In this document: one piece after another, positions 1 through 43,984 of the stretch | How positions within the stretch are numbered: position 1 is the stretch's first letter | How the letters are laid out: each line of letters opens with the position of its first letter | Virus record (IMG/VR): IMGVR_UViG_3300002460_000023 | Span: 1 to 43,984 of that record | Strand: one strand, 5' to 3' | DNA from: a virus | DNA length: 43,984 nucleotides | Notes under the pieces: model-generated | What the model was told of the DNA's origin: nothing | The model's input: the letters and a program-made list of their open reading frames with translations, nothing else | The model's database searches: none | Position numbers and translations under genes: made by a program

Positions 1-2
1 AG

Positions 3-161
3 CTACTTGACGGTTACACCCTTGGTGAACGATGGCTTCTTGACGCCACCCTTGTCAGGCCCAGAGGGCGGCACGGCGGGCGGCCTTTTCGTCTGCGGGT
101 CGCGGACTTTCTGCGGCCGGTTGTCGTTGCTTTGCATTCCTGACGACGGCAAATTGCTCAC
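3..161 (-). CDS. Small basic proline/lysine-rich protein, 52 aa
   Basis: A short gene nested over the 3' end of the methyltransferase gene, in another frame. It has a GTG start at 161 preceded by AGGAGG with a 7-nt spacer, one of the best ribosome binding sites in the window, and it ends with TAG at 3-5. The product is basic and rich in Pro, Lys and Gly, with no recognisable domain; it ends in a run like KKPSFTKGVTVK. The overlap with the upstream gene (107 nt) is large for this genome, so either the methyltransferase tail is dispensable or both frames are used. Function unknown. The strong ribosome binding site and a plausible composition are the only support. Confidence 0.55.
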   Translation of the reverse strand: MSNLPSSGMQSNDNRPQKVRDPQTKRPPAVPPSGPDKGGVKKPSFTKGVTVK

Positions 162-837
162 TGTTCAGCCTCCTAGCGATGGCAATGAGAAAGTCATTGC
201 CGTTGTAAACACCAAGACCCTGTACCTTCTCCAGCTCAAAGCCACTGGCCTGAAGGTCACGATAAAGCTGCCACTGCTTCACCGGTTCATACAGCATGCC
301 GGTTTCACCCGACATTGTTATGTCCATTTCGTATTCGGCTTGCTGCCTTCCTTGTAGACAGCAAAGGTAAAGCCGCCCCCCTTCCGCTGTTACCCGTGCA
401 AGCTCCGTGGTGAAGGCTAAGCGTTCCGCAAGAGGCATAAACTCCAATACCTGTAAAACCAGCACCCCCTGGAAACGGCCTGTTATGAAAGGGAGGCTAC
501 GGACATCCCCAACAACAGGTGTCAAACCGTCTTCCGGGTAAGCCTTAACTGCCCCGCTTAGAACCTTAGCCGACAGGTCAACCGGTATCACCCTGATCTT
601 GCTGCGTCCTTCAAAGGATTGCAGAAAGTGGCTGGTCTTGGCCGTACCACACCCGGCGTCAAGCACAAGACCCCCGCCGTCTTGGAGGGCTACAGTCACC
701 ATCTTAAGAACAGCCGACTGCAAGGGGCTAACCTTGCCCTTATTCTCCTCCGTAAACTGGTCGCGGGCCAGAACGCTTTCCAGGTATCGCCTCTGGTTGG
801 CGATCGTGTAGCTAGCCTTGGGCTCTGGGAGCTTCAC
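55..837 (-). CDS. Class I SAM-dependent methyltransferase, 260 aa
   Basis: Rossmann-fold methyltransferase. Motif I is visible at residues ~57-68 (VLDAGCGTAKTS), followed by an acidic residue at the end of the second strand (VIPVDLS) and the VVGDVRSLPF segment that usually contacts the adenine of SAM. The substrate cannot be read from sequence; the fold resembles UbiE/BioC-type small-molecule or tRNA methyltransferases more than DNA methyltransferases, since no DPPY or PC motif is present. The GTG start at 837 overlaps the stop of the upstream gene as GTGA. The last ~35 residues are charged and low in complexity and overlap the small gene at 3-161 in another frame. Membership of the methyltransferase fold is clear; role is unknown. 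Confidence 0.85.
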   Translation of the reverse strand: MKLPEPKASYTIANQRRYLESVLARDQFTEENKGKVSPLQSAVLKMVTVALQDGGGLVLDAGCGTAKTSHFLQSFEGRSKIRVIPVDLSAKVLSGAVKAYPEDGLTPVVGDVRSLPFITGRFQGVLVLQVLEFMPLAERLAFTTELARVTAEGGRLYLCCLQGRQQAEYEMDITMSGETGMLYEPVKQWQLYRDLQASGFELEKVQGLGVYNGNDFLIAIARRLNSEQFAVVRNAKQRQPAAESPRPADEKAARRAALWA

Positions 838-1280
838 GCCGGTATGCCCATATGGCCGAAGAATTTCTTCAGCTTCTGCTCGGCGGCGGGTAGAAGCTTA
901 TAACGCTCCTGGTACCCGGCGCTCGTGGACATGGTGGTATGCGCGAGGAACCCCTCACTGGACAAGTTGCTGAACACTCTACGAAGGTGTCGAGCCCGCG
1001 TCTTGTGCGCCGGAAGGAACTGAAAGGCATCTGCTCGGTAGAAGTTTGTCTTACGTAGCCCCAACAGAAGAACCTTCTCGGCGATGCTCAGACACGGCGG
1101 ATAGAGCATGCTGGTGCCAGCCCGAAGTTGGGCTACTCGCCCAAGGCGGACCTTTTCCCTCAACCGCTTGGGTTGCCACTCCTGTTTTGGCCCAGCCTGC
1201 TGACGCTTGAGCTCTTGCGCCTTCCTCTTGAGCTTTCGGTAACGCTTCAACTCAACCTTTGACATCTTTGTAAGCAGCAT
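834..1280 (-). CDS. Winged-helix-like basic protein, 148 aa
   Basis: Basic N-terminal half rich in Lys and Arg, followed by a compact C-terminal domain. A pattern of LRRVFSNLSSEGFL, a short beta-like stretch, then YKLLPAAEQKLKKFF looks like the recognition helix and wing of a winged-helix DNA-binding domain. The ATG at 1280 is preferred because AGGGGG lies 6 nt upstream; an internal ATG at 1265 would give 143 aa. The start overlaps the end of the upstream HTH gene by 29 nt, and the stop overlaps the methyltransferase start by 4 nt, so the three genes are probably co-translated. Likely DNA-binding; regulatory role is inference only. Confidence 0.7.
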   Translation of the reverse strand: MLLTKMSKVELKRYRKLKRKAQELKRQQAGPKQEWQPKRLREKVRLGRVAQLRAGTSMLYPPCLSIAEKVLLLGLRKTNFYRADAFQFLPAHKTRARHLRRVFSNLSSEGFLAHTTMSTSAGYQERYKLLPAAEQKLKKFFGHMGIPA

Positions 1281-2184
1281 CGGTAGCCCCCTGGGTGAGT
1301 TGCCGGTGACGGAGATTGGCGACATACTGTTCCATGTGTGCCTGGAGTTCCTCTGTTGACAGGTTCTTGTAGAAATCTGGGGGCTTGGGCTGAAGGATGT
1401 TATCACCTATGTGAACATCAACGTGCACCCCGTCCTTCATCTCTTTCTTATCGTCGGGCTTGGGCAGCCCCGCGTTGACGAACAGCCCAAGATTCTTCAT
1501 CAGGTCAAACGTGCGCAGTTCCCTAGCCTCAATCTCTTGACGAAGCTCTCGCCTGGAAATGTATTGGTCAGCCCCCATTGCAGTGAGGTCATTGAAGGCT
1601 TGTCGCTGTAGCGTCTCCAGGCGGTTTAGCGTGCTCAGGATGCTGGTCTGTGCCTCTTCTGCGGTAGCCGCTAATACCTTGAAGTGTGATAACTCCCGGA
1701 GATCGCTGCGGACTATCCTGTTGGCAATACCCCAATGCTGGGCAATCTCCGGGATGGTGTACCCCTGTGCTAACAGGTCAGCAGAAATAAGTCGGCGCAT
1801 CCACAGAGCCAGGTTCTCGGCTTCTAGACGGGCCAACCTCGGGGTACCATGTACACGACCCTTGGCGACCTTGCCAACACCTTGAAGAACCTGCTGCACA
1901 CGCTTGGTGTCATAAGCCGCCATTGGCAGACTTACACCCTGTGTCAACATTTCAATGGCTCTGGAAATAGCAGTAATACTTTCCGGGTTGTACGCAGAGG
2001 GAGCGTGCCCCTGTATGGCCTCCTTACGGATAGCCATATTCTTGGCACGCCGCAGTTGATGCCTAACGGCTTGGCTGGGTTGGCCAGTAGCCGGGTTGAT
2101 GACAACCCGCCGCTTCACCTGCTTCCCAACCAGCGTCTTCACCGGGGCTTGAGTGTCGGTGACCTTAACCCGCTTCATCTGCAT
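1252..2184 (-). CDS. HTH protein, possible small terminase subunit, 310 aa
   Basis: A helix-turn-helix is visible around residues 137-165 (LLAQGYTIPEIAQHWGIAN), followed by a long helical region and a C-terminal acidic and Pro-rich tail. An HTH of the form GYTxxEIAxxxGxS followed by helices is common in phage small terminase subunits, which bind the packaging site, but also in other phage DNA-binding proteins. No large terminase is present in the window; genes further left would decide this. The ATG at 2184 is chosen because AGGGGAAG lies just upstream; an open frame extends to 2247, but that part overlaps the upstream gene. The role as terminase is inference. Confidence 0.7.
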   Translation of the reverse strand: MQMKRVKVTDTQAPVKTLVGKQVKRRVVINPATGQPSQAVRHQLRRAKNMAIRKEAIQGHAPSAYNPESITAISRAIEMLTQGVSLPMAAYDTKRVQQVLQGVGKVAKGRVHGTPRLARLEAENLALWMRRLISADLLAQGYTIPEIAQHWGIANRIVRSDLRELSHFKVLAATAEEAQTSILSTLNRLETLQRQAFNDLTAMGADQYISRRELRQEIEARELRTFDLMKNLGLFVNAGLPKPDDKKEMKDGVHVDVHIGDNILQPKPPDFYKNLSTEELQAHMEQYVANLRHRQLTQGATDAAYKDVKG

Positions 2185-2497
2185 CAACTTCCCCTGTTTT
2201 CGCTGTCGGATGGCCAACGGTGACGCCCTGCGACTGCAAGAATTCACTCTCGTCTATGAAGAAGACCCACGAGATAACGCTGTTCGCACACTTAAACGTG
2301 ATCTGCCAGACCGCTTCCTTGGCTTCTCGCATTACGCGATCCTGCCTATCGAATACCCACTCGTGCCCAGATGCACAGCGGTAAGGCTCCAGCCCAAGGA
2401 AGCGTTTCTGGTCGTTCTGCCTGTCAGCCGCTATGCGGCAGTCGGGGCAAGCCGCAAACTTGAACCCATACGCGGGCGACATGAACACCGGTTGCAC
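2165..2497 (-). CDS. Zinc-ribbon protein, 110 aa
   Basis: Small protein with a CPDC pair near residue 18 and a second metal-ligand-like group, CASGHEW, near residue 41, typical of a zinc ribbon in which a His can replace one Cys. The C-terminal part is acidic. The GTG start at 2497 lies 3 nt after the upstream stop; an internal ATG at about 2482 is possible. The end overlaps the HTH gene by 20 nt. It belongs to a group of small zinc-binding proteins in the left part of the window. Function unknown; could bind nucleic acid or another phage protein. Confidence 0.7.
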   Translation of the reverse strand: MQPVFMSPAYGFKFAACPDCRIAADRQNDQKRFLGLEPYRCASGHEWVFDRQDRVMREAKEAVWQITFKCANSVISWVFFIDESEFLQSQGVTVGHPTAKTGEVDADEAG

Positions 2498-2500
2498 TTG

Positions 2501-2884
2501 CTACACCCGTTCGCCGACGTCCAGGACGCGAACGCCCTTCTCCATAGCCTGCGCCCTCACCTGCTTGTTACGCTTGTACATCTTGATGAAATTCTCCACG
2601 ATCTTGGCCGGGTCAGCGTTCTCTGGGGTCTCCTCCCAGAAGATGGTGGGATTGTTCTTCGTCTCCACCCAGCTTGCCGACTTGTCGTTCTTCTTGTCCT
2701 TCCCCGTGATTTGAAGAATGAACCGGCCCTGCTCCGGGGAGCTTTCATCAAGCTCGATGACTGAACCCTCGATCGCGGTGAAGTGCTGCGTGACAGAGCG
2801 GTCGCGCAACTCGGTCGCCACGAAACGGAAACGGCGCTTTACACCCACGGGCTTCTTGACATTGACAGAGGCTTCTGCGGCCAC
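2501..2884 (-). CDS. Hypothetical protein, 127 aa
   Basis: No family recognised. GTG start at 2884 with AGGAGGG and a 7-nt spacer, a very good initiation site. The protein mixes beta-like stretches (RFRFVATELRD, GRFILQITGKD) with a C-terminal Lys/Arg-rich helix (IKMYKRNKQVRAQ), and could be a small virion-associated or nucleic-acid-binding protein. It sits 28 nt after the P-loop protein and 3 nt before the zinc-ribbon protein, suggesting one transcript. Confidence 0.75.
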   Translation of the reverse strand: MAAEASVNVKKPVGVKRRFRFVATELRDRSVTQHFTAIEGSVIELDESSPEQGRFILQITGKDKKNDKSASWVETKNNPTIFWEETPENADPAKIVENFIKMYKRNKQVRAQAMEKGVRVLDVGERV

Positions 2885-2912
2885 GCGCTTACCCTCCTGA
2901 ATTGGGTTACCT

Positions 2913-3464
2913 TCATTGAAGCAGCTTAACGGCCCCTATTGCCTGAAATACGGGGTGCTCATACAAGGCTTCTACAATTTCGTTAACACCAGCCTCACCG
3001 TTCAAAACCCAATCGGGGTGTACCCACTGGTCCACCAGATTACGCACCTTGGTGAAGCGCCCCTGCACCCACGCGCTGTCTTGGTGGCTGTCCCTGCGGA
3101 TGCGCCGCTTGTAAGCTAACTGATAGTCACAGTCCAGCAAGGCCACCGTAAGCTTGAAATCAAGGCTGATAACACTTGAGAAAAACTTCCCGTTACCGAG
3201 CCTATCCCCCTCTGCAAGTATAAAGCGAATCGGCGTAAAAGCCAACCACTTTAGCACGGGAGTTATCGCGTTCATAGCCAAGCCGTCTGTTCCGCTGAAG
3301 CCACCACCTCGTATGACACCTATCTCAGCCCCAACCGGATACCGGACATAGCTGACAAGCCCTTCCTTGCACTGCATACTAGGAACATACCGCAAGGCAG
3401 AACGTACGGCGGTCGTCTTACCCGCGCCGGGCGGGCCAATCAGGTAAAACAGGTGCTTATCCAC
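2913..3464 (-). CDS. P-loop kinase-like ATPase, 183 aa
   Basis: A canonical Walker A motif GPPGAGKTT stands at residues 10-18, right at the N-terminus as in nucleoside/nucleotide kinases, polynucleotide kinases and small phage ATPases. The size (183 aa) suits a small kinase. A Lys/Arg-rich segment YKRRIRRDSH near residue 125 could be the lid region. A DCD segment lies just before it. The substrate cannot be assigned. GTG start at 3464 with AGGGA upstream. It is the first gene after a 464-nt gene-free, hairpin-rich region, so it may have its own promoter there. Confidence 0.8.
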   Translation of the reverse strand: MDKHLFYLIGPPGAGKTTAVRSALRYVPSMQCKEGLVSYVRYPVGAEIGVIRGGGFSGTDGLAMNAITPVLKWLAFTPIRFILAEGDRLGNGKFFSSVISLDFKLTVALLDCDYQLAYKRRIRRDSHQDSAWVQGRFTKVRNLVDQWVHPDWVLNGEAGVNEIVEALYEHPVFQAIGAVKLLQ

Positions 3465-3483
3465 GAGGGTTCCCTATAAAGAA

Positions 3484-3540
3484 TCCAGCTTGCCGTCGAG
3501 CCTCCGGGCGCCCCCGCTCGGTGCCCAACGACAAGCTGGA
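3484..3540 (-). repeat. Long stem-loop before the P-loop gene
   Basis: Perfect 9-bp inverted repeat TCCAGCTTG/CAAGCTGGA enclosing a GC-rich interior with its own pairing (CGAGC/GCTCG and a GGGCGCCC palindrome). It lies 20 nt upstream of the P-loop kinase start. It could be the 3' end of a small RNA, a processing site or a leader structure; no U-run follows. Confidence 0.5.
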
Positions 3541-3682
3541 GTGAAATTGAGCAGCACGGTGAGCACGGGTTTCCACCAACCCTATCTGTAGAGCTGTGTC
3601 TGTAGCCGCTTACAGGCCCGGTCTTCCCCATCCGGCAAGGTTACAGTGTCAGGGCACACAGCTTCTACATAGCCCACTTTCA

Positions 3683-3714
3683 TCTACGGCGTTGGTCCCC
3701 ACCCACGCCGTAGA
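3683..3714 (-). repeat. Perfect 10-bp inverted repeat
   Basis: TCTACGGCGT and ACGCCGTAGA flank a 12-nt loop. This is the most stable hairpin in the 3465-3928 region. No U-run follows on either strand, so a simple intrinsic terminator is unlikely; an RNA structure or protein-binding site is more plausible. Confidence 0.55.
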
Positions 3715-3864
3715 ATATAGTCACCGAACATGCCGCTCGCGGTGACAAAACGTTTGCCCTTCACATTGGATTCCGCCAATGCTGTAACGACCGGGCCAGC
3801 CGTGCCATTTGTCTCACCAGAGTTAGCACGGACCTGTGGTCGAGCCTATACCGTGCATTTCTCA

Positions 3865-3881
3865 GCCGGGATCGAGCCGGC
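3865..3881 (-). other. tRNA T-arm-like hairpin 1
   Basis: Read on the minus strand, a 5-bp GCCGG/CCGGC stem with a 7-nt loop CTCGATC, matching the T-arm geometry but with C where tRNAs usually have the first T of the loop. A pairing acceptor 5' strand at tRNA distance is not visible, so this is not called a tRNA. Confidence 0.3.
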
Positions 3882-3910
3882 CTCCCTTCGCATCAGCCCT
3901 CGGCAAGCGA

Positions 3911-3927
3911 GCGGGAATTGAACCCGC
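3911..3927 (-). other. tRNA T-arm-like hairpin 2
   Basis: Read on the minus strand, a 5-bp GCGGG/CCCGC stem with the loop TTCAATT, an exact match to the tRNA T-loop (B-box) consensus. The following bases TCGCTTG would be the acceptor 3' strand, but no matching 5' strand is found at 60-80 nt upstream, where the coding region of the 3929-4423 gene lies. It could be a tRNA remnant, part of a permuted tRNA, or chance. Confidence 0.35.
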
Positions 3928-3928
3928 C

Positions 3929-4423
3929 TTACAACTGTTCTGTTCTGTGCCAACCGCGCTCCTGCCTAAATGCCCACCGTTGTACAATACGGCTTTCACT
4001 GTTCATACGCAACACAGTCCTTGCAGCAAAACGGTAGAGCCTGTTCGTTAGGCAACGATACGTCGGATGTGGCACGACTATCAAGCTACCCGGCCATACT
4101 TCCAATGCGACCTGTTCTGCCTGGACGCCGGTGGCGACTACCACGTCTGGTCGTCGGACGTTGATCCAGTATCTAACGTAGTCGGGGTCCGGCTCCAAAC
4201 GACTACTAGGTCGATCGCCGACGTGCCAAGTGGTGTTAAAGAACCAAATGCCGCACGGGTCCCATTCAAAGTCAAATAACAGTCGGAGTCTAGAGCCGGT
4301 CTTATTAACCTTCCGGTCGAAACCTGGATGCCACCATTGACCGTGTTGGAGCATCCTCTCAAAGCGCGCTCGGTGCCCCGGGGAACGAGCATCATAGGCG
4401 TTCTGCATGAGGCAAAGAATCAT
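3929..4423 (-). CDS. Uracil-DNA-glycosylase-fold-like protein, 164 aa (tentative)
   Basis: The C-terminal half has the order strand (DVVVATGVQAEQVAL), strand (GSLIVVPHPTYRCLTN), helix. This is reminiscent of the end of the uracil-DNA glycosylase superfamily, where a small-residue strand precedes an HPS/HPT-type loop. The N-terminal half has many aromatic residues (FDFEWDP, WFFNTTWHVGD) and shows no clear water-activating motif, so an enzymatic role is uncertain. ATG at 4423 with GGAAG upstream; the start overlaps the methyltransferase gene by 32 nt. The stop lies inside the hairpin-rich region boundary. A generic nucleotide-binding protein is an alternative. Confidence 0.6.
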   Translation of the reverse strand: MILCLMQNAYDARSPGHRARFERMLQHGQWWHPGFDRKVNKTGSRLRLLFDFEWDPCGIWFFNTTWHVGDRPSSRLEPDPDYVRYWINVRRPDVVVATGVQAEQVALEVWPGSLIVVPHPTYRCLTNRLYRFAARTVLRMNSESRIVQRWAFRQERGWHRTEQL

Positions 4424-5060
4424 CTGTCTTCCGTTCTAGGATAGCCTGCATGTAGTCGCCGGTTCTCCAGAGGGAATGGATACCCCAATGAGATAGCTTA
4501 AAGCCCACCGCAGCACGCAGAAGGCTGCCCTGAGTAATTGGCGTATCCGTTATTTGTTCAGACCCATCTGGGGGTGCAATGGCGGGCCCTCCGATGTACA
4601 CAAATTCAGTGACCAAGCGAGCTAGCGCTCGCCAGACACGCCTGTAAAGGGCAGGTTGGATATGCTCATAAGAGTCGAGAAACAGAGCACAGGCAAGTGG
4701 CTCTATTCTGTCTTCTAACCACTTCACGATGTCACCAGTGTCTACGTGAACACCCTGATTGTTTGAAGCAGCGTAACCAGCCAGAATAGGGGACAGCTCT
4801 ACACCCAGAAGCCGACTTGGCGTAATACCCAGCTTCTGCAAGACAACCAAAGAGTAGCCGGCGCCACAACCAAGATCGGCGATGGTGCCTTCGGCTGGGA
4901 CACCTACTGTTTTCAACACTTCTGACATCATACGATGTCTTGGCCCGCCAGTAGCGTAATAGCTCATCTGCTTCTGAAGGTCCTTGTCGTAGTAAGCCCG
5001 TATCTGTGTCAGTGTGCTACCGTCGTGCTGTGTTCCACCAAGACTGATGATCAAGCTCAA
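4392..5060 (-). CDS. Class I SAM-dependent methyltransferase, 222 aa
   Basis: Motif I is clear at about residues 60-70 (IADLGCGAGYSLVVL), followed by LLGVELSP with the acidic residue expected to hold the SAM ribose, then a VDTGD segment. The region after motif IV (CALFLDSYEH) lacks a DPPY signature, so DNA base methylation is unlikely from motifs alone; protein, small-molecule or sugar methylation is possible. The TTG start at 5060 overlaps the upstream stop as TTGA and has AGGG at a good distance. It is unrelated in close sequence to the methyltransferase at 55-837. Confidence 0.82.
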   Translation of the reverse strand: MSLIISLGGTQHDGSTLTQIRAYYDKDLQKQMSYYATGGPRHRMMSEVLKTVGVPAEGTIADLGCGAGYSLVVLQKLGITPSRLLGVELSPILAGYAASNNQGVHVDTGDIVKWLEDRIEPLACALFLDSYEHIQPALYRRVWRALARLVTEFVYIGGPAIAPPDGSEQITDTPITQGSLLRAAVGFKLSHWGIHSLWRTGDYMQAILERKTDDSLPHAERL

Positions 5061-5449
5061 GAGTGTAGCCCTCTAGAGAAGGCACCTTCTACTAGGTATG
5101 CAGATGTTCTAAATTCGTTGAAGGAGTAGACATTCTGGAGCCAAGACCTTACCTGCTCGTTTTCTACAGACAACACGAATTTTGCGCCCCTTGGTGGATA
5201 GTCTATTGCTAACGGAAAGGTTACCTCTAGCCTGTTTCTGCCAAGCGCCTTCGCGGACAGAATCGCCATTCTAGTTGCCACGGTGTCTACGTACCAGACG
5301 ATGCCTTTAGCCCGATCCATAATTTCCACGCTGGGAACACCAGAAGACCAATTTTTCAGAGTAAGCTCAAAGCCGAAACTAGAAGCTGCGGCAGGGTTTG
5401 TGAGCACTGAAGGTTCTCCGGTCACGCCTGTAACGGGGAACGTCGTCAT
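5057..5449 (-). CDS. Hypothetical protein, 130 aa
   Basis: No family recognised. The composition is beta-rich, with alternating hydrophobic stretches (GIVWYVDTVATRMAIL, GAKFVLSVE), which would suit a small virion or adaptor protein. The ATG at 5449 is chosen because GGAAG lies 5 nt upstream; an in-frame start at 5461 would add four residues. The start overlaps the upstream gene by 71 nt in a different frame, and the end is coupled to the methyltransferase by a 4-nt overlap. Confidence 0.65.
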   Translation of the reverse strand: MTTFPVTGVTGEPSVLTNPAAASSFGFELTLKNWSSGVPSVEIMDRAKGIVWYVDTVATRMAILSAKALGRNRLEVTFPLAIDYPPRGAKFVLSVENEQVRSWLQNVYSFNEFRTSAYLVEGAFSRGLHS

Positions 5450-5795
5450 TTCTGCTTCCATACAATCGCAGGTACCAAGATGGCGGCTTTAACTCTCTGC
5501 TGTCTTCACGGCGCTTCTGGTTGTCAAGATAACGGATGTACCCAGGGTGCAGGTAAGACTTGATGTCTAAGGGGTCGGGATAATCAACAAAACCAACAGA
5601 AGAAGGTAATACTCCCGTCCAGTCACACAAAAAACCAGCGGAGGGCCGAATGCCGTACCTTCCCATCTTAGAACGAAGGGTATTTAGGGTTATACCCTCG
5701 AATATCGCGTTGTCTACATCCAAGGTTATCTCATCAACGACTATTGGACACCCTGCGAGGGTGCCGGATAAGCCTTCTTGTAGGCTATCTGACAT
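5379..5795 (-). CDS. Hypothetical protein, 138 aa
   Basis: No family recognised. The middle contains GFLCDWTGVLPSSVGFVDYPDP and a C-terminal stretch rich in Arg, Tyr and Lys (YLDNQKRREDSRE, then YGSRNDDVPRYRRDRR). The ATG at 5795 is taken because earlier starts lie deep inside the upstream gene; its ribosome binding site is weak. The C-terminus overlaps the next gene by 71 nt, so one of the two reading frames there may not be functional, or a small indel has extended this frame. Confidence 0.55.
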   Translation of the reverse strand: MSDSLQEGLSGTLAGCPIVVDEITLDVDNAIFEGITLNTLRSKMGRYGIRPSAGFLCDWTGVLPSSVGFVDYPDPLDIKSYLHPGYIRYLDNQKRREDSRELKPPSWYLRLYGSRNDDVPRYRRDRRTFSAHKPCRSF

Positions 5796-6031
5796 CGGAT
5801 GAACTCTCGGTATTGAGCAGACAGATGACAACTAGTTGTGAACACGCGGTCAGCAGCTAATAGCTGCATCGCCTCTTTTATGTCTTCTGGTGTGACCTGG
5901 CAAATCATAGAGGCAAGAACGGGTTGCTGAATATTCCGTAATGTCTCTTCAACGTAAGTGCTAAGTCCCAGAACAACGGGGTGTACCCCTGCCCGGCTTA
6001 AAGCTGAGTGTGAACTGCTCGTTTTCCCCAT
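5741..6031 (-). CDS. Hypothetical protein, 96 aa
   Basis: Small, mostly helical protein (YVEETLRNIQQPVLASMI, then DIKEAMQLLAADRVF) with no recognised domain. The ATG at 6031 has GAGG with a 6-nt spacer, a convincing initiation signal, although this makes it overlap the preceding zinc-site gene by 71 nt and the following gene by 55 nt. Function unknown. Confidence 0.6.
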   Translation of the reverse strand: MGKTSSSHSALSRAGVHPVVLGLSTYVEETLRNIQQPVLASMICQVTPEDIKEAMQLLAADRVFTTSCHLSAQYREFIRCQIAYKKAYPAPSQGVQ

Positions 6032-6266
6032 CGGTTACCTCTTTGTAGCGCCCCCAAGCCCCATCTGCCGCTGGACGAACGGGTAGCTTCGCAGTAAAGC
6101 AAAAACGCCCCACCGTCGCTAGGTTATAGGTGCAACCAGCGGGGAGCCCCGTGAAGGCCATAGGCCGACCACAGACACCACATGTAGCTCGCACGTAGAC
6201 TACGGAGTTTGCTGGGTCCGCGAAGGCAACAAGGTTGAAGCTTGTGTGTTCACAAGATTTTTCCAT
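5961..6266 (-). CDS. Small zinc-site protein, 101 aa
   Basis: The N-terminus carries CEH at residues 5-7 and CGVC at about 29-32, a C-x-H...C-x2-C arrangement suited to a single zinc ion. The rest has beta-like segments and an acidic loop. The ATG at 6266 is inside the preceding gene's 3' part (67-nt overlap) and has only a weak ribosome binding site. Similar small zinc-site proteins are frequent in large phages, usually without a known role. Confidence 0.6.
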   Translation of the reverse strand: MEKSCEHTSFNLVAFADPANSVVYVRATCGVCGRPMAFTGLPAGCTYNLATVGRFCFTAKLPVRPAADGAWGRYKEVTDGENEQFTLSFKPGRGTPRCSGT

Positions 6267-6448
6267 TGCCAGCCAAGGTAAAAGTTAATGAAGATACCCC
6301 ACATGGGTTGCTGCCCCTGTACAACGCATGGTTTCCATGAGCCAGTCTTCAGATCGTAGCGGTAAGCGCACCCCTCTTGGATAGCCTTAACAAGCCTCGC
6401 TCTTGCAGATAGGTGCTTGTACGGAAAAGATACCCAATTTCTATCCAT
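6200..6448 (-). CDS. Hypothetical protein, 82 aa
   Basis: Short protein with a mixed charged and aromatic composition (ARARLVKAIQEGCAYRYD, then MWGIFINFYLGWQW). The ATG at 6448 is preferred because GGAG lies 9 nt upstream; a TTG at 6463 is possible. It overlaps the upstream zinc-site gene by 100 nt and the downstream gene by 67 nt, in different frames. It may be a real small gene, or part of a frame broken by an indel. Function unknown. Confidence 0.5.
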   Translation of the reverse strand: MDRNWVSFPYKHLSARARLVKAIQEGCAYRYDLKTGSWKPCVVQGQQPMWGIFINFYLGWQWKNLVNTQASTLLPSRTQQTP

Positions 6449-6729
6449 CCGTCGGTTCTCCAAGGAGGTTCCAAAGAGAGACTTACAGCAACACGGTCAA
6501 CCACGATTGAGCTTTCTATGAGTGGACACCAAAAGGGCACAGTAGTCGTGTAATCTACCGGCTTGTACGCGTGGAACAGTTTACAGAACCCATCACGGTA
6601 TCCGTCACCACGGTATCCATCACTGCTTTCACGGCCAATCAAAGCCGACCGGACACCGTAGAAAGGACAGTCAGCACAGCAAGAGACCCAACACCTCTTA
6701 ATGGGCAACGGGGTTACTGTACCCGTCAC
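6349..6729 (-). CDS. Cysteine-rich zinc-binding protein, 126 aa
   Basis: N-terminal half contains CCADCPFYG, FCKLFH and FWCPL, a CxxC plus later Cys/His pattern that is common in short phage zinc-binding proteins. The GTG start at 6729 forms a GTGA overlap with the upstream stop, which supports it strongly. The last ~35 residues overlap the 6200-6448 gene in another frame and look less protein-like, so the natural end may have been earlier. No enzymatic role is visible. Confidence 0.7.
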   Translation of the reverse strand: MTGTVTPLPIKRCWVSCCADCPFYGVRSALIGRESSDGYRGDGYRDGFCKLFHAYKPVDYTTTVPFWCPLIESSIVVDRVAVSLSLEPPWRTDGWIEIGYLFRTSTYLQERGLLRLSKRGALTATI

Positions 6730-6884
6730 GTGTTAGCCCGCCACCAAAAGTGGACGGGCAGGCAGGGTAATAGACAGACCCACACGTGCCAGTAGGCGTT
6801 GCCAAGCTCATTGAACTCCCACTTCTTAGCCCAGAAAACGCCCACCCATACGTCTTCCAGCTTGAACTCAAAACGGATGTTCAT
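6726..6884 (-). CDS. Small Trp-rich phage protein, 52 aa
   Basis: Not obvious from long-frame searches, but well supported: the ATG at 6884 overlaps the upstream stop as ATGA, GGAGG lies 5 nt before it, and the stop overlaps the next GTG start as GTGA. The product begins with the FEFKLEDVWVGVFW pattern and continues with a WHVWVCLLPCLPVHFWW stretch. I recognise this as a widespread small phage protein type in which a D-x-W-(V/I)-G-x-F-W motif is followed by a C-L-x-P-x-(L/I)-P motif. Its function is unknown. Confidence 0.85.
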   Translation of the reverse strand: MNIRFEFKLEDVWVGVFWAKKWEFNELGNAYWHVWVCLLPCLPVHFWWRANT

Positions 6885-7072
6885 CGACGCCTCCGGCTAC
6901 GGCAGTCCTCACACAGGTCAAGCTGGCAGTGGAACACGTGTTCTGAAGGTAAATACGCCGTGGTTATTTCAGTGAAGCAGTTGTCGCATCGCCGGGTGTA
7001 CTCAATCTCCTCGTGAGGAGACCACACAAGATAGCCCAACACTAAGACATTACCCGTCTTAAGGAGACTCAT
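6881..7072 (-). CDS. Small zinc-ribbon protein, 63 aa
   Basis: Two Cys pairs, CDNC at about residue 29 and CEDC at about residue 54, form a classical four-Cys zinc ribbon; the C-terminus is a basic run of Arg. The ATG at 7072 overlaps the radical SAM stop by one base (TAATG), and the stop overlaps the next start as ATGA, so the three genes are translationally coupled. It could be a partner of the radical SAM enzyme, but only gene order suggests this. Confidence 0.8.
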   Translation of the reverse strand: MSLLKTGNVLVLGYLVWSPHEEIEYTRRCDNCFTEITTAYLPSEHVFHCQLDLCEDCRSRRRR

Positions 7073-8691
7073 TATCCAACCCCCACCCCTAGATTCTCAC
7101 GGGCTAACCGTTTTTCATCTTCCATGCGGGTACGGTGTGTAGGCACCGGCGGTTCTGTAGGTTCTATGTCTATGACAGGCCCGGCAACTTCCTGTGCCTT
7201 ACCAATCTTACCTTCATACGCTGTGTTAGCATACCCGCAGGCACCACATGATTTGCAATTACGATGCGTCTCTTTTGTATCGGTAAACCGGGGGTCCTCG
7301 TTCTCATAGTCGCTGCGGACGTAGTCGTACACGATGTCGCCGTTCACGTCCAGGTCCTTCTGGGGAAGCAGCTTGCCCCAGAAGTAGCGGTAAGGCGAGT
7401 CGGCGTTCTCGGGGCTGTTCCACAACATGTGCAGCCAATCTTTCACGCTCATGGCTTTGTGCTTGTTGTGCGCCCGCCCGCTACCGAAGTTAATATGGTC
7501 GCCAACCTTCTTGAAGTTGGCGGCCCAGTCCATCGCTTGGGCCATATCACCCCAAGCCACCCACCCCTTGCGCTTGGCGATGAGGATCGCCTCTGTCTGC
7601 TGGCCAATCGTGTAGCTGCCCAGAATGGGGTCGGTCTTGGGTACCCCACAACAGTTACAGGAGTCGTTCAACTCCTTGAAGTGAGGGTCACTAACCGCAA
7701 AGCTCATTCCGTACTGCCGGGCCAACCCCCAGGCTTTAAGGAAGTGAGGACGCTTCACTTCCTCATTGCAGCGCCGGTAGCTGTCAGTTGACCGTGACAT
7801 GCGGCGCCAGTATTCCTGCACGTCGTAGCCCAGGTGCTTGCTCATGTCGTCGTAGAGGGCTTTCAGGTTGGCATCGGCCATGCCACTGAGTGCCATCCAC
7901 TCGATGCTCACGGCTTCACACTTCCCCAGACAGGCTTCGTTGACCTTGGCAAACAACTCATCCATGTGCAAGTCGGACCACCCCAGCACGAACGGCCTGA
8001 AGCGCCAGTATACGCGCTTGCCCATTTCACTGAGCATGCGCATGATCTCCAACCGACGGCTGATAGCGGGGGCCCCCTTGTCGATCAGGCGCCCCATGTG
8101 GTCGTCCAACCCAGCAATGCTCATCTGAAACACAAAGTTCGTGGCATCCTGGATGACCATCTGGTATTCCGGGTGCATCAGCGCATCGCCCTTGAAGCAG
8201 ATGAACGTTGGGTAGTTATACTGCTTCAGCAGGGCCAGCATGGATAGCCCCACGCCAAACTGTTGTTCATACCGATCGAAGGGGTCGGTGAGCCCACCCC
8301 AGTGAAAGGGGATCTTGTAGCGGATGAACCCGTTGTAGAGCTCCTGCTCGTACAGGTTGTTGTTGGGCTTCCCGCTGAGCATCCGTTCTAGCTTCGCAAG
8401 GTCGATGGCCCTCACCTTTCTGGCGTTAAAGTCCTTTCCGGCCATGTTGTGGCTTATTTTGATCATACTGGCGAAGCAATAGCTACAGTCGTAGGCACAA
8501 AGTGAGTAGGCGTCTACGGTCATCGGGAATCCACAATCCGGAACTTCCGTGCTGATTCGCGGTGACATGTAGTCGTAACCACCAAGGTACATTTCCCGGT
8601 TCTTAGTCTGCTCACGGGTCAACGGCGTATCAGGCACCCCAGGCACGTAGGGCAGCTTGTCAACTAAGTCATACCGAGTTTTCATCTTCAC
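7072..8691 (-). CDS. Radical SAM enzyme, 539 aa
   Basis: The [4Fe-4S] cluster motif CxxxCxxC is at residues 65, 69 and 72 (SLCAYDCSYCFA), the hallmark of radical SAM enzymes. The aromatic residue before the last Cys and the surrounding layout recall the spore-photoproduct-lyase-like group (COG1533), but a repair function cannot be claimed. A CNCC group follows about two thirds along, and a CKSCGACGY cluster near the C-terminus could bind an auxiliary iron-sulfur cluster or zinc. GTG start at 8691 with GGGG upstream. It overlaps the HNH gene by 23 nt. The enzyme may modify a nucleotide, a peptide or tRNA; context gives no substrate. Confidence 0.88.
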   Translation of the reverse strand: MKMKTRYDLVDKLPYVPGVPDTPLTREQTKNREMYLGGYDYMSPRISTEVPDCGFPMTVDAYSLCAYDCSYCFASMIKISHNMAGKDFNARKVRAIDLAKLERMLSGKPNNNLYEQELYNGFIRYKIPFHWGGLTDPFDRYEQQFGVGLSMLALLKQYNYPTFICFKGDALMHPEYQMVIQDATNFVFQMSIAGLDDHMGRLIDKGAPAISRRLEIMRMLSEMGKRVYWRFRPFVLGWSDLHMDELFAKVNEACLGKCEAVSIEWMALSGMADANLKALYDDMSKHLGYDVQEYWRRMSRSTDSYRRCNEEVKRPHFLKAWGLARQYGMSFAVSDPHFKELNDSCNCCGVPKTDPILGSYTIGQQTEAILIAKRKGWVAWGDMAQAMDWAANFKKVGDHINFGSGRAHNKHKAMSVKDWLHMLWNSPENADSPYRYFWGKLLPQKDLDVNGDIVYDYVRSDYENEDPRFTDTKETHRNCKSCGACGYANTAYEGKIGKAQEVAGPVIDIEPTEPPVPTHRTRMEDEKRLARENLGVGVG

Positions 8692-9274
8692 TTGTTTCCC
8701 CTTTAGGATATTTCAAACGCCAAGCTGCTCTACCACGAGGCTTCTTGTAAACTCGTCTATCAAACATCCCAAGCATGTATTCTTTGGCCATGTGACACGT
8801 GTGACAAAGTATCTCGGTGTTCTCAGGCGTATCGTTATGCTTGTTCCCATCTCTGTGGTGTGCATCTAACGTGATGCCCATCTTAGCTAACTCTACTTGA
8901 TGTTTACCACAACATTCACAACGATAACGCCGTAGAGCCTTCATCATGGGTCCTAAAACTTGCTTGAAGAAGTGAGAGTATCTGGCAGCTCCACCCTTCC
9001 AGTTGTAATTCTTTTCACCTAAATGGGCAAGCCGCATCTTATAGCGGGTATCATCTGTCATGCTCTTGCCACCAAAGTTCTGGTTGTTTTCACCCGACAT
9101 ATTCTCCCCAACGAAGGCATACCGACATTCATCAGAGCAAAATTGTAGCCTGCCCTCCTTAAACATACGGGTAGCCCCTCTTTTAGTCAAGGGGTCGCCG
9201 CAGCGTTCACAGAAGAGTTTAACGTAGCCAAACTCACGCACCTGTTTAGCTATCCACCGTGAACGGTTCCACAC
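8669..9274 (-). CDS. HNH endonuclease with zinc motifs, 201 aa or longer
   Basis: The C-terminal part has a Cys4-type HNH nuclease site: CECCG, DAHHRDGNKHNDTPEN and LCHTCH. An FCERCGDP...FCSDEC zinc motif and a NUMOD3-like stretch (GENNQNFGGKSMTDD) precede it, a combination typical of homing endonucleases in phages. The annotated GTG start at 9274 is not the natural one: the frame stays open upstream to about 9394 and encodes a second zinc motif (TCPACRT, then CGNDC) paralogous to the first, but no ATG, GTG or TTG is available. An ATT at 9394, a frameshift from the upstream gene, or a sequence error could explain this. Confidence 0.85.
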   Translation of the reverse strand: MWNRSRWIAKQVREFGYVKLFCERCGDPLTKRGATRMFKEGRLQFCSDECRYAFVGENMSGENNQNFGGKSMTDDTRYKMRLAHLGEKNYNWKGGAARYSHFFKQVLGPMMKALRRYRCECCGKHQVELAKMGITLDAHHRDGNKHNDTPENTEILCHTCHMAKEYMLGMFDRRVYKKPRGRAAWRLKYPKGETSEDENSV

Positions 9275-9377
9275 GAACTTGCAGTCATTGCCACAGGTCT
9301 TGCCATGCTGTTCACGGGATTGCGTGAATACCGTTCTACACGCTGGGCAGGTTACTTCTTTTCCAGCTTGGTATTTT

Positions 9378-9614
9378 CTACTCGTCTTCCCAATCCTTAG
9401 CTTGCTGCTCCGTAGCCACGATCACTCGGATGATGGGTTTATGACACTTGAAACAGGCGACAACGAGTTCGCCCCCTGCTTTGTAGGAAACCTCTATCGC
9501 CGCTTTGGGGTGGCAAAGCTGGTGAAAGTAAAGCTCAGCATGATCCTCGTGCGTGCAATCGGGGGCGCTGCACCCTTTCGCGATCAGCGTGTCTAACTCT
9601 TCACGTGTGTTCAT
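9378..9614 (-). CDS. Small zinc-binding protein, 78 aa
   Basis: Contains CSAPDCTHEDH near residue 15, QLCHPKA near 33 and CFKCHKP near 54, giving several Cys/His ligands. The layout CHP...A...(10-15 residues)...C-x2-C is common in short phage and bacterial zinc-finger proteins. The ATG at 9614 has a weak AAGAG upstream. Its stop lies within the possible N-terminal extension of the HNH protein, so the two genes may be linked by frameshifting. Function unknown. Confidence 0.75.
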   Translation of the reverse strand: MNTREELDTLIAKGCSAPDCTHEDHAELYFHQLCHPKAAIEVSYKAGGELVVACFKCHKPIIRVIVATEQQAKDWEDE

Positions 9615-9625
9615 TGTAATTACTC

Positions 9626-10153
9626 TTACCGGTATAACAAGTGAACAGGGTTTGTATCCGGGAGTATCTGAGTAGTTACCCGAGCACCATCTACGAAAAT
9701 GCCCATGCGGTTAGCCAAATGTACACGCAAAAGGGCCTTCACCGCAAGTAAGTACTTATGCCGCAAAGCAGTGTCCTGGCGGTGTACATGGAAGGCGTTG
9801 CTGAGCCAGGAAGTTGTTAAGAACGGATCGGTGCCTACAACCGTAAGCTCAGTCTTACCATTCTCATTAGTCCATTCATAGACACCGCTTTCAAGCCCAT
9901 CGCGGGGCATACCCAGATTATCTTCATAATTGTTAAGTGAAGCTATAGTCGTCATGAGCATATCGTGCGCTGGCGTTAGCGCTGGGTATTTCCCCCTCCA
10001 CTCCAGGCTGGGACGCTGACGTGGCCCCGGCATAGGACGTAGTCCCGGCGTAGCTTGATCCAAAGTGTTGTCGTTATGCTGGCGATAGTGCCAAGCATAG
10101 CTGCGTTGAGCATGCTGAGCCATAACTGTCAGTAAGTGCCCTTCTGCCTCCAT
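9626..10153 (-). CDS. Hypothetical protein, 175 aa
   Basis: No family recognised. The N-terminal part is rich in His, Gln and Pro; the C-terminal part has a long helix-like stretch (RHKYLLAVKALLRVHLANRMGIFV) followed by a beta-like end. The ATG at 10153 overlaps the upstream gene by 25 nt and has GGTGG upstream; an alternative ATG at 10123 lies just after the upstream stop but lacks a good ribosome binding site. Function unknown. Confidence 0.65.
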   Translation of the reverse strand: MEAEGHLLTVMAQHAQRSYAWHYRQHNDNTLDQATPGLRPMPGPRQRPSLEWRGKYPALTPAHDMLMTTIASLNNYEDNLGMPRDGLESGVYEWTNENGKTELTVVGTDPFLTTSWLSNAFHVHRQDTALRHKYLLAVKALLRVHLANRMGIFVDGARVTTQILPDTNPVHLLYR

Positions 10154-10416
10154 AATTCATCCACCAGCCACGCAGCGCCGTTCATAGACAAGTAGGCCAA
10201 TGTACTGAACCTACCAAGTGCGGTAGCCCGGAGGACTCTTGTCATATTTTGGACCTCTCTATACTGCGGTGGGCACCCACGAGAAAGCTTGATTTCGACA
10301 AAGCCGTCGGGATCGGCTTGGTCAATCTGACAGCCATAGAGAACCAGCCGATCCCCAACTATCGGTAGCTCATAAAGCTGCCCGTCGTGGCCCGCTGTCT
10401 TTAACTGGAAGGGCAT
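10129..10416 (-). CDS. Hypothetical protein, 95 aa
   Basis: No family recognised. The N-terminal half looks beta-rich (LYELPIVGDRLVLYGCQID) and the C-terminal half helical (LRATALGRFSTLAYLSM). It overlaps its upstream neighbour by 16 nt and its downstream neighbour by 25 nt. Position in a run of short co-oriented genes suggests an accessory protein expressed with them. Confidence 0.65.
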   Translation of the reverse strand: MPFQLKTAGHDGQLYELPIVGDRLVLYGCQIDQADPDGFVEIKLSRGCPPQYREVQNMTRVLRATALGRFSTLAYLSMNGAAWLVDELWRQKGTY

Positions 10417-10787
10417 GCCGTCACCACAACCTTGTATTCCGCGTGCGCAGCCATCCTAGCCAGAACCATCTTCAGCCTCTCCGCCCGGTTGTAAAAGCTC
10501 TTCGCTAAGTAGTTAGCTGTTCTTAGTTTGTCTCCCATACCCCGAAGGTAGCTTATCCAGAAGTGCATTGCTTCTACATCTTCTATGGGAACCACCAGAG
10601 CCTTTTCGTGTATCACATTCAGAGGCCCATAAATGACAATCGTTATGAGGTCTTCAGCATCCTCATCTAACACGAGGTAGCCATATGGCTTTTTATGAGC
10701 GTTATGGACATCCATGATGGCGTTGTAAACATCGTTCCTGTTGTAAACATCGTTCCTACAAGTAGCGAACCCCCTAGTGTCTGCCAT
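10401..10787 (-). CDS. Hypothetical protein with duplicated N-terminal hexapeptide, 128 aa
   Basis: The N-terminus contains RNDVYN twice in tandem, encoded by an exact 18-bp direct duplication (10722-10757). The rest is an alpha/beta-like sequence (YGYLVLDEDAEDLITIVIYG) with a helical C-terminus. ATG at 10787, 4 nt after the stop of the ParB-like gene. No known domain. The duplication is in frame and probably recent. Confidence 0.7.
   Translation of the reverse strand: MADTRGFATCRNDVYNRNDVYNAIMDVHNAHKKPYGYLVLDEDAEDLITIVIYGPLNVIHEKALVVPIEDVEAMHFWISYLRGMGDKLRTANYLAKSFYNRAERLKMVLARMAAHAEYKVVVTACPSS
10722..10757 (-). repeat. Tandem 18-bp duplication inside a coding region
   Basis: Two identical adjacent 18-bp units (plus-strand unit GTTGTAAACATCGTTCCT). 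The repeat is a multiple of three and adds six residues near the N-terminus of the 10401-10787 protein. It is perfectly conserved between copies, which suggests recent slippage. Confidence 0.95.
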
Positions 10788-10791
10788 TAAG

Positions 10792-11751
10792 CTACACCGC
10801 CACTTCAGCCTTGGTCTTCTTGACGGACACGGCCTTCTTCACTACCGCCTTTTTGACGACCGCCCGCTTTACCGGGCTACCCGCTGCCCCCGCCACCGGA
10901 ACGCCCTCTATGATCCCCCGCGCGATTGCCAGGAGGCGATCACCGTCCAACTCGGTGGTACGCGGCTGGCTAAACGCCGCCTTGATCATTTCGACGTCGG
11001 CCATGTTCTCAAACCAGAAGGAGGCCTCATAGCGTTTGCGTTCCTGCCTGCCGTGCACCGTGGGGGCCTCACCACCCTCCGTAGTATGCCAGCTACCCTG
11101 ATTACCGCTCATCAAAACCAGCTCTGCCCGGCGCTCAGCTTCGATGTCGGTGAGGCCGCCCGTGCTCTTAAAGTGAGCCACGAGCTTGGCCTTACGCTCT
11201 TCCATGCTGAGAACACCCTCGCCAATCGCCTCAGACTGCTTGGCGTAGTGTTCCATCAGCGCAGTGAAGTCCTTCTTCTCGATGCCCAGCGAGTCCGCCG
11301 TTTCCATACCGTAGTGCTGAGCCAACTCGGCCACGTAACGGCTGTAACCGTCCATTTCCCACTCACCGTCGGCCACGTTGTCACGAATGACGATGGCCTT
11401 AGCTACCTCGTCGGTAACCTCCACAAAGCTGACGGGCATTGGAGGCACCACACAGCCTTCGGCCTTCATCTCCAGGATCACTCGACGCCGCATATTGCCA
11501 GCGAGCAGTTGGACAGCGCCGTCGGATCTTCTGCGGAGGGTAAACGGCTTGAATATACCGTAACGCCTGATGGACAGCTTCAGATGTTCCCTAGCTGCAT
11601 CGCTGATCGTTCGAGGGTTGGTTTCATTGGGTGGAACCTGCTCGATGTCCAAGAAGCTGTCAGCCGTGCACACCACACGAATCTCGTTCACGCCCACAAT
11701 CACCGCCTTCTTAGCAACGGTCTTCTTGGCTACAACCTTCTTAGCTTGCAT
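10792..11751 (-). CDS. ParB-like nuclease-domain protein with H1-like tails, 319 aa
   Basis: Residues ~35-100 match the ParB/Srx N-terminal domain: a VPPNETNPR motif, a helix ending in SIRRYGIFKPFTL, then LLAGNMRRRVILEM, corresponding to the GERR-like phosphate-binding box of ParB-fold CTPases/nucleases. No clear ParB central HTH is seen; the middle region is acidic and helical. Both ends carry Lys/Ala-rich segments (KKVVAKKTVAKKAV at the N-terminus and KKAVVKKAVSVKKTK at the C-terminus), as in histone H1. Such phage ParB-like proteins can bind or nick DNA or regulate transcription. The start overlaps the stop codon of the Mre11-Rad50 fusion by one base. Confidence 0.85.
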   Translation of the reverse strand: MQAKKVVAKKTVAKKAVIVGVNEIRVVCTADSFLDIEQVPPNETNPRTISDAAREHLKLSIRRYGIFKPFTLRRRSDGAVQLLAGNMRRRVILEMKAEGCVVPPMPVSFVEVTDEVAKAIVIRDNVADGEWEMDGYSRYVAELAQHYGMETADSLGIEKKDFTALMEHYAKQSEAIGEGVLSMEERKAKLVAHFKSTGGLTDIEAERRAELVLMSGNQGSWHTTEGGEAPTVHGRQERKRYEASFWFENMADVEMIKAAFSQPRTTELDGDRLLAIARGIIEGVPVAGAAGSPVKRAVVKKAVVKKAVSVKKTKAEVAV

Positions 11752-14609
11752 TACACCCCTCCGGTGAATTGGCTCACGCCGTTGGCCTTACTTACCGAGA
11801 TAGTTTCAGACACTGTTGCTAGTGCTTGAATAGCGGCTACATGAGAAATCATCACAACCTGTCTGTTCATACTACGCAGCATATCCACTAAACCTTCGGC
11901 GCCGTCAGCATCCAACCCCGAGTCCAGCTCGTCAACAAACATAACATTGAACTGTCCAACAGCGGCTACTAGCAGGTCATAAAGAGCAAACTGCACACAA
12001 ACGTTCACCCTAGCCCGTTCCCCGGTAGACATGTTGTTGTACGGTGAACCATCTGCCTCTATGACAATGGCTCCCTTGTCTTCATCGATGCTTAGGGCCA
12101 GTTGTGGGGTACCGGCAAAATACGTGTCTGAATAGTAACGGGCCCTGGCATCCAGTTGAGCGACAACACCGCCAAGAGCAAGCGTTTGAATACCCTTTGG
12201 TGAGAAAGCATCCTTCCAATAGCCAGCCAACACAGCATCAAAGTGCTGTTTGTCAAGCTCAGCAGCTTTAGATAGCTCAGCCACCTTAGCTTGGGCTACT
12301 CTGTCTTCAAATGGCTGCAAATCTTCACTGCTGTTCAACACGTTCTGCCAGTGCTGCACCCACTTCTCAGCGTTGACTATTTCAGATTCAATCGTCTGTT
12401 TACGCATAATGAATTCATCATGCACACGCCGGGCCTTATCCACGTCTCTGTGCGCAGAGGCTTCTTCTATAACTGCCCATCGCATCTTTGTGGCAGTACG
12501 GCTTGCCAGCTTGTCAAGAGCGTGCGACACAGAAAGGGCTTCCGCAATCTGCCCAACCACCGAACTGCGGTCAATGGGTTGCCCACAAGCCACGCACACC
12601 GGCTTCAAACTTTTCAGCCTTTCCACTTCTCGTTTTCTACTACGGCTCTGATCAGCCAGACGGTTGTACGCTTGAGACCACAGGTTAACTTGCGACCTCC
12701 ATTTTTCGGCCTGGTCGGCAGCCACTGTTGCCTGGTCGGCAGGGGACGTCGCCATGTGGCGTTCCAGAACAAGAAGATCAGCTTTAACGGCCTCCTGCAT
12801 AGCGTGCAGTTGCCTCTGTGCTTCAGTGTCGGCTGTTTGCTTCCTAGCCTGTGCCGCCACCAACGCCTGTTCAGCAGACTCCCGTTGTGCCTGTAAGCGA
12901 GCCTGTTCCGTTTCTATTGTTTGCACGTTCGCCAGCGCAAAACGTTCTTGCTTGAAGAAGAAGTCACGCATTTGTTCATAAACGTCTACTGCGAGCACCC
13001 GGTCCAACATACGCCGCTTCTGAACCTCTGTACCCGTGTTAAAGAAGCCAGTGGCCTCACCAGACAGGGCTACCAAGTCGTTAAACGTTTCAAGGTCTAG
13101 CCCCAGCAAGTCGTTAAGAACCTGCTGCCGATGATCGGCCCGCATACCCTTTGTGGTTTCTACCCCGTCAAGCCAGACCTCAAGTGCGTTACCCCCGGTT
13201 TCGTGCTTTCTGAAGCGAGTAACCCATACATGACTGCCACCGGCCTGCATCTCTAGGCAGACATTGGTACCCGGGGCCGGGTTTCCCCGCCTCACCACGC
13301 CCTCTGCTGTCAGGCCCCGCTGAGTTTTGCCGTAGAGACACCAAACTAGCGCCTCTACAATGGAAGACTTGCCGCTACCGTTTTTGCCCAGTACCAACCT
13401 GAAGGGTGCGTCGAATGACAAGTCAAACGCAGCCACAGACATGAAGTTTACAAGACTCAAGCTCTGAAAGGTAAACTGCTTGGACAGTTTCTTGCTAGGC
13501 TGTGCCACCCGCAGCGCGTCCAGCACAGCTTTGCGGTAATCGCCCGCGCCGGTTACCGGGTTCTTCTGTAGCCACACATCGACAAGCTGCTCGGTGGTCA
13601 ACAGCGACATAGCCTCTGTCACGTTTACCGGTTTGGGCACCTGCACGGCAGAATATGTCTTGAAGCCACTTCCAAGATTTGCCGCGTAGCCCGCATTGCC
13701 CTCTACCATAGCGCGAACGTGCAAGCTGCTCGCTTCAACGTGTGGCGGTATCCGCTTGAGCTGGTTGCTTACCTCCAGGCCCGTACCCCGAACAACCAAA
13801 AACTCATCTGTGTGTGGGTTACCCAACCAAAAGAGGTTGAACTCTCCTATGCTTCTACAAGGCACTTCAGGCCCAAGACCATACCGGGCACGGGCCTGTA
13901 ATTCGCTCATACGGAGTGCTAAGAGCAGGATGCCCCTTGGGTAGTCCCCATACCCGTCCTTGTAGTTACGGGCGACCAGTGAGCCCGGTGTCACGACCCA
14001 GCCTCCTCCTACACGGAGGGCGCCGGGCTTGTGGTAGTGCCCGCTTACTATAAGCCTATTGAGCCGTGGTTTCAAGCCCTTTTCTTCAAACTTACCGGGG
14101 CCAACTGGATACCCATGAATCGTGCAGTGCACCACAGAGAATAGAGCTTTCTGTGTAGCTTGTCCCTCACAGCCAGTAGGGATTATTTCATACTTTATAC
14201 CCTGCATCCCAAACTCGGTCCATTCCTTCACACAGTCAAAGTGAGGTACCGTTGTCAGGGTATCGCCGTACTTGTCGTGATTACCCAGCACGTACACGAA
14301 TGGTATATCGTGCTGTTCACACCTGTGCCCTATGGTGTTCATACCAAAGGTGGCTACATTCAACGCGGCAACGTCTACGTACTTGCTTGTTTCAAAGGTA
14401 TCGCCAAGGTTCACCACTACATCCGGCTGGATATCGTTTACCTTGTCGGCCACCCACTGGAACGCCTGCTGCTGTTGGACCAACAGGGTTGTAAGTCCAC
14501 CCGGCTCTGGCGTTGAGTACTCATTAGAGGGATGAACGTGCGTATCGCCATAAAAAAGAAAGAGCACGGGTGGGTGACCCGTGCGCTGAAGTTTGTCTAT
14601 GACGCGCAT
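11751..14609 (-). CDS. Single-chain Mre11-Rad50 (SbcD-SbcC) fusion, 952 aa
   Basis: The N-terminal ~240 residues are a metallophosphoesterase with the Mre11/SbcD signature: GDTH at 21-24, GDTFE at 69-73, GNHD at 109-112, HCTIHG at 161-166 and GHYHKP at 190-195. From ~380 the protein becomes a Rad50/SbcC ATPase: Walker A GKNGSGKSS at 408-416, two coiled-coil segments around a CVAC zinc hook at 672-675, an ABC signature STGERAR at ~861, Walker B VMFVDELDSGLD at ~889 and the ISHV H-loop at ~921. T4 gp47 and gp46 are the two-gene equivalent. The complex would process DNA ends for recombination-dependent replication. The coiled coils are short (~100 residues each). ATG at 14609 with AAGGA upstream. 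Confidence 0.93.
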   Translation of the reverse strand: MRVIDKLQRTGHPPVLFLFYGDTHVHPSNEYSTPEPGGLTTLLVQQQQAFQWVADKVNDIQPDVVVNLGDTFETSKYVDVAALNVATFGMNTIGHRCEQHDIPFVYVLGNHDKYGDTLTTVPHFDCVKEWTEFGMQGIKYEIIPTGCEGQATQKALFSVVHCTIHGYPVGPGKFEEKGLKPRLNRLIVSGHYHKPGALRVGGGWVVTPGSLVARNYKDGYGDYPRGILLLALRMSELQARARYGLGPEVPCRSIGEFNLFWLGNPHTDEFLVVRGTGLEVSNQLKRIPPHVEASSLHVRAMVEGNAGYAANLGSGFKTYSAVQVPKPVNVTEAMSLLTTEQLVDVWLQKNPVTGAGDYRKAVLDALRVAQPSKKLSKQFTFQSLSLVNFMSVAAFDLSFDAPFRLVLGKNGSGKSSIVEALVWCLYGKTQRGLTAEGVVRRGNPAPGTNVCLEMQAGGSHVWVTRFRKHETGGNALEVWLDGVETTKGMRADHRQQVLNDLLGLDLETFNDLVALSGEATGFFNTGTEVQKRRMLDRVLAVDVYEQMRDFFFKQERFALANVQTIETEQARLQAQRESAEQALVAAQARKQTADTEAQRQLHAMQEAVKADLLVLERHMATSPADQATVAADQAEKWRSQVNLWSQAYNRLADQSRSRKREVERLKSLKPVCVACGQPIDRSSVVGQIAEALSVSHALDKLASRTATKMRWAVIEEASAHRDVDKARRVHDEFIMRKQTIESEIVNAEKWVQHWQNVLNSSEDLQPFEDRVAQAKVAELSKAAELDKQHFDAVLAGYWKDAFSPKGIQTLALGGVVAQLDARARYYSDTYFAGTPQLALSIDEDKGAIVIEADGSPYNNMSTGERARVNVCVQFALYDLLVAAVGQFNVMFVDELDSGLDADGAEGLVDMLRSMNRQVVMISHVAAIQALATVSETISVSKANGVSQFTGGV

Positions 14610-14611
14610 TC

Positions 14612-15157
14612 CTACGCTTCCTTCTCGAATACGGTGAACGCCCGCAAACGGTTGTTCTGCCCCACCATCACACCGGCAACGGCAACGAACCGAGCACCCT
14701 CTGGCGTTTTGGGCACAAGATAGTGGATGATCCCCACACGGCCGCCAAGCCGTAGAGCCACCATAGCGTTCGCAAGCAACGAACCCGGCCTTGGGTACTT
14801 GCTTGAGCCTACTTTGTAATTCGCGGCCTCTTCTTCACTGTAGGGCGGGTCCATGAGTATTGCCCGCCAGAGGCCCCTGTCACTCAGAGGGTAGGGTAAC
14901 CGGGCGTCCTGCAGGAAGTCGGGGCTAGTCTCAGGGTCCAGGTCCAGTGTCTTGTCGTAGGGCCCAAAACCACGAGAGTATGGATAGAATCTAGCCATAC
15001 CCCCGCACACGTGTAAGACAGGCGTATTCAGGCTGGCTCCCAGTAGGACCCTTGCTCGCTCCGGGAATCCACCAGGGTAAGCTCCGTAGTAACGACGCCC
15101 CTCTTTCAACTTAGCACGGGCAAGTATCCACATGTCGGTTATCGGCCGGTAGCTCAA
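14612..15157 (-). CDS. DPPY-motif methyltransferase-like protein, 181 aa
   Basis: ILMDPPYSEEEA at about residue 100 is the catalytic DPPY motif of N6-adenine and N4-cytosine methyltransferases, followed by ALRLGGRVGIIHYLVP, the strand after motif IV. The SAM-binding segment would be VLHVCGGMARFYP, which is divergent from DxFxGxG. At 181 aa there is no separate target recognition domain, so it may act on nucleotides or need a partner. TTG start at 15157 overlaps the Nudix stop as TTGA, with GGAG upstream. Placement between Nudix and Mre11-Rad50 suggests a role in phage DNA or nucleotide chemistry, by inference. Confidence 0.78.
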   Translation of the reverse strand: MSYRPITDMWILARAKLKEGRRYYGAYPGGFPERARVLLGASLNTPVLHVCGGMARFYPYSRGFGPYDKTLDLDPETSPDFLQDARLPYPLSDRGLWRAILMDPPYSEEEAANYKVGSSKYPRPGSLLANAMVALRLGGRVGIIHYLVPKTPEGARFVAVAGVMVGQNNRLRAFTVFEKEA

Positions 15158-15804
15158 CCCTTGCGCTCCATATCCCCTGGAGTTGTCCTGTCCACCACCC
15201 GGATTGGAAACGCCACATCATCGTCATTGGATAGGGGCACTAGCCAACGCAGGTTCTTCATGATACGATCCTCAGAACTGGCTACAAGCCAGTCAAGGTT
15301 AGTCTGAACAATATCTTCATGGCTGCTACCGTGCTTTGGTCCGTAAAACATGGGGGAAATGCTGCGGAAGAACCAGACGAAGTTCTTACCATGCTCCAGG
15401 AGCACGGTGCACGCCCAGTCATCCTCGAATGTTTGTACGCCCGTTTCTTCCAGAAACTCTCGGACCATCGCGTCAGTAGGGCTCTCCCCGTCCTCTATGC
15501 CGCCGCCAATCCCGTTGAGCTTCCCCGCTTGCCACGCGGGTTTCTTCTTCCGGACCAGCAGCACAGCCGTTCGCTCTGGGTTGAACATAAACCCGCAGAC
15601 GTAGAACCCTTCGATGGTAGCCCCAACGTTTTCCGACGTGAGCGCGATACCGTGCATATCCAGCACTACCCGACCGCCGTCTTCCATGATAGCGTGCTGA
15701 TAGTCCGCGTCTTTCAAGCGCCCGCATATTTCAGTAAACGTCAGGGTGCTTACTTCCATCTCTGCAAAGGTATGGGTCTGGCGTAGCATTCGCTTAGCCC
15801 TCAC
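15154..15804 (-). CDS. Nudix hydrolase, 216 aa
   Basis: The Nudix box is intact at about residues 99-122: GGGIEDGESP, then REFLEETGV, matching GX5EX7REUXEEXGU, the site that binds Mg2+ and hydrolyses nucleoside diphosphates linked to another moiety. The preceding strand FMFNPERTAVLLVRK and the following VLLEHGKNFVWFF fit the Nudix fold. Substrates could be oxidised or unwanted nucleotides, NAD-like compounds or capped RNA. The GTG at 15804 forms a GTGA overlap with the RecA stop and is preferred over an internal ATG. It is about 50 residues longer at the N-terminus than a minimal Nudix protein. Confidence 0.88.
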   Translation of the reverse strand: MRAKRMLRQTHTFAEMEVSTLTFTEICGRLKDADYQHAIMEDGGRVVLDMHGIALTSENVGATIEGFYVCGFMFNPERTAVLLVRKKKPAWQAGKLNGIGGGIEDGESPTDAMVREFLEETGVQTFEDDWACTVLLEHGKNFVWFFRSISPMFYGPKHGSSHEDIVQTNLDWLVASSEDRIMKNLRWLVPLSNDDDVAFPIRVVDRTTPGDMERKG

Positions 15805-16832
15805 TGTTTACCACGACAGATACGCTGCCCCAACTCAGGCAGCTTACGGATGGTTTCCATCAAAGCGTCCTTCCCCTGCCAACGCATCTTTCCGTGGTTG
15901 TACCACGACCCCGTCACTGTTAAAGTGCCCTGCCGTTTACCTAGCTCGATGATACATTCAGGGTCGTCCCACATCTGACCAGTCCGCAGGTTCACATGGT
16001 AGGTAGATTCACACAAAGGCAGACCAAGCTGGTTCTTTATGCACTGAATGCGCACCACACCCTCACTAGCTGCCGTCTTGAACAGCCTGTCCCCCTTGTC
16101 GTCCCGAAGCAAGCTCATTGACTCGATGTTCAACCGCACCCGGCAGAAGTGCTTGATAGCCCCCGCCCCCTTACTGTCCGCGCGGTAGCTATCTTCGATG
16201 TTCATGCGCTTGCTGTGGTTAATGATGATGAACATACAGCGGGTACTGGCAAACGAAGGTAGCCCCGCTTCTGGCCAACCACTTTCCAAGCGGTGCAGCA
16301 TATTCGTCATGAACGCCGCTTGCTCGTTCTGCTGGTTCATCTTCAGGTTGCTTGTCGTCGCCGACATAACCTCTTCAGGTACCATGCTAGAGGCACTGTC
16401 CAGCACGATCATCCGGTAACCACCTGAGATAGCGGCCCGGATACAGCCTTCATAGTGTTCAGCCGAGCCAAGGCCGTGTGCTATCTTAGTCCGGCTAAGA
16501 TTCATCCCATTCAGCGACATCCAGGCAGGCACGTGGCTACCCTCAACGTCACACCAGAGCACAAACGCTTCAGGGTCGCGGGCGTGCAGCATCGCCGCCA
16601 TGTGTATGGCAAAGAGAGTTTTCCCAGACGATTCTAAACCAAATAGCTCTATTCCGTAACCAAACGGGAGGCCCCCAAGACCCAGTACACCGTGATCCAC
16701 AGCAGGCAGGCCAGTGGAAAGAAATTCCACGTTGCGGAAGCTGTCAGACACTTCATCAGCCGTGGGCATTTCATCCAGCAGCTTGCGGAACATGTTGGCA
16801 GCCTGTGTAACCGTCAGCGTTTTGTTGTCCAA
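15801..16832 (-). CDS. RecA/UvsX-like recombinase, 343 aa
   Basis: Walker A GLESSGKT at residues 65-72 (RecA-family GPESSGKT type), Walker B MIVLDSASS at ~141-149, and a region rich in Asn, Gln and Ser after it that fits DNA-binding loop L1/L2. IIINHSKR corresponds to the conserved sensing segment near L2. Size agrees with RecA (about 350 aa) and T4 UvsX. It would form filaments on ssDNA and carry out strand exchange in replication and repair. The TTG start at 16832 has GGAGG with a 7-nt spacer, although it overlaps the RuvC-like gene by 19 nt. Confidence 0.92.
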   Translation of the reverse strand: MDNKTLTVTQAANMFRKLLDEMPTADEVSDSFRNVEFLSTGLPAVDHGVLGLGGLPFGYGIELFGLESSGKTLFAIHMAAMLHARDPEAFVLWCDVEGSHVPAWMSLNGMNLSRTKIAHGLGSAEHYEGCIRAAISGGYRMIVLDSASSMVPEEVMSATTSNLKMNQQNEQAAFMTNMLHRLESGWPEAGLPSFASTRCMFIIINHSKRMNIEDSYRADSKGAGAIKHFCRVRLNIESMSLLRDDKGDRLFKTAASEGVVRIQCIKNQLGLPLCESTYHVNLRTGQMWDDPECIIELGKRQGTLTVTGSWYNHGKMRWQGKDALMETIRKLPELGQRICRGKQ

Positions 16833-17401
16833 CGCATTGCCTCCTGCTTGGCTCTACGTAGGTAGAGCCGGTGATAAACGTCTGACCACCGAGTACATAG
16901 AAAAGCCGCCCCAGCGTCGGTGATATGCTCTTGCAGACCCTCCGGGCGGTAGTCGTGAAGTTGAGGCCATTGCTCATAGACGGCTTCAGCTACTTCTTCC
17001 TTGCTGGACTGTTTGCTGCCCCCTATAGCCAGCTTGCTGTCATAAGGGGATATGGCGATCATTGGTATCTGCATGTAGAACGCAGCCGCAGTCAGCACCG
17101 CCGTCGCCATACCTAATGCCTTCGTGCTTATGGCACTCTGCGAGCCTCCCATAGGCAACTCCACGGCCATACCGCCAACATCCTCACGTTCTACAATCTC
17201 CTTCAGCCCAGCTACTAGAAGACGTATGCGTGTAACATCATCCTCAGCGATGCTGATGCTCTGTGCTTTCCGCACCTTGGGCTTGGTTCGAGACGTACGC
17301 AAGACCCCGAAGCCCCGCAGGTCCAAAGTAAAGGGGTCGGCCACCACCCAGCCAATATTGCTGAATGCGGCATCGACCCCCATGTAGTTCAATGCAGACA
17401 T
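16814..17401 (-). CDS. RuvC-like Holliday junction resolvase, 195 aa
   Basis: RNase H-fold signature: strand 1 MGVDAAFSNIGW with the first catalytic Asp at residue 9, strand 4 GMAVELPMGG with a Glu at ~80, and a C-terminal HITDAGAAFL helix with the last Asp, as in RuvC and phage resolvases. The size matches RuvC (170-190 aa). It would cut four-way junctions made by the neighbouring RecA-like protein. ATG at 17401 follows the upstream TAG with no gap. Confidence 0.85.
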   Translation of the reverse strand: MSALNYMGVDAAFSNIGWVVADPFTLDLRGFGVLRTSRTKPKVRKAQSISIAEDDVTRIRLLVAGLKEIVEREDVGGMAVELPMGGSQSAISTKALGMATAVLTAAAFYMQIPMIAISPYDSKLAIGGSKQSSKEEVAEAVYEQWPQLHDYRPEGLQEHITDAGAAFLCTRWSDVYHRLYLRRAKQEAMRWTTKR

Positions 17402-18949
17402 CTAGAACGACGCCGGAAGGGCCTCGCCCTCTGCCCATTCGCTCACTTGCTGATCACGCATGGTAGCCACGAGGTGCAGGCTGTTCCGTGGCACCACGTA
17501 GACGGTACCATCAGCTCCGGTTACGTGTGCGTCAGCTCCATCAAAAGCTTTCAGTGTGTAGTGCATGCCTTCACCATCTTCGTCACACCACACGATGCTG
17601 CCTTCAACAAGCTCAGCCGCCGCTGCCACAACCTTCTTGGCAGGCGCTTTCTTTACAACTGCCTTCTTGGCGACCACCGGCTTTGCAGGAGCAGCGGTTG
17701 GGGCCGGGCGCAAGGTAACAGGGGCAACCGGCGTTGCCATCGCAGGGGCCTTGGCAGGAGCCTTTACAGCCGCCTTCTTTACCGGCTTGGGCGCCGTTGC
17801 CGCAGATTTCAGGTGGCACTCACTGGCGGGCACGTCATAAAAGTTGGCTCCATCGGTAACCTTCACCAGATCAGCCGTAGCCTCTACAACCTTCCAGTCC
17901 ACCGCTTCTCCGTCCTCATCACACCAGACCAGATCACCCGGCAGGAACATGTCCTTAAGGCTAGAAGGCTGCGCCGCGTGTTTTGCGGGCCGCTTGACAG
18001 GGGCTGGGCTGGAAACCGGCGCCGTTCGCCTCGGCGGGAGCGCGGGCATGGAGACCATGGTACCAGCATTGGCCCCCAACAGAGGCAAGCCCAACTGCTC
18101 AATGGCGTTCGTCATTGCGGGGCGTATTGCCTCGGGGAAGATCTCGTCGTCGTTCCGGGTGATGTAGTCCAGCTTGATGGGGTATTGCTCTAGCATCGCC
18201 AGGATTTCTTCCTCAGACACTGGAGCCGTCTCTGTAGTGAAGTCCAGGTCGGCGCTACGGATAGCGTCTAGCTCAGCCTGCGTGAATACACCCTCGTTGA
18301 CCCAATCAAAGTCAGGGGGAACACCCTGCCGCCACTCCAGGGGCACGCGCCCCGCCCAAGGATTCTCCACCACGTCTACCCGGTAACGGGTCTTCTGGTC
18401 GGCCGACCGCCGGTCTACGCCCTTGCTTTCTTCCAGAAACTTCACGGAATACATGTCGTAGAAATTCATCGGCCCCCACTTCAGCACTGCGGGGTCCGTT
18501 GGCTTCGGCGTGGTGTTATACTCCGTGATCTGCTTCGCCTGGGTCCAGTTAGCCGAGTACAGAACCGGCTTTGGGTTGATGTGGTGATCGGGCACCCGTT
18601 TGTCGAAGATCGCAAACAGGTAGGTGGACCGACGGTTGAACGTGCAGTTGGGACGACCCTTGGCTGCCCCGCGTTCAACCGCATAGGACTGCCTGATTGC
18701 CATTTCCTTGGCGCCCAACCGGTCCAGCACGGTGTTCTTGTCCTCGGGGTTGAGGCGGACACTGCGCCACGTAGGCTCAACCTGCCCAGACTGGTTGCTC
18801 ACGGCCTCCGTCGGCCACATGATCGTGTGGATGGTATCGCCGCCCTCGATGAATCGGAACAGGTGTTCACCGATGTCAAGGTCATTGTACTTCAGAACAC
18901 TGGTCCAGTCACGCCTCGGGGCTACGTGTCTTCCTGGGTTAAGAGCCAT
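17402..18949 (-). CDS. Possible ssDNA-binding protein with H1-like linker and two Tudor-like modules, 515 aa
   Basis: Residues 1-~295 form a globular domain (GEHLFRFIEGGDTIHTIMWP, RRSTYLFAIFDKRVPD) whose position beside RecA, RuvC and polymerase, and whose aromatic beta-like strands, suggest a gp32-like ssDNA-binding protein; this is inference. Then come a Pro-rich linker, a ~45-residue module at 336-382 (GDLVWCDEDGE...FYDVPASECHL), a Lys/Ala/Pro-rich H1-like linker at ~388-440, and a second copy of the module at 447-495 (GSIVWCDEDGE...YVVPRNSLHL). The modules look like small SH3/Tudor barrels. ATG at 18949 with AAGGAGAG upstream. A single ssDNA-binding protein would usually be shorter. Confidence 0.8.
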   Translation of the reverse strand: MALNPGRHVAPRRDWTSVLKYNDLDIGEHLFRFIEGGDTIHTIMWPTEAVSNQSGQVEPTWRSVRLNPEDKNTVLDRLGAKEMAIRQSYAVERGAAKGRPNCTFNRRSTYLFAIFDKRVPDHHINPKPVLYSANWTQAKQITEYNTTPKPTDPAVLKWGPMNFYDMYSVKFLEESKGVDRRSADQKTRYRVDVVENPWAGRVPLEWRQGVPPDFDWVNEGVFTQAELDAIRSADLDFTTETAPVSEEEILAMLEQYPIKLDYITRNDDEIFPEAIRPAMTNAIEQLGLPLLGANAGTMVSMPALPPRRTAPVSSPAPVKRPAKHAAQPSSLKDMFLPGDLVWCDEDGEAVDWKVVEATADLVKVTDGANFYDVPASECHLKSAATAPKPVKKAAVKAPAKAPAMATPVAPVTLRPAPTAAPAKPVVAKKAVVKKAPAKKVVAAAAELVEGSIVWCDEDGEGMHYTLKAFDGADAHVTGADGTVYVVPRNSLHLVATMRDQQVSEWAEGEALPASF

Positions 18950-19005
18950 ACCGAATCACTCTCCTTTATCGAAGTAGAACAGGACCCAATTTAGCACTCC
19001 GGGTT

Positions 19006-19731
19006 TCATGTTTGCATCCGATGCCCAGCTACATCTTCGACGTTGTACATACGTGCAAGAGTCTGGAGGTACGACCCAGCGTTCTGCGTTATCGTGTAGA
19101 GCCCCTTCATCATATCCTTGTTAGCACGGGCCTGTCTGATCTTCTCCTTCCACCCTAGGAACACCTTCTGCGTCTTCTCATCGGTGCATATCTCAGCCTC
19201 CACCTGGGGACCCGTGATCTGCCCAATCTCCTTGCGTTGCTTCGCGGCCATTTCCTCCTTACGTTGTTCACGTATGCGGTCTTCGGCCTCTTTGCGTTGT
19301 CCTGAAACCCAGACCTCGTAGAAGTTTTCCAACTTCTCCAATTCGGAGGAAGCCTCAGTTGCCGCCACCAGGAACGTGGCACTGTAGAACGCGCAACGAC
19401 TCATATGCTTGGCAAGCTCTTCTCGGTTGAAGCGCTTCCGGGCGTTGTCCCACCGCAGCGCATAAACTTCGTCGATGGCCTGCTTGAACTGCCTCTCCCC
19501 GATCTTTACATCCACAACGATCATTGCGTCATCGGGGTTCATGCTGAACATTTCAAGATCGGTCAGCATCGCCAAGTGCTGTCCCAAGTCCTTAGAGGCC
19601 CCCTGTGCTTCCGACGGCTTCACATAAGGAGCTGCGGTCTCTGGCGCACGCGGGGTCTGGGCTACTAATACCTTCTTGACGGGCCGCTTAACGGGCGATG
19701 CTGACGGACGGCTGACTGGCACCTTAGGCAT
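19006..19731 (-). CDS. Coiled-coil protein with short basic N-terminal tail, 241 aa
   Basis: The N-terminal 25 residues are basic and Pro-rich (SPVKRPVKKVLVAQ), resembling the tails on neighbouring proteins. The middle is helical, with a strongly charged coiled coil (GQRKEAEDRIREQRKEEMAA) before a C-terminal helical domain. No family recognised. The ATG at 19731 is chosen because GGAGG lies upstream and upstream residues overlap the polymerase 3' end; an open frame continues to 19827. Location between polymerase and the possible ssDNA-binding protein suggests a replication accessory role. Confidence 0.75.
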   Translation of the reverse strand: MPKVPVSRPSASPVKRPVKKVLVAQTPRAPETAAPYVKPSEAQGASKDLGQHLAMLTDLEMFSMNPDDAMIVVDVKIGERQFKQAIDEVYALRWDNARKRFNREELAKHMSRCAFYSATFLVAATEASSELEKLENFYEVWVSGQRKEAEDRIREQRKEEMAAKQRKEIGQITGPQVEAEICTDEKTQKVFLGWKEKIRQARANKDMMKGLYTITQNAGSYLQTLARMYNVEDVAGHRMQT

Positions 19732-19777
19732 CTTAGCGTATTCCTCCGGTTGGGGCTGCAATAACCTGTTACGCCCA

Positions 19778-22261
19778 TCAGGCGGCCACCCGCAACGGCT
19801 TCGCCCCGAGCCTGTCGAGTATGGCACAGTCGGCCTTAATCGGAACTACAGTCCCAAGATCGCCACACCCATCTGTCATTATGCTGAGCACCTGCTGGGC
19901 AACTTCATCGGCATAACGTTCTTGACACTCAACCACGATGTTGTCGTGAACATTCAGTAGGGGATAGGCTATCCGGGAGTCCAGCTCTCTGTGACACCGG
20001 CTAAAGGCACGGTTTGTAATGTCGCCAGCGGTACCTTGGATTCCTGAATTTATTGCTTGATTCTCTGCGTGCTTACGCACGCCGTCGTCTGTATCATTGA
20101 TACCTAGAATACGCCGCTTGCGCCCGAAGTATGTTTCCACGTAACCGTGTTCACGGGCAAACTGCACGACGTCTTGCATCCACGGGCGTACTGCTCTGAA
20201 CCGTCTGAAGTAACTATCAATGAAACTGGCACAGTCCTCAACGGTATACTTCGCAGCCATTTCGGCTACTCTATCCAACCGAGTGTCGCCAAACACGATA
20301 GTTCCATAGAGTGTGTCTGGCCCCACCATGTACATCACGCTGAAGTTTACCGTCTTGCCGATGTTCCGTTGGTCCTTCGTTACGACGTCAACGGGCACGC
20401 GAAATATCTCAGAGGCTGTACCCTTGTGCAGGTCGGCCCCGGTTAGATAAGAAGACAGCATCAGTGGATCGCGTGTATAGTACGCCAGAACTCTCAGCTC
20501 TATCTGGCTAAGGTCGCTTGAGATAAACACACAGCCGGGCCTGGGAATGAACATTTGCTTCACCAGTCCGGCGTATGGGTTATCATCGGCACTACGTGGT
20601 ATGTTCTGCAAGTTGGGCTTGGCACAGCTCAACCGGCCAGTACGCGTCCCGTGCTGCAAGAAGCTTGGGTGCAGAACCCAATTGTAGTGCTTACCCAGCA
20701 TTCCAGTGATGTAGGTACTGTCAATCTTCTTGACTTGTGCGTATTCAAGCAGCGCACCTACGATTGTTCTAGCATCATCACTGGTATTAGGCTTCAACGC
20801 GATAGTTATCAGCGTTTGCTTGTCTGTAGGCAGTTGCCCACCCGGCGTCCTTAGAATCTCACTGGAGCGCGCGTGCTTCGTTAGCGGCTTTACCGCCATG
20901 CTTTCATAAAGAAGACGCTGAGTTTGCTGCCCACTATCTGGGTTAAACTCGTGCCAGCCATACCTACCGGCAACTTCTAGGATAACACGGGTAACCCTAT
21001 CAGCATCCTCGCGAAGCTTGATAGCCGTCTTAACAAGATGGCTTTTGTCAATGGTGATACCGGTGTGCTCTGCGCGAGCCAGCGCCTCCATCGTAGGCAT
21101 CACAATGTCGTTGTAGAGCCCTGTCAGCTTTGGCTGCTTATTGAGCAGTGCACGATGTCTCAGTGCCAGTTGTAAGGTAGCATCAGCATCACCACAAGCA
21201 TAGGGACCCAAGACGCCGAGCGACTGCTTGCCGAACGCTATCTCCTCGTCGTCGGCCTTGCGCTTACCGACGCCGGTAGCGTTATACATTTCGCTCTTGT
21301 AGCCCGCCATGTGGGGCAGATAACGACTCGTCAGGATGTCCAAACCAAACCCGCCAACTTCAGAGTCTAATGTATGCTCTGCGAGCATGGTGTCTAGAAC
21401 ATGGTTGGTTGGCCACACACTGAATGCTCGCTGGCAGAGCTGCGCGTCAAACTTCAAGTTATGCCCCGCCTTCCTAGCGGGTGACGTTAGCGTAGCCGCT
21501 ATCTCTGCATAGAGCTTCCTCGCAAAGACATGACGTTCAATCATCGAGGGCCGCACCCAACCGCTAGCCGGACTCCAGCTCCATAGAGGTATATAACAGG
21601 CGTCACCGGGTTTAGCACAAAAAGAAATACCGACGCACCAAGCGTCAGGAGTGACGTCGGTTGCCTCGGTGTCGTACGCCCACGCGGGGAGGCCTTGCAG
21701 CCTACGAAGTTCCCGCATAGCTTCTTCGAAGTCTGTTATGATCCGATAGCTTTTCTCTGTGCGTAGAACGTCATACTTGCCGCGTGCCATGTCCAGAGCG
21801 GTACGAATATCGTTTATAATGATCTGCGTGTTAGCCGGATTGCGTAACGCGAAGGCCGGGTGGTAGGTGGGAACCATCAACCCCCACTGTGTCTTAATCA
21901 ACCGACCTCGGTGTTTGCTTATACCCGCGCTCTTGGCCCCACCATAGCCCATGAGCTTGCCAAGAGCTGTGTTACCCATCGGGATGACAACTTTTAACTG
22001 ACCCTTGTACTGGTCAAGTATATTCATCATGATGGGAGCACAGCAGTTTACTTCCACACGGTCTAGCTTGTTGTTCGGGGGCCTGCACTGAACTGTGTTC
22101 ACCAATATAACGTCTGTTTCCCTGTCTAACCCAACCTCACGAAGGATGGCGTTAAGTAATTCCCCCGACCGCCCTACAAGTACACGGCCAAGTCGTTCCT
22201 CATCGGCTCCAGGGGCTTCACACACGAACGCAACCCAAGCGGTCTTAGGTAAGTGCGGCAT
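19778..22261 (-). CDS. Family A DNA polymerase with N-terminal uracil-DNA glycosylase domain, 827 aa or longer
   Basis: Residues 1-~155 match family 4 uracil-DNA glycosylases (VCEAPGADEERLGRVLVGRSG, QCRPPNN, TYHPAF). Then a DEDD 3'-5' exonuclease (DTE at 197, NLKFD at 268, ACGDAD at ~355) and a family A polymerase: motif A SSDLSQIELR at ~581, motif B RNIGKTVNFSVMYMVG at ~632, motif C NVHDNIVVE at ~770, where the usual HDE is HDN. SPO1-type phage polymerases also carry a glycosylase-like N-terminus. The true start is unclear: the frame upstream of 22261 encodes CPSCRLYG, the expected N-terminal iron-sulfur Cys pair, but no start codon lies before the TGA at 22316. Confidence 0.93.
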   Translation of the reverse strand: MPHLPKTAWVAFVCEAPGADEERLGRVLVGRSGELLNAILREVGLDRETDVILVNTVQCRPPNNKLDRVEVNCCAPIMMNILDQYKGQLKVVIPMGNTALGKLMGYGGAKSAGISKHRGRLIKTQWGLMVPTYHPAFALRNPANTQIIINDIRTALDMARGKYDVLRTEKSYRIITDFEEAMRELRRLQGLPAWAYDTEATDVTPDAWCVGISFCAKPGDACYIPLWSWSPASGWVRPSMIERHVFARKLYAEIAATLTSPARKAGHNLKFDAQLCQRAFSVWPTNHVLDTMLAEHTLDSEVGGFGLDILTSRYLPHMAGYKSEMYNATGVGKRKADDEEIAFGKQSLGVLGPYACGDADATLQLALRHRALLNKQPKLTGLYNDIVMPTMEALARAEHTGITIDKSHLVKTAIKLREDADRVTRVILEVAGRYGWHEFNPDSGQQTQRLLYESMAVKPLTKHARSSEILRTPGGQLPTDKQTLITIALKPNTSDDARTIVGALLEYAQVKKIDSTYITGMLGKHYNWVLHPSFLQHGTRTGRLSCAKPNLQNIPRSADDNPYAGLVKQMFIPRPGCVFISSDLSQIELRVLAYYTRDPLMLSSYLTGADLHKGTASEIFRVPVDVVTKDQRNIGKTVNFSVMYMVGPDTLYGTIVFGDTRLDRVAEMAAKYTVEDCASFIDSYFRRFRAVRPWMQDVVQFAREHGYVETYFGRKRRILGINDTDDGVRKHAENQAINSGIQGTAGDITNRAFSRCHRELDSRIAYPLLNVHDNIVVECQERYADEVAQQVLSIMTDGCGDLGTVVPIKADCAILDRLGAKPLRVAA

Positions 22262-22339
22262 TACGGGATGCTGCCCGTAAAGCCTGCATGAGGGACATTG
22301 CGGCCAGTAGAAGGTTCAGCGCCCCTTTCTCTGGTGAAC

Positions 22340-22355
22340 GGGTGGGTACCGAATC
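22340..22355 (-). promoter_or_regulatory. Repeated 16-bp intergenic motif, copy 1
   Basis: Minus-strand GATTCGGTACCCACCC, found again exactly at 29201-29216 in another intergenic gap. It lies between the terminator at 22374-22413 and the polymerase gene, where a promoter would be expected. Its core TACCGAATC also occurs at about 18950-18960 just before the possible ssDNA-binding protein gene. Candidate phage promoter or regulator site. Confidence 0.45.
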
Positions 22356-22373
22356 GTGTTCGCGGGTCTACAT

Positions 22374-22413
22374 AAAAAACAAACGAGGCTGGGCAGAATA
22401 CCCAACCTCGTTT
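22374..22413 (-). terminator. Rho-independent terminator after the H1-like gene
   Basis: On the minus strand a 13-bp stem (AAACGAGGTTGGG/CCCAGCCTCGTTT, one G-U wobble) with a 7-nt loop is followed by GTTTTTT. The wobble pairs only in the minus-strand RNA, which supports this orientation. It lies 25 nt downstream of the H1-like gene and separates it from the polymerase. Confidence 0.93.
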
Positions 22414-22437
22414 GCTACCCGATCTGCCCTCCAGGCT

Positions 22438-23115
22438 CTAGCCAGCGGCCTTCTTGGCAGCCACTTTCTTGGCAGGCGAAGCCTTCTTGGCCGGGGCCGC
22501 CTTCTTGGCAGGCGAAGCAGCTTTCTTTGCCGTAGCCTTCTTGGCGCCCTTCACCCCGACGGGGGGGCCGGGCCGCGTGCTGGGCGGCAGGTCTTCGACC
22601 TTCATGCTGGCGAGGGCCCTGGCCGAGGAGACGATCTCGGAGATGAACTGCTTAATAAGGACAGCGTCGCTGCCCCGGTACTTGTACTTCTTTCCGACGG
22701 TCCCCTCGAACCCGGCGCCCTTGGCAGTGATGTCCTTCAGCGGAGTGTGCATGTACACACTCTTGGGCCGGGGGTAGATCGTGGCGAGCCGGAACGTGCG
22801 GCCGTGCACTTCTCGCCAGAAGGAAACCCCGGTAGCCTTGTTCCGCCGTTCGACGGCAAACTTGCCCAGAGCTTTCTCGAAGTCACCGACTACCTGTGCG
22901 TTCAGATCAACAGGCGCCTTCTTGCGTTCGCTGGCCGGTTTCTTCACCACCGCCTTCTTAGCGGGGTTCTTCACCGCGGCCTTCTTTGCCGGGTTCTTCA
23001 CCGCCGCTTTCTTCGCCACCGCCTTCTTAGCCGGTGAAGCGGCCGGAGCGGCGGCCGGTGCGGGTTCTGCGGCAGCAGGCTCTGCGCTTGCCGCAGCGGT
23101 TGTCTCTTCTGACAT
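22438..23115 (-). CDS. Histone H1-like protein with central domain, 225 aa
   Basis: N-terminal Ala/Pro/Glu-rich segment, then an H1-like tail at ~28-66 made of repeated NPAKKAAVK/KKAV units, a folded core at ~69-180 (DFEKALGKFAVERRN, FWREVHGRTFRLATIYPR), and a second H1-like tail at ~188-225 (SPAKKAAPAKKASPAKK). The tails should bind DNA or polyanions non-specifically, as in AlgP- or H1-like bacterial proteins; the core is not recognised. ATG at 23115 with AGAGGGGG upstream. A strong terminator follows, so this gene is likely the last of its transcript and could be expressed strongly. Confidence 0.85.
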   Translation of the reverse strand: MSEETTAAASAEPAAAEPAPAAAPAASPAKKAVAKKAAVKNPAKKAAVKNPAKKAVVKKPASERKKAPVDLNAQVVGDFEKALGKFAVERRNKATGVSFWREVHGRTFRLATIYPRPKSVYMHTPLKDITAKGAGFEGTVGKKYKYRGSDAVLIKQFISEIVSSARALASMKVEDLPPSTRPGPPVGVKGAKKATAKKAASPAKKAAPAKKASPAKKVAAKKAAG

Positions 23116-23184
23116 ACTAAGACCCCCTCTTAGATGGTTATCCTACACTTTGGCTAGAAGCTCACGTAACCGTATACGCGGGTT

Positions 23185-24348
23185 CTACGCCAGTTCCACG
23201 TCCTCTTCAGCAACTGCGTAGACGTTGCCGTCAGCCGACTGGATCAACAGCTTGCCTGCTTCGTCGTAGCCATTGACGGTGTACACTGCCCCATCACCCT
23301 CAGCCGGGACGGTAACGGTCTTGCCTTCCCACCCGGCTTCCTCCGCTGGGTCTTCTTCCGGCAGGTCTTCTTCCGCAGGCGCCTCGGCAGCCTTCTCGAT
23401 CACGTGCAGGCCATCCAGGCTGACCACGTAGTCCGTGTCACTGCTGTCCCTGATTGTTGCCGTCCCGTCTTCATTAAGACCAGCCACGGTGCACACGTCG
23501 TGCTCGCCGTAGTCGTTGTGCCAGACCGTGTCACCCTCAGCAGGTCCCGCAACTTCGACGGGTTCCGGCTCCGGCTCGGGTTCCGGCTCGGGCTCGGCCA
23601 CAGCCGCAACAGCCTCTGCCAACCGACAGCCCTCCAGGGGCACGGTGTAGTCGTTGGCCCCGTCAGTTACCGTAGCCGTCTTGCCCTTGATCGCCTTGAC
23701 CTCGTAGACGGTACCCTCAGACGGGGTGCCGTCGTCCTCGGCACATGTGACGGAAACGCCAACCGCCACGGAAGGCTCTGCCACAACCGCCTTCTTGGCT
23801 GGAGCTTTCTTGGCCGGGGCCTTCTTGGCAGGGGCGGCAGGGGTCGCTGGAGCAGTCGGGGCGACTGTTGCCTTCTTTGCTGTAGGAGCCTTGGGGGCTT
23901 CCTTGGCCGGGGCTTTCTTTGCCACCGCTTTCTTGGCGGGGGCGGCTTCCGGAACAGGTTGTACGCTGCTGGCTTCCACGTCGTACGGGGAGCCATCAGC
24001 GGCGACAATCCTCAACGTGGAACCGTCTACCGACTCTACCGAGTAAACAGCACCATCCCCTTCAGCAGGGATGGTGACCTGCTTACCCACGAGACTTGAC
24101 CCAAGCACAGACTGCACGCCCGGATCAGCGCCATCATCCTTCTCCATAAGATCGACCCCCTCTTCGTAGCGCGCTTTGTAGTTGGCGTACATCGCCTTGA
24201 GGAGTGTCTCCTTCGTGAGACCATCCTCACTCTCAACTGCCACGCCAAACTCGGTGTGCCAGTTTTCAGAGAGCAAGTCCTGGAGTGTGTGCGCCTGCCA
24301 GCACTCACAGAACTTTTCTTGGGTCAACGGCCCATCGGTAACTGCCAT
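23185..24348 (-). CDS. Possible separate product from internal start, 387 aa
   Basis: In the same frame as the 615-aa protein, ATG at 24348 (Met229) is preceded by GGAGG with a 7-nt spacer, as good as any gene start here. It falls at the boundary between the sigma-like part and a new N-terminal segment (MAVTDGPLTQEKF). Translation from it would give a free protein with a small helical domain, four Tudor-like modules and H1-like linkers. Whether the long form, the short form or both exist cannot be told from sequence. Confidence 0.45.
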   Translation of the reverse strand: MAVTDGPLTQEKFCECWQAHTLQDLLSENWHTEFGVAVESEDGLTKETLLKAMYANYKARYEEGVDLMEKDDGADPGVQSVLGSSLVGKQVTIPAEGDGAVYSVESVDGSTLRIVAADGSPYDVEASSVQPVPEAAPAKKAVAKKAPAKEAPKAPTAKKATVAPTAPATPAAPAKKAPAKKAPAKKAVVAEPSVAVGVSVTCAEDDGTPSEGTVYEVKAIKGKTATVTDGANDYTVPLEGCRLAEAVAAVAEPEPEPEPEPEPVEVAGPAEGDTVWHNDYGEHDVCTVAGLNEDGTATIRDSSDTDYVVSLDGLHVIEKAAEAPAEEDLPEEDPAEEAGWEGKTVTVPAEGDGAVYTVNGYDEAGKLLIQSADGNVYAVAEEDVELA

Positions 24349-25032
24349 GTACCGTCCTCCAGTGAGGCGTTTGTGGAAGCCAAACGGTAACCCCGGTGCG
24401 ACCTTCCCTTCGCTGTCCAAATACGCAAGAAGGGTTATGAATGGTGCCACCCTCGCTAGCCCTACACACATGCGAACTGCCGATAACCCGTGCATTACAA
24501 CTCGGTGTACATGCTTGTAAGAAAGCCCAAGCTCTACTGCTAATTCCCTTATTTCGTCAGCGCCTTTCCAGTACCTGTCGAACACTTGCAAGTAGTCGGG
24601 CATATAGAGAAGCATCGCAAACCGCGCGAGCATTACTGCCCTTGTATGCTTAATATACACGGCCTCATGGGTCTCGGCAAGGGTAAAGTTGTGCTCCAAC
24701 CAAGCGTATCCCCGGCCTTTGCGTTCCAGCTCATCACCAATGCCACCCGGAGTTGTAGACCTGTGTATAGTGCGCACGCCTGCCTCTGTCTTTCTTATCT
24801 CGTCCAAGACAGCGTTCTTCATACAGACCAGCGCGAAGTGCTCAAATGGGTAGCGGTCCTCATGCCTAAAATGCTGGAAGGCATGCCAAAGGCCAACCCC
24901 CGCGATTGCTGCAAAGTCTTCACGTGTGTTCAGCCCGGTACGGTCCTTGGGGAGTCGTATTCTATAGCGTAGTTGGTTGAACATTCTGCTGTATTCACGT
25001 TCAAACGCTGGCCCACTTACAGGCAATTTCAC
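23185..25032 (-). CDS. Sigma-70-like protein fused to H1-like linkers and Tudor-like modules, 615 aa
   Basis: Residues ~35-85 resemble sigma region 2 (EDFAAIAGVGLWHAFQHF, then FALVCMKNAVLDEIRK) and ~155-192 resemble region 4 (ADEIRELAVELGLSYKHVHR), so the first ~228 residues look like a phage sigma factor. The remainder holds four ~45-residue modules (~315-360, ~424-473, ~499-546, ~568-614), each with G-x-x-V at the start and Y-x-V near the end, joined by PAKKA-type basic linkers, a PEPEPE run and an acidic linker. GTG start at 25032. An internal ATG at 24348 has GGAGG with a 7-nt spacer. A sigma factor with such an extension is very unusual. Confidence 0.85.
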   Translation of the reverse strand: MKLPVSGPAFEREYSRMFNQLRYRIRLPKDRTGLNTREDFAAIAGVGLWHAFQHFRHEDRYPFEHFALVCMKNAVLDEIRKTEAGVRTIHRSTTPGGIGDELERKGRGYAWLEHNFTLAETHEAVYIKHTRAVMLARFAMLLYMPDYLQVFDRYWKGADEIRELAVELGLSYKHVHRVVMHGLSAVRMCVGLARVAPFITLLAYLDSEGKVAPGLPFGFHKRLTGGRYMAVTDGPLTQEKFCECWQAHTLQDLLSENWHTEFGVAVESEDGLTKETLLKAMYANYKARYEEGVDLMEKDDGADPGVQSVLGSSLVGKQVTIPAEGDGAVYSVESVDGSTLRIVAADGSPYDVEASSVQPVPEAAPAKKAVAKKAPAKEAPKAPTAKKATVAPTAPATPAAPAKKAPAKKAPAKKAVVAEPSVAVGVSVTCAEDDGTPSEGTVYEVKAIKGKTATVTDGANDYTVPLEGCRLAEAVAAVAEPEPEPEPEPEPVEVAGPAEGDTVWHNDYGEHDVCTVAGLNEDGTATIRDSSDTDYVVSLDGLHVIEKAAEAPAEEDLPEEDPAEEAGWEGKTVTVPAEGDGAVYTVNGYDEAGKLLIQSADGNVYAVAEEDVELA

Positions 25033-25055
25033 TTGGGGACCCCCACAAGGGCGCT

Positions 25056-26603
25056 CTACGCAGCGGAGCGAATGTCGAGTCGGCTGACGCCCGACGGGTC
25101 ATCCACGTTCTGAAAGTCTCTATCCGCTATCGTAAGTGTTGACACTTCAATAGGCATGCGCACAACAACATCGTCACCGGCTTCACCATCACGCTGCTTA
25201 CCGATGATGATGTCCAGCAAACCGTGATCAGGGCAATGCAGTAGAAACACGTTGTCGCATACTTCTTCCCAAGCACCGCTACCCTTAATGGTATTAAGGC
25301 TTGGCCTACCATCGTCGTTAAACTTGGCATCACGGTTTATCTGTGCCAGCATCATGACGTGGCACTTTGCTCGCTGTGCAAACGATGAAGCTCTAACAAG
25401 AAGCTCGTGTATACAGTAAGCCTTATCAGCCTGTTTTGCTTCACGGACCTCCATCAACCTATCCATTAGATCAACGAAGATCACGTGCGTCTGAAACCCA
25501 GCGTGTGCATCCTTTGTAACTTGACGTTCGACGTCAGACCAGGAAACGTCCCGTCGAGCCATTACACTGAAGTTCCATTCGTTGCTGTAAACCTGCCCGT
25601 TAGCATTCAATATCTTCTTTATTCGTGGGTCACCCGGGGGCCAACTGCGCACCCCTTTGACTTCAGACAAGGGTATACCTGTGAATATAGCGTCCAGTCT
25701 ATCCATTTCCCGGTCAAACCCCTGTTCAGGCGTTACGCTCTGCACGCCAAACCCGGCGTTACAGAGGTTCTTTACGAGATTAGCCTTCAAGGTTGACTTG
25801 AATGTTGAGGGTCTACCCGCTAAAACACTGATACCGCCGCTGAAAAACGGGTCGATGACCTTCCTGTCAAGGGCGCTATAGCCCGTGAAGATGGGGGTCG
25901 CCTGCACACGGCGTATAATACCTTCACGACGACGTTTTACAATGGCAGACCCTCGGTAAGCCATTGCCTCTTCCGTTCGCCCACCCGAGCTGCGAAGGCG
26001 TATGTTGGCAATGTCTTCCTCTAGTTCTGCAAGGGTTACTTCTACGTCCTGCGTGTAGTCGTGCAGCCGTGCGTGTCTAGTTTGTAAAGTTTCAGCAACT
26101 GCCCGTCTTCGCCATGCTGTTAACACTAGCTCTGCATGGAACTTAGCATTCATTGCTGTGTACATCTCTCCAGCGCGGCTAGTAACCTCAACAGAAATAT
26201 CACGGTCCAAATCTTCTGCCTGGACACCAGAACGCGCGGTAGACCGAAGCAGCGTTCGCAGCCGTTCGGTGACCGTGAGCACGTCTATTGGGACGCCCAT
26301 ATCGGCTAGTTCAAGGATAGCCCCATAGATGCGTCTATTCCAAAAGCTGTAGAACAGGTTACTGTCAGGCAGGACTTGCCTTACTTCCAGAAGGCAGGCT
26401 TCCTGTATCAACACAGCCCCAATGACGGCGCTTTCTATTTTCGTAGCTGTTTGTAGCTGGATAGCTCCAGCGTTGAGAGTTGGTGTCACTGCTGCTTGCT
26501 GATGCTCCTGGGGCCTTACGTCAGTAAGTTTCCTCAGGTCTGTTGTAGAAGCTTCAGCCCTGTTAAACCGAATTGGGGCGATACCCCCGGCGTTCTCCGC
26601 CAC
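25056..26603 (-). CDS. DnaB-like replicative helicase, 515 aa
   Basis: N-terminal helical domain with the DnaB layout (ESAVIGAVLIQEACL at ~57, FWNRRIYGAILELADMGVPI at ~87), a linker helix, then a RecA-type motor. The Walker A position reads AGRPSTFKST at 262-271, with Phe where the motif has Gly (GxxxxGK[ST]). Walker B is VIFVDLMDRL at ~374, and MLAQINRDAK at ~418 matches the DnaB H4/arginine-finger region. Size fits DnaB (about 470). The GTG start at 26603 has GAGG upstream. With the loader and initiator genes just upstream it forms a primosome set. Confidence 0.9.
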   Translation of the reverse strand: MAENAGGIAPIRFNRAEASTTDLRKLTDVRPQEHQQAAVTPTLNAGAIQLQTATKIESAVIGAVLIQEACLLEVRQVLPDSNLFYSFWNRRIYGAILELADMGVPIDVLTVTERLRTLLRSTARSGVQAEDLDRDISVEVTSRAGEMYTAMNAKFHAELVLTAWRRRAVAETLQTRHARLHDYTQDVEVTLAELEEDIANIRLRSSGGRTEEAMAYRGSAIVKRRREGIIRRVQATPIFTGYSALDRKVIDPFFSGGISVLAGRPSTFKSTLKANLVKNLCNAGFGVQSVTPEQGFDREMDRLDAIFTGIPLSEVKGVRSWPPGDPRIKKILNANGQVYSNEWNFSVMARRDVSWSDVERQVTKDAHAGFQTHVIFVDLMDRLMEVREAKQADKAYCIHELLVRASSFAQRAKCHVMMLAQINRDAKFNDDGRPSLNTIKGSGAWEEVCDNVFLLHCPDHGLLDIIIGKQRDGEAGDDVVVRMPIEVSTLTIADRDFQNVDDPSGVSRLDIRSAA

Positions 26604-26605
26604 TT

Positions 26606-27298
26606 TCAGATCCTCACAGACGTGTTATACCTAAGAAGACGCACCGCAAGCCGTCCGCCTAACACCGCACCTAGTTTCTCCGGTGATATATTACCCGTGA
26701 ATATGCTAGGATACACACTACCCGCACGTGCTTCCAAGAGTGTTGTCATCTGCTCACGAGCATAGTCACTATCTGACTCGCTACCAACATCATCCAGGAC
26801 AAATATAGCCGACTTATACGCCCGTGCTTCCCATACCCTGCTCACGCTATCATCAGTCTGCCCACGGCGCTTGGACACGTATGTCGCCGCGTGTAGAAAG
26901 AATGGGTCACCTAATCCCTCAACAAAGTCACAAGCGGACAGCATCGTCAGAACAGCCAGCGTTGTTTTTCCGGTGTTATGTTCACCCCAAAAGTAAAAGC
27001 CCCCGGCGTGTGCAAGGCCGTGGGCTTGAACCTTTGTGTACCAAGGTTCCCAGACAGACAAGAAGCTGCTTATTGTGGCATCTGGCTTAGGCAGAAATCT
27101 GCGTGCATCTCTCAACGTTTCCAAACTTCGATACCGGTTTGGCACCCCAGCAACTGAATACCACATCTGCGCTTTGTTGTGACGCAACCGCTGCAAGTCT
27201 TCAGTTGCCGAGACAGGCTCTGAGCTATACCTCTTCGATAGCCGTAACCAAGTCTCTCTGTCTACAAAGCTTTCTTCCTGTGTTAGCATCATGCCCAT
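26606..27298 (-). CDS. DnaC-like helicase loader ATPase, 230 aa
   Basis: AAA+ ATPase with Walker A GEHNTGKTT at 105-113 and Walker B FVLDD at ~166-170, followed by a LLEARAGSVYPSIFTGN segment corresponding to the sensor 1 Asn and an RLAVRLLRY arginine-finger/sensor 2-like end. The N-terminal ~100 residues would bind the helicase. Size matches DnaC/DnaI (about 245-310). The stop is 2 nt from the helicase start. ATG at 27298, with ATG at 27292 as an alternative. Confidence 0.85.
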   Translation of the reverse strand: MGMMLTQEESFVDRETWLRLSKRYSSEPVSATEDLQRLRHNKAQMWYSVAGVPNRYRSLETLRDARRFLPKPDATISSFLSVWEPWYTKVQAHGLAHAGGFYFWGEHNTGKTTLAVLTMLSACDFVEGLGDPFFLHAATYVSKRRGQTDDSVSRVWEARAYKSAIFVLDDVGSESDSDYAREQMTTLLEARAGSVYPSIFTGNISPEKLGAVLGGRLAVRLLRYNTSVRI

Positions 27299-28248
27299 CC
27301 ACTACGTCCGTTGCTTTCTCCAGGACTAGACGCAAGATAGCCAAGCCATTGTCGCAAGCCACCACCATGATAGTCCTGCACCCGCATACGAACGGTGTCG
27401 GCAGAGGCAACCTGCAATGCGGCTTTTATACTCTGAACGGGAAAGTCGAAGCCGGATGGATAGCCAAATGATTGAGGATCAGTGAAGCTCTCATTGGCCA
27501 ACAGCGTGTGAAAACAGATGCGCACGTCTTCATCAAGCTCCTTGAGCCGGGTTCCGTACTGCATGAAGCTAGACAAGGCGGTACCGGCTACCCCACGCTG
27601 GCCCTTCAGAAATGGCAAGACCTTGTCAAGCCACCCACGAGAAGAACCGCCCAGCCAATACGAAAGCCAGACGGTGTAGTCCGAGATCGAAGATTCAGAA
27701 GTTTCCAGAAACTTGCTGACACGCCAGAAACGGGTTCGCTGTTCCTTGTCGCCCTGATCCATTACTACACTAAGCCTGTTCTTCAGGACACCAGCAAAGA
27801 CTAGCATTAACCCATCGTACGCAGGGTCCTTACCCGGTGAGGGCCCTACAGCGTCCTTGCTGCGTCTTACACGTGGCTTAAGCTGTCGCAGACCGAGTGG
27901 TCGGGGGGCAACACTCGGCCCGTGTAGAGCTGGCTTATACTCGTAGCGGACGGGTTGTGGAAGCAAAACAAAGGCGTCGCTTGCGTAAAAGTAATACTCA
28001 AGCTCCAAACCCATGTTGCCCCGACGCTGCAACGAGTAGCCTACTAAACCCAGCCTTCGAAGCGCCTCCACATCTGTTTGCAATTCCCTCAACGTGTAAA
28101 GCCTACCCAGCTCCCTCGAAAGGGGTCCCGTGACACCAATAGCAGGAATCTTCATTATGGCAGTACTGGACCCCCAAGGCTTTGGCCCTAATGCAGCACT
28201 TGGGTTCTGCACGGTCAACCTAGCCAGAAAACACAGAAGTTCCGTCAT
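27289..28248 (-). CDS. Probable replication initiation protein with winged helix, 319 aa
   Basis: The N-terminal ~90 residues have a winged-helix feel: a hydrophobic helix at the start, LRELQTDVEALRRLGLVGYSLQ as a recognition unit and ELEYYFYAS as a wing. The remainder is helical with basic stretches. No exact family is recognised. It is the first gene of the block initiator-loader-helicase, the usual place of an O- or DnaD-like protein that recruits the loader to the origin. ATG at 28248 with AGGAT upstream. The 28249-28559 leader before it could contain the origin or promoter. Confidence 0.7.
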   Translation of the reverse strand: MTELLCFLARLTVQNPSAALGPKPWGSSTAIMKIPAIGVTGPLSRELGRLYTLRELQTDVEALRRLGLVGYSLQRRGNMGLELEYYFYASDAFVLLPQPVRYEYKPALHGPSVAPRPLGLRQLKPRVRRSKDAVGPSPGKDPAYDGLMLVFAGVLKNRLSVVMDQGDKEQRTRFWRVSKFLETSESSISDYTVWLSYWLGGSSRGWLDKVLPFLKGQRGVAGTALSSFMQYGTRLKELDEDVRICFHTLLANESFTDPQSFGYPSGFDFPVQSIKAALQVASADTVRMRVQDYHGGGLRQWLGYLASSPGESNGRSGWA

Positions 28249-28447
28249 TGCTATCTATCCTAGATGGTGGCGTGTGCACGGTACTTTGCACGGCGAAGGC
28301 CCGTTGCCCCCGCTGGTTTCACCAACCGTTAAGGAAGGCGGCGGGTATTCCATAGCCTATCCGGGGCGGAGGCCATCCATGAATCACCCGGTTACCCCTG
28401 CCCTTTACGGGACACACACGCCTCGTAGAGTCCTTCTGGAAGAGGCA

Positions 28448-28481
28448 GCCCTGACGGGCACAAGCTACCTCCCGTCAGGGC
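28448..28481 (-). repeat. Perfect 11-bp inverted repeat
   Basis: GCCCTGACGGG and CCCGTCAGGGC with a 12-nt loop. Very stable and without a U-run; likely an RNA structure or protein-binding palindrome in the leader of the initiator gene. Confidence 0.7.
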
Positions 28482-28486
28482 TCCCA

Positions 28487-28521
28487 GGGTACGCCTGCCT
28501 TCCACCACAGGCTTAGTACCC
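28487..28521 (-). repeat. Two-part hairpin adjacent to the 11-bp stem
   Basis: GGGTAC/GTACCC outer stem and GCCTG/CAGGC inner stem, separated by a 3-nt bulge on one side, around a 10-nt loop. It lies 5 nt from the 11-bp hairpin, so the two may form one RNA fold. Confidence 0.6.
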
Positions 28522-28559
28522 CCTAACTATACGGCAACAATTTTCAGGTGGCAAATCTT

Positions 28560-29141
28560 TTAGCCACCTGCCGGACTACCCTCCGCCATTACAGCAGCAA
28601 CGTCTTCAGCAGGCACCCACACTTCCAGGCTGTTCAGATCCTGTAGCTGCCCCACGTTTTCCACTTGGTGCAGCAATTCCAGGTAATCAACGGTAGCCGT
28701 GTGATCAATCTCCACGTAACCGCGCTCCCGCAGCCATTTCCGTATCGAGCACGTGATGCACACGTCGCTCTGGCACCCCTTGAAATGGGCCTTGTAATGC
28801 TCCAGAAGCTGTGAAATGATGCCGTTGTCGGCAGCCGGGATCAGAAGAACATCGCTGCCCTCTTCACCAGTGTCTCCAGAGGTCTCGCCCTCCAACTCCC
28901 GAAGCAGCTCGTCTGAGGAGCGGACCCCAAGACATTCTGTCAGCGTCTCAGCGGCCCCATCCGCCGGGGTCTCTGTCATGCCACCATCGAAGAAGATAAC
29001 ACCGTCTGTGAGCTTACCCAGCTCTAGGGCAACCGCCCCTGGGAAGACACTGAGACATGTCTTGACAAGGTTCTCCATAAACTCATCCAGTTCCTCTTTA
29101 GACTGCATCACAGCCCCCGTGGAAAAGCGGTGCACTGCCAT
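28560..29141 (-). CDS. Acidic hypothetical protein with Cys cluster, 193 aa
   Basis: The N-terminal third is helical (KEELDEFMENLVKTCLSVFPG), the middle is strongly acidic, and the C-terminal third has GCQSDVCITCSIRKWLRERGY, a C-x5-C-x2-C group that could bind zinc or iron-sulfur. No family recognised. It is the last gene after the MoxR, VWA and coiled-coil genes and may belong to that module. ATG at 29141; GGGG lies about 10 nt upstream. A CAGGTGGC/GCCACCTG inverted repeat overlaps its stop codon. Confidence 0.72.
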   Translation of the reverse strand: MAVHRFSTGAVMQSKEELDEFMENLVKTCLSVFPGAVALELGKLTDGVIFFDGGMTETPADGAAETLTECLGVRSSDELLRELEGETSGDTGEEGSDVLLIPAADNGIISQLLEHYKAHFKGCQSDVCITCSIRKWLRERGYVEIDHTATVDYLELLHQVENVGQLQDLNSLEVWVPAEDVAAVMAEGSPAGG

Positions 29142-29200
29142 TTTACGCTAACCCCAAGGTAATGGTTATCACACTCACAAGCAAGGCCATCGGGTAGAAG

Positions 29201-29216
29201 GGGTGGGTACCGAATC
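29201..29216 (-). promoter_or_regulatory. Repeated 16-bp intergenic motif, copy 2
   Basis: Exact second copy of minus-strand GATTCGGTACCCACCC (first copy at 22340-22355), here in the 80-nt gap between the coiled-coil gene and the 28560-29141 gene, 60 nt before a start codon. The similarity extends a few bases further (TTC at a similar position). Candidate promoter or regulatory site. Confidence 0.45.
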
Positions 29217-29221
29217 AGCCG

Positions 29222-29779
29222 TTATTCGTCCTCGCTACTCCCTTCCATTTCGTCAAAGAACTTCTTGATATCGGGGTCGAGGTCGTCAAGCTCCTTATCA
29301 GCAGCCTCCTCATCAGCCTCGAACTGGTTTGCCAGATTGAGGAACGCTTCCTGCTCAGCTTTCTCAACATCGTCGCCAGCAGCGATATTCTTGTCCATCT
29401 CGTCCAGGGCCGCACCAAACTTCTCCAGGTTCTTCTTGGCCTCTGCGATGTTAGCACGCGCACGCAGCGTACGTGCCTCGCTAAAGTCCTTGCCCTTTGC
29501 CATTTCAGCACTATCCTGCAGAAGCTGCATGGCCTTGATAGCGTAGGAAATGTAGGACCCAATACTCCCCGTCACCAAACCGTTCCAACAGATCTGGCAG
29601 ACGGTGTCATCATCCTTCAGCAACGCCCGCAGGCCATCAAGCGCCTTACCCCGACGGTAGAGCTTCCCGATCAGGTCCGGAATCTCCGTCAGCAGAAACT
29701 CGCGGGCTTTGTCGATCTTCAGCTTGCCGTCATCCTGATAGAAGTCATCGTATTTCAACATACGCTTCTTCTTGGCCAT
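29222..29779 (-). CDS. Coiled-coil acidic protein, 185 aa
   Basis: Helical throughout. The first half contains a DTVCQICWNGL segment with a C-x2-C pair; the second half is a charged coiled coil (LRARANIAEAKKNLEKFGA) that ends in a very acidic tail. ATG at 29779 with AGGAGG, a strong site. The gene lies 22 nt downstream of the VWA gene. It could be the adaptor or substrate of the MoxR-VWA pair, by position only. Confidence 0.78.
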   Translation of the reverse strand: MAKKKRMLKYDDFYQDDGKLKIDKAREFLLTEIPDLIGKLYRRGKALDGLRALLKDDDTVCQICWNGLVTGSIGSYISYAIKAMQLLQDSAEMAKGKDFSEARTLRARANIAEAKKNLEKFGAALDEMDKNIAAGDDVEKAEQEAFLNLANQFEADEEAADKELDDLDPDIKKFFDEMEGSSEDE

Positions 29780-29801
29780 TGCACCGCCTCCTGGAATAGG
29801 G

Positions 29802-31448
29802 TTACTTGCCCTCGTCCATGTTAGCGAACAGCTCTGTCAAACACTGTACATCGTCATCGGGCCGGTAGGGGTCAATCTGCCAGCACGCCGTCGCAAAGTG
29901 CTTGAACAAATCCATCTGGTCTTTTTGCATTTCCCCAGAACCCGTGTAAACAGCCCAGCAAGAGGCATCGCTCTTCTCCATGCGCTCCCTGAATTTCTTG
30001 GACAACTTGCTTGCCGCTATCGGAAAGCACATGTCACTGATAAAAAGCACGTCGGCCTTCTTGAAATCATCTTGGTTCATACCCCACAGGCACATGGTAA
30101 AGGCAAGGTCGAAGTCTGTGCCACCGCCCAAGAAGATTTGGGTAAACCTCATAAGGAGCAGCTCTTCACCCGGCGCGGCATCAAACCGCTGCACAACTGC
30201 TGAAAACCCGTGGTAACGCCCTACCCGCTTCTGGTAGTCGTCGTAACTCCACGCAATGTTGTCCTGAGCGCCGTCACAGAACTGTATATAGTAAAACGGC
30301 TGTTTACGCTTGGCCGCCTCACGATACTGCACCAAAGCCACAGCCTTCGCCCAGATAATCTCGTTGCCACCCATACTACCAGACCCGTCAACACAACATA
30401 CAACAGGGCCTAGCCCCTCAGGCTCTCTGGATTCCTTCTGCCAGTTAAGAGCTTTACCATCTAGCAGACGCGCCCACAGTTCCTTCTTCATTACCGGGTG
30501 CGCCAGATTGACGAACTCGGAACCCGTCAACCTTTCTAGCTTACCACCCAGCACCACGTCCACGATTGTCTCGCTACCTCGCGTTGTCTTGTTACGCTTA
30601 ACGTGGTCGTGAATACGCTGGATGCGCCCGGCCAGCCGAGCAATGCGCTTCAACTGTTCGTCGTCCTTCAGCATACGTGCCACTTCAAGCTGGTCTTTAA
30701 CGGGCATTTTACGGCCTGCTCCCTCACCCTCGCCGCAGCCAAAGGCGTCAATGGCCTCCATCGTGGCTTCGATATCGTCAATGGCGCTGCGGATAGCCTC
30801 TGACATTTGCCCTTGCACCGTCTGCTCGTTGTTGGCAAACTCCTGCCGCATCTTCTGAGCATTCTGTGCGGCCGACTGCACAGCCTGTAAGGTTTGCGCC
30901 TTGGTAGACTTGATCTTCTGCTGGAGCTCCTTCATCTTAGCCTGCAACTCTTCCAGCTTCTTGCCAGTAACGTTGGCTGTCTGCTTGCGCAGCGTCTTGT
31001 ACATGTCACGCAAGCCATCCAGACGCTTACGCATCTGCTTGGCTTCCATCATCGCGTTGTAGTGCCCCTTAATTGCTTCACGCAGCCCAGCGGGTAGATT
31101 CTCCACAACCTCTTCCAGCCGTCGGGTGGCTACAAGGCTGGCCAGTTCATTGCGCGTTGTCATACGCCGCAACCGCTGCAATGATTCCAGCCCCTCCATG
31201 TGCTTCAGCAGATGCACATGCGGCTCAATAAGCCCGCTAACCTCGGCCGAAGACTTTATGCGCGGGGCGCCCTTGTAGAACCAGTTGTACGTGTCACACT
31301 GCATGTTCTGGTATAGCGGCAGGAACTTCTTGCCGCTGTTGGCCCTTTGCGCAAGGTCGGGCGCCCGGTCGTATAGCTCCAGGAAACCTTCCCGGCTAAA
31401 GGTGGTGCCGTCAATCCCAAACAGCTCGCTTTCCAGGTGGTTGAACAC
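29802..31448 (-). CDS. VWA-domain protein (ViaA/CoxE-like), 548 aa
   Basis: The N-terminal ~250 residues are helical with a long coiled coil (KLEELQAKMKELQQKIKST). The C-terminal third is a von Willebrand A domain with a full MIDAS: DGSGS at 354-358, the Thr of GGGTD at 441-445, and the Asp of LFISDM at ~470. Such VWA proteins pair with MoxR-type AAA+ ATPases, as in E. coli RavA-ViaA and CbbQ-CbbO, where they deliver or remodel metal-dependent or membrane complexes. Here the MoxR gene is directly upstream (12-nt gap). A role in remodelling host or phage complexes is inference. Confidence 0.9.
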   Translation of the reverse strand: MFNHLESELFGIDGTTFSREGFLELYDRAPDLAQRANSGKKFLPLYQNMQCDTYNWFYKGAPRIKSSAEVSGLIEPHVHLLKHMEGLESLQRLRRMTTRNELASLVATRRLEEVVENLPAGLREAIKGHYNAMMEAKQMRKRLDGLRDMYKTLRKQTANVTGKKLEELQAKMKELQQKIKSTKAQTLQAVQSAAQNAQKMRQEFANNEQTVQGQMSEAIRSAIDDIEATMEAIDAFGCGEGEGAGRKMPVKDQLEVARMLKDDEQLKRIARLAGRIQRIHDHVKRNKTTRGSETIVDVVLGGKLERLTGSEFVNLAHPVMKKELWARLLDGKALNWQKESREPEGLGPVVCCVDGSGSMGGNEIIWAKAVALVQYREAAKRKQPFYYIQFCDGAQDNIAWSYDDYQKRVGRYHGFSAVVQRFDAAPGEELLLMRFTQIFLGGGTDFDLAFTMCLWGMNQDDFKKADVLFISDMCFPIAASKLSKKFRERMEKSDASCWAVYTGSGEMQKDQMDLFKHFATACWQIDPYRPDDDVQCLTELFANMDEGK

Positions 31449-31460
31449 GGTAGCCCCCGT

Positions 31461-32831
31461 TTACAGCTTAGTCAGATCGACACCAAGAAACTCACTGATA
31501 ATGCGAGCCTGCGAACTACGCACCTTGTCCAAGACGCCTTGTACAAGCCGCCGCCGCCCCGGCTCGTCTTGCTCGGACAGGTCCTTCTCCAGAGCTTTAA
31601 CGAGCTTCGTCATTTCCTGGTTACCGTCAAGAGCCATATCCATCTTAGCCTTGTCGTCCTTACCTTCAGCCCGGTAAGCCTTCTCTAGATCATGTACTAA
31701 CTTGTTAGCGCTCTCCAGCTTCATCTGGAGGCTCTCCGCCATAGGGGCGGCAATGCTGAGAACGATCTGCCCAACCTTGCTGATCTCGCTAACCTTGCTC
31801 CAAAGGCAGTGCCGAATGGGAGCGTAATCCTCCAGGTCTGCCTTTACGGCCTCCAGCTTCCAACCTTTGAGGGCGCCTTTCTTCTTGTCCGTGCCCAGCA
31901 AGGCAGCGGCTACAACAGACGCGTCCTCGTAGTCTTCCACCGCGTAGCCTTGCTCATCCATATACTCGAAGGCAACCCTTGAGAAGGACTTGTAAAGAGC
32001 CTCAGCCCGTGCGATGTCAACAAACCAGCAGGCCAACCGGTCATCCATCGCCGACAGGAAGCCACCGTTGCGTAGCTCATTACGGATTGCCCACAAGCCG
32101 CGCATAACTTCCTGGTCGAACCCAACCCGCAGAACGGCCTGCTGGACTTGCAGAAGCTCAGGAGCTGTCAGCTTTATGGACCCCGTCGGCGGGGAGCTAA
32201 ACCCAGCCACCGCCATCTTGAGCATCTTGTAGAAATTCTCAGGCTCCTTCACGTATTCGACGTTGTGGCGAAACGCAATACGCTGATACAGCGCGGCCAA
32301 CGCTGCGTTCTCAGGAAGCTCGTTACTGGAGGCAAACATGGAGAACAGGGGCACGTTGAGCATTGTGCGCCCGTTACGGAACAGCCGCTCGTTGAGCACA
32401 TCCAGCTTGTTGTTCAGCACGGCGTCACTGCACTTCCAGATTTCGTCCGCGTGGTAGATGCGGGCCGTCGGCAGGTAACCGTCTACCGCCCGCCGATAGT
32501 CTTCCTGCTCCAGACCCTTGAGAGAACGGGGGCCAAACAACTCGTCCGGCTCCATCGTGCGTGTGCACAGCTTACGAAAGTAGAAGTCTTCGTCCTCCCA
32601 ATACTCCGCGAACGCCGCCGCAAGATAGTGCGACAACTGTGACTTGGCCGTACCCGGAGGACCAAGCGTGAAGTGGTGGTTACCCGTCATCAGCGCGAGC
32701 ACGCTGGTATGTATTGGCTCCTCACGCTCGATAACGTTGCTCAGGAGCACCTGCTCTGTAATCCACAGCTTGGCGAGCCCGTGTAGCACCGCCGACTGGT
32801 CCAAGACCATCTTGCTATCTAGCTTCAGCAT
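31461..32831 (-). CDS. MoxR/RavA-family AAA+ ATPase, 456 aa
   Basis: Walker A GPPGTAKS at 57-64 (the Ala-Lys form typical of MoxR), a Walker B-like segment YHADEIWK at ~126, a FASSNELP sensor 1 near ~165 and the RIAFRHNVEY region expected for the arginine finger. The N-terminal helices and the long C-terminal helical extension (to 456) match the RavA branch, which carries an extra discoidal region. The pair with the VWA protein should form a chaperone-like ATPase. ATG at 32831 has GGAGG upstream. It starts the module 28560-32831. Confidence 0.9.
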   Translation of the reverse strand: MLKLDSKMVLDQSAVLHGLAKLWITEQVLLSNVIEREEPIHTSVLALMTGNHHFTLGPPGTAKSQLSHYLAAAFAEYWEDEDFYFRKLCTRTMEPDELFGPRSLKGLEQEDYRRAVDGYLPTARIYHADEIWKCSDAVLNNKLDVLNERLFRNGRTMLNVPLFSMFASSNELPENAALAALYQRIAFRHNVEYVKEPENFYKMLKMAVAGFSSPPTGSIKLTAPELLQVQQAVLRVGFDQEVMRGLWAIRNELRNGGFLSAMDDRLACWFVDIARAEALYKSFSRVAFEYMDEQGYAVEDYEDASVVAAALLGTDKKKGALKGWKLEAVKADLEDYAPIRHCLWSKVSEISKVGQIVLSIAAPMAESLQMKLESANKLVHDLEKAYRAEGKDDKAKMDMALDGNQEMTKLVKALEKDLSEQDEPGRRRLVQGVLDKVRSSQARIISEFLGVDLTKL

Positions 32832-32910
32832 TGCCCCTGCCTCCGGTTGGGTGGTAGTTTACCGCAATGGCTGTAAGGTAGCATTACTCACGTTCGTTGT
32901 CAACACTTGT

Positions 32911-33315
32911 TTACCGTATGTCGGCCGGTAAGCCACCGGGCCTTACGACAGGACGCGCATTTTTCTGGAAGTCTCGGGCAATAGCTAAAGCCCTCAAATG
33001 AGATACTGTAGTCTCATCCAGCTCAGACAAAATGGAGCTGTCAAAGGTATGGAGGTAACATCCGTGCATAACTAGCAGAACATCCAGTCGTATTCCGTGC
33101 TCGGCGATAAATCTAGGTGTGTCCACAACAAGCTGCCAGTCAAGACCCAAACTGAGCAGGTAGTCCCCAACGGCAAACTGGCGGAACCAGTAAAAACCAA
33201 GCTCCTCGATGCTGACGCCAGACAGTAGCTTATCAAACTCGGCGGGCGTGTACCTTCTGCTTGCCAGCTTTGCCGCCATCTTCTCGAACACTTTCTTTCT
33301 TGACTTTTTTAGCAC
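32911..33315 (-). CDS. Hypothetical protein, 134 aa
   Basis: Basic N-terminus (LKKSRKKVFEKMAAKLASRR) followed by an acidic and hydrophobic middle (DKLLSGVSIEELGFYWFRQFAVGD). No family recognised. GTG at 33315 has AGAGAG upstream; the internal ATG at 33279 would reduce the 83-nt overlap with the next gene upstream. The gap of 79 nt after it leads to the MoxR gene. Confidence 0.62.
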   Translation of the reverse strand: MLKKSRKKVFEKMAAKLASRRYTPAEFDKLLSGVSIEELGFYWFRQFAVGDYLLSLGLDWQLVVDTPRFIAEHGIRLDVLLVMHGCYLHTFDSSILSELDETTVSHLRALAIARDFQKNARPVVRPGGLPADIR

Positions 33316-33667
33316 GGGAAGCTCTCTGTTTTTGTGGTTGAGACGAATCCCGAACGAACTTCTTTGCCGCCTTGATCGCTTTTAACGCCCGCAACGTACC
33401 CGGCGTTAAAAGCTCAACTACCCCGATATTGTCAAACCAAGCTTGGTAGTCCAGGTACATCGCGTGAAGAATGTATCGCCGCCTATCCTCATCAGTATAA
33501 CTCGGATTAAAGGAATGGACATTACCTCTGCTCATCCCTCTAGGCCATTCAGAAACTAAGATGTAGGCAAGGTCCAAGCTGCCAAACAGTTCATAGAAGT
33601 ATACCTCGCTCAACTTCTTTCGACGTAACCTCGACACTTCCAGAACACGCTGCCACGGCGATAACAT
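33233..33667 (-). CDS. Hypothetical basic protein, 144 aa
   Basis: The N-terminal two thirds look folded (EVYFYELFGSLDLAYILVSEW, YLDYQAWFDNIGVVELL) and resemble in style the neighbour at 32911-33315, which has a similar FYWF...L pattern, so the two may be distant paralogues. The C-terminal ~40 residues are very basic and probably disordered (KQRASRAKKVKKES). ATG at 33667 with GGAGGG and a 5-nt spacer. Function unknown. Confidence 0.7.
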   Translation of the reverse strand: MLSPWQRVLEVSRLRRKKLSEVYFYELFGSLDLAYILVSEWPRGMSRGNVHSFNPSYTDEDRRRYILHAMYLDYQAWFDNIGVVELLTPGTLRALKAIKAAKKFVRDSSQPQKQRASRAKKVKKESVREDGGKAGKQKVHARRV

Positions 33668-33678
33668 CGCAACCCTCC

Positions 33679-33733
33679 AAAGCTAAGGCACAGCCAAGAA
33701 GCGTTTAAGACCCCCCAGCCGTGCCTTAGCTTT
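33679..33733 (-). repeat. Perfect 13-bp inverted repeat in intergenic leader
   Basis: AAAGCTAAGGCAC (33679-33691) and GTGCCTTAGCTTT (33721-33733) around a 29-nt loop. It lies between the DUF6744-like gene and the ribosome binding site of the 33233-33667 gene. It may terminate the upstream transcript, hold back translation or bind a protein; no strong U-run follows beyond the TTT of the stem. Confidence 0.75.
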
Positions 33734-33748
33734 ACGTGCTAGCAGTGT

Positions 33749-34843
33749 TTACGCGGCTGCCTCATCGTCCTCGTCATCGTCGAGGTCCAGAACAGCAGCA
33801 ACCTCCTTCGCGAGGTCAACCTTGGCACGCTTAGGCGGAACATAGGGCTTCGGTACGGCGCCACCCTCGACCATGACACCGTCAACCGCGCCGGACAGGG
33901 CCTTGCGTACCATGTCTTCCACAGTTGCCGCCTTGCCTCGCAGCTCGTCAGCACGGTAGTTGAGGGCCGTCTCGTAGACACCAACCTTCTTGACAAACTC
34001 CTGTGCCCGGTGCACGAAGCCCTTGGCCGCCCGGCCGCTGATAATGGCGTCAGTCTGGCCACCGGCACGCTGATCGCGGACCTCTTCACACCGCTTCTGA
34101 AATTCCGACTGGAGGGCCGACATGTCGGTGGCCATGCCGTACTCCACCCACCGGCTAATCTTGTGGCGCTCGCTCTCCATGTCCACGATTGGCACCATGT
34201 AGAAGGCGTAATGCCCACCAAGGCTGGAGAAGAAGACCTCCATCTTCTCCATCTGTGGCGTAAAGGAGTTGAGCGCGAACCATACCCCACCGCGTCTCCG
34301 GATGGGCACCGGCGACCAGAACCTTTCGGCCACCTTCTGGCAGAAGTGACGCACAGTACTGGTGTTGATATTTCTGGACAACTCTTCATGCAGTAGTTGC
34401 AGGCGAGTTGCCACCGCTTTGCGCCGGTCGCTGACACCGATGCCGTCGAAAACCAACTTCTGCTCCTTGCGGTAGAAGATACACATGAAGCTTTCCTCGA
34501 AGCCCACCTTCTCGGCGCCTTCGGTCTCGTCCACGTCTTTGAATGTGACCTGGTGCTTCAGATAGTCCGTGGTGCGCCCAGCCGCCGTGATGTCTACCTT
34601 GAATCCCTGCCGCATCCCAGCAAACTTCTTGCGAGCTCGCCGCCACGCCTGCTCCGGCGAGATATCCGGCATCAGGCTCGCGGCAAGGGAACTGTCGAAT
34701 CCGGCCACGGCTGCCAGCTTGCGGCACTCCTCAAAGGAAATGCGAGCACCGCCGCTTTCGTACGAGAAGATATGCCCAGCCAGCGGAACATTGCGGAACT
34801 GATCCCTTGAGTAGGGAGCGCCGGTGAAAGGCTTACGGTTCAT
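33749..34843 (-). CDS. DUF6744-like phage protein, 364 aa (tentative)
   Basis: Folded region ~20-330 with a layout (VWFALNSFTPQMEKMEVFFSSLGG, HYAFYMVPIVD) that reminds me of the phage DUF6744 family, in which a Trp/Asn-rich core is followed by a short strand ending in V-P-(I/L). The long helical segment (DMSALQSEFQKRCEEVRDQ) and very acidic C-terminus (LDDDEDDEAAA) are visible. Function of this family is unknown; strong expression and DNA association have been suggested for abundant early phage proteins of this type, but nothing here proves it. ATG at 34843 with AAGGAGG. Confidence 0.75.
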   Translation of the reverse strand: MNRKPFTGAPYSRDQFRNVPLAGHIFSYESGGARISFEECRKLAAVAGFDSSLAASLMPDISPEQAWRRARKKFAGMRQGFKVDITAAGRTTDYLKHQVTFKDVDETEGAEKVGFEESFMCIFYRKEQKLVFDGIGVSDRRKAVATRLQLLHEELSRNINTSTVRHFCQKVAERFWSPVPIRRRGGVWFALNSFTPQMEKMEVFFSSLGGHYAFYMVPIVDMESERHKISRWVEYGMATDMSALQSEFQKRCEEVRDQRAGGQTDAIISGRAAKGFVHRAQEFVKKVGVYETALNYRADELRGKAATVEDMVRKALSGAVDGVMVEGGAVPKPYVPPKRAKVDLAKEVAAVLDLDDDEDDEAAA

Positions 34844-34880
34844 ATCTACCGCCTCCTTGGGTTAGGGTTACTTCGGGGAC

Positions 34881-35258
34881 CTACTTTTTCGGAGGAGCCA
34901 AATAATCTTCATAGCCCTGCACTACTGTTCTGAAGCCCTCCGATGTGATAAGTGTGGCTGTCAACATGCGTACTGGAGCGTACCCGGCCTGACGGATAAC
35001 CCGTGCGATGACAACACCAGTATGCCGCGAACGGGTATTGACGATAACAACCACGCTGCTTCTGCTTGGGCACTCCTTAACCAACCGCTTCACTATGCGG
35101 TTAGCTATCCTAGTCAGTAGTGTGCACTTTGGAAGTGTTAACACCAACGGCAACCTGGGGATCACGTATTCGTAAGCCGGTTTGGGCATGCACTGAGACA
35201 TTGCCTCAGGCCAGAACTTGATCATGCTGTACCCGCTAGTCACCAGAAAGGACTGCAT
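34881..35258 (-). CDS. Hypothetical protein, 125 aa
   Basis: The central part alternates strands and helices (VVVIVNTRSRHTGVVIARVIRQ, then APVRMLTATLITSEG). No family recognised. ATG at 35258 has GGAGGGGG immediately upstream. The first 23 nt overlap the HNH gene. Confidence 0.7.
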   Translation of the reverse strand: MQSFLVTSGYSMIKFWPEAMSQCMPKPAYEYVIPRLPLVLTLPKCTLLTRIANRIVKRLVKECPSRSSVVVIVNTRSRHTGVVIARVIRQAGYAPVRMLTATLITSEGFRTVVQGYEDYLAPPKK

Positions 35259-35601
35259 TCCCCCTCCACATGGTTACCAACTTCTCGATACTCGTTGTAG
35301 TGCTCGCCAGACGCTTGCAGAATGCCAAATGGGGCATCGGGCGTGCGGCGTGCCCTATAATAAGGTGTGCCCTTGCTGAGCCTGTAAATTCCGCTACTGA
35401 GGACGCCCCCCTGCTGCTGTTACAGCTAAGGCACGCGGTAACCAAGTTGTCGTCACCGTTATGCCCACCCTCATGCAACGGCACGATGTGGTCAAGGGTC
35501 AACCCAGCGTTTGCCCCACAGTAGAGACACTGAAACCCATCTCGCACGTAGATGGCAAGCCGCCTTGCGGGACGTATCCATTTGCTGCCGTTGCGAGCCA
35601 T
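35236..35601 (-). CDS. HNH endonuclease, 121 aa
   Basis: Compact HNH nuclease: AIYVRDGFQCLYCG, then LTLDHIVPLHEGGHNGDDNLVTACLSCNSSRG, i.e. C-x2-C, DH, H-x6-N and C-x2-C in the canonical McrA-type order. The size suits a free-standing phage HNH enzyme, which may nick DNA in packaging, homing or host DNA breakdown. The ATG at 35601 is preferred (GGGGG about 9 nt upstream); an in-frame ATG at 35664 would add 21 residues, and a TTGACA hexamer overlaps that extension. Confidence 0.88.
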   Translation of the reverse strand: MARNGSKWIRPARRLAIYVRDGFQCLYCGANAGLTLDHIVPLHEGGHNGDDNLVTACLSCNSSRGASSVAEFTGSARAHLIIGHAARPMPHLAFCKRLASTTTSIEKLVTMWRGNAVLSGD

Positions 35602-35688
35602 TTGCGTGTGCCCCCTGTTTACCAGCACACGCAAGGTAACAAGTCTCATAAATCTTGTCAACATTAGATTTTAGACATCCGGTTAGCG

Positions 35689-35880
35689 TTACCCAAGAGG
35701 CACAACCTTCGAGTAGACATACGTCTGCTTGACTTCCACGGTTACCGGATGGCCGGTTGACAAATGGTGTGACTGCGCTGGAAAGTGACCTCCAACGCCA
35801 CATGCAGAGCATGCTAGGCAGAACCATTTCTGTTCCGTATGCTGGCTAGTGTGCTTAACGTGTCTTCTTGACTTCCTCAC
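35689..35880 (-). CDS. Small zinc-finger protein, 63 aa
   Basis: WFCLACSACGVGGHFPAQSH with a following STGHPV gives a C-x2-C...H...H set like a single C2H2-type finger, in the form frequent in phage accessory proteins. The N-terminus is basic. GTG start at 35880 overlaps the upstream stop as GTGA. Function unknown; nucleic-acid binding is the simplest guess. Confidence 0.78.
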   Translation of the reverse strand: MRKSRRHVKHTSQHTEQKWFCLACSACGVGGHFPAQSHHLSTGHPVTVEVKQTYVYSKVVPLG

Positions 35881-36428
35881 AGTATTAGAACCTCATTAGC
35901 CCCCATAGCGGCCGTGTCTGATCGCTCACCCGTGGCCCCGGCTGGAGCTGGTTTACCATCATCACCGGCAAGCTCAACCTGCCTTGTGACGGCCTGATGT
36001 ACCGCCTTAGCAGAACCAGCCACAGACAAGTTAGTCATGCACCACGCCTGCACAACTTCCACGAGTGCATGCTTTACCTCCTGCCCATAGCGCAAGGACC
36101 TGGATCGCACTTGCGCCAAAAGACTTTGTATTGTCAGCTCAAGTAGACCCTTGTTGACTGAAAAGCAATCCAAGCAGAGGTAACACGGCTCATCGCCTAC
36201 CATCATTCCTTCGGGCAAATACACGAAGTTAGCCGGGACCCATCTTCGCAGCTTCTCAGTCTGGTAATAGCTGGCAATGACAGCATTGCCGCAGAACCCG
36301 CAATGCAGCACAGCCCCATGCTTCACCTTAAACTTCCGGGCAGCTCCGTTCAGCGTCTTGCACATGCCTGGATTCGCTATCGCAGCCTCCAGGCGAAGCT
36401 GCATCTCTACAACGTCAGCTTTGTTCAT
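35877..36428 (-). CDS. Zinc-binding protein, 183 aa
   Basis: Contains LHCGFCGNAV near residue 43 and CYLCLDCF near residue 83, forming a four-Cys zinc site, followed by a helical C-terminal half and a Gly/Ala/Pro-rich tail. The ATG at 36428 (MNKADVVEM) overlaps the upstream stop as ATGA, which is better supported than an earlier start within the HTH gene. No family recognised. Confidence 0.75.
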   Translation of the reverse strand: MNKADVVEMQLRLEAAIANPGMCKTLNGAARKFKVKHGAVLHCGFCGNAVIASYYQTEKLRRWVPANFVYLPEGMMVGDEPCYLCLDCFSVNKGLLELTIQSLLAQVRSRSLRYGQEVKHALVEVVQAWCMTNLSVAGSAKAVHQAVTRQVELAGDDGKPAPAGATGERSDTAAMGANEVLIL

Positions 36429-36838
36429 TTCGTTTTCCAGAACAGAAAGCAGTGCCTCTGGAGGTGCCAAACCGCCCGCACCCACCGGTGAGCCACAGTA
36501 CTGCTCACACCAAATACTGCGGCAATCTCCCGCACAGTTGAATTTCCATTTAGAGACAACTTCACGAGCAGGGCCAAACCACGCTCTGGATACTGACCAA
36601 ACGTTTGGCCCGCACGCTTCTTACCAAAGTTCCGTATCCGACGAATGCTCTGCTTAGTCTCCGGCGTCAGTCCAGCCAGCTTGTCCACAACAGGTCGGTA
36701 GTAGTAATAGTAGGATTCACCGGCTTTACTCACCTTCTTGCGTTGATAGCCTTCACGCCGTTTGGCATGCCTTGCTTTGTGCGGCTTTACAAGGCTACGA
36801 ATCTTTGCACTCTTCTTAACTCTATGCGTGTTTGCCAC
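36425..36838 (-). CDS. HTH DNA-binding protein, 137 aa
   Basis: Basic N-terminal part (HKARHAKRREGYQRKKV), then an HTH at about residues 100-122 (STVREIAAVFGVSSTVAHRW), close to the form seen in phage terminase small subunits and transposase-like DNA-binding proteins. GTG at 36838 has GGAGG with a 6-nt spacer. It overlaps the SF2 helicase end by 17 nt. Possibly a transcription regulator. Confidence 0.78.
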   Translation of the reverse strand: MANTHRVKKSAKIRSLVKPHKARHAKRREGYQRKKVSKAGESYYYYYRPVVDKLAGLTPETKQSIRRIRNFGKKRAGQTFGQYPERGLALLVKLSLNGNSTVREIAAVFGVSSTVAHRWVRAVWHLQRHCFLFWKTK

Positions 36839-38492
36839 TTATGGCCTCCTTAGCAATGTCTACACTTGCCTTTATAATGAAAGGCTTGCCCTGGCGTTTA
36901 CCGGATTTCTGGTAGTAATCCCTGTCCAACGCGCATATGCTCCCCTCCACCATAACACGCCTCTTATCATCCTCCTGTAGCGACCACGGGTCAAATATCT
37001 CCGGGTGCTCCTTCACCATTTCAAATGGATCAAAGCCAGTAGTGCGCACGCTGAAAGCTGGCTCGCTTAGATAGTATTTTAAGCGATACAGGCTATGCCT
37101 CTTGGCAAGCCCGCCGTCGTCATCTAGGAAGTCTATCACAATCGCCCGCTTACCGTGAACGTGCCGCAGTACCCTACCGACGCGCTGCACAACACTTTGC
37201 TCCTTCTTGCCGGCATCCGCCAACACAATCGCGTCCAAAGCCTTTACGTTGAAGCCCAGCTTGAACACAGTTCCTACAAGAACCTTAATCTCACGGCTGC
37301 GGAACTTCTTCAGTATATCTTCACGGTCTGGTGTACTTGTAGACCCAAAAATCGCTGCCACTTCATCGCCCATCGTCTGCTGCAAGGCGTCATAAAGAAC
37401 ACGGCCGTGAGAGTCAACACGGCTAACCGTTACGAGCACGATTTTGCCCATAGAGGCAAGCCCAGTACACAGCCCAACAATCAGCTTGTTCCGCAGAGGA
37501 TTCTTTACAATAGCATTATCGTAAGTCATACGGTAGTTAGAATACGATTGGCTGACCTTCACCCGGTAAACATGCACATCGGGCGGCGCAAGGTAACCCC
37601 CGTCAATGAGGTTGCTAGTGTTCATATTTACCAAAACCGGGCCCGTCATGCCCCGCAATGCCCCGCCGTCCACTTCGCCACGATCACGCGGGGTAGCCGA
37701 AAGTCCAATACGGAAAAAGGCATTACACGCGCTGGCTACTTCATACCAAGTGTTACCGTCACGGCCTTTGCCTATCAAGCTGTAATCACGAATTGATCCT
37801 AGCGTGTGGCATTCATCAATAATGAGACATTGCACACGTCCCAGCAATGCCCTAACTTCGGGAGATTCACGGCGTGACCACAACGTCTGCACCGTGCTTA
37901 TAGTAATGTAACCGGGGCTGAACTCTCCATCCCCAATACGGCCAACTTGGCTACCACCAAACTCGTTGAAGAAGTCCCCGTAAACCTGATCGAGCAGAAG
38001 CTTGTTCGGCACGATGTAAAGGACCTCAACTCCTAGCTTCTGTACCAGCCACATGGCGATAGGCGTCTTGCCGCCCCCGGTAGGTATCTGCAAAACACCC
38101 CTGCCGCTTTCATACGCCTTCGTAATAGCCTCTATTTGGTGTGGGTAAGCCACCATCGGATTACTAGGTCGGGCACCCGGTACAGGCCAGTTAAAGACCT
38201 TCTGGGGTCGCTTGCTCGTGGTGTAAACACTAACTTCATACCCGCGCCCGCGTAGCGCCTTAACGAGCATCGGTGTGAAGCCGCTAGGAAACCGTTTGGC
38301 GTCACCCAGGTTTACACGGTCAGACTTCCAGCTACCGTAGCCACGGCGGCCACTCCTGCCGTTGCCGCTACGCTGATAATAGGTCACATCGTAATGACAC
38401 GTCAGGGCAACATACTTGGCGGTTTCATCATCACCACCGGCCATTCGGCTGTATACGTTGCCCTGAACAAATAGAATTGGAGGCTTGTACAT
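36822..38492 (-). CDS. SF2 helicase (UvsW/RAD25-like), 556 aa
   Basis: All core SF2 motifs are present: PHQIEAI at ~117, motif I PTGGGKT at 137-143, motif II DECH at 226-229, motif III SATP at 265-268, and motif VI QRVGRVLRH in the second domain. The layout fits the UvsW/ERCC3-type helicases of phages that process branched DNA and switch replication modes, but related type III restriction-like helicases look similar. Residues 1-~100 form an N-terminal domain of unknown function. ATG at 38492 with TAAGGG upstream. It is the first gene after a terminator and a 210-nt gap. Confidence 0.9.
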   Translation of the reverse strand: MYKPPILFVQGNVYSRMAGGDDETAKYVALTCHYDVTYYQRSGNGRSGRRGYGSWKSDRVNLGDAKRFPSGFTPMLVKALRGRGYEVSVYTTSKRPQKVFNWPVPGARPSNPMVAYPHQIEAITKAYESGRGVLQIPTGGGKTPIAMWLVQKLGVEVLYIVPNKLLLDQVYGDFFNEFGGSQVGRIGDGEFSPGYITISTVQTLWSRRESPEVRALLGRVQCLIIDECHTLGSIRDYSLIGKGRDGNTWYEVASACNAFFRIGLSATPRDRGEVDGGALRGMTGPVLVNMNTSNLIDGGYLAPPDVHVYRVKVSQSYSNYRMTYDNAIVKNPLRNKLIVGLCTGLASMGKIVLVTVSRVDSHGRVLYDALQQTMGDEVAAIFGSTSTPDREDILKKFRSREIKVLVGTVFKLGFNVKALDAIVLADAGKKEQSVVQRVGRVLRHVHGKRAIVIDFLDDDGGLAKRHSLYRLKYYLSEPAFSVRTTGFDPFEMVKEHPEIFDPWSLQEDDKRRVMVEGSICALDRDYYQKSGKRQGKPFIIKASVDIAKEAISGKHA

Positions 38493-38617
38493 TGACCCTT
38501 ACTTTGTTGGAAGTTTAGCCTGCTGTTACCACAATTTACCAAAAGAGTGCTAACGACGCAAGTAACTGTTAACAATTACGCGTCACTAGTGTTAACCCTA
38601 CCAAACATCCGGAGTAC
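38493..38617 (-). promoter_or_regulatory. AT-rich leader with weak promoter-like pair
   Basis: The region between a terminator and the SF2 helicase gene. GTTAAC occurs twice 23 nt apart, and TTGCGT is followed 17 nt later by TAAATT, a poor match to -35/-10 boxes. It is the most AT-rich intergenic stretch here. A promoter for the 33233-38492 genes is likely, but the exact site is uncertain. Confidence 0.35.
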
Positions 38618-38657
38618 AAAGAAAGAGGACCAACCGGCTTGGCGCTTGACCGGTTGG
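38618..38657 (-). terminator. Probable terminator of the lysis block
   Basis: On the minus strand an 8-bp stem (CCAACCGG/CCGGTTGG, 12-nt loop) is followed by TCCTCTTTCTTTG, a pyrimidine- and U-rich tail. It lies 45 nt after the endolysin-like gene. Confidence 0.6.
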
Positions 38658-38702
38658 CCCATCTGGCTAACGTTTAGAGCGGGGGGTCTGAAGCTCCATC
38701 CG

Positions 38703-39293
38703 CTAACCAGTAAAATCTCGTTCCTCCAACAGCGTGTACGTGAACGTCTTGGAGTTTCCCAACTTCGCTATGCGTAATGCAAACTCAAGGTGCCTTGGGT
38801 CCGCAAGCACCTGACACATGGCCGACCATTTGTCCACCTGCGTTGAAACCTGCTCAGCATTTGCCCGATGCAGATTTGCCCCGAATAACCCCTCCTCGAT
38901 CGGTTGTCCCTCCGTGTCCAACACGTTGTCCCTGTTAGCGTCACGGTAGACGCGCACGGGACCGCGCTGCACGAATGCCTCATACTTCCCCTGATGCAAA
39001 CCAATCTCCCACATGCCCCTGTACTGCCCCGGCACGATCAAGCCTGTTCCGCTTACATTGATCGGATGCTCACGATAATAGGTGCCGGGGTCCGTCGTGC
39101 CTGGAAATGGCATGTAGACCCATATGCCGCCTTCAAGGTATGAGAAGGTCAGCCAATCGTTGAATGTGTTGGCACCATCGTTCGTGCGCACGCCGATGAT
39201 ATTCAGGTCGTAATGCTGCCCTCTGAAGATGTGATACCCTTTCGCATCCATCGCATGATGGAGCACGCCAAGCGGAGGAGGGTAGAATTCCAT
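38703..39293 (-). CDS. L,D-transpeptidase-like candidate endolysin, 196 aa
   Basis: I recognise the layout of a phage protein type with a beta-rich start (FNDWLTFSY, FPGTTDPGTYY), a GQYRGMWEIGLHQGKYEAFVQ segment, RVYRDANRDN, and a catalytic-type end NLHRA...DKWSAMCQV. The last part resembles the L,D-transpeptidase motif H-x(14-17)-S-x-G-C (His142, Ser157, Cys160), but here Met replaces the Gly before Cys. Relatives are found in lysis regions and are thought to act on peptidoglycan. The ATG at 39293 overlaps the upstream stop as TAATG. A lysis role is supported by the neighbouring membrane proteins. Confidence 0.75.
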   Translation of the reverse strand: MEFYPPPLGVLHHAMDAKGYHIFRGQHYDLNIIGVRTNDGANTFNDWLTFSYLEGGIWVYMPFPGTTDPGTYYREHPINVSGTGLIVPGQYRGMWEIGLHQGKYEAFVQRGPVRVYRDANRDNVLDTEGQPIEEGLFGANLHRANAEQVSTQVDKWSAMCQVLADPRHLEFALRIAKLGNSKTFTYTLLEERDFTG

Positions 39294-39781
39294 TACCTGA
39301 ACTCCCTTCGGTATCGGTCGTACCACGTCAGGCCAGCCACCATCAGAGCCACAGCCACCACGAGCATCAGCAGAGGCCACTTCCAATCAGGAAGGGCGAT
39401 GAATACCGCCAGCACGTTGTCGAAGGTGAGCTTGCCCAGCCCCTCATCAAAGATTCGCTCAATCGTGCCGAGCAGCTTCAGGCCAATGGCGCCCTTGATA
39501 AGGGCCTTGCCCCCGTCCTCGAAGCCGTGCCGCCAGCCCCTTCCGTCCATCGTGTTTGCTGGCTTAGTGATTGGCCCACGAGCAACGGCCTCCGCCCTAA
39601 GCTTTCTCACGTAAGCCGTATAGCCTTGCTGATTCAACTTGTTGACCTGCTCAAGGCCACGCCAACGTTTCTCCGCAGCTTCAGCGATCCTGAGATTGGA
39701 GCACTTGCGAGCAGTCTCGCTACACTCTTCTTGTGTCATCTGCTCCACGGGCTTACGGTCCCAAACCGGGGGATTTGGCAC
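39293..39781 (-). CDS. Tail-anchored coiled-coil membrane protein, 162 aa
   Basis: Soluble N-terminal part with a charged helix (RIAEAAEKRWRGLEQVNKLN) and a single C-terminal membrane span (WPLLMLVVAVALMVAGL) followed by basic residues. The topology suits a holin-associated or spanin-like lysis accessory protein. GTG at 39781 with GGAG upstream is chosen; the frame stays open to 40066, but that part overlaps the next gene upstream and has no clear initiation site. Confidence 0.6.
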   Translation of the reverse strand: MPNPPVWDRKPVEQMTQEECSETARKCSNLRIAEAAEKRWRGLEQVNKLNQQGYTAYVRKLRAEAVARGPITKPANTMDGRGWRHGFEDGGKALIKGAIGLKLLGTIERIFDEGLGKLTFDNVLAVFIALPDWKWPLLMLVVAVALMVAGLTWYDRYRREFR

Positions 39782-39825
39782 TGCATTCACTCCAGTCTGG
39801 AACAGGTGCCCCCTGTTCTGTTCCG

Positions 39826-40200
39826 TTAGTGTCCGTCGCCAAACAGCCAGTGAACGAAGTCGTCGTAACCAGTCCTCCAGGGCGCCTGAGCCAGCTTCCG
39901 CTTCTCCTTCTGCATGCCCTTGGTCCAACCACGCCAGCAGTAGAACGTCACAAATGGCAAGACGAGTAGGGCATACCACCGAACCACACAGAAGAACGAG
40001 TATAACATCACGGCTACCGTGAACAGCCACACGGGCCATGTAGACAATTTCTTGAGCCAGTGCCAATAGTCACCGAAAAGCTTCATTGGCTTGTTGGGTA
40101 GCATATTCAACGGACTGTGTGCTCCGTCACGCCGCCCGTCCATCGGCACGCAGAAACACAGAAGCAGCATGGCCATTACGCCTACGGCAAGTTCAAACAT
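39826..40200 (-). CDS. Small multi-span membrane protein, 124 aa
   Basis: An N-terminal span (FELAVGVMAMLLLCFCV) and two closely spaced central spans (VWLFTVAVMLYSFFCVV and YALLVLPFVTFYCW), then a charged C-terminus. ATG at 40200 with AGGAG and a 7-nt spacer. Holin candidate or other lysis-cassette membrane protein. Confidence 0.75.
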   Translation of the reverse strand: MFELAVGVMAMLLLCFCVPMDGRRDGAHSPLNMLPNKPMKLFGDYWHWLKKLSTWPVWLFTVAVMLYSFFCVVRWYALLVLPFVTFYCWRGWTKGMQKEKRKLAQAPWRTGYDDFVHWLFGDGH

Positions 40201-40225
40201 TGTAAGGCTCCTCTTGGTTTAATGA

Positions 40226-40263
40226 GGCAGAGGATCTTCATTCCCCGAGGAAAATCCTCTGCC
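40226..40263 (-). repeat. 10-bp inverted repeat after the 3TM holin-like gene
   Basis: GGCAGAGGAT/ATCCTCTGCC with an 18-nt loop. It follows the 40341-41126 gene and precedes the 39826-40200 ribosome binding site. No U-run; possible processing or attenuating structure. Confidence 0.55.
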
Positions 40264-40271
40264 CCTCCCCG

Positions 40272-40339
40272 CCTTCTCCAGACAACGAGCGCCAGTCTCC
40301 CCCTTACTTCGCCAGCACCCGATGCAGTCTTGGAGAAGG
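40272..40339 (-). repeat. 9-bp inverted repeat with 50-nt loop
   Basis: CCTTCTCCA (40272-40280) and TGGAGAAGG (40331-40339) lie immediately after the stop of the 40341-41126 gene. Together with the 40226-40263 hairpin it fills the 140-nt gap between two membrane-protein genes. Confidence 0.5.
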
Positions 40340-40340
40340 T

Positions 40341-41126
40341 TTATCCTTCAGTGGCCACGGCCTCTTCGTCATCCTGTGCAGGCATCAATTTCTGAAGACG
40401 CTTTCTTGCCCGCTCTTTCAATGCTTGCGGACATTCGTCAGAGCGCAGGCATTCCCTAAGCTCCTTAACGCTCATATGATCCACGGGCTCATCAGTTTCC
40501 CAAGGCTTTGAAGAATCAGGCTCATGGCCATTCGACACGGACGCGGACATTTGAAAGGCCGCATCCCGACTCTCAACATCCGACTTGCTTGACCCGAAGA
40601 AGTAATTGAGCACCGCACCGAACCCAGCGGTCAGCGCCCCGAACAACTGATTGATGTATCCTTCACTGCCGGGCGCTAAAGGCTGGAAGATGAGTATGCC
40701 AAGCAATCCAAAGAACCCGCCAACTACTACCCACGACAGCACCAGCATGTTCAAATCACGGTGGCCTGTGACTTTCGTAATCTCCATTTCACGTTCACGG
40801 GCACCAGCCCGGTCAACTTGGTGAACCTTGTGCTCCTCAAGGCCAAGCCGCTCCCTTTCCACGTCCAGCTTGGCAAACTCAAGCTGAAGGGTCTTCAGGT
40901 CAACCTCGTTGTCCATCTGCGCTTGCAGAATACGTGCCGCCGCTTCTGGGTCATTGGCAAGGGCTTTCTCCAGGACTGCTGGGTCATCACTCTGTATACC
41001 GAGTGCCCCCTTGACGAGTCCAAGAGCTATCTTCCCCGCTGCTCCGGCCGGAGTCATCTCGATCACGTTCCCGATCAGTCCGGCACCGGGAATCTTCTGA
41101 ATGAGTTGACCAAGCTTCTTGAACAT
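40341..41126 (-). CDS. Holin-like membrane protein with coiled coil, 261 aa
   Basis: N-terminal amphipathic/hydrophobic segment (MFKKLGQLIQKIPGAGLIGN), a long charged coiled coil (LEFAKLDVERERLGLEEH), then two or three membrane spans (LVLSWVVVGGFFGLLGILIF and LFGALTAGFGAVLNYFFGSS). The pattern fits the phage three-span holin group. The cytoplasmic tail (~70 residues) is acidic. ATG at 41126 with GAGG upstream. Confidence 0.78.
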   Translation of the reverse strand: MFKKLGQLIQKIPGAGLIGNVIEMTPAGAAGKIALGLVKGALGIQSDDPAVLEKALANDPEAAARILQAQMDNEVDLKTLQLEFAKLDVERERLGLEEHKVHQVDRAGAREREMEITKVTGHRDLNMLVLSWVVVGGFFGLLGILIFQPLAPGSEGYINQLFGALTAGFGAVLNYFFGSSKSDVESRDAAFQMSASVSNGHEPDSSKPWETDEPVDHMSVKELRECLRSDECPQALKERARKRLQKLMPAQDDEEAVATEG

Positions 41127-41145
41127 TTGAAAGCCTCTCTGCCTG

Positions 41146-41163
41146 CCCCCGTGTGCGCGGGGG
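41146..41163 (+). repeat. CCCCCG/CGGGGG hairpin
   Basis: A 6-bp GC stem with a 6-nt loop between two membrane-protein genes. A U-run (TTCTTTT) follows only on the plus strand, where no gene exists, so an intrinsic terminator for minus-strand transcription is not supported. It may block antisense transcription or act as an intercistronic structure. Confidence 0.4.
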
Positions 41164-41168
41164 TTCTT

Positions 41169-41480
41169 TTACTCGCTCACAGCTACTACAACCTTGAACC
41201 GGCCGAACTGTACCTTGAGCCAGTTAATAGTCATCGACGTGAGCCCAGCCACGACCGGTGTCACCTTCTCGTCCTTCAGGAACTCAGGTAGCCCCAGCCA
41301 GTCTACCAGTACAAGCCAGACCCACGCTCCCGAAACACCGCCTCCAGCGATGCACGAGCCCTTAGTGATCTTCAGCCAGCCGGCCCGTGTGATCTTGCCC
41401 CACGGTATCTCTTGCACCTGTGCGTTCACGGTCTTGAGCCCTTCGACAGCCAGTTTCTTGATTGGATTCCAAACCACCAT
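41169..41480 (-). CDS. Small membrane protein, holin candidate, 103 aa
   Basis: Two hydrophobic stretches (AGGGVSGAWVWLVLVDWLGL and VTPVVAGLTSMTINWL) separated by a short charged loop, with a basic N-terminus. ATG at 41480 with GGAGGGG upstream. Size and topology suit a class II holin, but several candidates lie in this cassette. Confidence 0.72.
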   Translation of the reverse strand: MVVWNPIKKLAVEGLKTVNAQVQEIPWGKITRAGWLKITKGSCIAGGGVSGAWVWLVLVDWLGLPEFLKDEKVTPVVAGLTSMTINWLKVQFGRFKVVVAVSE

Positions 41481-41489
41481 GCCCCTCCT

Positions 41490-41891
41490 TTATGTCATCG
41501 GGCGGTAGTTGCGTTCCAGCAGGGTGTGCGCTATCCCAAATACCATGCGACGCACACAGTCCATCAGGTCGTTCAGGTCCGGCGGCTTGACGACATATTC
41601 AGTCGCACCGGCATTGCAGCACCGAGTTTCCGTATCTGGATCGTCACACGCCGTCAGCACAGTCACATTCTTGGGATGCGCCGCATCAAGTAAGTCTGCC
41701 CCGTTCATATCAGGCAGGCCAATGTCCAGGATCATGGACCGGCACTCATTCTCCTGCAAAGCAGTTAACGCTTCCGCACCCGTGCGACACTTAAGCACAA
41801 TGGCCTTTGGCGTAACTTCCTTGATCGACCGCTCGATGAGCAAGGCTACAACTTCCTCATCTTCGACCACCAAAAAGTCCACGACGGCCAT
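41490..41891 (-). CDS. CheY-like response regulator receiver protein, 133 aa
   Basis: Complete receiver domain: acidic pair Glu10/Asp11, phospho-acceptor Asp56 in MILDIGLPDMNG, Thr80 in VTVLTA and Lys102 in VVKPPD. There is no output domain, so it is a stand-alone receiver as in CheY or Spo0F. It lies 10 nt from a small membrane protein and 14 nt from a spanin-like protein. It may be phosphorylated by a host histidine kinase and influence lysis timing or host signalling; this is inference. ATG at 41891 with AGGAG upstream. Confidence 0.9.
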   Translation of the reverse strand: MAVVDFLVVEDEEVVALLIERSIKEVTPKAIVLKCRTGAEALTALQENECRSMILDIGLPDMNGADLLDAAHPKNVTVLTACDDPDTETRCCNAGATEYVVKPPDLNDLMDCVRRMVFGIAHTLLERNYRPMT

Positions 41892-41904
41892 TGTGATGTA
41901 TCTC

Positions 41905-42171
41905 CTACTTGCGCCGCAGGTCTTTCAGCATTTCGAGAACGGCGTGAATATCCTGTTGCAGTGTCTTGGGTGCGTTCTGTTCAAGACCACGTACACGTTC
42001 CTCAACGGCATCTATCTTCCTCTCGTGTTCCACCGTCAGCTTGCTCAGGTACTCCAAAGACTTGTCCTGAGTTGCCTGATCCCTGAACACCTTGACTGTG
42101 TGCGCCAACCCAGCTATCAGAACAGCCCCAACCAAGCTGCCGATTATCTGCGCCCAAGGAAGCACTTCCAT
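41905..42171 (-). CDS. Membrane-anchored coiled-coil protein, 88 aa
   Basis: One N-terminal span (IIGSLVGAVLIAGLAHTVKV) followed by a ~60-residue coiled coil (LTVEHERKIDAVEERVRGLE). This is the topology of an inner-membrane spanin or of small phage membrane proteins near holins. The ATG at 42171 has GAGG upstream; the frame is open to 42180. Confidence 0.72.
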   Translation of the reverse strand: MEVLPWAQIIGSLVGAVLIAGLAHTVKVFRDQATQDKSLEYLSKLTVEHERKIDAVEERVRGLEQNAPKTLQQDIHAVLEMLKDLRRK

Positions 42172-42217
42172 TCCGCACACCTCTTATTCCAGTGAAGTGC
42201 CCCCTCGGACTACTTGC

Positions 42218-42415
42218 TCAAGCTACGGAAGCCAGTTGATCATTCAACCTTGCGATGATCGTCGCGGCCGATGCCTTACTGCACCTGATGGTCATAGGGT
42301 TGACCGCTTCTACCTTTGCTACGTTGACGGACTCCACAAAGAACAGGGGCACGCCACCCCAGAAAGCCAGTTCCACCCCGGACGAGGTAGCCACCTTGGG
42401 GAAGGACAGTTTCAC
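42218..42415 (-). CDS. Small hypothetical protein, 65 aa
   Basis: GTG at 42415, no strong ribosome binding site. The sequence (VELAFWGGVPLFFVESVNVAKVEAVNP) is beta-like and not membrane-spanning. Protein-like codons continue upstream of the GTG in the same frame (VGEADGSW) to the TAG stop of the 42443-42805 gene, so either the start is unusual or the domain was once joined to the upstream gene. Function unknown. Confidence 0.5.
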   Translation of the reverse strand: MKLSFPKVATSSGVELAFWGGVPLFFVESVNVAKVEAVNPMTIRCSKASAATIIARLNDQLASVA

Positions 42416-42442
42416 CCACGAGCCATCGGCTTCGCCTACCTG

Positions 42443-42805
42443 CTAATTGCCAGCAGCTTCTTTAAGCTTCGTCTTCAGCTCACCAAAGTTTGACGCTACC
42501 CAATGGCTACCTCGGGACACAATCAGGGCAGTGAGGAACTGCCCGCCGTCAAACTTCAAGCTCGTATCACTGAAGAGCTGTGCCGTGTAAAGGACCTCCA
42601 GCGCGGAGAATCCCATTGTGCAGCAGGCGACGTACGACACCGCCACCGAGATCAGCATCTTGATGTGAAAACCGGACAGCCGGCTTGCTACGGCGCTCCA
42701 GGTGAAGAGCCGGTCCAAGGCAGCTTCGACCAACCACGCCATCAAGATCGCAAGGACAGCGATCATGCCGACACGTTCCAGAAGCTGCGTAAATGTGATT
42801 TCCAT
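42443..42805 (-). CDS. Holin-like membrane protein, 120 aa
   Basis: Two or three spans (GMIAVLAILMAWLVEAAL and HIKMLISVAVSYVACCTMGF) and a C-terminal LTALIVSRGSHWVASNFG segment resembling the L-T-x-L-x-I-S-R-G-S motif of small phage holin-like proteins. ATG at 42805 is taken because AGGA lies upstream; the frame is open to 42856. Confidence 0.75.
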   Translation of the reverse strand: MEITFTQLLERVGMIAVLAILMAWLVEAALDRLFTWSAVASRLSGFHIKMLISVAVSYVACCTMGFSALEVLYTAQLFSDTSLKFDGGQFLTALIVSRGSHWVASNFGELKTKLKEAAGN

Positions 42806-42824
42806 TACATTCCATCCTTTATTC

Positions 42825-43112
42825 TTAAGGTTTCTCCAGCCAGGCCACCCTCCCAACCTCCGCCTTCAACGTCGAATCCCCCCTCACCTCCACGATCCGG
42901 AGGACCTCCGTCAGGATCGCCGTCTGCCGGCGGAGCTCCTGCTCGGTCTCCCAAAGCGTCGTCGTCCGCCGCCACAGCTCGACCTGGAGGGCGGAGGGCT
43001 GCCCAGGCTGTCCATAGGCTTGGGCAAACGCGAGGGTCCCGAGGAAGAGGACCAGACCGAACACGATCAGCCTAACGGCTGTCGCCGGTGGGAACTTGAG
43101 TCTTGGGGTCAT
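42825..43112 (-). CDS. Secreted or membrane-anchored coiled-coil protein, 95 aa
   Basis: N-terminal signal or anchor (VRLIVFGLVLFLGTLAFAQA) followed by a helix with heptad-like spacing (ALQVELWRRTTTLWETEQEL). ATG at 43112 forms an ATGA overlap with the upstream stop. A spanin-like role is possible. Confidence 0.72.
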   Translation of the reverse strand: MTPRLKFPPATAVRLIVFGLVLFLGTLAFAQAYGQPGQPSALQVELWRRTTTLWETEQELRRQTAILTEVLRIVEVRGDSTLKAEVGRVAWLEKP

Positions 43113-43594
43113 CGCCGGAACCCCGCAATGTCAGTCGTCACATCCACGCCGGACGAATCCATCACCGTCCGCCGCACCGTGAGGGTGTCAGAGAGCCCGA
43201 GGGCCAAGTCCTGAACGACGTAGTTGGCGACCTGAAGCACCACGGTCTTGGTGAGGCTGCCCAGCGACGGCAGTGCCGTCCGGAGTGCCGCGTCTGCGAC
43301 GGCGGGAGTGTAGGTCACAATCCTTGTCCGTCTCAGGTCGGGGTCGAGGCGGTAGAGCTTGCCTGCCCGTAGGCGCACGTTGTTCAGGGCCACGTTGCCG
43401 ATCCCGGAGCCTTGCTCTTGGGCGACCGTCGAGTCGTTGGTGGCGACGAACACCGGGAGGTCAACGCCGATGTTTTGGACTGTCCAGCCCGTCGAATCGC
43501 TCTCCGCTATCCAGTAGGTGACCCTATGGTCGAGGTCGGAGGCATTGATCGAAAATGACGACAACAACAGCACAGCCGCGAGTGACTTCATCAT
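43109..43594 (-). CDS. Secreted hypothetical protein, 161 aa
   Basis: Signal peptide MMKSLAAVLLLSSFSINAS, then a beta-rich domain of about 140 residues with no recognised family. ATG at 43594 with GGGAGG upstream. Export suggests a periplasmic or virion-surface role; position between a fibre-like gene and the lysis cassette fits either. Confidence 0.75.
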   Translation of the reverse strand: MMKSLAAVLLLSSFSINASDLDHRVTYWIAESDSTGWTVQNIGVDLPVFVATNDSTVAQEQGSGIGNVALNNVRLRAGKLYRLDPDLRRTRIVTYTPAVADAALRTALPSLGSLTKTVVLQVANYVVQDLALGLSDTLTVRRTVMDSSGVDVTTDIAGFRR

Positions 43595-43609
43595 TGCAGT
43601 GATCCTCCC

Positions 43610-43984
43610 TTACCTGTCCTTCATGTTGAAAACGCCTATGTTGGCAGAAGCTCCGATCCTGTTTTCGACCTCTACGTACCAAATCGACGCGGCGGCATAG
43701 GAGTAGATGCCGAGTTGATCGTTTGCCCCCGTGGTGCCAGTCGGATCTGTCGTCCCAAACTCCCAGGTATAGCTGCCTCCTTGAGCCAGGATCGCACCAG
43801 CACCTCCAGCGATATGGGAGCGGATGCCCACGATCGCATACGCACCGGCGCCAGAGGCTTCATTGTACACAGTGAGCAGGTAAATTCCGGAGTAAGACCC
43901 GGCCCCGCTCATCGTCTCGATGACGGCAGTGCCATCGTCGGCCACAGAAATGTCACCGCCGTTTAGCGACACAGGGCCAGTGAA
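43610..43984 (-). CDS. Partial tail-fibre-like structural protein, C-terminal part
   Basis: The frame runs off the right edge of the window, so the 5' part is missing; a GTG at 43972 is an unlikely start because the upstream codons remain open (FTGP). The sequence is Gly/Ser/Ala-rich with beta-like repeats (GSYSGIYLLTVYNEASGAG, YAIVGIRSHIAGGAG), typical of the end of phage fibre or spike proteins. It ends at 43610, 15 nt before the secreted protein's start. Confidence 0.7.
   Translation of the reverse strand, partial: FTGPVSLNGGDISVADDGTAVIETMSGAGSYSGIYLLTVYNEASGAGAYAIVGIRSHIAGGAGAILAQGGSYTWEFGTTDPTGTTGANDQLGIYSYAAASIWYVEVENRIGASANIGVFNMKDR

Follow-up and report, generated by a model that had tools for sequence, protein, structure and literature searches.

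The tails of single-stranded DNA-binding proteins (SSBs) are hubs that recruit replication and recombination enzymes, and their textbook form is a short acidic tip. Another architecture is encountered in the phage operon described here, in which lysine- and alanine-rich segments and small folded modules are appended to several proteins, and the question is raised as to what such tails may do for the phage and whether they are peculiar to it. The stretch of DNA analysed, termed the window, covers positions 1-43,984 of an uncultivated tailed-phage record that is 74,860 bases long. The first-pass annotation of the window had proposed a shared modular design of electrostatic tails and small barrels on a replication set, and this proposal is borne out by the lysine-rich segments, the homology among the modules, their predicted fold and the pattern of charge.

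The Phage and Its Replication Operon

The record has a tailed-phage gene set, of which the portal, the major head protein and the protease are located outside the window; a DnaB-like helicase and a helicase loader are also encoded. Searches with Pfam and PHROG revealed in the window a UDG-PolA fusion, RecA/UvsX, RuvC, a fused SbcD-SbcC and a ParB-like protein, and all of the operon ORFs described herein lie on the minus strand. The polymerase (19778..22261) is composed of UDG, exonuclease and family-A DNA polymerase parts, with the uracil-DNA-glycosylase-superfamily domain placed N-terminal to the polymerase in one chain. The SbcD-like phosphoesterase and the SbcC-like ATPase form a single 952-aa nuclease (11751..14609), corresponding to two genes in the distant locus L004, while the RecA/UvsX-like recombinase (15801..16832) matches phrog_97 at 1.1e-33. 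None of these three proteins, nor RuvC in the same operon, carries a tail. Elsewhere in the window, a MoxR/RavA-type ATPase (phrog_19600, 3.5e-56) adjoins a 548-aa protein matching phrog_24053, a family of unknown function, in a possible small operon at 29802-32831 (minus strand), and the largest gene of the genome is a 1,464-aa ORF at 48097-52491 of the whole record (minus strand).

The phage is very distant from all sequences searched: the best PolA match among 50,697 phage records is 29.5% identical, and the only IMG/VR locus found with PolA was the remote L004, at 25% identity. Beyond L004, no relatives were detected by single-protein scans of IMG/VR (with PolA, the SSB-position protein, RecA, the core of the H1-like protein and SbcCD) or of GTDB genomes (with PolA). 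The SSB-position and sigma proteins gave no phage match by tblastn, and the IMG/VR and GTDB scans yielded no close relative in which conservation of the phage's own four tailed proteins could be checked.

Lysine-Rich Tails on Four Proteins

Segments of the KA type, defined as 30-aa windows rich in lysine with alanine, proline or valine, were sought in all ORFs of at least 60 aa over the whole 74,860-base record. Exactly four ORFs were returned (10792-11751, 17402-18949, 22438-23115 and 23185-25032), namely the four nearby proteins on which KKAV/PAKKA-type segments had been noticed at first inspection. All of them are situated inside one 14-kb replication operon, where they span 11 consecutive predicted genes of 67 (P = 0.009 under random placement, the gene set being heuristic), and the charge of their KA linkers and tails ranges from +6 to +14. 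When the proteins were shuffled with their composition preserved, a KA segment was reproduced only for the H1-like protein, which is K/A-rich throughout. The fifth rank in a relaxed scan was occupied by a coiled-coil-like protein of 241 aa (19006..19731; PKVPVSRPSASPVKRPVKKV), whose short N-terminal K/R/P-rich tail agrees with the weaker tail ascribed to it earlier. Its slot is filled by a protein of 150-172 aa in other phages, and profile and shuffle tests against these positional counterparts were not significant.

The ParB-like protein (319 aa, 10792..11751) scored 28.0 bits against Pfam ParB_N, above the curated cut-off of 26.3, and matched the PHROG ParB-like family at 2.7e-17; it is assigned as a ParB/Srx-domain protein with a putative role in partition. 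As first described, K/A/V tails are attached to both of its ends, the N-terminal one being MQAKKVVAKKTVAKKAVIVG (11692..11751, +6) and the C-terminal one VKRAVVKKAVVKKAVSVKKTK (10795..10890, +8). In the H1-like protein (225 aa, 22438..23115), two KA tails (+14 and +13) flank a core of 117 aa. Its scores against the NCBIfam families hist_H1_lk_Burk (1.5e-5, 25.3 against a cut-off of 80) and Rv3852_fam (2.4e-5, 24.9 against 100) fall below both curated cut-offs, and its H1 likeness resides in the repeats only; the core (22561-22911, minus strand) had no family match in any library used, including Pfam, PHROG and NCBIfam.

In the sigma fusion (23185..25032), the sigma-70-like N-terminal part of about 190 aa reached 25.0 bits for Pfam Sigma70_r2 (PF04542), over the curated cut-off of 24, and 31.8 bits for NCBIfam sigma70-ECF (9.5e-8), under the cut-off of 42.9, with a weak HTH match at residues 152-180. 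This part is followed by a barrel, a KA linker (23770..23952, +11), a second barrel, an acidic block, a third barrel, another acidic block and a fourth barrel, the two acidic blocks (-7 and -8) having gone unmentioned before.

Recent spread of the KA tails at the DNA level, by gene conversion or duplication, was considered and rejected, as the codon identity in aligned tails equals random expectation; for instance, 9 of 23 codons at aligned identical residues were the same, against 9.9 expected. Since codon choice follows chance in this way, the KA tails are not fresh DNA copies or slippage products, and selection at the amino-acid level or independent origin is more likely. A reading of the four tailed proteins as a defence system was likewise set aside, none of them having a PADLOC match.

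Acidic Barrel Modules

Two modules are present in the SSB-position protein (residues ~336-382 and 447-495) and four in the sigma fusion (residues ~313-360, 422-473, 497-546 and 567-615, encoded by 23953-24096, 23614-23769, 23395-23544 and 23188-23334, respectively, within a four-barrel stretch at 23188..24096). The copy numbers and the kinship suggested at the outset were right, while the length of about 45 residues given at that time has to be adjusted to about 47-52 aa. All six modules are mutually homologous, as phmmer (e.g., 9e-6 and 8e-9) and shuffle z-scores of up to 19.5 indicated, and all are linked through one of them, module 14b.

AlphaFold2 modelling of one module on the six-module alignment gave a pLDDT of 95.3 and a barrel of five strands, the last of which is preceded by a short helical turn. 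The nearest PDB folds found by Foldseek were the MutS2 KOW region, Spt5 KOW, the retroviral integrase C-terminal domain and PWWP, with TM-scores of about 0.7-0.78 and E-values that are weak (best 8.7e-3), as would be anticipated with a query of 49 aa. The modules are accordingly predicted to be SH3-like barrels of the KOW/Tudor type, as a fold class, which upholds the Tudor-like character proposed for them, and the unrelated structures that would have spoken against a common design were not obtained. Although Spt5 KOW, MutS2 KOW and the integrase C-terminal domain share this fold class by AlphaFold2 and Foldseek, the window modules differ from such barrels in having no significant sequence family match and in being acidic, repeated and tethered by KA linkers. 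The net charge of all six is negative (-5 to -11), and between them lie KA linkers (+11, +12) and, in the sigma fusion, the acidic blocks as well. Because all six are acidic, the barrels themselves are probably not DNA binders.

The Protein in the SSB Position

The 515-aa protein encoded at 17402..18949 consists of a core, barrel 1 (17804..17944, -8), a KA-rich linker (17609..17803, +12), barrel 2 (17465..17611, -6) and an acidic C-terminal tip, TMRDQQVSEWAEGEALPASF (17405..17464, -3), which ends in Phe and may play the role of an SSB tip. No match to any family was obtained for this protein in Pfam, PHROG, NCBIfam or PDB sequences; its core displayed no significant pairwise, profile or shuffle similarity to its SSB positional counterparts, and a single-sequence AlphaFold2 model of residues 1-300 attained a pLDDT of only 34.

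Its gene sits between the DNA polymerase, together with a small protein, and RecA, with the RuvC gene intervening in the window. L004 and the loci L086 and L087, which belong to phages of Bacillus and Lysinibacillus, repeat the order Pol / ~170-aa protein / SSB / RecA, and part of it (small protein / SSB-slot protein / UvsX) is present in a Pseudomonas phage (L084); the protein in the SSB slot of L004 ends with EKPAKAKKAKAAK. It has also been documented that phage recA genes lie near ssb, polA and sigma genes, often together (PMC8093625). Judged by gene order and tail design, the 17402-18949 protein is quite likely an SSB.

Recurrence of the Tail Design in Other Phages

DUF669 (Pfam PF05037) proteins beside Sak4 are experimentally established SSBs (PMC5928155), and it is on these that the same tail design was recognized. 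The best PolA match comes from phage ctfzr933 (MW202455.1), whose DUF669 protein (229 aa) combines a K/A/E linker with a barrel at the C-terminus. In the DUF669 SSBs of ctfzr933, Lebethron, STP12, Serbin and Almagne, a basic linker is followed by a homologous acidic barrel at the end, with helical modules lying between in the latter four. An HMM built from the window modules alone retrieved the DUF669 SSB barrels at E = 1.7e-5 among 6,616 sequences, and reversed decoys gave nothing at E <= 1. Among complete DUF669 SSBs sampled from IMG/VR, 14 of 36 contain the barrel, each preceded by a basic stretch (a rough fraction, since the sample includes near-duplicates), and 13 of these 14 barrels are acidic; others show helical modules, blocks of K/A mixed with acidic ones, or simply an acidic tip (e.g., DEDIPF). 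Repeated helical modules of ~40 aa (TYESVQEMDKDELLALAEEN...LRDFICEQLELE), HeH/SAP-like, were observed instead of or besides the barrel in L208, L210, L211, L212 and other DUF669 SSB loci.

The DUF669 SSBs next to Sak4 (e.g., UOF76989.1 of MW202455.1 and XPB67145.1 of Pseudomonas phage Lebethron) thus resemble the 17402-18949 protein in the placement of the SSB gene in a Pol / nuclease / RecA-like module and in the basic linker leading to a C-terminal barrel that is acidic and shares homology with the modules of the window. They differ in their N-terminal DUF669 core, which the window protein does not match, and in having usually one barrel, often with intervening helical modules, whereas in the window protein a long KA linker is flanked by two barrels. 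The gp32-like SSBs of L198, next to RecA, and of Bacillus phage Goe26 likewise occupy the slot beside RecA and bear a K/A- or lysine-rich tail with an acidic stretch, but they are devoid of the barrel and their core is unrelated to that of the window protein at a detectable level. The Goe26 protein (L087:2995-3996, plus strand) contains a block rich in lysine, then a long and strongly acidic region, and is rich in lysine again at its end.

Beyond SSBs, a RecA/UvsX-like protein of another phage (L011:5032-6291, minus strand) has an N-terminal KKAVVKKAAAK tail, and the Pol / nuclease / Sak4 module of the IMG/VR contig 3300048091_000049 contains two tailed proteins, namely a DUF669 SSB and a 152-aa protein of the K/A-plus-acidic type. 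Two KA-bearing ORFs were found on the same stretch in only 1 of 101 KA loci, a count drawn from short, mostly motif-collected stretches that missed 3300048091_000049. The initial statement that no such combination was known on a replication set must accordingly be narrowed: a basic linker with a homologous barrel is carried by several phage SSBs, and two K/A-plus-acidic tails meet in one other replication module, but the present operon, with four KA-tailed proteins, goes further than any other case seen. A search of open-access literature yielded no description of phage SSB tails with SH3, Tudor or KOW barrels, which does not imply their absence elsewhere.

The loss of tails in relatives that keep the gene, named beforehand as evidence against the design, was encountered for the DUF669 SSB family only, where relatives have helical modules, acidic tips or nothing in place of the tails; the phage's own proteins offered no close relative for comparison. 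Because these relatives swap or lose their tails yet keep the gene, the tails form an accessory, exchangeable layer. The tail style is exchanged between relatives, recurs on phage SSBs and is not unique to this phage. The new aspects are its distribution over four proteins of a single operon, the sigma and ParB-like proteins included, and, by sequence comparison, the apparent recurrence of linker-plus-acidic-barrel tails on SSB cores of unrelated sequence.

Possible Roles of the Tails

The explanation preferred here, in which we place moderate confidence, is that portable tails of polycationic linker and acidic mini-barrel keep phage replication proteins on DNA and recruit partners. Counterparts of the linker are known from bacteria: the H1-like lysine repeats of Streptomyces TopA stabilise protein-DNA complexes and lengthen residence and processivity (PMC7398561), while those of mycobacterial HupB stabilise DNA binding and immobilise HupB on the nucleoid (PMC5676037). 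The tails of actinobacterial TopA and mycobacterial HupB are alike in being PAKK/KAAK-type H1-like repeats appended to DNA-acting proteins; they differ in being chromosomal, lacking barrels and belonging to single proteins rather than to several from one operon. Histone H1-like proteins are also encoded by phages such as the moraphages, where the protein is reported to stand alone, in contrast to the tail common to replication proteins here (PMC12619734).

By analogy with the TopA and HupB repeats, the KA segments should act as disordered polycations: irrespective of the DNA sequence, they would hold the SSB, sigma, ParB-like and H1-like proteins on phage DNA and so lengthen residence time and increase processivity. 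The acidic barrels, tethered by the KA linkers, would most likely serve for protein docking or attach to basic stretches in the same protein or in a partner, and would be the folded equivalent of the acidic tip known from classical SSBs. Sharing one tail type, the SSB, the H1-like protein (a presumed DNA-packaging protein), the sigma factor and the ParB-like protein could all be concentrated on the same replicating, transcribed DNA, where a retained sigma factor could couple late transcription to replication, and partition might be coupled likewise. DNA retention, docking and transcription-replication coupling by the tails are what we infer from these analogies.

It could be argued instead that the KA segments have no shared function, being plain flexible linkers or low-complexity expansions of the kind GC-rich phages typically show, and that only the barrels and catalytic domains matter. 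KA-rich segments do occur singly on many unrelated phage proteins, and the linkers of DUF669 SSBs vary greatly in length and composition and are swapped among relatives. In this genome, however, the segments are confined to the replication operon, their codons speak against fresh DNA copies or slippage products, and the presence of one K/A type at N- and C-termini as well as between barrels is more than linkers alone account for; this alternative is regarded as unlikely.

More doubtful is a condensed replication compartment, in which lysine-rich tails, DNA and acidic barrels or blocks form a complex coacervate that gathers the SSB, sigma, ParB-like and H1-like proteins. The alternation of oppositely charged blocks (barrels, KA segments and acidic blocks), the multivalency of up to four barrels per chain and the mixed K/A and E-rich tails in the replication module of 3300048091_000049 would suit it, but charge patterning alone does not demonstrate phase separation, nothing recognisable as a shell or matrix protein was found and the segments are short (60-65 aa). 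Still more speculative is a specific form of it, in which acidic barrels on the SSB and sigma proteins read the KA segments of the ParB-like, H1-like and SSB proteins and thereby cross-link the machineries of replication, partition and late transcription on phage DNA, giving a condensate that depends on the tails and has no shell. That the barrels bind nucleic acid directly, like integrase C-terminal or KOW domains, and turn the proteins into bivalent DNA/RNA clamps is highly improbable: barrels that bind DNA or RNA are among the nearest folds, but nucleic-acid binding is rare for acidic barrels, and all six window barrels and nearly all of the homologous SSB barrels are of that kind.

Retention on DNA with recruitment of partners is hence the explanation retained. 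Beside the short acidic tip, phages seem to possess a second, little-noticed design, in which a lysine-rich linker with acidic mini-barrels is mounted on sequence-unrelated SSB cores and is also borne by a sigma factor in this genome, while the ParB-like and H1-like proteins carry the lysine-rich part only, without barrels. Should such tails indeed keep proteins on phage DNA or bring in partners, they would provide a simple and general means of tying transcription, partition and replication to one template.
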